Positions 1 to 40,780 of a stretch of DNA of 40,780 bases are shown in pieces. The DNA is taken from the IMG/VR virus record IMGVR_UViG_3300037171_000055, positions 1 to 40,780 of that record; one strand, 5' to 3'. The stretch's first letter is position 1; the number at the start of each line of letters is the position of its first letter. Position numbers and translations under genes: made by a program. The notes below the pieces were generated by a model that made no database searches, was not told where the DNA came from, and saw only the letters and a list, made by a program, of their open reading frames with translations. This DNA comes from a virus.

Positions 1-127
1 CGGGCAGTCCGGGTAGTAGAGTTTGATGATCCTGGCCCAGACCGGCTCAACCGCGTGTCCGAGTCTCCAGCGGTTGACCGTTGTGCTGTGCGGCCTCAGA
101 CCGACCGGGAGGCCAACCAGAAAGACC
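1..127. repeat. Terminal direct repeat, left copy (circular-contig overlap)
   Basis: These 127 bases recur exactly at 40654-40780. An exact 127-base end overlap is what a de Bruijn assembler with k=127 leaves on a circular or terminally redundant molecule, so I read it as an assembly overlap rather than a biological terminal repeat. A - strand reading frame runs cleanly across the junction, which supports real circular continuity (a circularly permuted or concatemeric genome). Confidence 0.95.
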
Positions 128-198
128 GGAGTCGTCAGGCCCCTCCCGTAGAGCCATCCAGAGAAAAGATTTTTGTCCGCGCTTAGTGGTTTTCGCAT
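1..198 (-). CDS. Small - strand protein crossing the contig junction (67 aa when circularised)
   Basis: Starts at ATG 198-196, inside the end of the upstream - strand gene (16-base overlap), and reads without a stop to base 1. It continues on the circle as 40653-40648, ending in TAG at 40650-40648. A GGGG run lies just upstream of the ATG. The 67-residue product ends with a segment containing RWRLGHAVEP followed by a basic/aromatic stretch (WARIIKLYYP). That segment faintly resembles the C-terminal motif X region of cytosine-5 methyltransferases (R-x-x-GNAV-x-P), but the protein is far too short to be an enzyme and no catalytic motif is present. The function is unknown. Its stop overlaps the convergent + strand gene that ends at 40651. 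Confidence 0.5.
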   Translation of the reverse strand, partial: MRKPLSADKNLFSGWLYGRGLTTPVFLVGLPVGLRPHSTTVNRWRLGHAVEPVWARIIKLYYPDCP

Positions 199-575
199 TT
201 TATACCCCGTTGGGCCTCGGCGCGGGCCATTTTTATCGCGCCCATGACCTCAGAGTCACGCTCCCCTGTGTAGTAGTCCGCAAATCCTGGGAGCCGCTGG
301 CCCATGACGATATCTACACCATCTTTGTCAGTGACGCGCACGCAGTGCTCCTCATCCCACGGTAACTGGTCGGCATCATCCACGTCGGACTCGTCAGCGT
401 CAAAAAAATAATACACAAGGACCGACATACCCCCTAACCGTCCTGCGGCGCTCCACTCCTGACCATCTGTGTACGGCTGCGGGATTAATCTGCTGGTCGG
501 CTCGGCATGGCCCGTCTCAACGATTAGATTATACGCGTCCGAGATTGCCAGTGATTTTGTCGTTATGCTGTCCAT
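183..575 (-). CDS. Hypothetical acidic protein, 130 aa, - strand
   Basis: The frame is open from 620, but the ATG at 575-573 has a textbook GGGGGAGA ribosome site 6 bases upstream. The extra N-terminal 15 codons from 620 are mostly the translation of that site, so I prefer 575. The ATG at 620 lies 6 bases below the -10 box and could be used leaderlessly. The protein has an acidic middle (DADESDVDDAD) and no recognised domain. It is transcribed from a promoter at 627-655 and is followed by the overlapping junction gene, making a two-gene - strand operon divergent from the terminase operon. Such a divergent small gene is a plausible early or regulatory gene, but nothing in the sequence proves that. 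Confidence 0.7.
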   Translation of the reverse strand: MDSITTKSLAISDAYNLIVETGHAEPTSRLIPQPYTDGQEWSAAGRLGGMSVLVYYFFDADESDVDDADQLPWDEEHCVRVTDKDGVDIVMGQRLPGFADYYTGERDSEVMGAIKMARAEAQRGIKCENH

Positions 576-626
576 TTTATTTCTCCCCCAACCCTCTCGG
601 GCTCCATCTGTTTTGCTCATAATGGT

Positions 627-655
627 AGTATAGCAGGTGACATGCTGTCTGTCAA
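627..655 (-). promoter_or_regulatory. sigma70-type promoter for the - strand operon
   Basis: On the - strand TTGACA (655-650), a 17-base spacer and TATACT (632-627) form a near-consensus promoter. Transcription would begin near 620, on or beside an ATG. Confidence 0.8.
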
Positions 656-674
656 GACCTAAATCTCAAAATGT

Positions 675-690
675 GCGATTCTAAAATCGC
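675..690. other. Inverted repeat in the divergent control region
   Basis: GCGATT-CTAA-AATCGC is a perfect 6-base inverted repeat. It lies just upstream of the - strand promoter and about 110 bases upstream of the + strand promoter. No T-run follows it in the relevant direction, so it is more likely an operator-like site than a terminator. Functional meaning is unproven. Confidence 0.35.
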
Positions 691-800
691 GATTCCTCGA
701 CGAGAAAAAAAATAGTTTTCAAGTGTTTGACGGATTAGGACTAAAAAATGATAGGGCACTATTTGATATCCTTCCTTATATAGGGTCCGGGGGGGAGGGC

Positions 801-829
801 TTGACTCTGGGCCGGAAAGGGGGTAAACT
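801..829 (+). promoter_or_regulatory. sigma70-type promoter for the terminase operon
   Basis: TTGACT (801-806), a 17-base spacer and TAAACT (824-829). The expected start is near 836, giving a 5' UTR of about 42 bases before the small terminase ATG. Confidence 0.65.
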
Positions 830-852
830 TTCCTTGCGCGAGAATAAGTTTG

Positions 853-870
853 TATCTCACAAATGAGATA
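853..870 (+). promoter_or_regulatory. Perfect stem-loop over the ribosome-binding region of terS
   Basis: TATCTCA-CAAA-TGAGATA, a perfect 7-bp stem, ends 7 bases before the terS ATG at 878. No clear Shine-Dalgarno sequence precedes that ATG. The hairpin occupies the place where one is expected, so translational control or an operator role is possible. Confidence 0.4.
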
Positions 871-877
871 AAGCCCC

Positions 878-1219
878 ATGGCTAAAGGGAGAAAAACAGG
901 TGGTGGAAGTCGGAAGGGGATACCAAACAAGCCCAAGCCATTTGAGGTTGCAATCCAAGCGGCAATAGAAAAATACGGGCCAGAGAGAGCGGGCAGAGAG
1001 ATAGTAAAAGCCTCGATGGCAGCCCTTAGCAGTGAAATCCTAGTCGAGAGCGCCGACGGTCAGAGCATCGCTAAAAAAACAATTTTTAATTTCGATGGGC
1101 TCAAAACAATTTTGCCGTACGTCGCAAGCAAAAAGCCTGAGACGGTGGAAGTCGGAGAGAAACTATCCGAGCTTCTCGCCCGCGTGAACGAAAAAGCCAA
1201 AGAAGATAATCCCTCTTGA
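878..1219 (+). CDS. terS: Terminase small subunit (putative)
   Basis: A 113-residue basic protein whose first 20 residues (KGRKTGGGSRKGIPNK) form the Lys/Gly/Pro-rich start typical of phage small terminase or DUF5681-like proteins. The rest is helical with an acidic/basic C-terminus. It would bind the packaging site and recruit the large subunit. Its stop overlaps the TTG start of the large subunit (TTGA), the usual terS-terL order, which is the main support for the call. It is transcribed from the promoter at 801-829 and preceded by a stem-loop instead of an obvious Shine-Dalgarno site. Confidence 0.75.
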   Translation: MAKGRKTGGGSRKGIPNKPKPFEVAIQAAIEKYGPERAGREIVKASMAALSSEILVESADGQSIAKKTIFNFDGLKTILPYVASKKPETVEVGEKLSELLARVNEKAKEDNPS

Positions 1220-2718
1220 GCCCGGATATCGCCGTCGATAAGCTGCTGGAATACCGCCGACATCCTACCGTATTTTGTCGGGAGCAATTCGGGTGCGAAC
1301 CTGACGGCTGGCAGCATAAAGCGTTCGAGGCTTTCGCCTCTCAGGACCCTAAGACCCGTCGCATAGCTATGAAAGCCTGCGTCGGTCCCGGGAAAACATT
1401 TGTTGAGGCGGTATGTATCTGGAATTTCCTGTCCTGCTATGGCGATCCGGTAGATCATCCTCGTGGGGCAGGCGTTTCGATCACGCTGGAAAATCTTAAG
1501 GCTAATCTGTGGCCTGAGTTGGCTAACCTACGCAACAGGAGCAAGTTTTTGCAAGCGGCGTTCGACTGGACCAGCACCCGCGTTTATTCTAGGGAGTACC
1601 CTGCAACATGGTTTTTTGAGGCTCGGAGCTGGCCCAAGACTGCTAATCCAGAGGAGCAGGGCAAGACTCTCTCTGGACTCCATGCTAAATATGTGCTGGC
1701 CGTTATTGATGAGTCTGGAGCGATCCCGCCGCAGGTCGGACGGGCCGCAGAGCAAACATTGGCAACCGGTCCGATATTCGGTAAAATCCTGCAAGGCGGC
1801 AATCCTCTTGATCCCAATGGGATGCTCTATGCCGCTACGGTCAGACATGCCTCACTCTGGCACATCATCAATATCACCGGAGACCCAGACGACCCGGAGC
1901 GGAGCCCTCGTATTGATGTTGCGTGGGCTAAGGAGCAGATTGCCGCGTATGGCCGAGATAATCCGTGGGTCATGGCCCACATCCTGGGGAAGTTCCCGCC
2001 GTCTGCCGTAAACCAAATCATTGGCCCCGAAGAGCTTGAGGTAGCGATGATGCGGGCTCCGCGACCTGATGAATACGAGTGGGCGCAAAAGCGACTTGGC
2101 GTTGATGCGGCTCGATTCGGAGATGATCCATGGGTGATCTTCCCGCGCCAGGGGATAGCGTGTTTCAACCCCATAATTCACCGCAACCCAAAAACGGAAG
2201 AGATTGTCGGTGCCATCATGCGTAAAAAAATTGATTGGGGCTCCGAACTGGAATTGGTGGACAATACCGGAGGGTTCGGCGGTGGGTGCATCGACGGTCT
2301 GCGTGTTGCTAAATGCAAGGGAGTCATCGAGGTAAATTACTCCGGGAAGCCAACTGACCAGAGATTTTTCAACAAGCGTTCTGAGATAATCTGGACAGCT
2401 CTTAACCAGGTCCGCTCTGCTTGGGCCATCCCTCGTCTACCCGAGTTTATCCAGGAGGCAACGGCTTTTACTTACTGGTACGAGAAGGGGAAACTCCGAG
2501 TAGTTGAGAAGGACCAGATCAAGAAAATCCTGGGGGGGAAGTCGTCGAATCTTGTTGACGCGCTGGCGAACACCTGCGCTATCCCTGATGCGCCGGCGGC
2601 TATGGGTGGGATGTCTGGTGTGTTCGTCTCGGCGCAACAGCAAAAGCCGCAACGATGGCACCCGCACGACGACCAGAACGACCAATCCGACGGGGTTGAG
2701 AGGAGGGTCCCGCTATGA
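1216..2718 (+). CDS. terL: Terminase large subunit, packaging ATPase/nuclease
   Basis: 500 residues. The ATPase half has a Walker A-like motif around residues 54-61 (ACVGPGKT) and a Walker B ending in D165-E166 (VLAVIDES). The RNase H-fold nuclease half has acidic residues at D297 (GVDAARFGDD), D303/D304 and D448 (NLVDALANT). The protein cuts concatemeric DNA and pumps it through the portal. The start is TTG at 1216, overlapping the terS stop; no ATG lies near. Length and motif order are normal for podovirus and siphovirus terminases. It is followed by tiny overlapping genes. Confidence 0.95.
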   Translation: MSPDIAVDKLLEYRRHPTVFCREQFGCEPDGWQHKAFEAFASQDPKTRRIAMKACVGPGKTFVEAVCIWNFLSCYGDPVDHPRGAGVSITLENLKANLWPELANLRNRSKFLQAAFDWTSTRVYSREYPATWFFEARSWPKTANPEEQGKTLSGLHAKYVLAVIDESGAIPPQVGRAAEQTLATGPIFGKILQGGNPLDPNGMLYAATVRHASLWHIINITGDPDDPERSPRIDVAWAKEQIAAYGRDNPWVMAHILGKFPPSAVNQIIGPEELEVAMMRAPRPDEYEWAQKRLGVDAARFGDDPWVIFPRQGIACFNPIIHRNPKTEEIVGAIMRKKIDWGSELELVDNTGGFGGGCIDGLRVAKCKGVIEVNYSGKPTDQRFFNKRSEIIWTALNQVRSAWAIPRLPEFIQEATAFTYWYEKGKLRVVEKDQIKKILGGKSSNLVDALANTCAIPDAPAAMGGMSGVFVSAQQQKPQRWHPHDDQNDQSDGVERRVPL

Positions 2719-2792
2719 AAGCACCACACGAACATACTGCCGAAGAATCAAAAGTTCTGCCGGTAAAACAGCGGTGGCGATATGATTATTGA
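2715..2792 (+). CDS. Very small protein, 25 aa
   Basis: ATG 2715 overlaps the terL stop (ATGA), and the frame ends at TGA 2790-2792, inside the next small gene. The product is charged and ends in a KQRWRYDY segment. It is supported only by tight coupling on both sides; the function is unknown. Confidence 0.35.
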   Translation: MKAPHEHTAEESKVLPVKQRWRYDY

Positions 2793-2895
2793 TGCTGGAG
2801 GAAATTGGTTGTCGAGCGACGGGCTGGCAGAAGTTGTCCGTCTAGCCAACAAGGGCTACCACGTCGAGACGATGATGGGTCCGACAGGAGAATAA
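2782..2895 (+). CDS. Small hypothetical protein, 37 aa
   Basis: ATG 2782 overlaps the previous frame and the stop at 2893-2895 lies 2 bases before the next ATG. The sequence (start MIIDAGGNWLSS) looks like a small globular phage protein. It has a weak GGTGG ribosome site and no known domain. It belongs to a run of four or five short genes between terL and the head operon. Confidence 0.5.
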   Translation: MIIDAGGNWLSSDGLAEVVRLANKGYHVETMMGPTGE

Positions 2896-2897
2896 AA

Positions 2898-3260
2898 ATG
2901 GAAGTGACACAACACGGAGTTCCAGCCGTAACCTGCGACGGATGCGGCCACAAGCAGCTCGCCGGGGATGCGTTCGACCCGTTCTACATTTCGTATCCCT
3001 GCGGGTTTCACAATCTCACTGGTGAGCCGCTGGCAAAGTTCCTATACCAATCCCTAGAACCGTTGCAGCCGAGGAAATATCACGCCTGCCTGGAGTGCGC
3101 CAAGAATATCAGGGGGGCGGTCAAGAAGCAGGGGCATGGTCTGCCGCCTGGTCGGCTGCGCGACGACCTGCGCGGTGTCCTGCAACGGTCGGACAACAAG
3201 ATGATGGCGTTTCAGATTCACTTCCTAAAAAATTCCAGGCTTGGGGAGGCTACGGCGTGA
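2898..3260 (+). CDS. Small Cys-rich (putative zinc-binding) protein, 120 aa
   Basis: The start at 2898 is chosen because AGGAG lies 9 bases upstream; the frame is open further left but without a site. The protein contains CDGCGH near residue 15 and CLECAKN near residue 68. This spaced C-x-x-C pair suggests one zinc-binding knuckle; the C-terminal third is basic. The function is unknown. Its stop overlaps the GTG of the next gene (GTGA), so translation is probably coupled. Confidence 0.65.
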   Translation: MEVTQHGVPAVTCDGCGHKQLAGDAFDPFYISYPCGFHNLTGEPLAKFLYQSLEPLQPRKYHACLECAKNIRGAVKKQGHGLPPGRLRDDLRGVLQRSDNKMMAFQIHFLKNSRLGEATA

Positions 3261-3388
3261 AGAAAACCAAAGTCCACTACATCAAAGAATCAATCGTTGA
3301 CCGAAAGCCCAGAACTATCAAGGTCCCTCACTGGATTATCGTCGGAGCGAATCCACCATCGCTGGATCGGAAGGAGTATTTCAGGTAG
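3257..3388 (+). CDS. Small basic protein, 43 aa, GTG start
   Basis: GTG 3257 overlaps the preceding stop, and GGGGAGG lies about 8 bases upstream. The product is basic (KKTKVHYIKES, RKPRTIKV) with one short hydrophobic strand (HWIIVGAN). No family recognised. Confidence 0.55.
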   Translation: MKKTKVHYIKESIVDRKPRTIKVPHWIIVGANPPSLDRKEYFR

Positions 3389-3393
3389 GCGAG

Positions 3394-3570
3394 ATGAACC
3401 AGCTTTGGCAGAAGGTTGAGCTTAACCGTGACGAGCAAGACATCATCGAGACTCTGCGGCGTCATGTCGAGCACGGAAATGGCGAGATCATCATCCAGGT
3501 TAGGCCCGGCTCGTTGCGCTGGCGCGAGGGGTTCGGGCATGTCCGGGAGTTGCCGAGAAAAAAGGATTGA
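3394..3570 (+). CDS. Small hypothetical protein, 58 aa
   Basis: ATG 3394 to TGA 3568-3570. The N-terminal half is helical and acidic (VELNRDEQDIIETLRRHVE), followed by a strand-like segment (GEIIIQVRPGSLRWREG). Its stop codon is embedded in the -35 box of the next promoter, so it closes the terminase transcription unit. No family recognised. Confidence 0.6.
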   Translation: MNQLWQKVELNRDEQDIIETLRRHVEHGNGEIIIQVRPGSLRWREGFGHVRELPRKKD

Positions 3571-3595
3571 CAAACATCCGCACATGGTTTATAAT
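3567..3595 (+). promoter_or_regulatory. Consensus sigma70 promoter (module A)
   Basis: TTGACA (3567-3572), a 17-base spacer and TATAAT (3590-3595): a perfect consensus match. The -35 box contains the stop codon of the previous gene. The start site should lie near 3602-3603, where an ATG is found. Confidence 0.9.
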
Positions 3596-3601
3596 CGAAA
3601 T

Positions 3602-3699
3602 GATGAAACGCATGATCAATACAGTCAGATAGCCTAGCTGTCCGGCAATCCGTCCAGCGACCTTCGGCTCTCACACGAGAGTCGGGGGCGCTTTTTTTT
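3602..3699 (+). ncRNA. Predicted short leader RNA of module A (about 97 nt)
   Basis: Defined by the consensus promoter at 3567-3595 and the strong terminator at 3656-3699. It could encode a leaderless 9-residue peptide (MKRMINTVR, ATG 3603, stop TAG 3630-3632), so it is either a small RNA or an attenuator leader. A weaker imperfect hairpin (GCTG..CAGC) lies between the peptide and the terminator. It contains AGCCTAG, close to the AGCCCTAG found in the two other leader RNAs at about 28.8 and 36.2 kb. No known RNA family recognised. Confidence 0.55.
3656..3699 (+). terminator. Strong intrinsic terminator inside module A
   Basis: The stem is AGCG-(A bulge)-CCTT-CGGCTCTC, the loop ACAC, and the return arm GAGAGTCG-GGGG-CGCT: 16 bp with some G-U pairs, followed by eight T residues (3692-3699). 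The Shine-Dalgarno site of the next gene starts immediately after it. RNA polymerase from the adjacent promoter must read through this structure to express the head genes. Confidence 0.85.
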
Positions 3700-3711
3700 A
3701 TGGGGGAAGGC

Positions 3712-4140
3712 ATGAAAAACATTTTGGCGGTGTCCTTGATGTTCCTTGCTGGCGGTGCGTGGGCTGGTGCGCCGGCCGCGCAGAGTCCCAAAATACCATT
3801 GACGAACGGGGGCGCGTTCAAGCAGATCGTGCCGTACCAGATGGTTTGCAGTTCCTACACCATAGGTGCCTCGACAGTGGAAGTAACAGGGAATACCATC
3901 GTGAGCAGCACTACTGCCGGAGTGTCCTGGGTCAGAGTCCGAAATCTCAGCGCGTCGGCCACGGTTTACTGTAATGGATTGCCTACCGTTACCGTTTCCG
4001 GGGCCACTATCGGAGATCCGATTGCTCCGTATTCCTCGGGAGAGCCAAACGCGGTTGAATACCTGATTTCCACGATGCAGCCGTGGTACTGCATCGCGTC
4101 CGCTGCCGGAACACCTGCGATCGTATGCACACGCCAGTGA
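3712..4140 (+). CDS. Exported (signal-peptide) protein, 142 aa, at the head of the virion operon
   Basis: The start at 3712 is chosen for the GGGAAGG site just upstream. The N-terminus is a classical Sec signal peptide: MKN, a hydrophobic core (ILAVSLMFLAGG), then AWA before a probable cleavage. The mature part is Thr/Ser/Val-rich and beta-like, with four cysteines (near CSSYT, YCNG, WYCIAS, IVCTRQ) that could form two disulphides, consistent with life outside the cytoplasm. An exported protein is unusual between terminase and portal. No family recognised. It is the first gene behind the terminator at 3656-3699. Confidence 0.7.
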   Translation: MKNILAVSLMFLAGGAWAGAPAAQSPKIPLTNGGAFKQIVPYQMVCSSYTIGASTVEVTGNTIVSSTTAGVSWVRVRNLSASATVYCNGLPTVTVSGATIGDPIAPYSSGEPNAVEYLISTMQPWYCIASAAGTPAIVCTRQ

Positions 4141-4147
4141 GGCCAAT

Positions 4148-4336
4148 ATGCCAAAGCCAAACAAGGGCGAGAGCGAGAAGCACTACGTTGGGAGATTTAT
4201 GGGCTCGAAAGAGTCGCAACGGTCCTTCCCGAATAAGAAACAGCGCCTTGCCGTGGCCTACTCGATGAGCGCACATCGCCACATCAAAGATACCCATTCG
4301 CATATCGGACCTAATCATCCCAAGGGGAGCAAGTAG
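4148..4336 (+). CDS. Small conserved phage protein with FPxKKQRLAVAYS motif, 62 aa
   Basis: Starts MPKPNKGES and contains a GRFMGS-x-x-x-x-x-SFPNKKQRLAVAYS segment. This matches short phage sequences usually found near portal genes, either as separate proteins or as domains of larger head proteins. The C-terminus is His-rich. The role is unknown; the position before the portal suggests head assembly. Confidence 0.65.
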   Translation: MPKPNKGESEKHYVGRFMGSKESQRSFPNKKQRLAVAYSMSAHRHIKDTHSHIGPNHPKGSK

Positions 4337-4768
4337 ATGGGCGCTGCTTCTGCTGGTGGACTCGCTGGAGGGGCAGGTCTTGGTTTGCTTGTTGCCGCTT
4401 TGCTCGCCCCGGCAACAGGTGGATTATCTTTGTCCGCCGCTGGCCTTGGTATGGGGGTAGGTGGTGCCATTGGTGGCGCGGCAGGTGCGGCAGTAGACGC
4501 CAACCAGTCCGCACAGAAGACCAAGGGCGAGCAGAATGCACTATTGACGCAGCAGCAGCAGCAGGAGACCGCGTTGCAGAATCAACTCCTGCAAACCCCC
4601 AAGACAATCAGCCCAGATAATTTCCTAGCCACCAAAGCATCGCAGCTAGCCAAGTTGCGCCTGGGCCTGTCATCGACAATTACCGGTACTGGTGGAGTTC
4701 CTTCGGCGGTGTTGAGCAGCCCGACGTTGCAGCCCGGCGGGCAGGGCAATCAGAAGTTGGGGGCTTGA
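4337..4768 (+). CDS. Glycine-zipper protein, 143 aa
   Basis: Residues 1-55 are an uninterrupted run of Gly, Ala and Leu with glycine-zipper spacing (GGAIGGAAGAAV), able to pack or insert as membrane helices. They are followed by a Gln-rich coiled-coil-like segment around residues 65-90. Its stop overlaps the portal start (TGATG). Similar Gly-zipper proteins occur in podovirus virions near the portal or among ejection proteins; that role is inferred. Confidence 0.65.
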   Translation: MGAASAGGLAGGAGLGLLVAALLAPATGGLSLSAAGLGMGVGGAIGGAAGAAVDANQSAQKTKGEQNALLTQQQQQETALQNQLLQTPKTISPDNFLATKASQLAKLRLGLSSTITGTGGVPSAVLSSPTLQPGGQGNQKLGA

Positions 4769-6528
4769 TGATAGATTCACAAGCCACTGACTCGAACTTC
4801 TCAGGCGGCCCAGACATCGGCCCAGACCAAAAGGGCAAGCATTTTACCACGTTCCCGGAAATTGACCTGCGCCCGCAAAATCTCCGGATGCAGTCAATGA
4901 AGCTTGAATTTTTAAGCAAGTGGTTTGCTCCCTTGCGGGACCTTTCCCGCTTCATAAACCCGAAGCGCGGATTCTATGAGGGTTTTGTTCCAAATTGGAA
5001 CGCGCAGATTGACTACAAGCTCATCATGAGCAGCGACCCACAGGCATACGCCGACACTCTGGCTGCCGGCATGATGAGCGGGTTATCCTCGCGCTCTCAG
5101 CCGTGGTTCAAGCTCGGTCTCGGAATACCTCAGCTAGAGGAAAATGAGGACGTGAAACTGTGGTTGTCAATCGTTGAGAAAGTACTATACAAAATCTTCG
5201 ATGATTCAAACCACTATGATGCTTTCCAATCAGCCTACAAGGAGCTTGGAATATTCAGCACGTGCGCCTTCGGCATCTATGAGGACTCTCTGAATGTCGC
5301 CCGCTGCCGGTCATTCACCATCGGTGAGTATTTCCTAGCCAATGACCACACGGGCAGAGTCAATTCCTTTGCGCGGTCGGAATGGAAAACCGTAGACCAG
5401 ATCGTCAATGAGTTCGGCTGGAACAACTGTTCAAGACTGGTCCAGAACGCCTACAAGAAGGGCCAGCGCGACATCTACATGATGGTCTACTACCTTACCG
5501 AGCCCAATGACAACATGATTCCTGGTCGGGAGAATTACGAGGGCAAGCCATGGCGATCGACGTATTGGGAAGCAAAGTCAGTCTCTCAAAAGGCTCTAAA
5601 ACTTTCCGGCTTCCATGAATTTCCGATCATGGCCGCCAAGTGGGACGTGGTTACGACCGCCGACACCTACGGGATTGACGGTCCGGGGTGGGTTGCCCGT
5701 GGCGACATCAAGAGCCTTTACCGAGTGATGAAGGACCTATACCTAGCCGTGGCGAAGGTTGCCGATCCCCCGGTACAACTCGGATCTGGAGTCGAAGGTA
5801 CAGCATCGCTAATTCCAGGCGGAATGACGCGCAACTCAAAAGACAATCCGGATTGCGGAGTCAGAGCGGCCTATCAGGTTAACCCGGACATCGGCCACAC
5901 GATGCAACTGGTTCAATACTTGAGCCAGAAGATTTCAAGCCGATTCTACGCCGATCTTTTCACACAGATGGTCCAGTCCGACAGCAAGGAGATGACGGCC
6001 CGAGAAGTTGTTGAAAAGCAGAAAGATAAGCTCCTACTTCTAGGCCCGGTAGTGTCACGAGTACAGAAAGACTTACTTGGGCCAGCTATTCAGCGAACCT
6101 TCATGATCGCCATGCGGGCGGGAGCGTTGCCGCCGCCGCCGCAGTCAATATGGGGGATGCCAATCGCCATTCGCTACATTGGGTTATTGGCCCAGGCACA
6201 ACAAATGGCTCGGACGGCGGCGATTGAGCAGGGGGTAAAGTTCGTCGGTGATGTTGTGGGAGTGTTCCCCGAGGCTAAGGACCTTGTTGATATCGACAAG
6301 GCCGTCACCGAATACTGCGACTCTCTCGGGGCCGATATCGTCCGCTCTCCTGAGAAGGTGGCCCAGATCAGGGCTCAGATGCAGAAGGCGATGCAGGCGC
6401 AACAGCAACAGGCCGCTATGGCGCAACTAGCCCAGACCGGGAAAACGATGTCTGATACGCCGGTGGGCGGCGGGGCTTCACTTCTCGATCATGTCCTAGG
6501 CACCCAAGGGCAGGTAGGACAGCAATGA
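4768..6528 (+). CDS. Portal protein (T7-like head-tail connector)
   Basis: 586 residues, of the size and character of the T7 gp8-type head-to-tail connector family. Conserved-looking segments include a WFAPLRDLSRFINPKRGFYEG stretch split around residue 60, the region after residue 90 (DTLAAGMMSGLSSRSQPWF), and a helical C-terminus ending in a Gln/Ala-rich tail (around residues 540-560). Twelve copies would form the ring through which DNA enters and leaves and on which the tail is built. The ATG at 4768 overlaps the previous stop and is preceded by GGGGG. The next gene overlaps its stop by ATGA. Confidence 0.9.
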   Translation: MIDSQATDSNFSGGPDIGPDQKGKHFTTFPEIDLRPQNLRMQSMKLEFLSKWFAPLRDLSRFINPKRGFYEGFVPNWNAQIDYKLIMSSDPQAYADTLAAGMMSGLSSRSQPWFKLGLGIPQLEENEDVKLWLSIVEKVLYKIFDDSNHYDAFQSAYKELGIFSTCAFGIYEDSLNVARCRSFTIGEYFLANDHTGRVNSFARSEWKTVDQIVNEFGWNNCSRLVQNAYKKGQRDIYMMVYYLTEPNDNMIPGRENYEGKPWRSTYWEAKSVSQKALKLSGFHEFPIMAAKWDVVTTADTYGIDGPGWVARGDIKSLYRVMKDLYLAVAKVADPPVQLGSGVEGTASLIPGGMTRNSKDNPDCGVRAAYQVNPDIGHTMQLVQYLSQKISSRFYADLFTQMVQSDSKEMTAREVVEKQKDKLLLLGPVVSRVQKDLLGPAIQRTFMIAMRAGALPPPPQSIWGMPIAIRYIGLLAQAQQMARTAAIEQGVKFVGDVVGVFPEAKDLVDIDKAVTEYCDSLGADIVRSPEKVAQIRAQMQKAMQAQQQQAAMAQLAQTGKTMSDTPVGGGASLLDHVLGTQGQVGQQ

Positions 6529-6953
6529 CACCAAAGAATCCCGCTCCTGCCTTCGCCACGGTAGCCACGGAGCTTGAGCGCGTCCAGGGTATTCTAGCAA
6601 AGGATTCAAAGACCTTCGACCGCGACCCCGCCGAATTGCAGCGAGAAGCCATAGCCCAGGAGAACGCCAAGCGCAGACAGCGGGACGTTTCGGATATGAA
6701 AACCCTTTTGCGCGGGCCAGAATGCCGAAGGATACTCTATCGCATCATCGAGGAATCCGGTGCCTTCGCCGGTTCTTTCGTGGCCGGCCAGAGCGACACC
6801 ACGGCCTATAACGAGGGCCAACGCAGGGTAGGGATGTTCCTGGTTGGCTTGGCAGATGAGGCCGAGCCTGGGATATGCCTACAGATGGCGAGAGAATCTA
6901 GGTCAGATCGTAAGGCCGCAGAGGAACGCGGAAGGAAAATACTCGAAGGATAA
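6525..6953 (+). CDS. Bbp19-like phage protein, 142 aa
   Basis: The C-terminal two thirds (about residues 60-130) match the pattern of the Bbp19-like small phage domain: a helix containing GPECRRILYRIIEESG, then SF-x-x-G-x-x-x-x-TAYNEGQRRVGMFLVGL. This family sits between portal and scaffold or coat genes in many podoviruses, exactly as here. Biochemical role unknown. Starts by ATGA overlap with the portal gene. Confidence 0.75.
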   Translation: MTPKNPAPAFATVATELERVQGILAKDSKTFDRDPAELQREAIAQENAKRRQRDVSDMKTLLRGPECRRILYRIIEESGAFAGSFVAGQSDTTAYNEGQRRVGMFLVGLADEAEPGICLQMARESRSDRKAAEERGRKILEG

Positions 6954-6965
6954 CAGGAGATTAAA

Positions 6966-7697
6966 ATGCCAGGAGAAACGACCGTAACCGCACCGCCCGC
7001 CGCCGCACCAGAAACGCCTCCAGTGGTCACTCCGCCCGCCTCCGCTCCCGTAGCGGCCCCCCCGGCAGTTACCGCCCCGCCTGCCTCACCACAGGCCGCG
7101 CCAGACGCACCTACATCGCTTTTGGGAGCCGCGAAAGTGGAGCCCAAACCCGGCGATCCGCCAGCGCCGGTCGTAACAGCCGGAGCCCCCGAGAAGTACG
7201 CTGACTTCAAACTGCCGGAAGGCGTCACCCTTGACGCGGCTTTGCTTGAAAAAGCATCGCCATTGTTCAAGGAGTTTGGTCTTACGCAGGATGCCGCGCA
7301 GAAGTTGGTTACTCTCCAAGCTGAAAGCTCCAAGTCGGGAATGGAGGCCGTAGTCCAGGCCGCGCAAGCCCAGAGGACCGCGTTTCTCGAAAGCGAGAAA
7401 GCCGCGACCCTCAAGGCTCTCGGCCAGGACTTCAAGACGGAGTTGGCCTTCGCCGCCAAGGCGCTAGATAAGTTCGGGAGCCCAGAGCTGCGGTCTTTAA
7501 TGGACCAGACCGGGTTCGGCATGAACCTGAAGATGACGCAATTCATGATCGCCGTTGGCAAGGCGATGGCCGAGGACGGTATGCCTGGTCCAGCCGGGAC
7601 CGGTCCGCAGGACACGACGGAGCGAACCTACGCGCAGATGTTCCCGAGTATGCACGACAAGAACGGGAACCTGCTACCGGAGTTCGTCAAAAAATAA
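6966..7697 (+). CDS. Capsid assembly scaffolding protein (putative)
   Basis: 243 residues. Residues 1-75 are low-complexity Pro/Ala/Val/Thr. Then comes a charged helical section (EKYADFKLPEGVTLDAALLE onward), typical of phage scaffolds, with an AEK-rich middle. It lies directly before the coat gene, the usual position. The C-terminus (MFPSMHDKNGNLLPEFVKK) is probably the coat-contact end by analogy with other scaffolds. An AGGAG site lies 6 bases before the ATG. Confidence 0.8.
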   Translation: MPGETTVTAPPAAAPETPPVVTPPASAPVAAPPAVTAPPASPQAAPDAPTSLLGAAKVEPKPGDPPAPVVTAGAPEKYADFKLPEGVTLDAALLEKASPLFKEFGLTQDAAQKLVTLQAESSKSGMEAVVQAAQAQRTAFLESEKAATLKALGQDFKTELAFAAKALDKFGSPELRSLMDQTGFGMNLKMTQFMIAVGKAMAEDGMPGPAGTGPQDTTERTYAQMFPSMHDKNGNLLPEFVKK

Positions 7698-7715
7698 AGC
7701 AAGGAGAGTAACCGT

Positions 7716-8819
7716 ATGCCTAACGCAATCGGAAATACGCAACTTACCCTTCTGGATCACGCCAAGCGTGTTGACCCGGATGGCAGCCTAAATCTGGCCA
7801 CCATCGTAGAGATGATGAACCGCGTCAATGCCGTCACCACGGATATGACCGTGTTCGAGTCCAACAGCGACAGCGGCCATACCACGACCATCAGAACCGG
7901 CCTGCCGGCTATCGCCTGGCGGCAGATCAACTTGGGGACGCAGGTTTCCAAGTCCAGCACCAAGCAGGTCCATTTCACCGCCGGTATGCTCGAAGGTTTG
8001 AGCCGGGTGGATGAGCGCCTGGTCGATATGGCCTCTGACGGTCCCGCGCTGCGGCTGTCAGAAGTCGGGCCGTTCATGGAGTCAATGGGTCAGACCATCA
8101 CGTCCACCATCTTCTATGGTGACACGCGAGTCAACCCGGACCGCTTCACTGGTCTATCGGCCTGCTATGCGAACCTCAACGCTTCGTATCAGCAGAACCC
8201 GGATGTCCTCAATAACCCGTCATCGACCCTGCCTGACTCTGGCAGAAACGTGTTCGATGCCAGCACCAACTCCGAAGGCGAGACCTTCGGAACGCCCAGC
8301 AACAACAACAACACCTCCATGTGGTTGGTGTGCTGGGGTGGTCAGGGTCGAGGTATCAGCGCGTTCTTCCCCAAGGGAACCCACGCCGGTATCGTCCACA
8401 AGGACAAGGGCCTCTGGCTCGTTGACGATGGCACTTCCCGGTCGGCGTCTTACTTCGCCTGGGTGGATCAGTACAAGGCCCAGCTCGGCCTCGCAGTCGA
8501 GGACTGGCGGCAGGCCGTCCGCATCGCGAACATCGACGTTGTGGCTCTCGCCTCCGCCGGAGACGACAACGATCAGTCCGCGAACCTGCTGAAGAACGCC
8601 ATCCAGGCCCACAACTACATCCAGAACCCCAACAACGGGAAGCTGGTGTTCTACTGCAACCGCATCGTCCACACCTACCTCGAAGTCAAGGCTATGCAGA
8701 AGTTCAACTCCATGTTGACCTTCGCGGAGCTTGAGGACGGGCGCAAGGTGGTCAAGCTGTGCGGAATCGAGATCCACCGCTGCGACGCGCTTCTCAATAG
8801 CGAATCGCAGGTGAGCTAA
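7716..8819 (+). CDS. Major capsid (coat) protein
   Basis: 367 residues. It resembles coat proteins of Bcep22/Bordetella BPP-1-type podoviruses: an N-terminal NTQLTLLDHAKRVDPDGS segment, then TIVEMMNRVN, a GHTTTIRTGLPAIAWRQINLG core around residues 50-70, and MGQTITSTIFYGDT near residue 125. These are expected in an HK97-fold shell protein. It is flanked by scaffold and cement genes and has a strong AGGAGAG site. Codons are biased to C-ending forms, as is common for a highly expressed gene. Confidence 0.9.
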   Translation: MPNAIGNTQLTLLDHAKRVDPDGSLNLATIVEMMNRVNAVTTDMTVFESNSDSGHTTTIRTGLPAIAWRQINLGTQVSKSSTKQVHFTAGMLEGLSRVDERLVDMASDGPALRLSEVGPFMESMGQTITSTIFYGDTRVNPDRFTGLSACYANLNASYQQNPDVLNNPSSTLPDSGRNVFDASTNSEGETFGTPSNNNNTSMWLVCWGGQGRGISAFFPKGTHAGIVHKDKGLWLVDDGTSRSASYFAWVDQYKAQLGLAVEDWRQAVRIANIDVVALASAGDDNDQSANLLKNAIQAHNYIQNPNNGKLVFYCNRIVHTYLEVKAMQKFNSMLTFAELEDGRKVVKLCGIEIHRCDALLNSESQVS

Positions 8820-8831
8820 GGAGTCAAGGCA

Positions 8832-9146
8832 ATGGCTTTAATCAATCCTTGCTATCCGAAGTTCATCAAAGGGCGCGATTCTCAGAACGGTCTAGCCGGA
8901 TACCTTCAGCATATGGTGAGGGCATTCGGGCAGGCTACTGTGGCCCAAAGTGGGACCACAATCGCGGTCAGTGACACGGACGCCTTGGCGTCCGATGTCA
9001 TTATAGCCAGTATGCAGGCGGCGAATGGCGCTACTTATGTCGGAGTCGCCATAACCGGCGGTACTGGATATACCTTCACGGTGAGTGGAACCGTTGGGTC
9101 AGGTGGGGCGGTTATCGCCTACATCCGGCTCAGGTTGCAGAACTAA
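8832..9146 (+). CDS. Small head-region protein, 104 aa
   Basis: The start follows AAGGAG. The C-terminal half is Gly/Thr/Ala-rich and beta-like (GGTGYTFTVSGTVGSGGAV), as in capsid decoration proteins. It sits between coat and Bbp16-like cement genes, so a head decoration or completion role is likely from position. No family recognised. Confidence 0.55.
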   Translation: MALINPCYPKFIKGRDSQNGLAGYLQHMVRAFGQATVAQSGTTIAVSDTDALASDVIIASMQAANGATYVGVAITGGTGYTFTVSGTVGSGGAVIAYIRLRLQN

Positions 9147-9171
9147 GTTTCCGAAAGGAAGGAGAATCAAT

Positions 9172-9696
9172 ATGTTTCTCGATGGACAAAATACGTTTAG
9201 CGCAGTAACGACGGGTGATGCTTTCACCGCCGAGACGGACAACGCGAGCGCCAATTACATTGACCAAGGGGTCAGTGGCTTGGCGTTCCGGGGCGAGGGC
9301 GGAGCTTACGTTGCGCCCTGGCTTATCGCCAAGGTGACTTCGGCGGCGGCCTTCGGCGGATCGGGCACTATCCAGATCGTGCTACAGGACGCCGTGGCGA
9401 CCTCAGCTACCAACGCGACTCCGACCGGATGGGCAGACATTGCCCTTGGCCCGGTCATCGCTGCTGGCGCGGCTGCCAATGCGTTGCTGTGCCTGATGCG
9501 CATCCCGCCGACGGCTCGGCGTTTCCTGCGGGTCGTCTACCGTGTCGGAACGGCCGTTGTCTCTGGCGGCAGCGTCCTCGCCTTCTTAACCCTGGATGCC
9601 GATATCGTTGACCAGGCGTTGAGGGACACGACCTACGCGGCGTTCGTGCAGGCCGGGCAGATCAAGGAGGATGCTGCATCCTTGGTCGATCAGTAA
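9172..9696 (+). CDS. Bbp16-like capsid cement protein
   Basis: 174 residues. The start at 9172 is chosen for the AAGGAAGGAGAA site; the frame is open further left without one. The pattern MFLDGQNTFSAVTTGDA, NYIDQGVSGLAFRGEG and a later RRFLRVVYRVGTA match the Bbp16-type cement or decoration family found after coat genes in BPP-1-like podoviruses. It would trimerise on the shell surface and stabilise it. Confidence 0.8.
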   Translation: MFLDGQNTFSAVTTGDAFTAETDNASANYIDQGVSGLAFRGEGGAYVAPWLIAKVTSAAAFGGSGTIQIVLQDAVATSATNATPTGWADIALGPVIAAGAAANALLCLMRIPPTARRFLRVVYRVGTAVVSGGSVLAFLTLDADIVDQALRDTTYAAFVQAGQIKEDAASLVDQ

Positions 9697-9795
9697 GCAA
9701 ATCCGCTCCGTGGGGTCCGGCTGGCGCTAGCCGGGAAACAAAACTGGCCGGATCCTGCGGGGCATAACCTAAGCAAAACAGGAGATAATAAATTT
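9697..9795. other. Intergenic region with small inverted repeat
   Basis: A 99-base gap after the cement gene. CCGGCT-GGCGCT-AGCCGG forms a 6-bp hairpin near 9718-9735 without a T-run. I see no promoter. It may stabilise or delimit the upstream coat/cement message. Confidence 0.3.
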
Positions 9796-10305
9796 ATGGG
9801 ATGGCCAAAAGGGCAGTCGAGAAAACCAGTGCAAACGCAGGAAATCAAGCCTGAAGTTAATGTCACCAGAGCGACCGAAACTCCGAAGGAAGGAGCGGCC
9901 CCGACAGTGACCATGACCGTTGCCGAAGTTCAGGCTATGATTGCCGATAGCGTCAAGAAGGGATTGGAGAGCCTGAATGCGATCCAGCCGATAGACGATA
10001 CCGGATTCTGGCAGGCAACGCGGAGAACGCAATCCGAGATATTCGGCTGCATCGAGGCCGACAGGATTATCTTCTTATCTCCGGAGCATGAAGAAAGGCT
10101 CGGGTTGAATAAGCCGATGAACCCGAAGTACACGCCCAACTTCAAGAAGCCGAATCAGCAGGACTTGCAGGAATCTCTCAGAAGGGGAGATATCACCGGG
10201 GCAGTCCCGCAACAGGACGGGATGGCGATCTTGCCGCCGTCGCATGTGAGCCAGAGCCTTGACCCGGAGAAAAACGACTTCCGGCTATTGAGCGCGAAGA
10301 GCTAG
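9796..10305 (+). CDS. Hypothetical structural-region protein, 169 aa
   Basis: Starts MGWPKGQSRK, an N-terminus seen in a variety of phage head-region proteins. A TMTVAEVQAMIADSVKKGLE helix follows near residues 38-58, then a hydrophilic C-terminal half ending NDFRLLSAKS. AGGAGA lies 11 bases upstream. Its position between cement and tail adaptor suggests a minor head component. Function unknown. Confidence 0.6.
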   Translation: MGWPKGQSRKPVQTQEIKPEVNVTRATETPKEGAAPTVTMTVAEVQAMIADSVKKGLESLNAIQPIDDTGFWQATRRTQSEIFGCIEADRIIFLSPEHEERLGLNKPMNPKYTPNFKKPNQQDLQESLRRGDITGAVPQQDGMAILPPSHVSQSLDPEKNDFRLLSAKS

Positions 10306-10315
10306 ACGCCAACGG

Positions 10316-10339
10316 GGGCGGGGGCTTTGGCCCTCGCCC
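10316..10339 (+). promoter_or_regulatory. GC-rich stem-loop before the tail operon
   Basis: GGGCGGGGGC-TTTG-GCCCTCGCCC forms a 10-bp stem with one G-U pair, very stable, without a T-run. It lies between the stop of the upstream gene and the Shine-Dalgarno site at about 10346. A processing or RNA-stability element separating head from tail messages is the simplest reading. Confidence 0.45.
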
Positions 10340-10356
10340 TCTGACGAGGGGGAGAC

Positions 10357-11076
10357 ATGGACGCCTCGATTACAAAGGTATCAATTTTTAATAAGGCACT
10401 TAGTCACATAAAAGTCGGAAACGTCTCATCCCCCGCCGAGCAATCCGAGGCCGCTTTCAAGTGCAACCTGTTTTATGACTGTGCCCGCAGATCCGCGCTC
10501 CGTGCCTGCGATTGGCGTTTCGCCCGCGTCCAGCGTCCATTGACGCTCCTGGGAGACATCAACACTGCCATTGCTAATCAAATATCCGCAAGCCCGCTGA
10601 ATAGCAAGTATTGGGACATCATCGACCAATTTGAATTTACCTACCTTTATCCAGCCGATTGCGTACGCATGGTAAAGGTCTATAACCCATACCATGCCAT
10701 TCATCCCGAGCCCTACGGTGATCGGCACATGGCGCATGGCAAAGAGGACTTCTTCGAGATCATGCGCTCTCCGGTAACAAACCAAATGGCTCTGGGCTGC
10801 AACCTTGAACGGGCTCGGTGCCACTACACGGTAAACATGCTCGACGAAAGCCAGTTCGACGACATGTTTCAGGATGCTCTAGGCTGGATGCTGGCTCTTG
10901 AACTCTGCATCCCTCTGACTGCTGACCAATCGCTTATGTCTGCGACCGGTGCGCTTGCTGAGAAGTTTATCGAGGAAGCGATGCGGAAAAACTATGGAGA
11001 GTCAACCGAGGTTCAGCCTCGCGAGAGTCCATACGAGCAGTGCCGAAATAATGGCGGCTGGGACCACGAGTACTAG
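10357..11076 (+). CDS. Tail tubular protein A / head-tail adaptor (T7 gp11-like)
   Basis: 239 residues. The N-terminus (SIFNKALSHIKVGNVSSPAEQSEAA) followed by a CNLFYDCARRSALRACDWRFARVQ helix is characteristic of the gp11-like adaptor family, which docks under the portal. A middle YLYPADCVRMVKVYNP and the C-terminal helices also fit. It is followed by the capsid staple and the gp12-like nozzle, so the order is standard. Confidence 0.8.
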   Translation: MDASITKVSIFNKALSHIKVGNVSSPAEQSEAAFKCNLFYDCARRSALRACDWRFARVQRPLTLLGDINTAIANQISASPLNSKYWDIIDQFEFTYLYPADCVRMVKVYNPYHAIHPEPYGDRHMAHGKEDFFEIMRSPVTNQMALGCNLERARCHYTVNMLDESQFDDMFQDALGWMLALELCIPLTADQSLMSATGALAEKFIEEAMRKNYGESTEVQPRESPYEQCRNNGGWDHEY

Positions 11077-11085
11077 GAGAACCAA

Positions 11086-11418
11086 ATGACCCACATGAAA
11101 CTGAGCAGCAAGGAAGCTACCGAGGCAATGCCGACTGCCATGCCAGAGAAGCCGGAATATCCTTACGGCCTTCGCCTGCGTCTGGAAAAAGAGGAGCTTG
11201 AAAAACTCGGAATCAAGGAACTTCCGAAGGTGGGAGAGATTTTTACCGTAGAGGCCAAGGCGCACGTTCTGAGCGTATCTGCCGGGGCAAGCCAGGAGCA
11301 TGAACACGCCTCGATGGAATTGCAGATCACGCATATGGGCTTGGGAGAAGATGGCGAAGTGAAGTCGGCTCACCTGGCGAAGAAGATGTACGGCGAGATG
11401 AAGGACGGAAATAAATAA
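11086..11418 (+). CDS. Capsid staple-like protein, 110 aa
   Basis: Contains MKLSSKEATEAMP near the start, then YPYGLRLRLEKEELEKLGI and LPKVGEIFTVEAKAHVLSVSAG, the pattern of phage capsid staple proteins, which bridge capsomers from the outside. The ATG at 11086 follows TAGGAGA. The last codon abuts the start of the next gene. Confidence 0.7.
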   Translation: MTHMKLSSKEATEAMPTAMPEKPEYPYGLRLRLEKEELEKLGIKELPKVGEIFTVEAKAHVLSVSAGASQEHEHASMELQITHMGLGEDGEVKSAHLAKKMYGEMKDGNK

Positions 11419-14247
11419 ATGGCGCAGACGCCGATCTTTAATCACCAGGTCAGTTTTGCCGCCGGTGAGCTATCGCCGGCGCTGGCCGCCCGCGTTGATC
11501 TCTCGAAGTTCCTCACTGGTCTAAAGACCGCTAGGAATGTTAATGTAATGCCGGGAGGCGGCGTTCGCAATCGTGCCGGTACCAAGTTCGTAGCGGCGGC
11601 GGGAGATTCAACGCATCAGGTCAGGCTCATCCCGTTTTCTGCCTCGGAGTCACAGACCTACGTCATCGAGCTGGGACATTACTATGCCCGCTTCTACACC
11701 AATGGGGGGCAGGTCCAGGTATCGGCGGCAAACGCATGGTCTGCTTCCGGAACTTTCTATCCAGTCGGGACGTTCGTAAGCAACGGCGGGACCATATATT
11801 ACTGCATCACGGCCAATACTTCCGGATCGACGTTCTCCGGGGATGCGGCCTATTGGCGGGCACAGACCGTCTACCAGATCGTCACGCCGTGGGCCAGCAC
11901 CGATATTTTCATGCTCAAGTTCGCGCAAAGCGCGGACGTTATGTACTTCGCGCACCAGAGTTATGCTCCGCAGACTTTGACATTTTATAGTTCGACCAAC
12001 TGGCAGATTGCGGCATACTCTTTTCTTTCCGGGCCATTCATGGATGAGAATACAGGCCAGAGCAACACGATCACACCGAGCGCAGCGACGGTCACTAACA
12101 CAAACGTACCGATCACCTATATCAGCGGAGGCACCTGGGGCAGTTCCAGCCAGGTAAACCCGATCACCGTCAACGTGGCTTCAGTCTCGAATCTTTCCGT
12201 CGGGCAAGCGATCACGGTCACGGGGATGAATGGCACCTTCGCGACCCAGCTCAACGGAAATAAGTTCTATATCCTTTCGATCACTACTCTAGTTCCTGGA
12301 TCGTCTTATCTGATCACCTTATCTTACACTCCTGGAGGTCAACCGGTCTACCCGGCTCCAGCCGTATCGGCGCAGGAGTACGTTCCAACATCATCTAACC
12401 TTGAAATCTCTGGGACAATAACCCTGAGCGCGTCAGCGAACGTGTTTGTTTCCGGGCACGTCGGGGCATTGTTCCAACTCGTTAGCACCATAATCGCCAA
12501 TACCATTACATTCTCACCCACGGGAACCGGTCAAACTTCTGCCGCCGTTCAGTGCGGACATAATTGGAGCATAATAACCTCCGGGGCATGGGTGGGGCAG
12601 TTAAATGTCCAGGCATCCATTGACGGAGGAACTACTTGGTCTACGATTCAGGCCTTGCAATCGGCGGCGGTTAATGACAATTTCACGACATCTGGAGACA
12701 CCGGATTCGATCAATGTCTTATCAGAGTGACTTCATCTGGAACATGGACATCAGGAGGCGGCGGCTGCGTGGTCGATCTATCAACTCTGTCATTCGATTG
12801 GATAGGAGTCGTCCAGATAACATCCGTGTCGAGCCCACTTTCTGCCACGGCAACTATTCTGCCTATTGGTAAAAACGATACTGGCCTAGCCAACACGAAC
12901 GCAACCTGGCAATGGTCAGAAGGTTCGTGGTCCACCTATCGCGGTTGGCCGGGGTCAGTGTGCTTCAACAATGACCGCCTCTGCTGGGGTGGGACGCCAA
13001 CGGAGCCGCAGACTGAGCAACTAAGCCGAACCGGGAGCTACAATGATTTCAGCACGTCCGAGCCCGCGCAAGCCGATGACGCTTTCTCAATCGTGTTGCC
13101 CTCGCGCACCTTGAACGCTATCCAGAATATCGTGATGATGCCGCAGGGTCAGCTTGCCTTGACCACGGATAGCGAATGGCTAATCCAGCCTGGGACACAA
13201 GGGCTATCGGCAAGCTCGGTTAGCACCTTGCTTCAGGGAGTCCGTGGCAGCTCGGCTATCGCCCCGGCTATCATCGGCATTGAGATGATGGTAATACAGC
13301 GCATGGGATCAGTAATGCGGAACTTGATTTATCAGCTTGCGGTAAATGGCTACATGGGCGACAACATCAGCATTATCTCCCAGCATCTTTTCACTGGCTA
13401 CACGATATCAGAGATGGCCTACGCGCAGGAGCCAGACAGCATCTTGTGGACCGTGCGTAGTGACGGCGCCCTGCTATCCTGCACCTACATGCGCGACCAG
13501 GAATTGAACGCCTGGACGCATCATGACACGCAAGGAACTTTTGAGAGTATTTGCACCATCCCTGACTACACGGACGGCTACAGTCAACCGTGGTTCGTGG
13601 TCAATCGGACGCTCAACGGCCAGACTGTCCGTTGCATCGAGTACATGGTCTGCCGGGACATGGGAACCGATCCGCGCTATCAATACTTCGTTGACTGCGG
13701 CTCTACCTACAACGGTGCGGCCACGGCCAGCATAACCGGCCTGGGATGGCTCGCAAACATGCCCGTAGCGGTCCTGGCAGACGGGAACGTTGTCAATGGA
13801 CTCACGGTCTCGGCAGGGGGCGTCCTGACGCTCCCAGCAGCCGCCTCGATAGTCCAGGTCGGCCTACCGTTCGTCTCAGACATAGAAACGCTCCGCATTG
13901 AGTCTCCGTCTCCTTTCTGGGTCCAGCCTCCGGGAACCGCGCAGGGCCGCAAGATTGCCATACCACAGGTAACGCTCCGCTTCTGGAACTCACGCGGTGG
14001 TTGGATTCGGGATATGTCGCAGACGACGCCCGATCCGGCCAGCACCGGGACGGATGGATTCTTGGAGATCAAGCAGCGGTATGCCAGCGACCCGCCAGCG
14101 GCGGCAATGCCTCTAAAGACGATGGACTATCCCGTGCAACTTGGCGGCGGGTATGAATTTGGGGCGCACATGATGTTGCGCCAAGTGGACCCGCTCCCCA
14201 TGTGCTTGCTCGCTTTCTTCCCCAAGTGCGTTTACGGTGAGAACTGA
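11419..14247 (+). CDS. Tail tubular protein B / nozzle-like protein with inserted carbohydrate-binding-like segment
   Basis: 942 residues. The N-terminus (NHQVSFAAGELSPALAARVD, then RNVNVMPGGGVRNRAGTKFV) is the signature of the gp12-type nozzle family of podoviruses. Residues about 105-145 (WSASGTFYPVGTFVSNGG, then a YWRA end) look like a CBM5/12-type carbohydrate-binding insert. Residues about 205-475 are Ser/Thr/Val-rich beta-structured inserts. The family core resumes around residue 490 (SWSTYRGWPGSVCFNNDRLCWGG split). It would form the tail tube tip and may touch host glycans. Confidence 0.8.
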   Translation: MAQTPIFNHQVSFAAGELSPALAARVDLSKFLTGLKTARNVNVMPGGGVRNRAGTKFVAAAGDSTHQVRLIPFSASESQTYVIELGHYYARFYTNGGQVQVSAANAWSASGTFYPVGTFVSNGGTIYYCITANTSGSTFSGDAAYWRAQTVYQIVTPWASTDIFMLKFAQSADVMYFAHQSYAPQTLTFYSSTNWQIAAYSFLSGPFMDENTGQSNTITPSAATVTNTNVPITYISGGTWGSSSQVNPITVNVASVSNLSVGQAITVTGMNGTFATQLNGNKFYILSITTLVPGSSYLITLSYTPGGQPVYPAPAVSAQEYVPTSSNLEISGTITLSASANVFVSGHVGALFQLVSTIIANTITFSPTGTGQTSAAVQCGHNWSIITSGAWVGQLNVQASIDGGTTWSTIQALQSAAVNDNFTTSGDTGFDQCLIRVTSSGTWTSGGGGCVVDLSTLSFDWIGVVQITSVSSPLSATATILPIGKNDTGLANTNATWQWSEGSWSTYRGWPGSVCFNNDRLCWGGTPTEPQTEQLSRTGSYNDFSTSEPAQADDAFSIVLPSRTLNAIQNIVMMPQGQLALTTDSEWLIQPGTQGLSASSVSTLLQGVRGSSAIAPAIIGIEMMVIQRMGSVMRNLIYQLAVNGYMGDNISIISQHLFTGYTISEMAYAQEPDSILWTVRSDGALLSCTYMRDQELNAWTHHDTQGTFESICTIPDYTDGYSQPWFVVNRTLNGQTVRCIEYMVCRDMGTDPRYQYFVDCGSTYNGAATASITGLGWLANMPVAVLADGNVVNGLTVSAGGVLTLPAAASIVQVGLPFVSDIETLRIESPSPFWVQPPGTAQGRKIAIPQVTLRFWNSRGGWIRDMSQTTPDPASTGTDGFLEIKQRYASDPPAAAMPLKTMDYPVQLGGGYEFGAHMMLRQVDPLPMCLLAFFPKCVYGEN

Positions 14248-14248
14248 T

Positions 14249-14722
14249 ATGATCTTCAAAAGCGGAATTGTTGAGATTCGCCAGGCCAAAAAAGAGGACA
14301 TCAAGGAATTGAGAAACCATCTACGCATCGAGGATCATAGGGAAGTCATGCTGTCTGGATTTCACAATAACGAAGCGGCCCTGGAGCATGGGCTGGCGAA
14401 CTCTACGGAATCCTACACCGTATTGGTCGAGGGAAAAGTGTCTGCCATGTTCGGCATAAATCCCAGGACATTGCTCGGCGCGGAAGCCGTGATTTGGTTT
14501 CTTGGAAGACCTGAAATGGCGCGCATCAAAAAGACATTCATGCGGGTGAGTCGGTACATAGTCAATGAATGGCGTCGGAGATACTTGGTCCTCTACAATG
14601 TGGTCCCGCTTGACTATGCCAAGTCCCTAGCATGGCTCCGCTGGCTCGGAGTCAATGTTGACAAGACCGTAACCATAGGCGGGAAGGAATGGCAGCTTAT
14701 GGCTTTCGTGAGGGAGGCGTAA
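14249..14722 (+). CDS. gp13-like internal virion protein (DUF2833/GNAT-like)
   Basis: 157 residues from the ATG at 14249, one base after the preceding stop. It has a degenerate GNAT-like layout: an N-terminal IRQAKKEDIKELRNHLR, a central SYTVLVEGKVSAMFGINP strand pair, and a C-terminal LAWLRWLGVNVDKT as in T7 gp13/DUF2833 proteins. T7 gp13 is a virion or assembly protein of the ejection apparatus, and acetyltransferase activity is not established for the family. Followed directly by the gp14-like gene. Confidence 0.75.
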   Translation: MIFKSGIVEIRQAKKEDIKELRNHLRIEDHREVMLSGFHNNEAALEHGLANSTESYTVLVEGKVSAMFGINPRTLLGAEAVIWFLGRPEMARIKKTFMRVSRYIVNEWRRRYLVLYNVVPLDYAKSLAWLRWLGVNVDKTVTIGGKEWQLMAFVREA

Positions 14723-14723
14723 T

Positions 14724-15347
14724 ATGGGAGCCCCAGGACTTGCCCCAGGACTTATAGCGGGCGGCATGGCGGCGGGCGGCATAATGTCCGCTATCGGCCA
14801 GAAACAGAGCGCGACCGCGCAGAGCAATTACTACAACTACCTTTCAGCCACTTCGACGATGAACGCGGGTCTTGCGACCGCTGCCGGTGTTGCCAACACG
14901 CAAGCCGTAGGTGTAGAGGCAGCAAATGAAATGCGGCAATCGGTAAACCGGAAGTATCAGACCATCGGGGCTCAGAAGGTGGCGATGGTTGGAGGCGTCG
15001 GCGGCTCATCTCGTAGCGCCCAGCAGATTATAGGAAATACTGCGAACCTGGCGAATCAGGACGAGGAAGCAATCAATCTCAACGCCGAGATGAAGGCAAA
15101 GGCCATCTTTGCCGGTTCCCAGACGGCGGCGTTCAATGCCACTTCCCAGGCTGGTGGCGATATCCTGGCTGGCTCGAACATCAGGGCCGCTCTTCCCTTT
15201 CAGATGGGGAGCAGCTTGCTTGGCGGGGCAACGCAGTCTGCTAGCCAATACGCCATGATGTCTATGTACATGGGCGGGAACAACATAACCAGCCCCAATT
15301 ATTCTACTCCTTGGCCTTCAAATATGGGGTCGTCTTTTACGCCATGA
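14724..15347 (+). CDS. gp14-like internal virion (ejection) protein
   Basis: 207 residues. The N-terminus is Gly/Ala-rich (LIAGGMAAGGIMSAIGQ), likely a membrane-active helix. It is followed by an Ala/Gln helical body (NEMRQSVNRKYQ, then GGVGGSSRSAQQIIGNTA), the pattern of T7 gp14-family virion core proteins that insert in the outer membrane during DNA ejection. The order gp13-14-15-16 is conserved here. Confidence 0.7.
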   Translation: MGAPGLAPGLIAGGMAAGGIMSAIGQKQSATAQSNYYNYLSATSTMNAGLATAAGVANTQAVGVEAANEMRQSVNRKYQTIGAQKVAMVGGVGGSSRSAQQIIGNTANLANQDEEAINLNAEMKAKAIFAGSQTAAFNATSQAGGDILAGSNIRAALPFQMGSSLLGGATQSASQYAMMSMYMGGNNITSPNYSTPWPSNMGSSFTP

Positions 15348-15357
15348 GGACACTATA

Positions 15358-17295
15358 ATGCTTGTACCGATGCCGGGCGAATCAGGAATAGGCCAACTCG
15401 GGACGCAGGGCGTATCTGCCACGCAGGTATCAACTCCTCGATTGGATCCGATCACTCCAGCCGCTTCCGGGGCCAACATCGGAGAGGCCGTTACCGGCCT
15501 GGGCCAGACCGTCGAAAAGGCGGGAGGCGAGGCCGCGCAGGCTTGGATGATGAAAGCGCGGATGACCCAGGAGGCCGACGCCTTCGATAGGGTATCTAAA
15601 CTCTCTGCCGTTTCTGATAAGATTCTCTACAACACTGACCCCGACCCTGTTACCGGCAAGCCCTTGGGGATTGCTCTCAGGAAGGGCGCGGACGCCGCCA
15701 ACTCTGACATGCTGGGCGATTACCAGAAGGCGATGCAGAAGGCGACCGGAGATATCATGGCCGGCGCAAGTCCATATGCCGCGTCAATGGCCTCCCATTA
15801 CTCTCAGTTCACCACACGCGGAGCCATGAGCAGCCTGAGCAGCCATAAGGCCACGCAGTTCGAGGAATGGCAGAAGGACAGCACACAAGGAGCCATCCAC
15901 GGAATCGCGCAGAACACTTTGACCGGACTTCCCACAAAAAAATCAAATGAAACTCAGAAGCAATATGAGGACCGGACAGAGAAATATATCAGCGAAGGCA
16001 TGGCACTTGCCGAGGCGACGGCGATGCAGTACGCCAAAAACATCAAGGGCGCGGGAGGCAATCCGCTGAAAGACGCCAATGGCAACCAGATCTTGGGCCA
16101 AGACGGTAAACCAGTGAAGGACAATGATGTTTACAAAGAACAGGCCGCTTATCATGTCATGTCCACGGTCTTGCATCCGGGCGGCCTGATTGACAGTAAC
16201 CCTCGTGTCGCTCTACAGATCGCCAGCAATGACGCCATCATGTCCCACTTGAACGGCCAGGACCGACAAGCTCTACAGGCTACCGTCCACGGCAAGATGA
16301 TGGACGTTGAGGCGAATACGGCTCTATCAGGTGTCGGAGATGACGGCAAGAATTTACAGATCTCTTATAACAAGGATGGTTCGCCGATTTTGGATAGCGC
16401 CAAGGCATACATCAATACCCTTTCGCATTACACGCCAGAGGAACAGGAGAAAATTTATCAGTTATACGAAACCAAGAATAACGACGCGCAGCATGTTCTT
16501 GACGTTTCCAATAGAGCATCAAGCATGGCCTTCGCTTCCCAGGTGTCAGAGCAAAACCAGGACGGCAGTTTTAAGATGGGACTGAATGATGCGAACAAAC
16601 TTGCTCATTCCACTGCCGACAAATTCCGCAATGGCGATGTTGACAATGACGACATCCGAGCCAAATTGAAATATATCGCCGCTCTCCATGCCCCATCCAA
16701 GGACGACCTTAATCCAGAAACCTACAGCAATCTTCTATCCAGCGTCAACAGCGGTTCAATAACAAAAATTGATCCTATAGTTGAGGCTCATGACGCAGGT
16801 GAAATAAGCACGGGCGCAATGAACGGTCTGATAAAGCAGTTGAGCTTGGGACGGACAGATGCCATGAAGCGGGTGTGGTCAGACATGGAGAAAAACCTGC
16901 CTGATTCAATACCGAATCCAACGGATCAAAATGAATTTAAGGCGACTACCAATCTCCAATGGGTAGAGATTATAAAGAAGCATCCGGAGCTGGCTAACGA
17001 TCCGCAGGCAGCGAAGGACCTATGGAATAAGAACCTTGAATCATCTCCGACGGGCGTCCGCAACCTCTTCGGATTCATGAAGGAAAAGGAAAACTGGAAG
17101 CAGGCACAGGCGGCTCAGAAATTAGTGGCCGGTAATACCGAGGAAGTCATGGGAGCCATGCAACGCCTTGGGATACCGAACCCAGACTCAGAGCAAGGAA
17201 AAGCATTATCGGAACTAATCAAGGCAAGAATTGCCCCTAGCCGCATAACGAATGAATCAATAGCGGCGGCCATGAAGCAACTTAGCGGAAAATAA
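15358..17295 (+). CDS. gp15-like internal virion (ejection) protein
   Basis: 645 residues, hydrophilic, almost entirely helical and Gln/Ala/Lys-rich, with no cysteine-rich or membrane segment. No catalytic motif is visible. Assigned from size, composition and position between gp14-like and gp16-like genes; such proteins form the periplasmic tunnel of the ejectosome. Sequence resemblance to T7 gp15 itself is not obvious by eye. One base separates its stop from the next start. Confidence 0.6.
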   Translation: MLVPMPGESGIGQLGTQGVSATQVSTPRLDPITPAASGANIGEAVTGLGQTVEKAGGEAAQAWMMKARMTQEADAFDRVSKLSAVSDKILYNTDPDPVTGKPLGIALRKGADAANSDMLGDYQKAMQKATGDIMAGASPYAASMASHYSQFTTRGAMSSLSSHKATQFEEWQKDSTQGAIHGIAQNTLTGLPTKKSNETQKQYEDRTEKYISEGMALAEATAMQYAKNIKGAGGNPLKDANGNQILGQDGKPVKDNDVYKEQAAYHVMSTVLHPGGLIDSNPRVALQIASNDAIMSHLNGQDRQALQATVHGKMMDVEANTALSGVGDDGKNLQISYNKDGSPILDSAKAYINTLSHYTPEEQEKIYQLYETKNNDAQHVLDVSNRASSMAFASQVSEQNQDGSFKMGLNDANKLAHSTADKFRNGDVDNDDIRAKLKYIAALHAPSKDDLNPETYSNLLSSVNSGSITKIDPIVEAHDAGEISTGAMNGLIKQLSLGRTDAMKRVWSDMEKNLPDSIPNPTDQNEFKATTNLQWVEIIKKHPELANDPQAAKDLWNKNLESSPTGVRNLFGFMKEKENWKQAQAAQKLVAGNTEEVMGAMQRLGIPNPDSEQGKALSELIKARIAPSRITNESIAAAMKQLSGK

Positions 17296-17296
17296 A

Positions 17297-20200
17297 ATGG
17301 GACTTGACCTAAGCCAAATCCCGATAGCTCCCGAGCCCAAGAAATCTGGGGGGAAACTTGACCTAAGCCAAATACCTCTTGGTGGAGATACAACCGCTCC
17401 ACAGCCCGCGCAAGCAATGCCCCAGGCCATGCCAAGCGACCGCGCCAATACCGTCTTGGACCTTGCTAAACAGCATCCCGAACTTACGCCAGGTTTTATA
17501 GACAAGAATCTTGAAACCGTCCAGCAAGCCAATAAGATGCCGGATTTTGAAGTCATGCAGCGCACTTCTCCGGTTACTACTTCTTGGCTGGCGCAATCGC
17601 CAGAGAACCAGGCGCGGGCCTTCGATGACATTCCCAACCTCCAAGCACATGAGGCCGTCATGTCGCAGGGAGAACCACCTGGGATATTTAAGCGGGCCTT
17701 TCGCTATCTGACCGAGGCCAGTTCGACGGAGCAGACGGCACAGGCACAGAACCTAATGGCTATGTCCCAGGCGACGGGCAAGCCCCCATCCGAAATCAAG
17801 CCCGGTCAGGAGGTCGAATTTGCGCGGCAACGCGGAATAGGGACTCAGCCGACCGGGGTAGAACTGGCTAACGCGGGGATGACAGCCGCTATTTTCGCAG
17901 GGGGCGGAGAAGCCATGGCGGCCGGGAAGCTCCTGGCCTACACGGGGCGCACGGCTTTGACCATTGGGGCCTTCGAGGGCCTGAATAAGCTCATTCCGGT
18001 TGACAAACTCATCCCCACGGATGCCAACGATGCGACAAAGACCGCTATCGAGATAGCCGACTTCGCTGTGAAGGGAGCGATTGCTGGCGGTCTGTCCGGC
18101 GCCGTGCGACCAGTAGGGGAGTTCATCAAGGCCAAGTTCGCAGACAAGGGAATCGAACTACCACAGGCTGAGGAATCCAAGATCATCAATTCGGCCCTGG
18201 ACAAGATGCCGGAGTCCAAGCCTGCGCCGACCAACACCGAGCAAACCCTGAATACGCTATCGGACCTCGCAAAAGAAAACAAACTCGCCAAGTTGCCGAA
18301 TGGGACCTATGCGGATTATGTTCAGAATGTCGCGGATGAACATGACAAAGGGATTCTGACCATAAAGTCCGACGACTTCAACAAGTATTTCCAGGAGAAG
18401 GGGATTGATCCGAAAGCGGAGATAGAGGGATTGGCGGCACATGCCACCGGAACTGGACCGGACTTTGAAGGGACAGTAGAAATCCCCACCGGCCAATTCA
18501 TGTCCCGCTACGCCAACACCGAGCATATCAGTGGCTTGGCCCCATTCACTCAATTTGAGGCCCAGGAAGCACCAGCAGAGGAAGGTGTCCTCTTACCTGG
18601 CATGGAGGCAAAAGAAGTCCCGAAAGCCCCTCCTGACGCAGATGCGGAAGCCCGCGAGGCCCTTAAAAGCAAGGAGCCGGAGGCCGTAACCGATATCACT
18701 GCCACCAAAAGCCCGATTCGCGCTTTTCTTGACCTTTCCCGTAAGGTCTACGACTTTACCGGTGATATCGCCAAATCCTTCTACCGCCTTGAAGCCGCCA
18801 ATGAAGTAGACAGGATTCATGCCTTTGGGCTTGTTGGTAAGTCCGAAGGAACGCCAGCCGACTACGAGGCCATCTACCAGCATGACGAGCGCGTAGCGGC
18901 AGGGATGCCTTCCGATCCTTTGACCCCAGACCAGGCTAGGATTAAGGCAGAGGAAATAGACCCGCTGCACAAGGCCGCTTCAATGGCGTTTGCAAAGCTG
19001 AAAGAAAAAGAAATCCCGATAAAGCAGGACACTTACAGCGGTAAAATAGTTGCCAACCGTGGCGGCTTGATTGAGCGCATGAAGGCCGGGATACAAGGGC
19101 TTGCACAGGGTGGAGCATTGCGGAAGTCTACTGGATCACTCAAGAGCCGGGTCATGTGGGCCTTGGAGGATGAGGAAGGCAACCGAAAGATAGTATCCAT
19201 AAAGGGCGGGGACGTGGTGGAGTGGAAGGATAAGGTTCCTGAGTACCTTGGACAACGCCGGCAGCCGTCCATGCCGAAAGTATCTGAATACTACGACAAG
19301 CCGGTTATGGACAAGCTCAAAGCCCTGGCCGATAGCCTGGGAATAAAGCATGAGCGCGTCTTGAAAGGTGAAGGGCTAGGGGGAAATCGCCTTGGAGTTT
19401 CTTTCACTGGCGGAAACCTAATCAAGACCAAGTTTGCCACTCCGGAAGCCGTGATGCTTCACGAGATTGGGCATCAGCTTGACGAAAGGTACAATCTCAA
19501 AGAGGAATTTCTACGCACTCAATATCCCAAAGGCTCCCGCGAAGGCGTGATATTGAATGAAGAGTCCCGCAAGCTCGCGGATCTTAAATGGGAGAACGCG
19601 GAGACAAGCGAGTATTTCAAGAAGTATGTCCGCAAGGGACCGGAGAAGATCGCCGGGATGTTCGAGGCATATTTGCAGGCCCCGGAGCGGTTCAAGGAAG
19701 TTGCCCCGAATCTCTACAAGAAGTTCGTGGATTATGTAGGAAGCAACCCAGAGCTAAAGCCAATTCTCGACATCAAGCCGTCAATGGTCTACGGCAAGAA
19801 CACCATCGGCGGCCCGCAAGAACCCATGACGTTTATTGACAAGGATGGCAAGAAGTGGGCCATCAAGGACGCCTTGACCGATGAGATCGAGAAGAACACC
19901 ACTTTGACCTACCACAAGAACGCACTCATAACAAACCTTATGAATTACGTCAATCTCAGGAAGGATGACCGGGCGACTGAATACCTGGAAGGCATGAAGG
20001 AATCCCACGAGTTCCAGGATTTCGCAACCAAAATAGGCTCTCCCGAGTACGACGCGCTCATGAAGATGTGGCAACCTGGCGAGTATAAGGAATCCCAAGT
20101 CTCGCAACTTCGCGGCTACGTTTTTCCAAAGAAGGTGGCTGATGCCTTCGATTACTTCTACAAGCAAGATCCAATGAGCGCCTACGGCAAGATCAATCAG

Positions 20201-21268
20201 GTCATACGTAACGCCATCTTCTTTAACCCGCTTATCCATGTCCCTAATATCTTGAATCATTGGGGGGTGGACCGGGGCGTGTCTCCTTGGCTCAACCCAA
20301 TGGATTACCCCAGGCTGGCAAGTTCGACCATGCGGGCATGGCGTGCCGTGACGACTTTGAATCAGGATTACATAGACGTGATGGAGGCCGGCGGCCATCT
20401 CCTGTCCGCTGGAACGCGCCTTGAAAATCTACCTGAGATGCTTCTGCAAAAAGCCGGGATGGAGTTGAACCAAAAACGAGGACTTGCCAAAATAGGCGAA
20501 GATTTGGGTTTAGGAATCCCTCGCCTAGTAAAAGCCATATACGATTTCTCAGACAAGGTCACATGGGCCACTAACGATATAGCGACTCTTGAGGCAATCT
20601 TTGAACGAATGGAGCATGGGCGCACGATGGAAGATGCCGTAGCCGACACGGCCAAGCATATCCCGAATTACCGGATACCAAGCTCAGTCTTGGGCTCAAA
20701 CGCGATAGCCAAATTCATGCGCGGCGACTCGCAGGTTACGATGTTTGGGGCCTACCACTATGGGGCCTTGAAATCCTATGGCGAGATGTTGACCAGCCTT
20801 GGCAAAGGACTGGTCGGAAAAGAGAGCCCGGCAGAAGTAGCCAGGACCGTTGACAAGATCGCGGCCCTGATTATCGGGACCTACGTGCTTTATCCGGCTA
20901 TTGACAAAATAGCCCAAGTCGTAACGGGGAACAATTACGCGAGCATCCGAAGGGCTGGCGCATCAACCGTCGTATCTAACGCACAAAAACTATTTGAAGC
21001 GCATCAATCCAGAGCGGGGATTACTTCAGTAGACTTGGCCCGCATGATCCAGGGGAGCGTAACGCCGGCACCGCTTTTGAAATTAGGCATGGAGTCATGG
21101 TTCGGTAGGGATTCTTACAACGGTAGGCCAATCAATATCCCTCAGAAAATCATGGGCTCAATCTCTCCCCTGGATTACGGCCGCAGGATTTATAGCGGAG
21201 ACATGACGGGCGCACAATTCGGATGGGGGCTGGCCGGAATCAAGAGCCCTAAGAGACGGCCTAGATAG
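17297..21268 (+). CDS. gp16-like giant internal virion protein with zinc-metallopeptidase motif
   Basis: 1323 residues, the largest gene. The N-terminus repeats LDLSQIP twice (residues 2-8 and about 20-26). A Gly/Ala-rich, possibly membrane-seeking stretch lies near residues 195-275. At residues 722-726 is HEIGH within MLHEIGHQLDERYN, a canonical HExxH zinc-protease motif. Known gp16-type ejection proteins often carry an N-terminal lytic transglycosylase; I see none, so the protease may be the envelope-digesting activity. The C-terminal 450 residues are helical with hydrophobic patches, as expected for the portion threaded into the cell envelope. Confidence 0.75.
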   Translation: MGLDLSQIPIAPEPKKSGGKLDLSQIPLGGDTTAPQPAQAMPQAMPSDRANTVLDLAKQHPELTPGFIDKNLETVQQANKMPDFEVMQRTSPVTTSWLAQSPENQARAFDDIPNLQAHEAVMSQGEPPGIFKRAFRYLTEASSTEQTAQAQNLMAMSQATGKPPSEIKPGQEVEFARQRGIGTQPTGVELANAGMTAAIFAGGGEAMAAGKLLAYTGRTALTIGAFEGLNKLIPVDKLIPTDANDATKTAIEIADFAVKGAIAGGLSGAVRPVGEFIKAKFADKGIELPQAEESKIINSALDKMPESKPAPTNTEQTLNTLSDLAKENKLAKLPNGTYADYVQNVADEHDKGILTIKSDDFNKYFQEKGIDPKAEIEGLAAHATGTGPDFEGTVEIPTGQFMSRYANTEHISGLAPFTQFEAQEAPAEEGVLLPGMEAKEVPKAPPDADAEAREALKSKEPEAVTDITATKSPIRAFLDLSRKVYDFTGDIAKSFYRLEAANEVDRIHAFGLVGKSEGTPADYEAIYQHDERVAAGMPSDPLTPDQARIKAEEIDPLHKAASMAFAKLKEKEIPIKQDTYSGKIVANRGGLIERMKAGIQGLAQGGALRKSTGSLKSRVMWALEDEEGNRKIVSIKGGDVVEWKDKVPEYLGQRRQPSMPKVSEYYDKPVMDKLKALADSLGIKHERVLKGEGLGGNRLGVSFTGGNLIKTKFATPEAVMLHEIGHQLDERYNLKEEFLRTQYPKGSREGVILNEESRKLADLKWENAETSEYFKKYVRKGPEKIAGMFEAYLQAPERFKEVAPNLYKKFVDYVGSNPELKPILDIKPSMVYGKNTIGGPQEPMTFIDKDGKKWAIKDALTDEIEKNTTLTYHKNALITNLMNYVNLRKDDRATEYLEGMKESHEFQDFATKIGSPEYDALMKMWQPGEYKESQVSQLRGYVFPKKVADAFDYFYKQDPMSAYGKINQVIRNAIFFNPLIHVPNILNHWGVDRGVSPWLNPMDYPRLASSTMRAWRAVTTLNQDYIDVMEAGGHLLSAGTRLENLPEMLLQKAGMELNQKRGLAKIGEDLGLGIPRLVKAIYDFSDKVTWATNDIATLEAIFERMEHGRTMEDAVADTAKHIPNYRIPSSVLGSNAIAKFMRGDSQVTMFGAYHYGALKSYGEMLTSLGKGLVGKESPAEVARTVDKIAALIIGTYVLYPAIDKIAQVVTGNNYASIRRAGASTVVSNAQKLFEAHQSRAGITSVDLARMIQGSVTPAPLLKLGMESWFGRDSYNGRPINIPQKIMGSISPLDYGRRIYSGDMTGAQFGWGLAGIKSPKRRPR

Positions 21269-21278
21269 GAGAACTACC

Positions 21279-21926
21279 ATGTCAGTGAGCGCGACACCTT
21301 CTAAAACAATCGTAGCCGGGGACGGTCATACTACTGTTTTCTCATATCAGTTCGCCCTCCCAGCGGGGTCAACCGGGACGGACGTAAATGTTTTTGTGGT
21401 TGATAACCTTGGGAATGTTACCCTGTTGACTTCCAACTACACGATCAATATAGCCACAAGCCAAGTGAGCTACCCAACAACCGGCGGCGTAGCTCCGCTT
21501 GGCGCAGGAGTAAACGCAGTTCCGACAGGCTGGCAGATCGTTATGGCTCGCATCGAACCTCTGGCGCAGAATCTTGAACTTACCAATCAGGGGCTTTTCA
21601 GCCTACCAGCAATCGAGGCCGCGCTTGATTACCTAATGGATATCGCCCAGCAGTTGCAAGAGCAGTTGAACCGGGCAGTCCTGTTGCCTATCAACTATCC
21701 TAGCACGTCTGCGGGCCCGGTGATACCGCCGACGACTACCGTGCTGCCTTTTTATAGCGGCACCTTGGCGCAAATCATCGCGCTATCGGCTCTCAATCCT
21801 ACGCAGATGGCGAACGGCTACGCTACGGACATAAACGGTGGAGTGGGAGGATTCGCATACTATACGGCGAATGTCATAGTCGGGAACCAGGGATGGGTAT
21901 TTCCCCAGATTGGAATTTTTGGATGA
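21279..21926 (+). CDS. T7 gp17-type tail fibre base protein
   Basis: 215 residues. The first about 140 residues (HTTVFSYQFALPAGSTGTDVNVFV, given here as two adjoining motifs HTTVFSYQF and ALPAGSTGTDVNVFV; later LLTSNYTINIATSQVSYP and ALDYLMDIAQQLQEQLNRAV) are the classical N-terminal tail-attachment domain of T7-like fibres. It stops soon after the attachment domain, so it is probably an adaptor onto which the separate receptor-binding fibre in the next gene is built. Confidence 0.85.
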   Translation: MSVSATPSKTIVAGDGHTTVFSYQFALPAGSTGTDVNVFVVDNLGNVTLLTSNYTINIATSQVSYPTTGGVAPLGAGVNAVPTGWQIVMARIEPLAQNLELTNQGLFSLPAIEAALDYLMDIAQQLQEQLNRAVLLPINYPSTSAGPVIPPTTTVLPFYSGTLAQIIALSALNPTQMANGYATDINGGVGGFAYYTANVIVGNQGWVFPQIGIFG

Positions 21927-21933
21927 GGCAAAA

Positions 21934-23649
21934 ATGAAAACACTACTCGCGGCAATCATTCTGCTGGCATCCAGAGCCTCGGCCACATACCCGAGTTACT
22001 ACAATTTATTCATCCAGCATTATTCGTCCGGGACCTACGACATCGCAGGTAACTTGTGCCTTTCCACAAGCTCGTCAACCTTCGGGACCTGCAATATAAA
22101 CGTGGACGGCGCGGCCGGTAACATCACGTCTCCGCTGTTCACTGGCTCCGGAGCGGGATTAACCAATGTCCCATCGACGCCTGACTATACCAAGGCCAGC
22201 ACTGGAACCTGCTCCGGAAATTATTTCCCGCAGACTTTAGGCAGCGCATCCCTTGGGTGCGTTGTCCCACCTTACGCAACCAGTGCCGGGAGTGCGGGAA
22301 CTGCCGCGACTGTTTCCAACATCGCGGGAGGTCTGCAATATGAAATCCCTTTTCAGACAAACCCGGGGGCGACTGCATTCAACTCCAACTTTGAATACGA
22401 TTACACTGGCTTTGCCGGGTCCTCCGCTGCTGGTGGACTATTCCTGACCGGGACGGGATATTACGGGACTGGTTTGTCCGTCTCGGCAGCATCGCAATTC
22501 AGCGGGCGGGTTTCGATTTTGGCCCCTGCCGGTCTATCCGTAACCTATGGCATTAGCGCATCCACTATCCAGGTGTCCGGCGTGGCATCGGTCAACGGAT
22601 TGTACTCGTCTGGGAATGTCGGCATCGGCACAACCTCGCCATCAACAGCGTTACAGGTCAACGGTACAGCGACGGCTACCGCGTTTGTGGGAGCAGGAAC
22701 CGGCCTGACTGGCGTTACAGTCTCCAGTCCCAACGTCACCGGCCTTCCATCCGCCTCCGTGGCCTACTCCGCAAACTCTGGCGCGGTCCCCGCCTCCGGC
22801 GTCAGCGCGGGCGCTCTCGGCGCGAGCGTGACAATTTCCAGCCCGAGCGTGACGGGGCTGGGCTCCGCGTCCGTGGCGACCATCACCGGAAATATTACCG
22901 GCCCGCAGGTCACATCGGGAGTGGCCGAATCCGTCAACTCCTCAATGATCGGCACCGGGGCCGCAGGCGCACCGCTCGGGGTCAATGGCTCATCCGTGCC
23001 GATCTTCAACGCAGGCGGCTATCCTGCGGCCTCTGGCGCGTCCATTACAAGCCTCACCCCTGGGAACATGAGCGCCGGGGCTTTAGCGGCAGGAGTGACC
23101 ATTCCGCAGGCGGGCGTGAATCTATCGACGGTTACGACGGCTCTTAATTCAGTAGCCTCATCGACGACAACGCTAAACTCTGTCAAGGCCAGCACCGGAA
23201 CTTGCTCGGGATCGCAATTCATGATCGGCGCGGCGGCAGGGTCCGTAACCTGCGGGACTCCTGCGGGTTCTGGGAATCAAGGCGGCACGACCTCCGCGCC
23301 ATATGTCCCTTACGCAAGCGGCAGCAACACCCTCGGAAACTCTCCCATTGCGGTCAGCGGCGGCAACGTCGGAATAGGAACCACTTCTCCATCGACTGCC
23401 TTGCAGGTCAACGGAACCGTGACGGCTACAGAGATATATGTTCCTATTAATGGCAATACAACACATGTGGGTGCCTTCTCATTTGTTTATAACCCATCAG
23501 GATCGTCCTGCGCCACAGGATGCGCCGCATCTTTAATCAATGGCCAATGTTTTGGGGCATGGTATAACTCTTCGGGTATGGGGACTTATACTACGTGTTC
23601 CGATACCGCACACAACAACAACTGCTTCTGCGTCGGTGGAGGATACTGA
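21934..23649 (+). CDS. Large fibre-like protein with predicted signal peptide and duplicated NVGIGTTSPS module
   Basis: 571 residues from ATG 21934 (TGAGG site upstream). It begins with a Sec-type signal (MKTLLAAIILLASRASA, cleavage before TYP), odd for a virion fibre. The body is Gly/Ser/Thr/Val-rich. NVGIGTTSPSTALQVNG occurs at residues 228-244 and 478-494, and KASTGTCSG at residues 87 and 418: two copies of one architecture. The C-terminus is Cys-rich (at least six Cys in the last 45 residues). It lies where a receptor-binding protein is expected. It could equally be an exported surface protein made during infection. Confidence 0.7.
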   Translation: MKTLLAAIILLASRASATYPSYYNLFIQHYSSGTYDIAGNLCLSTSSSTFGTCNINVDGAAGNITSPLFTGSGAGLTNVPSTPDYTKASTGTCSGNYFPQTLGSASLGCVVPPYATSAGSAGTAATVSNIAGGLQYEIPFQTNPGATAFNSNFEYDYTGFAGSSAAGGLFLTGTGYYGTGLSVSAASQFSGRVSILAPAGLSVTYGISASTIQVSGVASVNGLYSSGNVGIGTTSPSTALQVNGTATATAFVGAGTGLTGVTVSSPNVTGLPSASVAYSANSGAVPASGVSAGALGASVTISSPSVTGLGSASVATITGNITGPQVTSGVAESVNSSMIGTGAAGAPLGVNGSSVPIFNAGGYPAASGASITSLTPGNMSAGALAAGVTIPQAGVNLSTVTTALNSVASSTTTLNSVKASTGTCSGSQFMIGAAAGSVTCGTPAGSGNQGGTTSAPYVPYASGSNTLGNSPIAVSGGNVGIGTTSPSTALQVNGTVTATEIYVPINGNTTHVGAFSFVYNPSGSSCATGCAASLINGQCFGAWYNSSGMGTYTTCSDTAHNNNCFCVGGGY

Positions 23650-23650
23650 C

Positions 23651-23710
23651 ATGGTGTATTTTCTTGCTGTCTGGATTTTGGTCAGCCTCCCGGTTGGATT
23701 ATTCGTCTGA
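23651..23710 (+). CDS. Possible 19-aa membrane peptide
   Basis: ATG 23651 follows GGAGG at good spacing and reads 19 residues, almost all hydrophobic (MVYFLAVWILVSLPVGLFV), to TGA 23708-23710. It would be a single transmembrane helix. Position between fibre and holin-type genes fits a lysis accessory peptide, but such a short frame could be chance. Confidence 0.3.
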   Translation: MVYFLAVWILVSLPVGLFV

Positions 23711-23756
23711 GCTTTCATCCGCGCAGGAGGCCGCGAGGACGCGGGAAAGGAATGAT

Positions 23757-24002
23757 ATGAGCAGCGAGCATGATTTGCCGAGCTTGGCCGACGTGAGACA
23801 CCTGCCGGAAAAGTCCATCCTGATTCTGCTCTACCAACACGCACTCACGCAGAGATGCGGGACACATGAGCGGAGAATCGCCAGCCTTGAAAAATGGCGC
23901 ACGTTCCTATTCGGAGCCTGGGCCATGGTCTGCATCGGGGCTTTTTGCGTCTGGGATTATTTTGTTACCATATTAGGCGGGCATGGGGGGAGGCTAAAAT
24001 GA
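23757..24002 (+). CDS. Small membrane protein, holin/XhlA-like, 81 aa
   Basis: Start at 23757 (GGAAAGG site). A soluble N-terminal half with an amphipathic helix (HERRIASLEKWR) precedes one membrane span at about residues 48-70. This is the layout of haemolysin XhlA-type phage lysis proteins, with the helix cytoplasmic and a single anchor. No direct homology is claimed. ATGA overlap with the next gene. Confidence 0.55.
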   Translation: MSSEHDLPSLADVRHLPEKSILILLYQHALTQRCGTHERRIASLEKWRTFLFGAWAMVCIGAFCVWDYFVTILGGHGGRLK

Positions 24003-24286
24003 AACTACTCAAATCGTTGCGTGATCTTATCGTCTGGTCTTTGATCGGGGCGGGGCTGCTGTGCGCGGTGAACGCTCGCGCCGCTAGCCCATACGTTCAG
24101 GGACTTTGGACCAAAGGCAACCCAATCTACGTCAGCGAGGGGACCACGATGATGCCTTCATCACTGGCCTACGATCGGACATTCACGGACCTGGCCCTGT
24201 TCTACCATCCGCTTTCGGCGGGATCGCTTTGGGATATCCCGTGGATCGCCGGGATAATCGGAGCATGGTGGCAAGGGAGACATTAA
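23999..24286 (+). CDS. Exported or membrane-anchored small protein, 95 aa
   Basis: Starts in the ATGA overlap at 23999. A positively charged N-terminus (MKLLKSLRD) and a hydrophobic segment (LIVWSLIGAGLLCAVNARA) form a signal peptide or anchor with likely cleavage before ASPY. The rest ends in a second hydrophobic stretch (IPWIAGIIGAWW). A spanin-like role is possible from position, but there is no lipobox. Function unknown. Confidence 0.55.
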   Translation: MKLLKSLRDLIVWSLIGAGLLCAVNARAASPYVQGLWTKGNPIYVSEGTTMMPSSLAYDRTFTDLALFYHPLSAGSLWDIPWIAGIIGAWWQGRH

Positions 24287-24287
24287 A

Positions 24288-24782
24288 ATGAAAAGTATGA
24301 TAGTCGCGCTGTTGCTGTGTCTGCCGGGGGTGGCGAGGTCCGCCCTTGTTGGCCAATTCAATACCGGGTTCGAGTTCGAGCCCGTCCTGGCCCGCAACTT
24401 CACCGACGGATATTGGATGGCGGGAGACCAATATAGGGCCTGGGGTCTCAAGGACACCGCGCAGACCGGATCTCCTACCGTGTTCTTCGTGGCCGGCCAG
24501 TATCTCCACGGCATCAACGGCGGCAATCAGAGCGTGTCTCTGTCTCTCGGAATCCCGGTCGGGACCACGGCGATCGCGGTCATCAACACCGTCATTCAGG
24601 GATTGCAGGCCGACGCCGGGACCCTCGTAATCCCGGCATGGATTCTGGCCGCGCAAAATTATACCACGGTCCAGATCGGCGGTGGATATAATGCGTTGCC
24701 TGAGTTCAGCTACATCAAGCCTTGGTTTGCGACCTTCTCCCTGGCGGTGAAGATCCCGATTGGCGCGGGGGCGACTCTGTGA
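24288..24782 (+). CDS. Exported beta-rich protein, 164 aa
   Basis: Signal peptide MKSMIVALLLCLPGVARS with cleavage before ALVG. The mature part has alternating strands and aromatic-rich segments (GYWMAGDQYRAWGLKD, YIKPWFATFSLAVKIPIG), compatible with a periplasmic or outer-membrane beta protein. It ends in the GTGA overlap with the next gene. No family recognised. Expression of such a protein by a lytic phage may alter the envelope or block other phages. Confidence 0.55.
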   Translation: MKSMIVALLLCLPGVARSALVGQFNTGFEFEPVLARNFTDGYWMAGDQYRAWGLKDTAQTGSPTVFFVAGQYLHGINGGNQSVSLSLGIPVGTTAIAVINTVIQGLQADAGTLVIPAWILAAQNYTTVQIGGGYNALPEFSYIKPWFATFSLAVKIPIGAGATL

Positions 24783-25237
24783 GCGACAGAAAAGCAACGC
24801 TGACCTACCGCAAGCAGGCAAACGACTCGCAAGGATGCTTCTCCGACTATGAGTCGGACAGCGGCGTCAAGCTCGCCATGGTGTCCCTGTTCCGCTGGGA
24901 CCTGGGCGACCATCTCTGCACCTGGCGCTGGTCAAACGATCATGGGATATGGCTCTATGGGCTGCCCGTGGCCGGGCATAAGGATATCGAGCTACACCTG
25001 GGAAATGTCGCCGGCGACGTGGCGCAGGGCTACCAGACGGATAGCGAGGGCTGCGGATTGCCTGGCATGTCCGTGGTTACGTTCCCGGCCGGGACCGTAC
25101 TGACGCCAAAACATAAGCCGATGGTCAAGGCGCAGCTCGGAGTGAGCGGAAGCCGGACCGCTCTGGCCCGGCTCCAGCAGGACATGCTCGAAGGCGGGAA
25201 GCAGGTGCCGTTCATATTGTCGGTCAAGGAGGCATAA
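24779..25237 (+). CDS. DUF5675-like protein of the lysis region, 152 aa
   Basis: Translation is placed at GTG 24779, overlapping the preceding stop; the frame is open further left inside the previous gene. Residues about 65-100 read HLGNVAGDVAQGYQTDSEGC followed by LPG, and a later GVSGSRTALARLQQ. This resembles the DUF5675 pattern (IHxGN ... DTxGCIxxG ... VxxSxxA). DUF5675 proteins are common beside phage holins and may be peptidoglycan-active, which is unproven. No other endolysin candidate is visible in the genome. Confidence 0.55.
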   Translation: MSDRKATLTYRKQANDSQGCFSDYESDSGVKLAMVSLFRWDLGDHLCTWRWSNDHGIWLYGLPVAGHKDIELHLGNVAGDVAQGYQTDSEGCGLPGMSVVTFPAGTVLTPKHKPMVKAQLGVSGSRTALARLQQDMLEGGKQVPFILSVKEA

Positions 25238-25238
25238 A

Positions 25239-25559
25239 ATGTTAAACCTACTAATCAAGGCGCTCGGCTGCGGAAAGCTTCTCACCCTCGTGGACTGCCT
25301 GGACGGCGAGAAGGTTTATATCAGCGGAACTGTGACGATGCTTACGGGTTTGGCTACCATCATCGGTGCCCTGATATCATTCTTGCCGCAGTTGCAGACT
25401 GGACAGGGAATCGCGGGGGCCTGGGCGGTCCTTAGCGGACCTTCTGCCCCAATAGCCAAGAGCGCAATAATCGGAGGTTGGTTGACCATCCTGAGTGGAT
25501 TTAAGGCCATTGGTGTCGCTCATGCCGCGCAGAAGGCCCAGGCCGCGCCCAAGCCGTGA
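25239..25559 (+). CDS. Putative holin, two membrane spans, 106 aa
   Basis: Hydrophobic helices at about residues 30-50 (TVTMLTGLATIIGALISFL) and 72-92 (AIIGGWLTILSGFKAIGVA) are separated by a Gly/Pro/Ala loop, with a basic Ala/Lys/Pro tail. Size, topology and position next to the DUF5675-like gene are those of a holin. It follows the preceding stop by one base, with an AAGGAGG site. Confidence 0.6.
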   Translation: MLNLLIKALGCGKLLTLVDCLDGEKVYISGTVTMLTGLATIIGALISFLPQLQTGQGIAGAWAVLSGPSAPIAKSAIIGGWLTILSGFKAIGVAHAAQKAQAAPKP

Positions 25560-25562
25560 CCT

Positions 25563-25802
25563 ATGGGCCTGCACGACAATACCCTGGCCGTGGTGTCGGA
25601 AAATTCAGAAGATTACCTCCTAGTCTCACGCGCAGAAGGGAAGGTTAATTTCTCATGCTCATCCGTCGAGTGGGCCGACGCAATCATGACGGAACTCCGG
25701 GAGACGATCGACGAATGGAAAAGAATGGCGCAGGCCCGAGACCTGAAACACCACAGGAAGGACCGGACCCCACGACCGGAGAGCCAGCCGCCGCAGGAGT
25801 AG
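25563..25802 (+). CDS. Small hypothetical protein, 79 aa
   Basis: Begins 3 bases after the holin stop. Residues 1-45 look like a small beta domain (TLAVVSENSEDYLLVSRAEGKVNFSC is split by a charged turn), then an amphipathic helix (WADAIMTELRETIDEWKR) and a basic Pro-rich tail. No family recognised. The next gene starts inside it in another frame. Confidence 0.5.
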   Translation: MGLHDNTLAVVSENSEDYLLVSRAEGKVNFSCSSVEWADAIMTELRETIDEWKRMAQARDLKHHRKDRTPRPESQPPQE

Positions 25803-25855
25803 AACCCGAGCGCATCAAGTGGGATTGCGCCGCCGCGAAGTTCTACCGGGTTTGA
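25715..25855 (+). CDS. Small hypothetical protein overlapping its neighbour, 46 aa
   Basis: ATG 25715 lies within the previous gene in a different frame (88-base overlap). The C-terminus EPERIKWDCAAAKFYRV looks like real coding sequence, and its TGA stop is embedded in the -35 box of the next promoter, as at 3568, 28767 and 36177. GGGAG lies about 11 bases upstream. Function unknown. Confidence 0.45.
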   Translation: MEKNGAGPRPETPQEGPDPTTGEPAAAGVEPERIKWDCAAAKFYRV

Positions 25856-25880
25856 CTTTCCCACTATCTTCCTTTATAAT
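25852..25880 (+). promoter_or_regulatory. sigma70-type promoter for the HTH gene
   Basis: TTGACT (25852-25857), a 17-base spacer and TATAAT (25875-25880). Only 7 bases separate the -10 box from the ATG, so the transcript should start at or next to the ATG (leaderless). Confidence 0.85.
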
Positions 25881-25893
25881 AGGACACATGACC
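25878..25893 (+). promoter_or_regulatory. Operator-like 16-base element, copy 1
   Basis: AATAGGACACATGACC overlaps the end of the -10 box, the start site and the first codons of the HTH gene. The identical 16 bases occur at 26111-26126, between the -35 and -10 boxes of the next promoter. A protein bound here would block initiation at both. Confidence 0.55.
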
Positions 25894-26073
25894 ACTTTCC
25901 AAGTTTCGAAGAAGCTCGGGATACACCGTTCCCGGCTCTATCGTCTGATCTCTCGCGCAGGATTTCGGCCAAATCAAAACATCGTAAACGGGCATGTCGT
26001 AAACACGTTCACCCCGCAAATGTTCGCGCTTCTTCGCTCTGAGTTGTTACGAGCAATAAAATCCTCGACGTAA
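25888..26073 (+). CDS. Small HTH DNA-binding protein (putative regulator), 61 aa
   Basis: Residues about 3-25 (FQVSKKLGIHRSRLYRLISRAG) read as a helix-turn-helix, followed by a short wing (NQNIVNGHVVNTFTPQ) and a C-terminal helix. The size is typical of Cro- or excisionase-like phage regulators. No Shine-Dalgarno exists because the ATG coincides with the predicted start of transcription, as for lambda cI from pRM. It lies between two promoters that share the 16-base element, so autoregulation and control of the next operon are the natural inference. Confidence 0.65.
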   Translation: MTTFQVSKKLGIHRSRLYRLISRAGFRPNQNIVNGHVVNTFTPQMFALLRSELLRAIKSST

Positions 26074-26103
26074 AATGAAGGTTTTACAATCGCAACTTTG
26101 CTA

Positions 26104-26132
26104 TTGACAAAATAGGACACATGACCTATACT
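26104..26132 (+). promoter_or_regulatory. sigma70-type promoter for the 26.1-28.4 kb operon
   Basis: TTGACA (26104-26109), a 17-base spacer and TATACT (26127-26132). The second copy of the 16-base element fills the spacer. The expected start is near 26139, at an ATG. Confidence 0.85.
26111..26126 (+). promoter_or_regulatory. Operator-like 16-base element, copy 2
   Basis: Identical to 25878-25893. Occupation of the spacer between -35 and -10 would prevent polymerase binding. Confidence 0.55.
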
Positions 26133-26138
26133 ATAATC

Positions 26139-26468
26139 ATGACCCGGCAAGGCCAGCAGGCAATCCAAAAATCTTCGGGCGCACAGATCGCCGCGACCTT
26201 GCCGGGTTTGCGGAGGGAATCAAAATCTGTGCGCCCCTCCTTTATAGTGCCGAGCCCGGCGGCAATGGGAAATAACTCAATCGCGTCGGCAATCGGTATA
26301 AATAGCCGCGTCAAGGGAGCAAAAGGTAACTGGATCGTCTGCGCCGAGTGGGTTGATGACGCAGGCTGGAAAGTAAAGACCGTAAAGACCGTAAAGGTAG
26401 ACGGAAAGCGCATAAAGGAAAATACTTGGTACATGGTAAAAGATGGCAAGTTTGTCGAGGTCCTATGA
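26139..26468 (+). CDS. Protein with C-terminal domain of beta-repeat (GNNSIASAIG...) proteins, 109 aa
   Basis: The ATG at 26139 coincides with the predicted transcription start. An earlier in-frame ATG at 26121 lies inside the promoter, and a later one is at 26265. Residues 43-109 (GNNSIASAIGINSRVKGAKG, then WIVCAEW, then KTVKVDGKRIKENTWYMVKDGKFVEV) resemble the C-terminal cap of long Gly/Asn/Ser-repeat proteins found in gut bacteria and phages. The normal repeats are missing, so this looks truncated. Residues 1-42 are poorly protein-like and coincide with a strongly structured RNA, so translation may really begin at 26265. Confidence 0.55.
   Translation: MTRQGQQAIQKSSGAQIAATLPGLRRESKSVRPSFIVPSPAAMGNNSIASAIGINSRVKGAKGNWIVCAEWVDDAGWKVKTVKTVKVDGKRIKENTWYMVKDGKFVEVL
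26142..26236 (+). other. Interleaved inverted repeats: possible pseudoknotted RNA
   Basis: Two perfect inverted repeats are interleaved: A = ACCCGGCAAGG (26142-26152) with A' = CCTTGCCGGGT (26197-26207), and B = GGGCGCACAGAT (26177-26188) with B' = ATCTGTGCGCCC (26225-26236). The order A-B-A'-B' permits a pseudoknot (11 bp and 12 bp). A rival hairpin GGAGGG/CCCTCC (26212-26217 with 26234-26239) followed by TTTATAG could act as a weak terminator. It begins at the transcription start of the promoter at 26104-26132. Confidence 0.55.
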
Positions 26469-26659
26469 TTAAACTCTACACCCCCGGCCGTCCCGTAGAA
26501 TCTAGAGATGTCCTGCATTCGTTCGTGCATGACACCGCAATCCCGGCCTTCGTCTCGATTGCAATCTGCGGGCTGGCCCTTGCGGTAGGAGCGTTTGCGC
26601 TGAGAGGATTTCATGTCGTTGGATTTCGTGATGGTCAGATAGCCCGGAAGGTAAAATGA
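26465..26659 (+). CDS. Small single-span membrane protein, 64 aa
   Basis: ATGA overlap with the previous gene. One transmembrane helix at about residues 27-48 (AIPAFVSIAICGLALAVGAFAL) with short charged ends. It ends in the ATGA overlap with the repeat protein gene. Function unknown. Confidence 0.6.
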   Translation: MIKLYTPGRPVESRDVLHSFVHDTAIPAFVSIAICGLALAVGAFALRGFHVVGFRDGQIARKVK

Positions 26660-28155
26660 GTAACAAATGTAATTGTCAGATTTTTGATCCAGGAGACATG
26701 AGGAATAAAATGGAAAAAGAAAATGTATTTTGTGGGGACTTGGTCGTAAAGGAGGGGGAGATTTATCCGTATACAGAAATTACCGGCGACATCTCCTCAG
26801 GCGGTGAGATCAAGGCCGGGGCCTTCCCGGTTTTGCAGACTAACGGCGGCGACATCTCCTCAGGCGGTGGGATCAAGGCCGGGGCCTTCCCGGTTTTGCA
26901 GACTAACGGCGGCTACATCTACTCAGGCGGTGGGACGATCAAGGCCGGGGCCTTCCCGGTTTTGCAGACTAACGGCGGCGACATCTCCTCAGGCGGTGGG
27001 ATCAAGGCCGGGGCCTTCCCGGTTTTGCAGACTAACGGCGGCTACATCTACTCAGGCGGTGGGACGATCAAGGCCGGGGCCTTCCCGGTTTTGCAGACTA
27101 ACGGCGGCTACATCTCCTCAGGCGGTGGGACGATCGAGGCCGGGGCCTTCCCGGTTTTGCAGACTAACGGCGTCTACATCTCCTCAGGCGGTGGGATCGA
27201 GGCCGGGGCCTTCCCGGTTTTGCAGACTAACGGCGACTACATCTCCTCAGGCGATGGGACGATCGAGGCCGGGGCCTTCCCGGTTTTGCAGACTAACGGC
27301 GGCGACATCTCCTCAGGCGGTGGGATCAGGGCCCGGGCCTTCCCGGTTTTGCAGACTAACGGCGGCTACATCTACTCAGGCGGTGGGATCAGGGCCGGGG
27401 CCTTCCCGGTTTTGCAGACTAACGGCGGCGACATCTCCTCAGGCGGTGGGATCAGGGCCGGGGCCTTCCCGGTTTTGCAGACTAACGGCGGCTACATATA
27501 CTCAGGAGGTGAGATCAAGGCCGGGGCCTTCCCGGTTTTGCAGACTAACGGCGGCTACATCTCCTCAGTCGGTGGGATCAAGGCCGGGGCCTTCCCGGTT
27601 TTGCAGACTAACGGCGGCTACATCTCCTCAGGCGGTGGGACGATCGAGGCCGAGGCCTTCCCGGTTATTAGGAATAAAAACGACCCAAGAATAACTGAGG
27701 CAGTAAAACAAAAATGCCGTGCCATGCTTCTATCCACATTCGCGGCGGCGGGATTCTCATTCGCGGACGGGATTCTGGCGCGGATAGTTTCGCAGCGAGG
27801 GAATGTTGCTCGGGTAGTCATCTGCGGAAAAACAGAAGTATCCTACGTAGTTACTGATGGGGAGGGGAACTACTCGCACGGCGACACGCTTGATGAGGCG
27901 CGAGAAGACCTGATGGTAAAGCGTACCTCCAAAGACCTCTCGCAGTTCAAGTCGTGGACTCTGGACAAGGAAGTGTCGAAGTCCGGCGCCATCATGGCCT
28001 ATCGCTCGATCACCGGGGCCTGCCGAAAAGGGACTCGGCACTGGCTGGAACAGCACAAGACACCTGAGAAGATCACGGTTAGCGAGATAATAAAGATAAC
28101 CGAAGGGGCGTATAGAGCGGATATTTTCAAGAAGTTTTTTGCAAAGGGGGAATAA
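26656..28155 (+). CDS. Tandem-repeat protein with conserved C-terminal domain, 499 aa
   Basis: Residues about 44-337 are fourteen repeats of 20-21 residues on the theme GDISSGGGIKAGAFPVLQTNG, the last one degenerate. The regular Gly turns and short strands suggest a beta-solenoid. Residues about 345-499 form a separate domain (MLLSTFAAAGFSFADGILA, YSHGDTLDEAREDLMVKR, MAYRSITGACRKGTRHWLEQ). I recall this type of C-terminal domain in other repeat proteins of bacteria and phages, without known function. The start ATGA-overlaps the gene before. Repeats differ mainly at nonsynonymous sites. Confidence 0.7.
   Translation: MSNKCNCQIFDPGDMRNKMEKENVFCGDLVVKEGEIYPYTEITGDISSGGEIKAGAFPVLQTNGGDISSGGGIKAGAFPVLQTNGGYIYSGGGTIKAGAFPVLQTNGGDISSGGGIKAGAFPVLQTNGGYIYSGGGTIKAGAFPVLQTNGGYISSGGGTIEAGAFPVLQTNGVYISSGGGIEAGAFPVLQTNGDYISSGDGTIEAGAFPVLQTNGGDISSGGGIRARAFPVLQTNGGYIYSGGGIRAGAFPVLQTNGGDISSGGGIRAGAFPVLQTNGGYIYSGGEIKAGAFPVLQTNGGYISSVGGIKAGAFPVLQTNGGYISSGGGTIEAEAFPVIRNKNDPRITEAVKQKCRAMLLSTFAAAGFSFADGILARIVSQRGNVARVVICGKTEVSYVVTDGEGNYSHGDTLDEAREDLMVKRTSKDLSQFKSWTLDKEVSKSGAIMAYRSITGACRKGTRHWLEQHKTPEKITVSEIIKITEGAYRADIFKKFFAKGE
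26784..27666 (+). repeat. 60/63-bp in-gene tandem repeat array, 14 units
   Basis: Fourteen head-to-tail units; those carrying an extra ACG codon are 63 bp, the others 60 bp. The core GCCTTCCCGGTTTTGCAGAC is unchanged in thirteen units. Variable codons are GAC/TAC, TCC/TAC, AAG/GAG/AGG and a few Gly to Glu/Asp/Val changes. Copy number may be misassembled if reads were short. Confidence 0.9.
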
Positions 28156-28301
28156 TGCCCACCGACCCGACGGATACAAAGGTCCGGCTCTGGGCCGACC
28201 TTAGTGATCGAGTAAATTTCTGGCGCACACATGGGAATATCAGCGAGGTTCAGATATACCGGCTACTCGCTGATTTTGCCAAGGCGCACGAGACGAAATA
28301 G
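28155..28301 (+). CDS. Small hypothetical protein, 48 aa
   Basis: The first base of its ATG (28155) is the last base of the repeat gene's stop codon, and AAGGGGGAA lies upstream. Helical, charged (KVRLWADLSDRVNFWRTHG, then VQIYRLLADFAKAHE). No family recognised. Probably translated by coupling. Confidence 0.55.
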   Translation: MPTDPTDTKVRLWADLSDRVNFWRTHGNISEVQIYRLLADFAKAHETK

Positions 28302-28308
28302 GAGAGTT

Positions 28309-28416
28309 ATGCCAACAATTAAAAGACAGGCCTCCCGTGCCAGGGCGTCAACTGCGCCCGCTCCACCACTATGCCCAAGATCGCGTCTTGCAGGGCAGAA
28401 ATCCGCGCAACCATGA
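28309..28416 (+). CDS. Small basic protein, 35 aa (frame uncertain)
   Basis: ATG 28309 follows AGGAGAG and reads 35 residues rich in Arg, Ala and Pro. Another frame of the same stretch gives a more protein-like, Cys-rich sequence (CARSTTMPKIASC, then RKMADGLCA) that could start at ATG 28370 and end before 28470. Which frame is used cannot be settled here; a sequence error or frameshift near the AAAA at 28321-28324 is possible. Confidence 0.35.
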   Translation: MPTIKRQASRARASTAPAPPLCPRSRLAGQKSAQP

Positions 28417-28481
28417 GCTGCCGGAAAATGGCAGACGGGCTCTGCGCGGCCGATTTCCGAAAACCATAAAAGGAGGCGAAC

Positions 28482-28769
28482 ATGGAAGTGATGAAGGAGA
28501 AGCCTAAGCAGTTGATGGTGAAAATAACAGTCGAGCAAGAAGATGATTGCGGAGATGTCGTGAATGACCTTACGCAAGTCCGTTACGCATACGGCACAGT
28601 GGTAGGAGCCATGGCCGAGTTCTTCGGAGAAAAGAAGGCCAAGAAGCCGAGGGCCAAGCGCAGGACGAAGGCCGAGATCGAGGCGGCCAAGCAGGATGAC
28701 CCTCCGGCTCCGGAAGGCACGATCAGCTCGGAGCCCGTCGAGAAAAAGCACAGGAGGATTTTTCCTTGA
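28482..28769 (+). CDS. Hypothetical protein with basic tail, 95 aa
   Basis: AAAGGAGG lies 7 bases before the ATG. An N-terminal beta-like part (KQLMVKITVEQEDDCGDVV) is followed by a Lys/Arg/Ala-rich tail (KKAKKPRAKRRTKAEIEAAK) that could bind nucleic acid. Its TGA stop is inside the -35 box of the recombination operon promoter. No family recognised. Confidence 0.6.
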   Translation: MEVMKEKPKQLMVKITVEQEDDCGDVVNDLTQVRYAYGTVVGAMAEFFGEKKAKKPRAKRRTKAEIEAAKQDDPPAPEGTISSEPVEKKHRRIFP

Positions 28770-28794
28770 CTTCATGACTGAGGTAAAATAGGAT
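28766..28794 (+). promoter_or_regulatory. sigma70-type promoter (module B)
   Basis: TTGACT (28766-28771), a 17-base spacer and TAGGAT (28789-28794). The -35 box contains the stop codon of the previous gene. The -10 box TAGGAT is the same as in module C at 36199-36204. An ATG lies at the predicted start, 28801. Confidence 0.65.
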
Positions 28795-28800
28795 ATTCAA

Positions 28801-28873
28801 ATGGGACCGCTAGCCCTAGCCGCACCAGTTCACTATGTCGCGCCTTCTAGCGGGGGCGCGACATTTATTTTAT
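28801..28873 (+). ncRNA. Predicted short leader RNA of module B (about 73 nt)
   Basis: Bounded by the promoter at 28766-28794 and the terminator at 28835-28873. It could encode a leaderless 24-residue peptide (ATG 28801, stop TAG 28873-28875) rich in Ala, Pro and Gly; the terminator hairpin lies within that frame. It carries AGCCCTAG at 28812-28819, also present in module C. Small RNA, leader peptide or attenuator are all possible. Confidence 0.5.
28835..28873 (+). terminator. Intrinsic terminator inside module B
   Basis: ATGTCGCGCC (28835-28844) pairs perfectly with GGCGCGACAT (28855-28864), with a 10-base loop, followed by TTATTTTA. TAGGAG, the ribosome site of the nuclease gene, follows at once. 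Confidence 0.75.
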
Positions 28874-28883
28874 AGGAGAAACC

Positions 28884-29705
28884 ATGAAACTGCCTGAAGC
28901 CAAGTACGCCGTGACCGCAGACAAGAATCACAATTACCAGATCACGATGCCAGATGGATCAACGGTAGGACCGTTGAAGTCAGTTACTAAGATTGTAGGC
29001 ATTATCGAAAAGCCTGCTTTGATCGGATGGGCCGCGCGCGAGGCAGCAAACTATTTCCGCTCCGAGATATTGCGCCTGGGCGGTACGATAACGCCGGAAA
29101 TGATAGATCAGATTGCCAAGGATGCGGCGATGGCTCATAGACGCAAGTCTAAGGACGCCGCCGATCTTGGGACCAAGTGCCACGACATATTCGATGCCAT
29201 AATTAAAGGAATAGAGCCCGATGCAATCCCTCTTGAACTTGTAGAGCCTTCTGGGGAGTTCAAGAAATACCGTATGCAATCCGATATTGAAGTGGTAACA
29301 ACTGAACTTGCAGTGGCGTCCTTGGCGCATAAGTTCGGAGGTCGGCTTGACTTCCTGGGATATTCAAAGAAACGCGGCGGGTGGGGCATTGGGGACTATA
29401 AGACCAGCAGCGGATTCTATGGTTCAGAATATGCTTTCCAGGTCGGAGGTTATGCCGTTGCCGTCGAGGAAATGTACGGTATCAAAATATCCTGGGCCGA
29501 GATAATTCGCTTCTCAAATAAGCCGCCTTTTGAATCGGAAGCGCGACCAGTAACCGACATGGCTGCGGCAATGTCAAGTTTCTTAGTCGAGAAAGACATG
29601 AGCAATGCAAACGAGTTGAAGTTGATCGGAGATCCAACATTCTCAAGCGCGGGAGTACCGGAAGAAAAGCCTGCTAAGAAAAAGGCTCACGCCTTGGGCT
29701 TCTAA
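28884..29705 (+). CDS. PD-(D/E)XK nuclease, Cas4/RecB-like (putative recombination exonuclease)
   Basis: 273 residues. H100 (GTKCHDIF), D156 (GRLDFLG) and D171-Y-K173 (GIGDYKTSS), followed by FQVGGYAVAVEE, form the motif series of RecB/Cas4-type nucleases. It needs a metal ion and probably resects DNA ends for the neighbouring Sak4-like recombinase. First gene of the exonuclease-recombinase-SSB operon behind module B, with a TAGGAGA site. The C-terminus is Lys-rich. Confidence 0.85.
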   Translation: MKLPEAKYAVTADKNHNYQITMPDGSTVGPLKSVTKIVGIIEKPALIGWAAREAANYFRSEILRLGGTITPEMIDQIAKDAAMAHRRKSKDAADLGTKCHDIFDAIIKGIEPDAIPLELVEPSGEFKKYRMQSDIEVVTTELAVASLAHKFGGRLDFLGYSKKRGGWGIGDYKTSSGFYGSEYAFQVGGYAVAVEEMYGIKISWAEIIRFSNKPPFESEARPVTDMAAAMSSFLVEKDMSNANELKLIGDPTFSSAGVPEEKPAKKKAHALGF

Positions 29706-29742
29706 CCATCTTAAATCACCACCAAAAAAGGAGAATAAAAAC

Positions 29743-30519
29743 ATGGCTGTAATACTCGCACCAGCAAGAGGTAAGAAATTGACCGGGATGCCGACGGAAG
29801 GATTGATCGTATTGGTTGGGCTTCCGAAGGCAGGCAAAACGCATTTTGTAGCCAGCTTCCCCGATTCCGTGATCTTGGAATTGGAGAAAGGCGGCGGCGA
29901 CCGTGTTGCTGGGCGCATCCAAGATGTTAAAACGTTACAAGAGTTCCGAGAATATTTCAAGGCGGCTATCGACGACCCTGAAATAAAAGTAATTGGCGTG
30001 GACACCGTTGACCGATTCAATGACTTGATCGAGGACGACATAGCCCAAGCGCGGGGCTTGTCTACCATCAGCGAGCGCAAGGCCGGAGTGGACGGCTTTG
30101 AATTGTGGGGAGAACACCGCCAGCGAATAACAGGATTCGTAGAAGCCTGCAAGAACTGCGGTAAACTAGTCGTAGTCTTGGCACATTGCCGAGACCCCAA
30201 ACTAAGCACAGACGGTAGCGTAATGATTCCGTCCGGTGTGAATATGCCTGGAAAGTCCGGGCCTTATCTAGCGGCCCAGGCTGACGCTATTGGATACCAT
30301 TACAAGAAGCAGATCGGGGCTCAGACCCAATATTTCCTTACGTTTCAGGGTGGGCCGCTCGGGACATGGGGAAGTCGGATTGAAGAGCTGGAGGACAAGA
30401 CTATCCAATTAAGCAAGTCTGACCCTTACGGCTCATTCGCATCAATCTTCAAGACCAACGGCAAGGCTCAGGATGTTGCGCCTGCCAAGACGGAAAACAA
30501 GAAAAAGGGAGGAAAGTAA
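29743..30519 (+). CDS. Sak4-like RecA-fold ATPase (single-strand annealing / recombination)
   Basis: 258 residues. Walker A at residues 26-33 (GLPKAGKT) and Walker B ending at D87 (EIKVIGVDT). A later VVVLAHCRD strand carries a possible sensor. This matches phage Sak4-type single-domain RecA-like proteins (also annotated AAA ATPase or nucleotide-binding). It lies between a RecB-like nuclease and an SSB-like gene, the usual company of Sak4. An AGGAGAA site precedes the ATG. Confidence 0.8.
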   Translation: MAVILAPARGKKLTGMPTEGLIVLVGLPKAGKTHFVASFPDSVILELEKGGGDRVAGRIQDVKTLQEFREYFKAAIDDPEIKVIGVDTVDRFNDLIEDDIAQARGLSTISERKAGVDGFELWGEHRQRITGFVEACKNCGKLVVVLAHCRDPKLSTDGSVMIPSGVNMPGKSGPYLAAQADAIGYHYKKQIGAQTQYFLTFQGGPLGTWGSRIEELEDKTIQLSKSDPYGSFASIFKTNGKAQDVAPAKTENKKKGGK

Positions 30520-30520
30520 A

Positions 30521-31042
30521 ATGGCGCGAATTCAAATGAGGGCAGACGCGACGAAAGAGAGCGGGGACTTTTCCCCGGTCCCGGACGGTGAGTATGTCTT
30601 GGCCTGTACCGGGGTCCAGGACAAACGGACGCAGAAGGGTCGGGACATGGTGAACATTGAGCTTACCGTCGAGGACGGAGAATACAAGGGCCGAAAGTTG
30701 TGGGCCAACATTACGTTCATCCCAGAAGGCGAGCCGGGGCATGGGATGATGGTTCATGCTCTCCATGCCTTCGGCTTGCCTTACGACGGTGATTTGGACT
30801 TCGACACGCAGGACTTTCGGGGCCGTTGCGCTAAGGCTCAGGTAATCAAGACGACCTACACGGACGATAAAACCGGCGATGTGAAGCCTAAGAACGAGGT
30901 CAAAAACTGGATCACAGAAAATCACGGCAGCGCCGCCCCGCAAAAAGCCGACGTGCAATCCTCCGTCGCGGATGGTAAGCCTATCGCGCCTGGCGCTCCT
31001 GTGAATATCAAGAACAATAAAGGTGAGGAATGCCCGTTCTGA
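30521..31042 (+). CDS. SSB-like / DUF669-like ssDNA-binding protein
   Basis: 173 residues from ATG 30521 (GGGAGGAAAG site; open further left without one). PVPDGEYVLACTGVQDK, RDMVNIELTVEDGEYKGRKLW and a hydrophilic tail ending in an acidic/aromatic GEECPF give the layout of phage DUF669 or SSB proteins, with an OB-like N-terminus and a flexible tail ending in Phe. It would coat ssDNA for the Sak4-like protein. Confidence 0.75.
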   Translation: MARIQMRADATKESGDFSPVPDGEYVLACTGVQDKRTQKGRDMVNIELTVEDGEYKGRKLWANITFIPEGEPGHGMMVHALHAFGLPYDGDLDFDTQDFRGRCAKAQVIKTTYTDDKTGDVKPKNEVKNWITENHGSAAPQKADVQSSVADGKPIAPGAPVNIKNNKGEECPF

Positions 31043-31144
31043 CCTAACGCCTCCCGCCCAGACCTGGGGGCAGAGACCAGGTCAGGAGATATTATGGAAA
31101 GAATAATATATGTTTGTGACCGTAACAGAACGGGGGCATGAAAT

Positions 31145-31342
31145 ATGTTTTGTTGGCAATGCCGTGTCTGCCCGACATACTCGGAGAATATCCTGCGTAG
31201 GCCAGTAAGGAAAGGCGCTAAGACCCACGCGAGGATGTCGGGTCACACAACGTATTTATACGAGCGAGGCATCAATAGCAGGGGTAATCGCCGGTTCAGG
31301 ATTCTGGAAACTTTCGAGAGAAAAAATGAAGCCCTGCCCTAA
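31145..31342 (+). CDS. Small Cys/Arg-rich protein, 65 aa
   Basis: Starts MFCWQCRVC, a close-spaced Cys cluster, and ends in a basic stretch (GNRRFRILETFERKNEALP). The rival short frames from ATG 31094 (15 aa, with a strong AGGAGA site) and ATG 31138 (20 aa) overlap its start, so the true translation pattern of 31094-31200 is unclear. A hairpin GACCTGG/CCAGGTC lies at about 31059-31081. The next gene starts inside its end. Function unknown. Confidence 0.4.
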   Translation: MFCWQCRVCPTYSENILRRPVRKGAKTHARMSGHTTYLYERGINSRGNRRFRILETFERKNEALP

Positions 31343-31493
31343 AGATCGCTCGATCCGCTGCTCCGACAACTGCCGCGCTTGCCACCGCTTCCCCAACGGG
31401 CGGGAGGCTTTGCTGTTCGACAACGAGCAATACCAATATATGACCGGGAAGGCTCCGGGTGTACATATCAGACAGTGGAGCCCAAAGCCATGA
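31326..31493 (+). CDS. Small Cys-rich protein, 55 aa
   Basis: ATG 31326 lies in the last codons of the previous frame and TGA 31491-31493 overlaps the next ATG. C-P-K..., IRCSDNCRACHRFPNGRE has three closely spaced cysteines, probably a metal-binding knuckle. It is shorter than 60 residues but well coupled on both sides. Function unknown. Confidence 0.5.
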   Translation: MKPCPKDRSIRCSDNCRACHRFPNGREALLFDNEQYQYMTGKAPGVHIRQWSPKP

Positions 31494-31723
31494 TCAAAAA
31501 AATCACCGCGAAGGAAAAGATACTCAAGTTCCTCTCCGACGCCGCCGCAAGAGGTTATCCGTTTCAGGTCCCGAGGGAGATTTCAAAGGGGATCGAGTTC
31601 GTCAATGAGTGCGCCTGTTCGGCACGCTGCCGGGAGATGGTCAATGCAGGGAAGCTGGACCGACGGCAGCGCGAAGGGTCTAAGGAAGTTGAGTTTAGGC
31701 TTTTGGGTGGGGAGGGAGCATGA
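31490..31723 (+). CDS. Small winged-helix-like protein, 77 aa
   Basis: ATGA overlap on both sides. Residues about 1-60 (KEKILKFLSDAAARGYPFQV, then SARCREMVNAGKLDRR) look like a small winged helix. The C-terminal SKEVEFRLLGGEG is nearly the same as the C-terminus of the radical SAM protein ending at 33627 (SKEVEFMLIGEG), and the DNA is identical for 21 bases. This implies a shared gene end, probably by recombination. DNA-binding is only inferred. Confidence 0.55.
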   Translation: MIKKITAKEKILKFLSDAAARGYPFQVPREISKGIEFVNECACSARCREMVNAGKLDRRQREGSKEVEFRLLGGEGA

Positions 31724-32316
31724 GCGACAAAAGATATTGCGCGAATCAGGGAAGTGGGTACTGCGGTGAGTGCGTATCCAATGATTTGAACGACAAGATA
31801 GCCGCCCTTCGGGCCGAGCTTGCCGCCGAGAAGGCCAAACGGGAGGCGGTAGAGAACGAGCGAGACAGATTCCAGAACCAGTTGGGGGAGAAATTCCCGA
31901 CTAGTTTTGGGAAGCTGGATTGGGCTTGTGGACATACTGGCCCCGCCGCTTGCCTACAGTGCTTCGAGGGTAAGTGCGCCAGTGCCGACACCCTTACGCG
32001 TGAGCTTGCCGCAAAGAATGAACGCTTGGAGTATCTGGAAGGCCAGGACCGAAGCCTTCTTGAACAGCATCAGGCGTCCGTGATAACCCTTGGGGATAGC
32101 GACCTTCTTGCTGTGGGCGGGAGGCTATTGGACCGCGCCGAGCGGACGGAGGCTTTGAAGAAGGTGGTGGCATTGAGCCATAAGGCTGATGAAATGGACG
32201 ATGCCAACACTCTGGACTATTCGGCTTGTCTGACGATACTAGCTGGAATCAAAGCGGCTCTGCCCAAGCCGGATGACTCGCGCCACGACAAGACGGGGGA
32301 GGGGGAGAAGATATGA
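31720..32316 (+). CDS. Coiled-coil protein with Cys motif, 198 aa
   Basis: N-terminal Cys cluster (YCANQGSGYCGECVS), a coiled coil at about residues 25-55 (IAALRAELAAEKAKREAVEN), a second Cys group near residue 70 (WACGHTGPAACLQCFEGKC) and another coiled coil after it. It resembles in plan the protein at 39715-40152 (Cys knuckle plus coiled coil). Function unknown; ATGA overlaps on both sides. Confidence 0.6.
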   Translation: MSDKRYCANQGSGYCGECVSNDLNDKIAALRAELAAEKAKREAVENERDRFQNQLGEKFPTSFGKLDWACGHTGPAACLQCFEGKCASADTLTRELAAKNERLEYLEGQDRSLLEQHQASVITLGDSDLLAVGGRLLDRAERTEALKKVVALSHKADEMDDANTLDYSACLTILAGIKAALPKPDDSRHDKTGEGEKI

Positions 32317-32609
32317 AGAATGAAGACGGCGGGTATGCGTTCCCAGGACCATCAGTGCAAATCAATGACTGTGTTTTTGAGCAACATGGTTTGACCTTGC
32401 GAGACTACTTTGCGGCAAAAGTAATACAGGGCATGGCTTCCCTGGATGATGGGCGATGCCCGAATCGAGAAGACCAAAAGGATATTTATGCCTGGCGCGT
32501 CAAGTGCATGATGCAAGACGCTGAGGCGGCTTATCTTCAGGCTGACGCCATGATAAGGACTCGGGAAATGAGGTCCGTCGCCAGCCCTGACCGGGAGGAG
32601 GGGAGATGA
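32313..32609 (+). CDS. Small conserved phage accessory protein (LTLRDYFAAK motif), 98 aa
   Basis: Contains GLTLRDYFAAKVIQGM near residue 27, a motif common to many small uncharacterised phage proteins, usually preceded as here by a GGYAFP start. The C-terminal ASPDREEGR is encoded by the repeated gene-junction element (20-base core at 32580-32599). Role unknown. Confidence 0.65.
   Translation: MKNEDGGYAFPGPSVQINDCVFEQHGLTLRDYFAAKVIQGMASLDDGRCPNREDQKDIYAWRVKCMMQDAEAAYLQADAMIRTREMRSVASPDREEGR
32580..32599 (+). repeat. Gene-junction repeat, copy 1 (GCCAGCCCTGACCGGGAGGA)
   Basis: The same 20 bases occur at 39181-39200 and 39692-39711. In all three copies the GGAGGA end serves as the Shine-Dalgarno site of the next gene. 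In copies 1 and 2 it also encodes the C-terminal ASPDREEGR of the preceding protein. Confidence 0.8.
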
Positions 32610-32737
32610 AAGTCAAGTCGATTTGGTGGTACATCATATCATTTTTCTATTGCGCCCCGTACCCGCCAATCGATGCGGACTATTGCTTGGTGTGCCGACA
32701 ACCGGTCTCTCTTTGCCTATGCGACGGTGAGAAATGA
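32606..32737 (+). CDS. Small membrane/Cys protein, 43 aa
   Basis: ATG 32606 follows GGAGGAGGGGAG and overlaps the previous stop; its own stop overlaps the next ATG. A hydrophobic aromatic start (IWWYIISFFYCA) is followed by a Cys cluster (YCLVCRQPVSLCLC). Could be a membrane-anchored metal-binding peptide. Function unknown. Confidence 0.5.
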   Translation: MKVKSIWWYIISFFYCAPYPPIDADYCLVCRQPVSLCLCDGEK

Positions 32738-33627
32738 AAGGACGCTATGAATGGCCAAAAGCACCATTTATCTGGTGCGATGAAACCCACGTTAACATGA
32801 GCATACCTTTCACATGGAACATTCCCGAGGCCGTAGAGCATATCCTGTTTCACGATGGGGCGAAGTTCCGGGTGGGCGGTCCTGCCATCATGCTGATGCC
32901 CGAGATGTTCGCAGGGATCGCCAACTGCGAGGTAGGGCAGGACGCGCCCGGACTGTTGCAGAAGGTCAACCCGGAGGCCACACGGACAACTCTTGGATGC
33001 ATACGCAAATGTGGATTCTGCGGTATCGGAACAGGGGCTATAGAGCCGGGAGGGTTTCGCGAACTTCCCGACTGGCCAAACCTCCCGATCATCTGCGACA
33101 ACAATCTACTGGCCGCAAGCCCTAAGCATTTCGAGAGCGTCATAGACCGATTGGTTCCGCATGGGTGGGCCGACTTCAACCAGGGAATTGATCCGCGAAT
33201 ACTAACGGACTTCCACGCCAAACAATTCCGGCGCATCAAGAAGCCAACAATCTATCTTGCCTTGGATAATGCGGCCACGAAGGAAGCATGGATGATGGCG
33301 TTTGAACGGTTGCGGAGCGTCGGGATCGCCAAGAGCAGTATCCGGTCCTATGTTCTGATCGGGTTCAAGAGCGGCCCTTCCGACGCCTGGGACCGTTGCG
33401 AGTTCGTGACTAAAGCGGGGGTCATGGCGATCCCGATGTGGTTTCACGGCCTGCGGTGCCTGAAGCACAACGAAGTTACCGATGAGCAGAAGGATAAATA
33501 TGGATGGTCCGATTCCGAACGCATAGCGATAGGCAAGTGGTATTTTCAGCACCAGGACAAGGGCTCTAAGTATTGCCCGAAGCGGTCTAAGGAAGTTGAG
33601 TTTATGCTGATTGGGGAGGGGAGATGA
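32734..33627 (+). CDS. Radical SAM superfamily protein
   Basis: 297 residues. C89-x3-C93-x2-C96 (CIRKCGFC) is the 4Fe-4S/AdoMet motif. It is followed by a DNNLLAASPKHFE segment and FNQGIDPRILTD, the pattern of the core barrel of B12-independent radical SAM proteins, then IYLALDNA near residue 173 and SYVLIGF near residue 207. Substrate unknown. It lies directly before, and overlaps by ATGA, the helicase-methyltransferase gene, so DNA modification or tRNA/protein modification are both conceivable. Its C-terminal SKEVEFMLIGEG is shared with the gene ending at 31723. Confidence 0.8.
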   Translation: MKGRYEWPKAPFIWCDETHVNMSIPFTWNIPEAVEHILFHDGAKFRVGGPAIMLMPEMFAGIANCEVGQDAPGLLQKVNPEATRTTLGCIRKCGFCGIGTGAIEPGGFRELPDWPNLPIICDNNLLAASPKHFESVIDRLVPHGWADFNQGIDPRILTDFHAKQFRRIKKPTIYLALDNAATKEAWMMAFERLRSVGIAKSSIRSYVLIGFKSGPSDAWDRCEFVTKAGVMAIPMWFHGLRCLKHNEVTDEQKDKYGWSDSERIAIGKWYFQHQDKGSKYCPKRSKEVEFMLIGEGR

Positions 33628-36179
33628 ATGAATATCAGGAGTTCATAAAGTCGAAGGTGCAGCTAGAGCATGGCTACGGTTTCCCATGCTCGCCGGAAGA
33701 GGTTAATCCTATCCTGAAGCCTCACCAAGTCGCGTCAGTGGTCTGGGCCGTCAAGGGAGGACGGCGCGCGCTCTTTGAAGCCTTCGGCCTTGGCAAGACG
33801 CTGATGCAGTTGGAAATCCTACGCATCATCCTTGAAAAGAAAGGCGGCGGCCAGGCTCTTATAATCTGTCCGCTCGGTGTTCGTCAGGAGTTCAAGCACG
33901 ACGCCGAAATGCTTAAACAGCCATGCACATTCATCCGCACAAACGCGGAGGCCGTAATGGATGGAATATATCTCACAAACTACGAGAGCGTCCGGGACGG
34001 AAAACTAGACCCGCGACAATTCGTAGCCGTGAGCCTGGATGAGGCCGCTATTCTACGCGGATTCGGAGGAACAAAAACCTTCCGCGAGTTCATGGCTATC
34101 ATGGCCGGCGACGACCGGCGCGAGATCGCGGGCAAGACCGGAGGCGGCGAGATTCCTTATCGCTTCGTGGCCACGGCAACACCGAGCCCTAACGAATACA
34201 TCGAATTGCTTTCCTATGCGGCATTCTTGGGAATAATGGACGTGGGCCAGGCAAAGACCCGCTTCTTTAAGAGAGACTCAACGAAGGCCGATAAGTTAAC
34301 GATTCATGAACACAAGGAGGAGGAGTTCTGGTTATGGGTTTCAAGCTGGGCTCTTTTCGTTCAACGGCCTAGCGACCTTGGCTATGACGACACCGGATAC
34401 GAGTTGCCGCCGCTAGATGTCCGCTGGCATGAGGTCCCGACAGATCACCGGAATGCTGGATATGAAAAAGACGGGCAGGGAAAACTCCTGAAAGAAGCGA
34501 CCATCGGCGTTAGCGATGCCTCCCGAGAGAAGCGCGACAGTCTGAGCAAGCGCATTGCAAAGATGATGGAGATCCGTTCCGAAGAGCCAGAAGAGCATCG
34601 CGTTATCTGGCACGATCTGGAAGATGAGCGCCGCGCCATTGAAGCGGCGATACCTACAGTGGTAAGCGTCTACGGTTCGCAGGAAGAGGAAGAAAAGGAA
34701 AAGGCCATAACCGACTTCGCGAAAGGTCACACGGCTGAACTTGCCGGGAAGCCGGTCATGCTTGGTGCAGGCGTGAATATGCAGCGACACTGCGCCCGAG
34801 AGATATTCTTAGGGATTGGCTACAAATTCCGAGACTTCATCCAGAGCGTCCACCGGGTTCGCCGCTTCCTGCAAACTCGGCAGGTCAGAATTGATATCAT
34901 CTACTCCGAGGCCGAGAGAGAAATCCGCCGGCAACTTGAACGCAAATGGAAGCAACACGAAGAGCTGGTGGCGAACATGACAGCCATAATCAAGAAGTAT
35001 GGCCTGTCCGCATCCGCGATGTCTGGCGCTTTGAAACGATCAATCGGTTGCGATCGCAAAGAGGAACAAGGCAAGGGATGGGTGGCCGTCAATAACGATT
35101 GCGTGGACGAGACGTCCCGCATGAAGTCGGAGAGTGTTGGTCTTATCCTTACGAGCGTCCCATTCGCAACGCAGTACGAATACAGCCCGAGCTACAATGA
35201 CTTCGGCCACACTGATGACGAGGAGCATTTCTTCCGGCAGATGGACTTCCTGACGCCGCACCTATACCGCGTTCTGAAGCCCGGCCGCATCCTGGCCGTA
35301 CACTGCAAGGACCGAATCAAGCCGAGCGGTTTGACTGGAATGGGATTCCAGACAGTGACGCCGTTTAGCGATATGTGCTCATCCCACTATATCAAGCACG
35401 GCTTCGGATTACTGTCCCGCAAGACAATCAATACCGACGTTGTGCGCGAGAACGCGCAGACCTACCGCCTGGGCTGGACGGAACAGTGTAAGGACGGCAG
35501 CCGAATGGGGAACGGGATGCCGGAATATCTATTGATCTTCCGCAAGCCTCCTACGGATACGAGCAACGGATACGCTGATGAGCCAGTGGTTAAAAGCAAA
35601 ACCAAGTACACACGGGCCCGCTGGCAGTTCGACGCTCACGGATTCCAGAGGTCGAGCGGAAATCGTCTGCTACAACCTGAGGACTTAAAGGGCGTCTCAT
35701 CGTCGATGATATTCAAGATGTTCCGAAAGCACTCCAAAGAATCCGTCTACAACTTCGAGAAGGATGTAGCCATTGCCGAGTACCTCGATTCGATCAAGAT
35801 GCTCCCTCCGAGCTTCATGCTCTTGCAGCCGTGGGCGCACAACCCGGACACATGGTCAGACGTTACGCGGATGCGGACCATGAACATGGAGCAGGCTTCC
35901 AAGGGGAAAGAGATGCACCTATGCCCGTTGCAATTCGATATCTGCGACCGCGCCATAAATCAATACACAAATCCGGGAGATGAGGTTTATGATCCATTCG
36001 GAGGTCTTATGACCGTTCCCCTGCGGGCCATCCGGGCAGGGCGTCTGGGCAGAGGATGCGAACTGAGCTCGTCCTACTTCACCGACGGAGTTTGGCACCT
36101 TCGCCGTACCGAGGCTATGGTAAATTCACCAGAACTTTTTGACCTTGATTCAGTAATGAATCAAGAGTCGGAGGCTTGA
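33624..36179 (+). CDS. SNF2-type helicase fused to beta-class DNA methyltransferase
   Basis: 851 residues. Helicase half (about 20-450): motif I at 53-59 (AFGLGKT), motif II at D139-E140 (SLDEAAILRG), motif III (ATATPSPNEY) and motif VI (QSVHRVRRFLQ). Methyltransferase half (about 490-850): motif IV TSVPF at 510-514, and motif I-like DPFGGLMTVPLRA from residue 790. The order IV then I is that of permuted N6-A/N4-C enzymes. The catalytic tetrad SVPF departs from the usual (D/N/S)PP(Y/F/W). Known relatives are phage helicase-methylase proteins; a role in self-modification against restriction is inferred. Confidence 0.85.
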   Translation: MNEYQEFIKSKVQLEHGYGFPCSPEEVNPILKPHQVASVVWAVKGGRRALFEAFGLGKTLMQLEILRIILEKKGGGQALIICPLGVRQEFKHDAEMLKQPCTFIRTNAEAVMDGIYLTNYESVRDGKLDPRQFVAVSLDEAAILRGFGGTKTFREFMAIMAGDDRREIAGKTGGGEIPYRFVATATPSPNEYIELLSYAAFLGIMDVGQAKTRFFKRDSTKADKLTIHEHKEEEFWLWVSSWALFVQRPSDLGYDDTGYELPPLDVRWHEVPTDHRNAGYEKDGQGKLLKEATIGVSDASREKRDSLSKRIAKMMEIRSEEPEEHRVIWHDLEDERRAIEAAIPTVVSVYGSQEEEEKEKAITDFAKGHTAELAGKPVMLGAGVNMQRHCAREIFLGIGYKFRDFIQSVHRVRRFLQTRQVRIDIIYSEAEREIRRQLERKWKQHEELVANMTAIIKKYGLSASAMSGALKRSIGCDRKEEQGKGWVAVNNDCVDETSRMKSESVGLILTSVPFATQYEYSPSYNDFGHTDDEEHFFRQMDFLTPHLYRVLKPGRILAVHCKDRIKPSGLTGMGFQTVTPFSDMCSSHYIKHGFGLLSRKTINTDVVRENAQTYRLGWTEQCKDGSRMGNGMPEYLLIFRKPPTDTSNGYADEPVVKSKTKYTRARWQFDAHGFQRSSGNRLLQPEDLKGVSSSMIFKMFRKHSKESVYNFEKDVAIAEYLDSIKMLPPSFMLLQPWAHNPDTWSDVTRMRTMNMEQASKGKEMHLCPLQFDICDRAINQYTNPGDEVYDPFGGLMTVPLRAIRAGRLGRGCELSSSYFTDGVWHLRRTEAMVNSPELFDLDSVMNQESEA

Positions 36180-36204
36180 CAACCCCGCGCATCGGTGGTA
36201 GGAT
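36176..36204 (+). promoter_or_regulatory. sigma70-type promoter (module C) for the replication operon
   Basis: TTGACA (36176-36181), a 17-base spacer and TAGGAT (36199-36204). The -35 box contains the stop codon of the helicase-methyltransferase gene. The predicted start, about 36211, is the first paired base of the leader RNA stem. Confidence 0.75.
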
Positions 36205-36210
36205 TAATCA

Positions 36211-36317
36211 GCCCTAGAAAAGCTACCACGAAAATGACAACCATCTTTCCCGCCGTCCGCGCTTTTTGTGGGGCTTTTCTAGGGCTCCCGCCGAGAAGCC
36301 GGGCGGCGGGAATTTTT
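36211..36317 (+). ncRNA. Structured leader RNA of module C (about 107 nt)
   Basis: The 5' end GCCCTAGAAAAGC (36211-36223) pairs perfectly with GCTTTTCTAGGGC (36273-36285), extended inward by CCACGAAAA with TTTTTGTGG (9 bp, one G-U). This gives a long hairpin with a loop of about 28 nt. The loop contains TTCCCGCCG (36247-36255), which is complementary to the 3' arm of the following terminator (CGGCGGGAA, 36304-36312). It can therefore form an antiterminator that competes with the terminator. No convincing reading frame inside. No RNA family recognised. Confidence 0.6.
36286..36317 (+). terminator. Intrinsic terminator of module C
   Basis: TCCCGCCG (36286-36293), a 10-base loop and CGGCGGGA (36304-36311), followed by A and TTTTT (36313-36317). 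The ribosome site TTGGAGAG of the replication gene comes next. An alternative partner for the 3' arm lies in the leader loop at 36247-36255. Confidence 0.75.
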
Positions 36318-36331
36318 ACTTGGAGAGCATC

Positions 36332-37123
36332 ATGAGCCGAATCCGGACTATAAAGCCCCAAATTTCACTCGATGAAGAATTAGCCGATCTTGGATTCGCG
36401 GCCCGTCTTTTCTTTCGTGACTTCCTGTGCCATTGCGACCGAGAGGGGCGCTGCGAGGACAGGCCAAAGATGCTCAAGGCAGTCATCATGCCATGGGACG
36501 ATATTGATGTTGATGTCCTACTTTCTGAGCTTTCGCCAAAATTCATCATCCGGTACGAAGTCGAAGGAAAAAAGTATCTCCAAGTTCGGCAGTTCCTAAA
36601 ACACCAAAAACCAAACATCAAAGAAGCTCCAAGCACAATTCCTTGCTGCCCAAAGGATATTTTGGAAAAGCACGAAAAAGAAAGTGCTAGCACGATTAAG
36701 ACAGTTGGGAATAGGGAAGGGAATAGGGAAGAAGGAATAGGGAATGGGGTAGGGAAAGGAAGGGAAAACGGAATAGCTCCGAGCCCTGCGGGCTCCGAGC
36801 CGCCAGTATTGATTTTTCCAATCCACGGTAAGATAAAAGAGTGGTGGTTGACCCAAAAACATATAGACTCACTAAAAGATGATTTCCCGGCCCTTGACGT
36901 GCTGTCTCAATGCCGCTCCGCTAGACGGTGGTGCTACGACAATCCAAAAAAACAAAAGACAGCATCTGGGATGCCGAAATTCCTTGGTGGATGGATGGCT
37001 AGGCGACTGAACAACGGAGGCTCTAATGGAAACTGGAATCAAGGCAACAATCAAACGCATATTGTCGGAGGCGCAGCTCCTGTCCCAGGTAAGTACGCCG
37101 GAATTGTCAATAAGCCTGGATGA
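36332..37123 (+). CDS. Replication initiator / replisome organiser-like protein with internal iterons
   Basis: 263 residues from ATG 36332 (TTGGAGAG site; the open frame further left is the leader RNA). The N-terminal winged-helix-like part (IRTIKPQISLDEELADLGFAAR, then FFRDFLCHCDREGR and LQVRQFLKHQKPN) is typical of phage replication organisers. Residues about 126-150 are a Gly/Asn/Glu/Arg low-complexity linker encoded by iteron-like DNA. The C-terminus ends VPGKYAGI. It overlaps the DnaC-like gene by 98 bases in another frame. The arrangement recalls lambda O-P. Confidence 0.75.
   Translation: MSRIRTIKPQISLDEELADLGFAARLFFRDFLCHCDREGRCEDRPKMLKAVIMPWDDIDVDVLLSELSPKFIIRYEVEGKKYLQVRQFLKHQKPNIKEAPSTIPCCPKDILEKHEKESASTIKTVGNREGNREEGIGNGVGKGRENGIAPSPAGSEPPVLIFPIHGKIKEWWLTQKHIDSLKDDFPALDVLSQCRSARRWCYDNPKKQKTASGMPKFLGGWMARRLNNGGSNGNWNQGNNQTHIVGGAAPVPGKYAGIVNKPG
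36708..36776 (+). repeat. Iteron cluster, candidate replication origin
   Basis: GGAATAG occurs at 36708-36714, 36720-36726, 36734-36740 and 36770-36776, with related GGGAAG and GGGAATGG copies between. It is followed by the hairpin GAGCCC-TGC-GGGCTC (36781-36795) and a direct repeat of GCTCCGAGCC. Purine-rich iterons inside an initiator gene are how the lambdoid origins are built. Confidence 0.55.
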
Positions 37124-37715
37124 TTTGCACGAAGAAGCATTTCTTGAAGATTCTTACATGAAAGTCTTGCTAAGAGAAAAAGCCTACCATCTTGGTGGAG
37201 TCCGCTCTCGCGATGAGTTTACGCGAGAGAATTTTACCGTAACGGATAAGAACAAGAACGCCTTTGAATCCTGCGATGCGTTCAAACCAAAGACCGATAA
37301 TCTCTACCTATTCGGAGCGACCGGAACCGGGAAGAGCCACCTCGCCATAATAGCGGCTAGGAAGTTCTGGCGAGGTGCTCTAGTCGTCAAGCCTAGTGAA
37401 ATATTCCGGAAGATCCGGGCCTGCGACGGTGCGGAAGAGGAAGTGTCCACCATCGGCGGTTATGCCTGGCAGGAAGTCCTGGTAATTGACGACCTGGGCG
37501 TCGGAAAGGATACGGAATTTGCCGTAACGTCCATGTACGAGATCATCGACCGGCGCTATCAGTTAATGAGCGGCGGCCTAATCGTGGCGACCAACCTTAG
37601 CCCGGATGAACTGGCAAAGAAACTAGGAGACGACCGTATCCCTTCCCGGTTGGCGCAGATGTGCCGAGGGCATATATTTGATCTGGGAAGCGCTAAGGAT
37701 TGGAGGATTGCATGA
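37026..37715 (+). CDS. DnaC-like helicase loader ATPase
   Basis: 229 residues. Walker A at residues 97-104 (GATGTGKS), Walker B D155-D156 (VLVIDDLG), sensor-like LIVATNLSP and a C-terminal SRLAQMCRGHIFDLGSAKDWR match the DnaC/IstB family that loads the replicative helicase. The ATG at 37026 has GGAGG upstream and lies inside the end of the initiator gene. No phage helicase gene is seen, so it would hijack host DnaB. Confidence 0.85.
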   Translation: METGIKATIKRILSEAQLLSQVSTPELSISLDDLHEEAFLEDSYMKVLLREKAYHLGGVRSRDEFTRENFTVTDKNKNAFESCDAFKPKTDNLYLFGATGTGKSHLAIIAARKFWRGALVVKPSEIFRKIRACDGAEEEVSTIGGYAWQEVLVIDDLGVGKDTEFAVTSMYEIIDRRYQLMSGGLIVATNLSPDELAKKLGDDRIPSRLAQMCRGHIFDLGSAKDWRIA

Positions 37716-37876
37716 ACGTGCGTCTAACGGTTTGGCGCAAAGATGGCCGCGTTCAAAGCGCGGTAAAGGATATAGACTCGGCCATGCAGAGCTTTGATAT
37801 TGCGCAGAGGGAGTCAACGACCAATCACGTCTTGATGGAGCCGGCCAGCATTACGACGGCGCCGGAATGGAGATAA
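37712..37876 (+). CDS. Small hypothetical protein, 54 aa
   Basis: ATGA overlap with the loader gene; the stop at 37874-37876 is one base from the next ATG. Begins with a strand (VRLTVWRKDGRV) and continues with a helix. No family recognised. Confidence 0.55.
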   Translation: MNVRLTVWRKDGRVQSAVKDIDSAMQSFDIAQRESTTNHVLMEPASITTAPEWR

Positions 37877-37877
37877 T

Positions 37878-38276
37878 ATGAAGCTACTGTGCTTGACTTT
37901 CACCGGGCAAATACGCGGGGGGAAAAATAATCTTATCGTTTTGAGAAACGGTATGCACATCCCGCGCCGTGAGTGGGCCGTTTGGAGAGATGCCCAGGTC
38001 ATATTTCTAAAAAGCCAGTCAAAAGGGGTTTGCTTCGATGCCCCATGCTCCGTAATCGTGCGCTATTGGGCCGGGGATTCCCGTAGGCGCGACGTTCCGG
38101 CTATCATGGACTCCATGTGCCACTGCCTGGAAAGGGCTGGCGTGGTGAAAGACGACAGCCTGCTTATAAATTGGGACTGGATATTCATGGGCCTGGACCG
38201 TGAGCATCCCAAGGCCGAGATCGTGATAACCGAATTGGAGGCAAGACCATGCGGAGAAACGCTTGAACCAAATTGA
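37878..38276 (+). CDS. RusA-like Holliday junction resolvase
   Basis: 132 residues, close to RusA length. D67 and D72 (GDSRRRDVPA), then MDSMCHCLERAGVVKDDSLL with D92-D93, then a C-terminal strand KAEIVITE. The spacing corresponds to the catalytic aspartates of E. coli RusA (70, 72, 91). It would cut branched replication or recombination intermediates. It ends 14 bases inside the next gene, which starts at a TTG. Confidence 0.75.
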   Translation: MKLLCLTFTGQIRGGKNNLIVLRNGMHIPRREWAVWRDAQVIFLKSQSKGVCFDAPCSVIVRYWAGDSRRRDVPAIMDSMCHCLERAGVVKDDSLLINWDWIFMGLDREHPKAEIVITELEARPCGETLEPN

Positions 38277-39210
38277 AACGAAGCTGACGCCGAAGGAATG
38301 GGCCATACGCCGGGCCGACGAAATCCATAAGTTTCGGAACGCGCAGGCATTTAATAAATCCCTGACTCCGGCGGCCGTTCAAAAGCCAACCGACGCGCTG
38401 AAGGCTCAGGCCGAAGAACGCTATCCGGGGAAGAAGCCGGAAGACATCCGCGCTTTTAACGTGCTGAACCGGAAGCTATGGGTTGACCTGGCCACGCTGT
38501 ACAATTTGCTAGGCAACGCCAACAAGGGGACCGCCGAAGAAACGGAAAAGATCGGGCTTCAGGCCGCGCTGAAACTGTCCGCGCTTCATACGATCATCCT
38601 TCAGGACGCCTTCGGGCGGACCGCCAGGAAGGCCGCGCTATGGGTCGAAGAATACAAGACGGCCGACAAAGACGAAGAAGAAAACCGCCAGCTAATGCTG
38701 AATGAACTGGCCGCCTATGAGGATGTTAGCTTCGCGGAAAAGTTTACAGACAGTCTTCCGCTTGGGGAAAATATCCGCATCCGCTTTCCGACGCTGATTG
38801 AAGAATGGGTCCGGGGGACGAAGAAGCTGATAGCGGATGTCTTCGCGCATCAGGCCGCCGTTAAGATCATACAGGACAAATACTTCGACGGCCATCCGAT
38901 CCTATGCCTGGACGTTGAAGCCGGGCTGGACGCTTCGATCAAGACGATCCAGGAAGCGGTCGGGACGTTCAATGACTACCTGAAGACCAGGTCGGAACTA
39001 TTTAAGGTCGAATGGGACGCCGAAGAAAAAGAAGACGGGATCGCGTCCGCCATCCCTGGCGAAAGGGAAGGTCTGCTGGCCATCAACATCGACACCGTCA
39101 AGAGCAACGCCAAACGCCAGGGCGCTGACCTGGTCGAAGGCATGGTCAAGCAAGCCAGGACGGACGCATCCGTCGCGGCCGCCAGCCCTGACCGGGAGGA
39201 GGGGAGATGA
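38263..39210 (+). CDS. Helical protein of unknown function, 315 aa, TTG start
   Basis: The start is TTG 38263, with GGAG 7 bases upstream; no ATG lies near in the frame. Entirely helical, rich in Ala, Glu and Lys. No motif recognised. Glu is written mostly GAA here, whereas neighbouring genes use many GAG codons, which hints at a separate origin. The C-terminal AASPDREEGR comes from the same repeated junction element found at 32580. A role in replication is possible only from position. Confidence 0.6.
   Translation: MNQIETKLTPKEWAIRRADEIHKFRNAQAFNKSLTPAAVQKPTDALKAQAEERYPGKKPEDIRAFNVLNRKLWVDLATLYNLLGNANKGTAEETEKIGLQAALKLSALHTIILQDAFGRTARKAALWVEEYKTADKDEEENRQLMLNELAAYEDVSFAEKFTDSLPLGENIRIRFPTLIEEWVRGTKKLIADVFAHQAAVKIIQDKYFDGHPILCLDVEAGLDASIKTIQEAVGTFNDYLKTRSELFKVEWDAEEKEDGIASAIPGEREGLLAINIDTVKSNAKRQGADLVEGMVKQARTDASVAAASPDREEGR
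39181..39200 (+). repeat. Gene-junction repeat, copy 2
   Basis: Identity with copy 1 continues about 11 bases past the 20-base core, through GGGGAGATGAA, so it includes the ribosome site and start codon of the following gene. Confidence 0.8.
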
Positions 39211-39413
39211 AGAAGTTCACGGATAAGCAACGACTGGATTTTGTAGCACAAGACCCAGGAGCTATCTTTGTTTGCGGGGCATCGTGGGCGTGGTGGGACG
39301 GAAACGATTGGGTGAAGTTCAATCGCTCCGGGAATCTCAACACGCCCAGGCAGGCCATCGACGCCGCCATGCGCTCCGACACGCGCCGGGAGCGGGGGGA
39401 GGGGCGGTGCTAG
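39207..39413 (+). CDS. Small accessory protein, 68 aa
   Basis: ATGA overlap with the previous gene and GGAGGAGGGGAG upstream. FVCGASWAWWDGNDWVKF is aromatic, followed by a helical tail (TPRQAIDAAMRSDTRRE). No family recognised. Confidence 0.55.
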   Translation: MKKFTDKQRLDFVAQDPGAIFVCGASWAWWDGNDWVKFNRSGNLNTPRQAIDAAMRSDTRRERGEGRC

Positions 39414-39493
39414 TAGTGCCCAGGAAAACCAACATGACGAAATCGCTAGCCGCGAATCAGCCCGCCGTCCGTCCAGCCGGGGAGGGTGAGTAA
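39407..39493 (+). CDS. Possible 28-aa peptide, GTG start
   Basis: GTG 39407 overlaps the previous gene's end and has GGGGGAGG upstream. It ends TAA immediately before the next ATG, so its main role might be translational coupling. Too short to assess; supported by packing only. Confidence 0.3.
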   Translation: MLVVPRKTNMTKSLAANQPAVRPAGEGE

Positions 39494-39685
39494 ATGAACG
39501 AGGGCGGGCCGTATGTTCAGTACGATGGCGAGGCAACTTTCGCTAGGCGGTGCAAGAAGTGCAATCGCATCGTCCGGGCCGACAAGAGCATCCAAGTAAG
39601 CGAGGAGCGAGGGCTCGCGCCGGATTTCAATGCCACTTGCAAGAAGTGCGGCAGGACCCACATGGTGTTCCTGGGGTTCGTATGA
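39494..39685 (+). CDS. Small zinc-ribbon-like protein, 63 aa
   Basis: C-x2-C near residue 20 (CKKCNRIV) and again near residue 50 (CKKCGRTH) make a likely four-cysteine zinc ribbon. Starts directly after a TAA with GGGTGAG upstream. Similar tiny zinc ribbons in phages often act in transcription or protein binding; the role here is unknown. Confidence 0.6.
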   Translation: MNEGGPYVQYDGEATFARRCKKCNRIVRADKSIQVSEERGLAPDFNATCKKCGRTHMVFLGFV

Positions 39686-39691
39686 CCCGCC

Positions 39692-39711
39692 GCCAGCCCT
39701 GACCGGGAGGA
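39692..39711 (+). repeat. Gene-junction repeat, copy 3 (non-coding)
   Basis: Here the 20-base core lies wholly between genes, after the TGA at 39683-39685 and just before the ATG at 39715, so the conserved function is the ribosome site or recombination, not the peptide. Confidence 0.8.
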
Positions 39712-39714
39712 ACG

Positions 39715-40152
39715 ATGAATAAAATCTGTGTCTTGTGCCATGCGATAAACGCGGAACTGGCTACGGTCTGCCACTATTGCGGCGCGGCTCTTGGCGAGGC
39801 TCCGCACGAAGGGGCCGCCATGCGGGAGCGGACGAGGGAGCTTGAGGACGAGAAATTGCGATACCAGCAGTCCTGCTATGGCCGAGCAGCGTTCTTCATG
39901 GAAGAACTGAATGCGCTTAGGATTGAGCTTGAGGCCGAGAGGTCCAGAAGGGAGGCGGCAGAGCAGGCAAGGAATATCTACGCTGATGCAAAAGATGGAA
40001 TGGCAGAATGTGGGACCAAGCAACAGCTAAGGGCCGACTCCCTCGCCAAGCGCGTGACCGAGCTAACGGAGCAGTTGAACGCTTACGCTGTGCAGTACGG
40101 AAATGCCGCCCTGTCACAGCCGAAGCCCGCCTCGAAGGAAAAGGAGAAATAG
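39715..40152 (+). CDS. Zinc-knuckle and coiled-coil protein, 145 aa
   Basis: N-terminal CVLCHAINAELATVCHYCG is a zinc-ribbon (two C-x2-C pairs). It is followed by a long coiled coil at about residues 35-85 (MRERTRELEDEKLRYQQ, LNALRIELEAERSRREA) and a second helix. The architecture resembles 31720-32316. It begins behind the third copy of the 20-base junction repeat (39692-39711). Confidence 0.6.
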   Translation: MNKICVLCHAINAELATVCHYCGAALGEAPHEGAAMRERTRELEDEKLRYQQSCYGRAAFFMEELNALRIELEAERSRREAAEQARNIYADAKDGMAECGTKQQLRADSLAKRVTELTEQLNAYAVQYGNAALSQPKPASKEKEK

Positions 40153-40154
40153 CC

Positions 40155-40538
40155 ATGACCAAATCGAACACCTACGAAGTCGAGCTGCGCGGGCATTCGT
40201 TCCTCGTGACCGGCACCCACAATCCGGGAGAGCCGCGAGTCACGTCCGGGCCTGCGGAGCGGTGGTATCCAGGTAGCCCGGAGTGCGTGGAGATCGAGAA
40301 GGTGGAGCTGGTTCGGGGCAATAGGCAGCGAGAACTCCATGGACCCATAAAAGCTGCCGAGGGGTGCGATTTTTATTGTTGCCCAGGCGGTGGTGATTGC
40401 GAGCGGTGCATGGCCTTGGACGCCCTTCTCGAAGAGTTGGAAGAAAAAATCCTAGAGTCAATGCAGGAAGGCGACTGCGGGACGGACTACGATCCGGATT
40501 GTGCCGCCGAGAGAAGGGCTGAGATTTTGGAGGACTGA
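40155..40538 (+). CDS. Acidic Cys-containing protein, 127 aa
   Basis: ATG 40155 with AAGGAG upstream; the frame is open further left but overlaps the previous gene. Begins with a beta-like part (YEVELRGHSFLVTGTHNP), a Cys cluster (CDFYCCPGGGDCERC) near residue 75 and an acidic helix. No family recognised. Confidence 0.6.
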   Translation: MTKSNTYEVELRGHSFLVTGTHNPGEPRVTSGPAERWYPGSPECVEIEKVELVRGNRQRELHGPIKAAEGCDFYCCPGGGDCERCMALDALLEELEEKILESMQEGDCGTDYDPDCAAERRAEILED

Positions 40539-40540
40539 CC

Positions 40541-40651
40541 ATGCCCGACGACCGAGACGTGATATCCCGCATCGAGGGCCGCGAGGATGACGACGCGGAG
40601 TACCTTTTCGATGACTTTTCAGAGGAGCGAGCGGCGATCTTTGAGGACTAA
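40541..40651 (+). CDS. Small very acidic protein, 36 aa
   Basis: Starts 2 bases after the previous stop with TTGGAGG upstream. Nearly half of its residues are Asp or Glu. Such small acidic phage proteins can mimic DNA or act as inhibitors, which is only a possibility here. Its stop overlaps the end of the convergent - strand junction gene. Confidence 0.5.
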   Translation: MPDDRDVISRIEGREDDDAEYLFDDFSEERAAIFED

Positions 40652-40653
40652 AT

Positions 40654-40780
40654 CGGGCAGTCCGGGTAGTAGAGTTTGATGATCCTGGCCCAGACCGGCT
40701 CAACCGCGTGTCCGAGTCTCCAGCGGTTGACCGTTGTGCTGTGCGGCCTCAGACCGACCGGGAGGCCAACCAGAAAGACC
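40654..40780. repeat. Terminal direct repeat, right copy
   Basis: Identical to bases 1-127. Joining the ends gives a circle of about 40,653 bp. It contains a second copy of the 3' part of the - strand junction gene, whose stop codon lies just left of it at 40648-40650. Confidence 0.95.

Follow-up and report, generated by a model that had tools for sequence, protein, structure and literature searches.

The leader preceding the replication operon of an uncultured phage is best interpreted as a promoter-proximal attenuator, which would yield a short RNA of about 107 nt together with a partial passage of the polymerase into the rep-dnaC genes. Judged from the predicted folds and the organization of the locus, this reading is given slightly better than even odds (about 0.55). 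A promoter, a long 5' hairpin and an intrinsic terminator follow each other in series inside 156 nt, and the series ends at the ribosome-binding site (RBS) of rep.

Elements of the leader and their genomic setting

The window, i.e., the whole stretch of DNA that was analysed, corresponds to the whole virus record IMGVR_UViG_3300037171_000055 (40,780 bases) and carries direct terminal repeats of 127 nt at its ends. It encodes structural proteins (head-tail adaptor/portal, major head protein and tail proteins), a recombination block (exonuclease and Sak4-like protein) and a replication block (helicase/methyltransferase, replication initiator, DnaC-like loader and RusA-like resolvase). No close relative of the window was found at the DNA level among the 50,697 phage records searched. 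The leader is located between the helicase/methyltransferase gene, which ends at 36179, and the replication initiator gene, which starts at 36332. The features of the locus are as follows:

36144-36165, strand not assigned: perfect 9-bp dyad CTTGATTCA-GTAA-TGAATCAAG, directly upstream of the -35 element and within the 3' end of the upstream gene
36176-36204, + strand: sigma-70-type promoter TTGACA-17-(TG)TAGGAT, scoring 10/12, with an extended -10 element and a predicted +1 at 36211
36211-36285, + strand: 5' hairpin S1, made of 13 perfect bp, a G-U pair, a bulge and 9 bp (about -33 kcal/mol), beginning at the predicted +1
36234-36335, + strand: 33-codon leader ORF MTTIFPAVRAFCGAFLGLPPRSRAAGIFTWRAS, devoid of a clear Shine-Dalgarno sequence, crossing the terminator and overlapping the rep start (ATGA)
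36247-36255, + strand: S1 loop element TTCCCGCCG, complementary over 9 bp to 36304-36312
36247-36312, + strand: competing long hairpin (-48 kcal/mol), which also abuts the U-tract and is predicted to be preferred only in read-through RNA
36286-36317, + strand: intrinsic terminator, with an 8-bp stem (36286-36293/36304-36311), a loop of 10 nt and a U-tract at 36313-36317
36319-36331, + strand: Shine-Dalgarno region (GGAGAG) and spacer of rep, predicted as unpaired in state A and mostly paired in state B (both defined below)
36332-37123, + strand: replication initiation protein gene (rep), first gene of the operon (phrog_16167, 2e-36)
37026-37715, + strand: gene of the DnaC-like helicase loader

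The promoter ranks best among the 7 promoter-like sites occurring in 30000-40780, a number close to the 6.4 obtained in shuffled sequences, and since such sites are thus at chance level in this region, the +1 at 36211 is a prediction only. The dyad lying directly upstream occurs as a single copy in the window (0.01 expected with up to 3 mismatches) and represents a possible operator.

The outer stem of S1 (36211-36223/36273-36285) consists of 13 perfect base pairs, or 14 when the pair 36210/36286 is included, and is followed, after one G-U pair and a bulged A, by an inner stem of 9 bp comprising one G-U pair (36226-36234/36263-36271). The promoter scan and the inverted-repeat search agree in this respect with the sequence-only reading, according to which the predicted RNA starts exactly at a 13-bp perfect stem extended by 9 bp inward. 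The perfect stem is the longest Watson-Crick inverted repeat of the genome (gap of up to 120 nt; 14 pairs counting the base before +1), and stems of at least 13 bp occur at 0.15 per genome in shuffled genomes (n=20). As a whole, the 122-nt leader folds with a z-score of -4.15, and none of 200 dinucleotide shuffles is equally stable.

The loop of S1 offers 9 Watson-Crick base pairs to the 3' arm of the terminator (36247-36255 with 36304-36312), versus the 8 bp offered by the terminator's own 5' arm; these counts of the earlier reading were reproduced, and a shuffled loop achieves the same pairing in 0.1% of trials. The terminator stem, with 7 G-C pairs among its 8 bp, is followed by A-UUUUU, so that a GC-rich hairpin with a direct U-tract is recognized as an intrinsic terminator with a moderate tail score. 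The tract is limited to five U, with ACUUGG coming next, and one base separates it from the stem; because of these two properties, termination in the leader may be weak.

Predicted folding of the leader RNA

Two competing folds were considered, state A, made of S1 and the terminator hairpin, and state B, made of the long hairpin 36247-36312. In stepwise folding, S1 forms earliest (-33 kcal/mol for a transcript ending at 36285), followed by the terminator (total of -50.3 kcal/mol at 36317), and the same fold persists up to 36327. In equilibrium folding, the probability of state A is 0.96 at 36311 and 0.88 at 36317, corresponding to 0.04 and 0.12 for state B. Depending on the transcript end, the probability of state B then amounts to 0.71 at 36325, 0.99 at 36332, 0.34 at 36360 and at least 0.93 at 36390-36500. 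The predicted folds thus favour state A in short RNA and state B in long RNA. When the RNA is folded up to 36332, state B pairs most of the Shine-Dalgarno bases and state A leaves them unpaired; the energy gap between the two at this point is about 3 kcal/mol, a value that does not exceed the model error and changes with the length of the transcript. For the conversion of A into B, the most favourable direct path identified crosses a barrier of about 37 kcal/mol, which is an upper bound.

This balance recalls the IsrK RNA of the prophage Gifsy-1, where one promoter gives rise to both a short RNA and a read-through mRNA whose RBS is concealed (PMC4825925). By analogy, the terminated short RNA of the phage would act in trans and the read-through mRNA would adopt state B, its hidden RBS being opened by the short RNA or by translation of the leader ORF, a scheme that is considered unlikely. 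It would account for the preference for A in short and B in long RNA and for the pairing of most of the GGAGAG motif in state B; in addition, two molecules could interact through the S1 loop of one and the 3' arm of the other (predicted duplex of -30 kcal/mol), and the 33-codon ORF ends on the start codon of rep, as in coupled translation. Gifsy-1 IsrK does operate in this way (PMC4825925). However, the A/B gap at 36332 lies within model error, the probability of state B falls to 0.34 at 36360, and the leader ORF has no clear Shine-Dalgarno sequence. The IsrK-orf45-anrP leader (PMC4825925) resembles what is predicted for the present one: a promoter of its own, a short RNA with an intrinsic terminator, some read-through towards a phage gene, two competing structures close in energy and a small leader ORF; it differs by the nature of the downstream gene, an antirepressor there and a replication initiator here, and there is no known sequence relation between the two. 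Among the systems compared, IsrK appears to fit the predicted A/B balance best.

Repeated modules and crossed stems

The order promoter, terminator, RBS and gene is common to three terminators of the window (3/3), namely 3656-3692, 28835-28864 and the leader terminator 36286-36311, all of them on the + strand, about 35-75 nt from the predicted +1 and directly upstream of an RBS. The first two are the strongest intrinsic terminators of the window when both strands are compared. The parallel modules and a second leader with crossed stems comprise:

3567-3712, + strand: promoter-terminator-RBS module before the gene starting at 3712; terminator at 3656-3692, with T8
28766-28884, + strand: promoter-terminator-RBS module before the exonuclease gene (start 28884); promoter scoring just 9/12, terminator at 28835-28864
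26104-26236, + strand: second crossed-stem leader; promoter at 26104-26132, first stem at 26142-26152/26197-26207, loop 26177-26188 pairing over 12/12 positions with 26225-26236

The coincidence of the three modules is weakened by the general enrichment of both promoters and terminators in intergenic DNA. In another explanation, also unlikely, the terminator would belong to the upstream operon or serve as a constitutive damper, S1 merely stabilizing the 5' end of the message with no switching at all. The two operons are co-directional and the upstream gene, which ends at 36179, runs into the promoter, as this explanation would have it, and a 5' hairpin by itself suffices to protect an mRNA. 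However, a terminator of the upstream operon need not follow the next promoter, yet the promoter precedes the terminator in all three cases, and the additional complementarity of the loop would stay unexplained.

Crossed stems were searched with a first stem of at least 9 bp and a loop-to-downstream stem of at least 8 bp. Just two arrangements in the genome reach a sum of 23 bp, 26142-26236 and 36210-36312, and in 60 shuffled genomes the sum never exceeded 20. Both start within a few bases of the predicted +1, and the two leaders, at promoters 26104 and 36176, are unrelated in sequence. The RNA starting at 26139 is also balanced between two stems (-29.5 versus -32.7 kcal/mol), S1 or S2 leading according to length. 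With respect to its location, some caution is needed, as this RNA may fall within a coding region starting at 26139. An initiation motif shared by the leaders B and C, AGCCCTAG, was discarded as not significant (13% of shuffles). The recurrence of the crossed stems and the repeated promoter-terminator-RBS-gene order support a function; the leader belongs to an ordinary class of elements with an unusual build, and the recurrence at two promoters lifts it above the routine. It is quite improbable that the two leaders represent an undescribed type, in which a long 5'-terminal stem with a loop complementary to a downstream segment (crossed, pseudoknot-competent A-B-A'-B' topology), built from unrelated sequences at promoters 26104 and 36176, would time the passage from a short RNA to a translatable message as the transcript grows.

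Searches for relatives gave little. At the DNA level, no homologue of the leader was found in phages, the only match being a chance-level one of 32 nt in one Tsukamurella phage (two accessions). A search of viral contigs for the stem pattern gave six matches, none of which folds into the hairpin and which were judged as chance, and a further search gave none; no leader homologue was found in related records, and the search of viral contigs yielded no close relatives of either rep or DnaC. Relatives of the upstream helicase/methyltransferase do exist, but no rep homologue was found beside it in the retrieved loci. Among 160 loci of rep homologues, an upstream ORF ends at most 20 nt away in 135 and within 80 nt in another 17 (152 in total), and apart from the window itself none of the 160 has a promoter and a terminator upstream of rep. 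The only rep locus with a comparable terminator (L166) has a small regulator-like gene first and then the terminator, whose end is 26 nt away from the start; this layout resembles cro-tR1. The idea of the leader as a trait of the rep family was accordingly rejected, as 0 of the 160 homologues carry such a leader.

Antitermination, proposed mechanism and significance

An antiterminator frees the U-tract through capture of the 5' arm of the terminator. Here, the competing helix takes the 3' arm and abuts the U-tract, and it is itself terminator-like because it ends exactly where the U-tract begins; with the polymerase at the U-tract (36311-36317), equilibrium folding populates it at 0.04-0.12 only. 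Since the 3' arm is captured and the preference for state B arises only past the stop point, the designation of the loop-to-3'-arm pairing as an antiterminator is not supported by the predicted folds. A rescue of transcription would need the capture of the 5' arm, or the bases beside the U-tract in a single-stranded form. Of the switchable attenuator proposed by the sequence-only reading for the replication operon, the attenuator persists as the best reading, a promoter and a leader preceding an intrinsic terminator, which is in turn followed by the regulated gene, and the same order of elements occurring twice more, whereas the antiterminator switch is not supported. As first drawn, with S1 opened or shifted and the loop taking the 3' arm to allow read-through, the switch is very unlikely: its 9-bp complementarity is real and improbable by chance, and the loop, as a pseudoknot, could pair with S1 still closed (predicted duplex of -16.9 kcal/mol), but the competing helix shares the U-tract end and would likewise be expected to terminate, its population is small at the point where termination is decided, the direct-path barrier is about 37 kcal/mol and no ligand or protein site is known.

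Among established systems, amino-acid operon attenuators of the trp/his type are organized as promoter, leader, terminator and operon. The order is the same here, whereas the competing pair takes the 3' arm of the terminator and control codons do not occur in runs within the leader ORF. The repZ leader of IncI/IncB plasmids combines a loop-RBS pseudoknot, a leader ORF and a replication initiator gene. The phage leader resembles it by an initiator gene with a leader ORF and by a loop complementary to a segment beside the RBS; in contrast, its pairing hits a terminator arm, and no minus-strand promoter of at least 9/12 occurs opposite the loop, and an antisense RNA directed against it was rejected on this ground. 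In lambdoid phages, the PR'-tR' terminator is overcome by Q. Both this arrangement and the late genes of Xp10, read through with P7 (PMC6624301), share with the present phage a strong promoter and a close intrinsic terminator in front of a phage operon, three such modules occurring here; they differ in that no Q-, N- or P7-like antiterminator protein was recognized among the scanned proteins, and in the large S1 and crossed pairing found in addition. Terminators are an established layout before late genes, as in Xp10 (PMC6624301), and before early genes, as in lambdoid phages with the put RNA (PMC9378689). The HK022 put RNA (PMC9378689) is also a structured RNA with two hairpins at the 5' end of an early transcript, putL lying just downstream of PL, but a put-type function, in which S1 and the next hairpin, directly after an early-type promoter, would bind the polymerase and render it terminator-resistant, is most improbable in view of the size (about 70 nt for put versus 107 nt), the much longer first stem, the U-tract borne by the second hairpin and the result of the Rfam search, with 0 matches in the window at gathering thresholds and leader matches all far below the gathering scores.

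From the sequence elements, the predicted energies and the repeated order of the modules, we infer the start site, the termination, the short RNA and any regulation under the attenuator reading. The host RNA polymerase would initiate at about 36211, and the nascent 5' end would fold into S1. The hairpin 36286-36311 would form subsequently and cause a considerable proportion of polymerases to stop at the U-tract, near 36317, giving a compact RNA of about 107 nt with a base-paired 5' end. Polymerases passing the terminator, either by chance or with a phage factor conferring terminator resistance, would produce the rep-dnaC mRNA, in which loop pairing may favour the long hairpin burying the RBS, a second and translational brake, if this fold is reachable. 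A stand-alone small RNA, the other option of the earlier reading, is compatible with attenuation.

The two crossed-stem leaders provide two independent test objects with one topology in one genome, and the role of the loop pairing, in termination or in translation, can therefore be addressed by a simple experiment in vitro. Should the leader function as predicted, a podovirus-like uncultured phage would gate the operons for replication and recombination, as well as the gene block starting at 3712, by terminators placed directly behind the promoters, and it would probably need an antitermination device that the family libraries did not recognize.

A second leader with crossed stems

Between 26104 and 26270, a promoter (TTGACA-17-TATACT) is followed by an 11-bp stem beginning at +4, the loop of which pairs at 12 of 12 positions with a segment downstream of the stem. 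This crossed topology is shared with the leader of promoter 36176, which precedes the replication initiation gene; the two sequences are unrelated. There may be overlap between this structure and a coding region whose first codon would be the ATG at 26139.

Start codons close to promoters

Five strong promoter-like sites have an ATG some 5-8 nt 3' of the -10 element, which suggests that they give rise to leaderless transcripts. The 24-codon ORF at 28801 passes through the terminator of its own module.

Positions of the five cases
620 (-)
3600 (+)
25888 (+)
26139 (+)
28801 (+)

Repeats and dyads

An exact 16-bp repeat, AATAGGACACATGACC, looks like an operator common to a small HTH gene and its neighbour.

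Copies of the 16-bp repeat
25878-25893, spanning the start of the HTH gene (25888-26073)
26111-26126, within promoter 26104

A 32-nt block, CGCCAGCCCTGACCGGGAGGAGGGGAGATGAA, containing both an RBS and a start codon, occurs at three gene junctions, two of the three copies being identical.

Copies of the 32-nt block
32579-32610
39180-39211
39691-39722

Two gene starts are each directly preceded by a 41-nt repeat (31677-31717 and 33584-33624, 80% identical). The ORF 26656-28155 carries about 14 tandem copies of a 63-66 nt unit (26784-27666), encoding a repeat of about 21-22 residues (GAFPVLQTNGG..SSGGG), and this ORF is without match in Pfam and PHROG. A single-copy, perfect 9-bp dyad (36144-36165), located within the 3'-terminal part of the gene before it, adjoins the upstream side of the promoter 36176-36204. 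Inside the initiator gene, the G-rich 12-nt repeats GGGAATAGGGAA (36707-36761) could be replication-origin iterons or a G-quadruplex.
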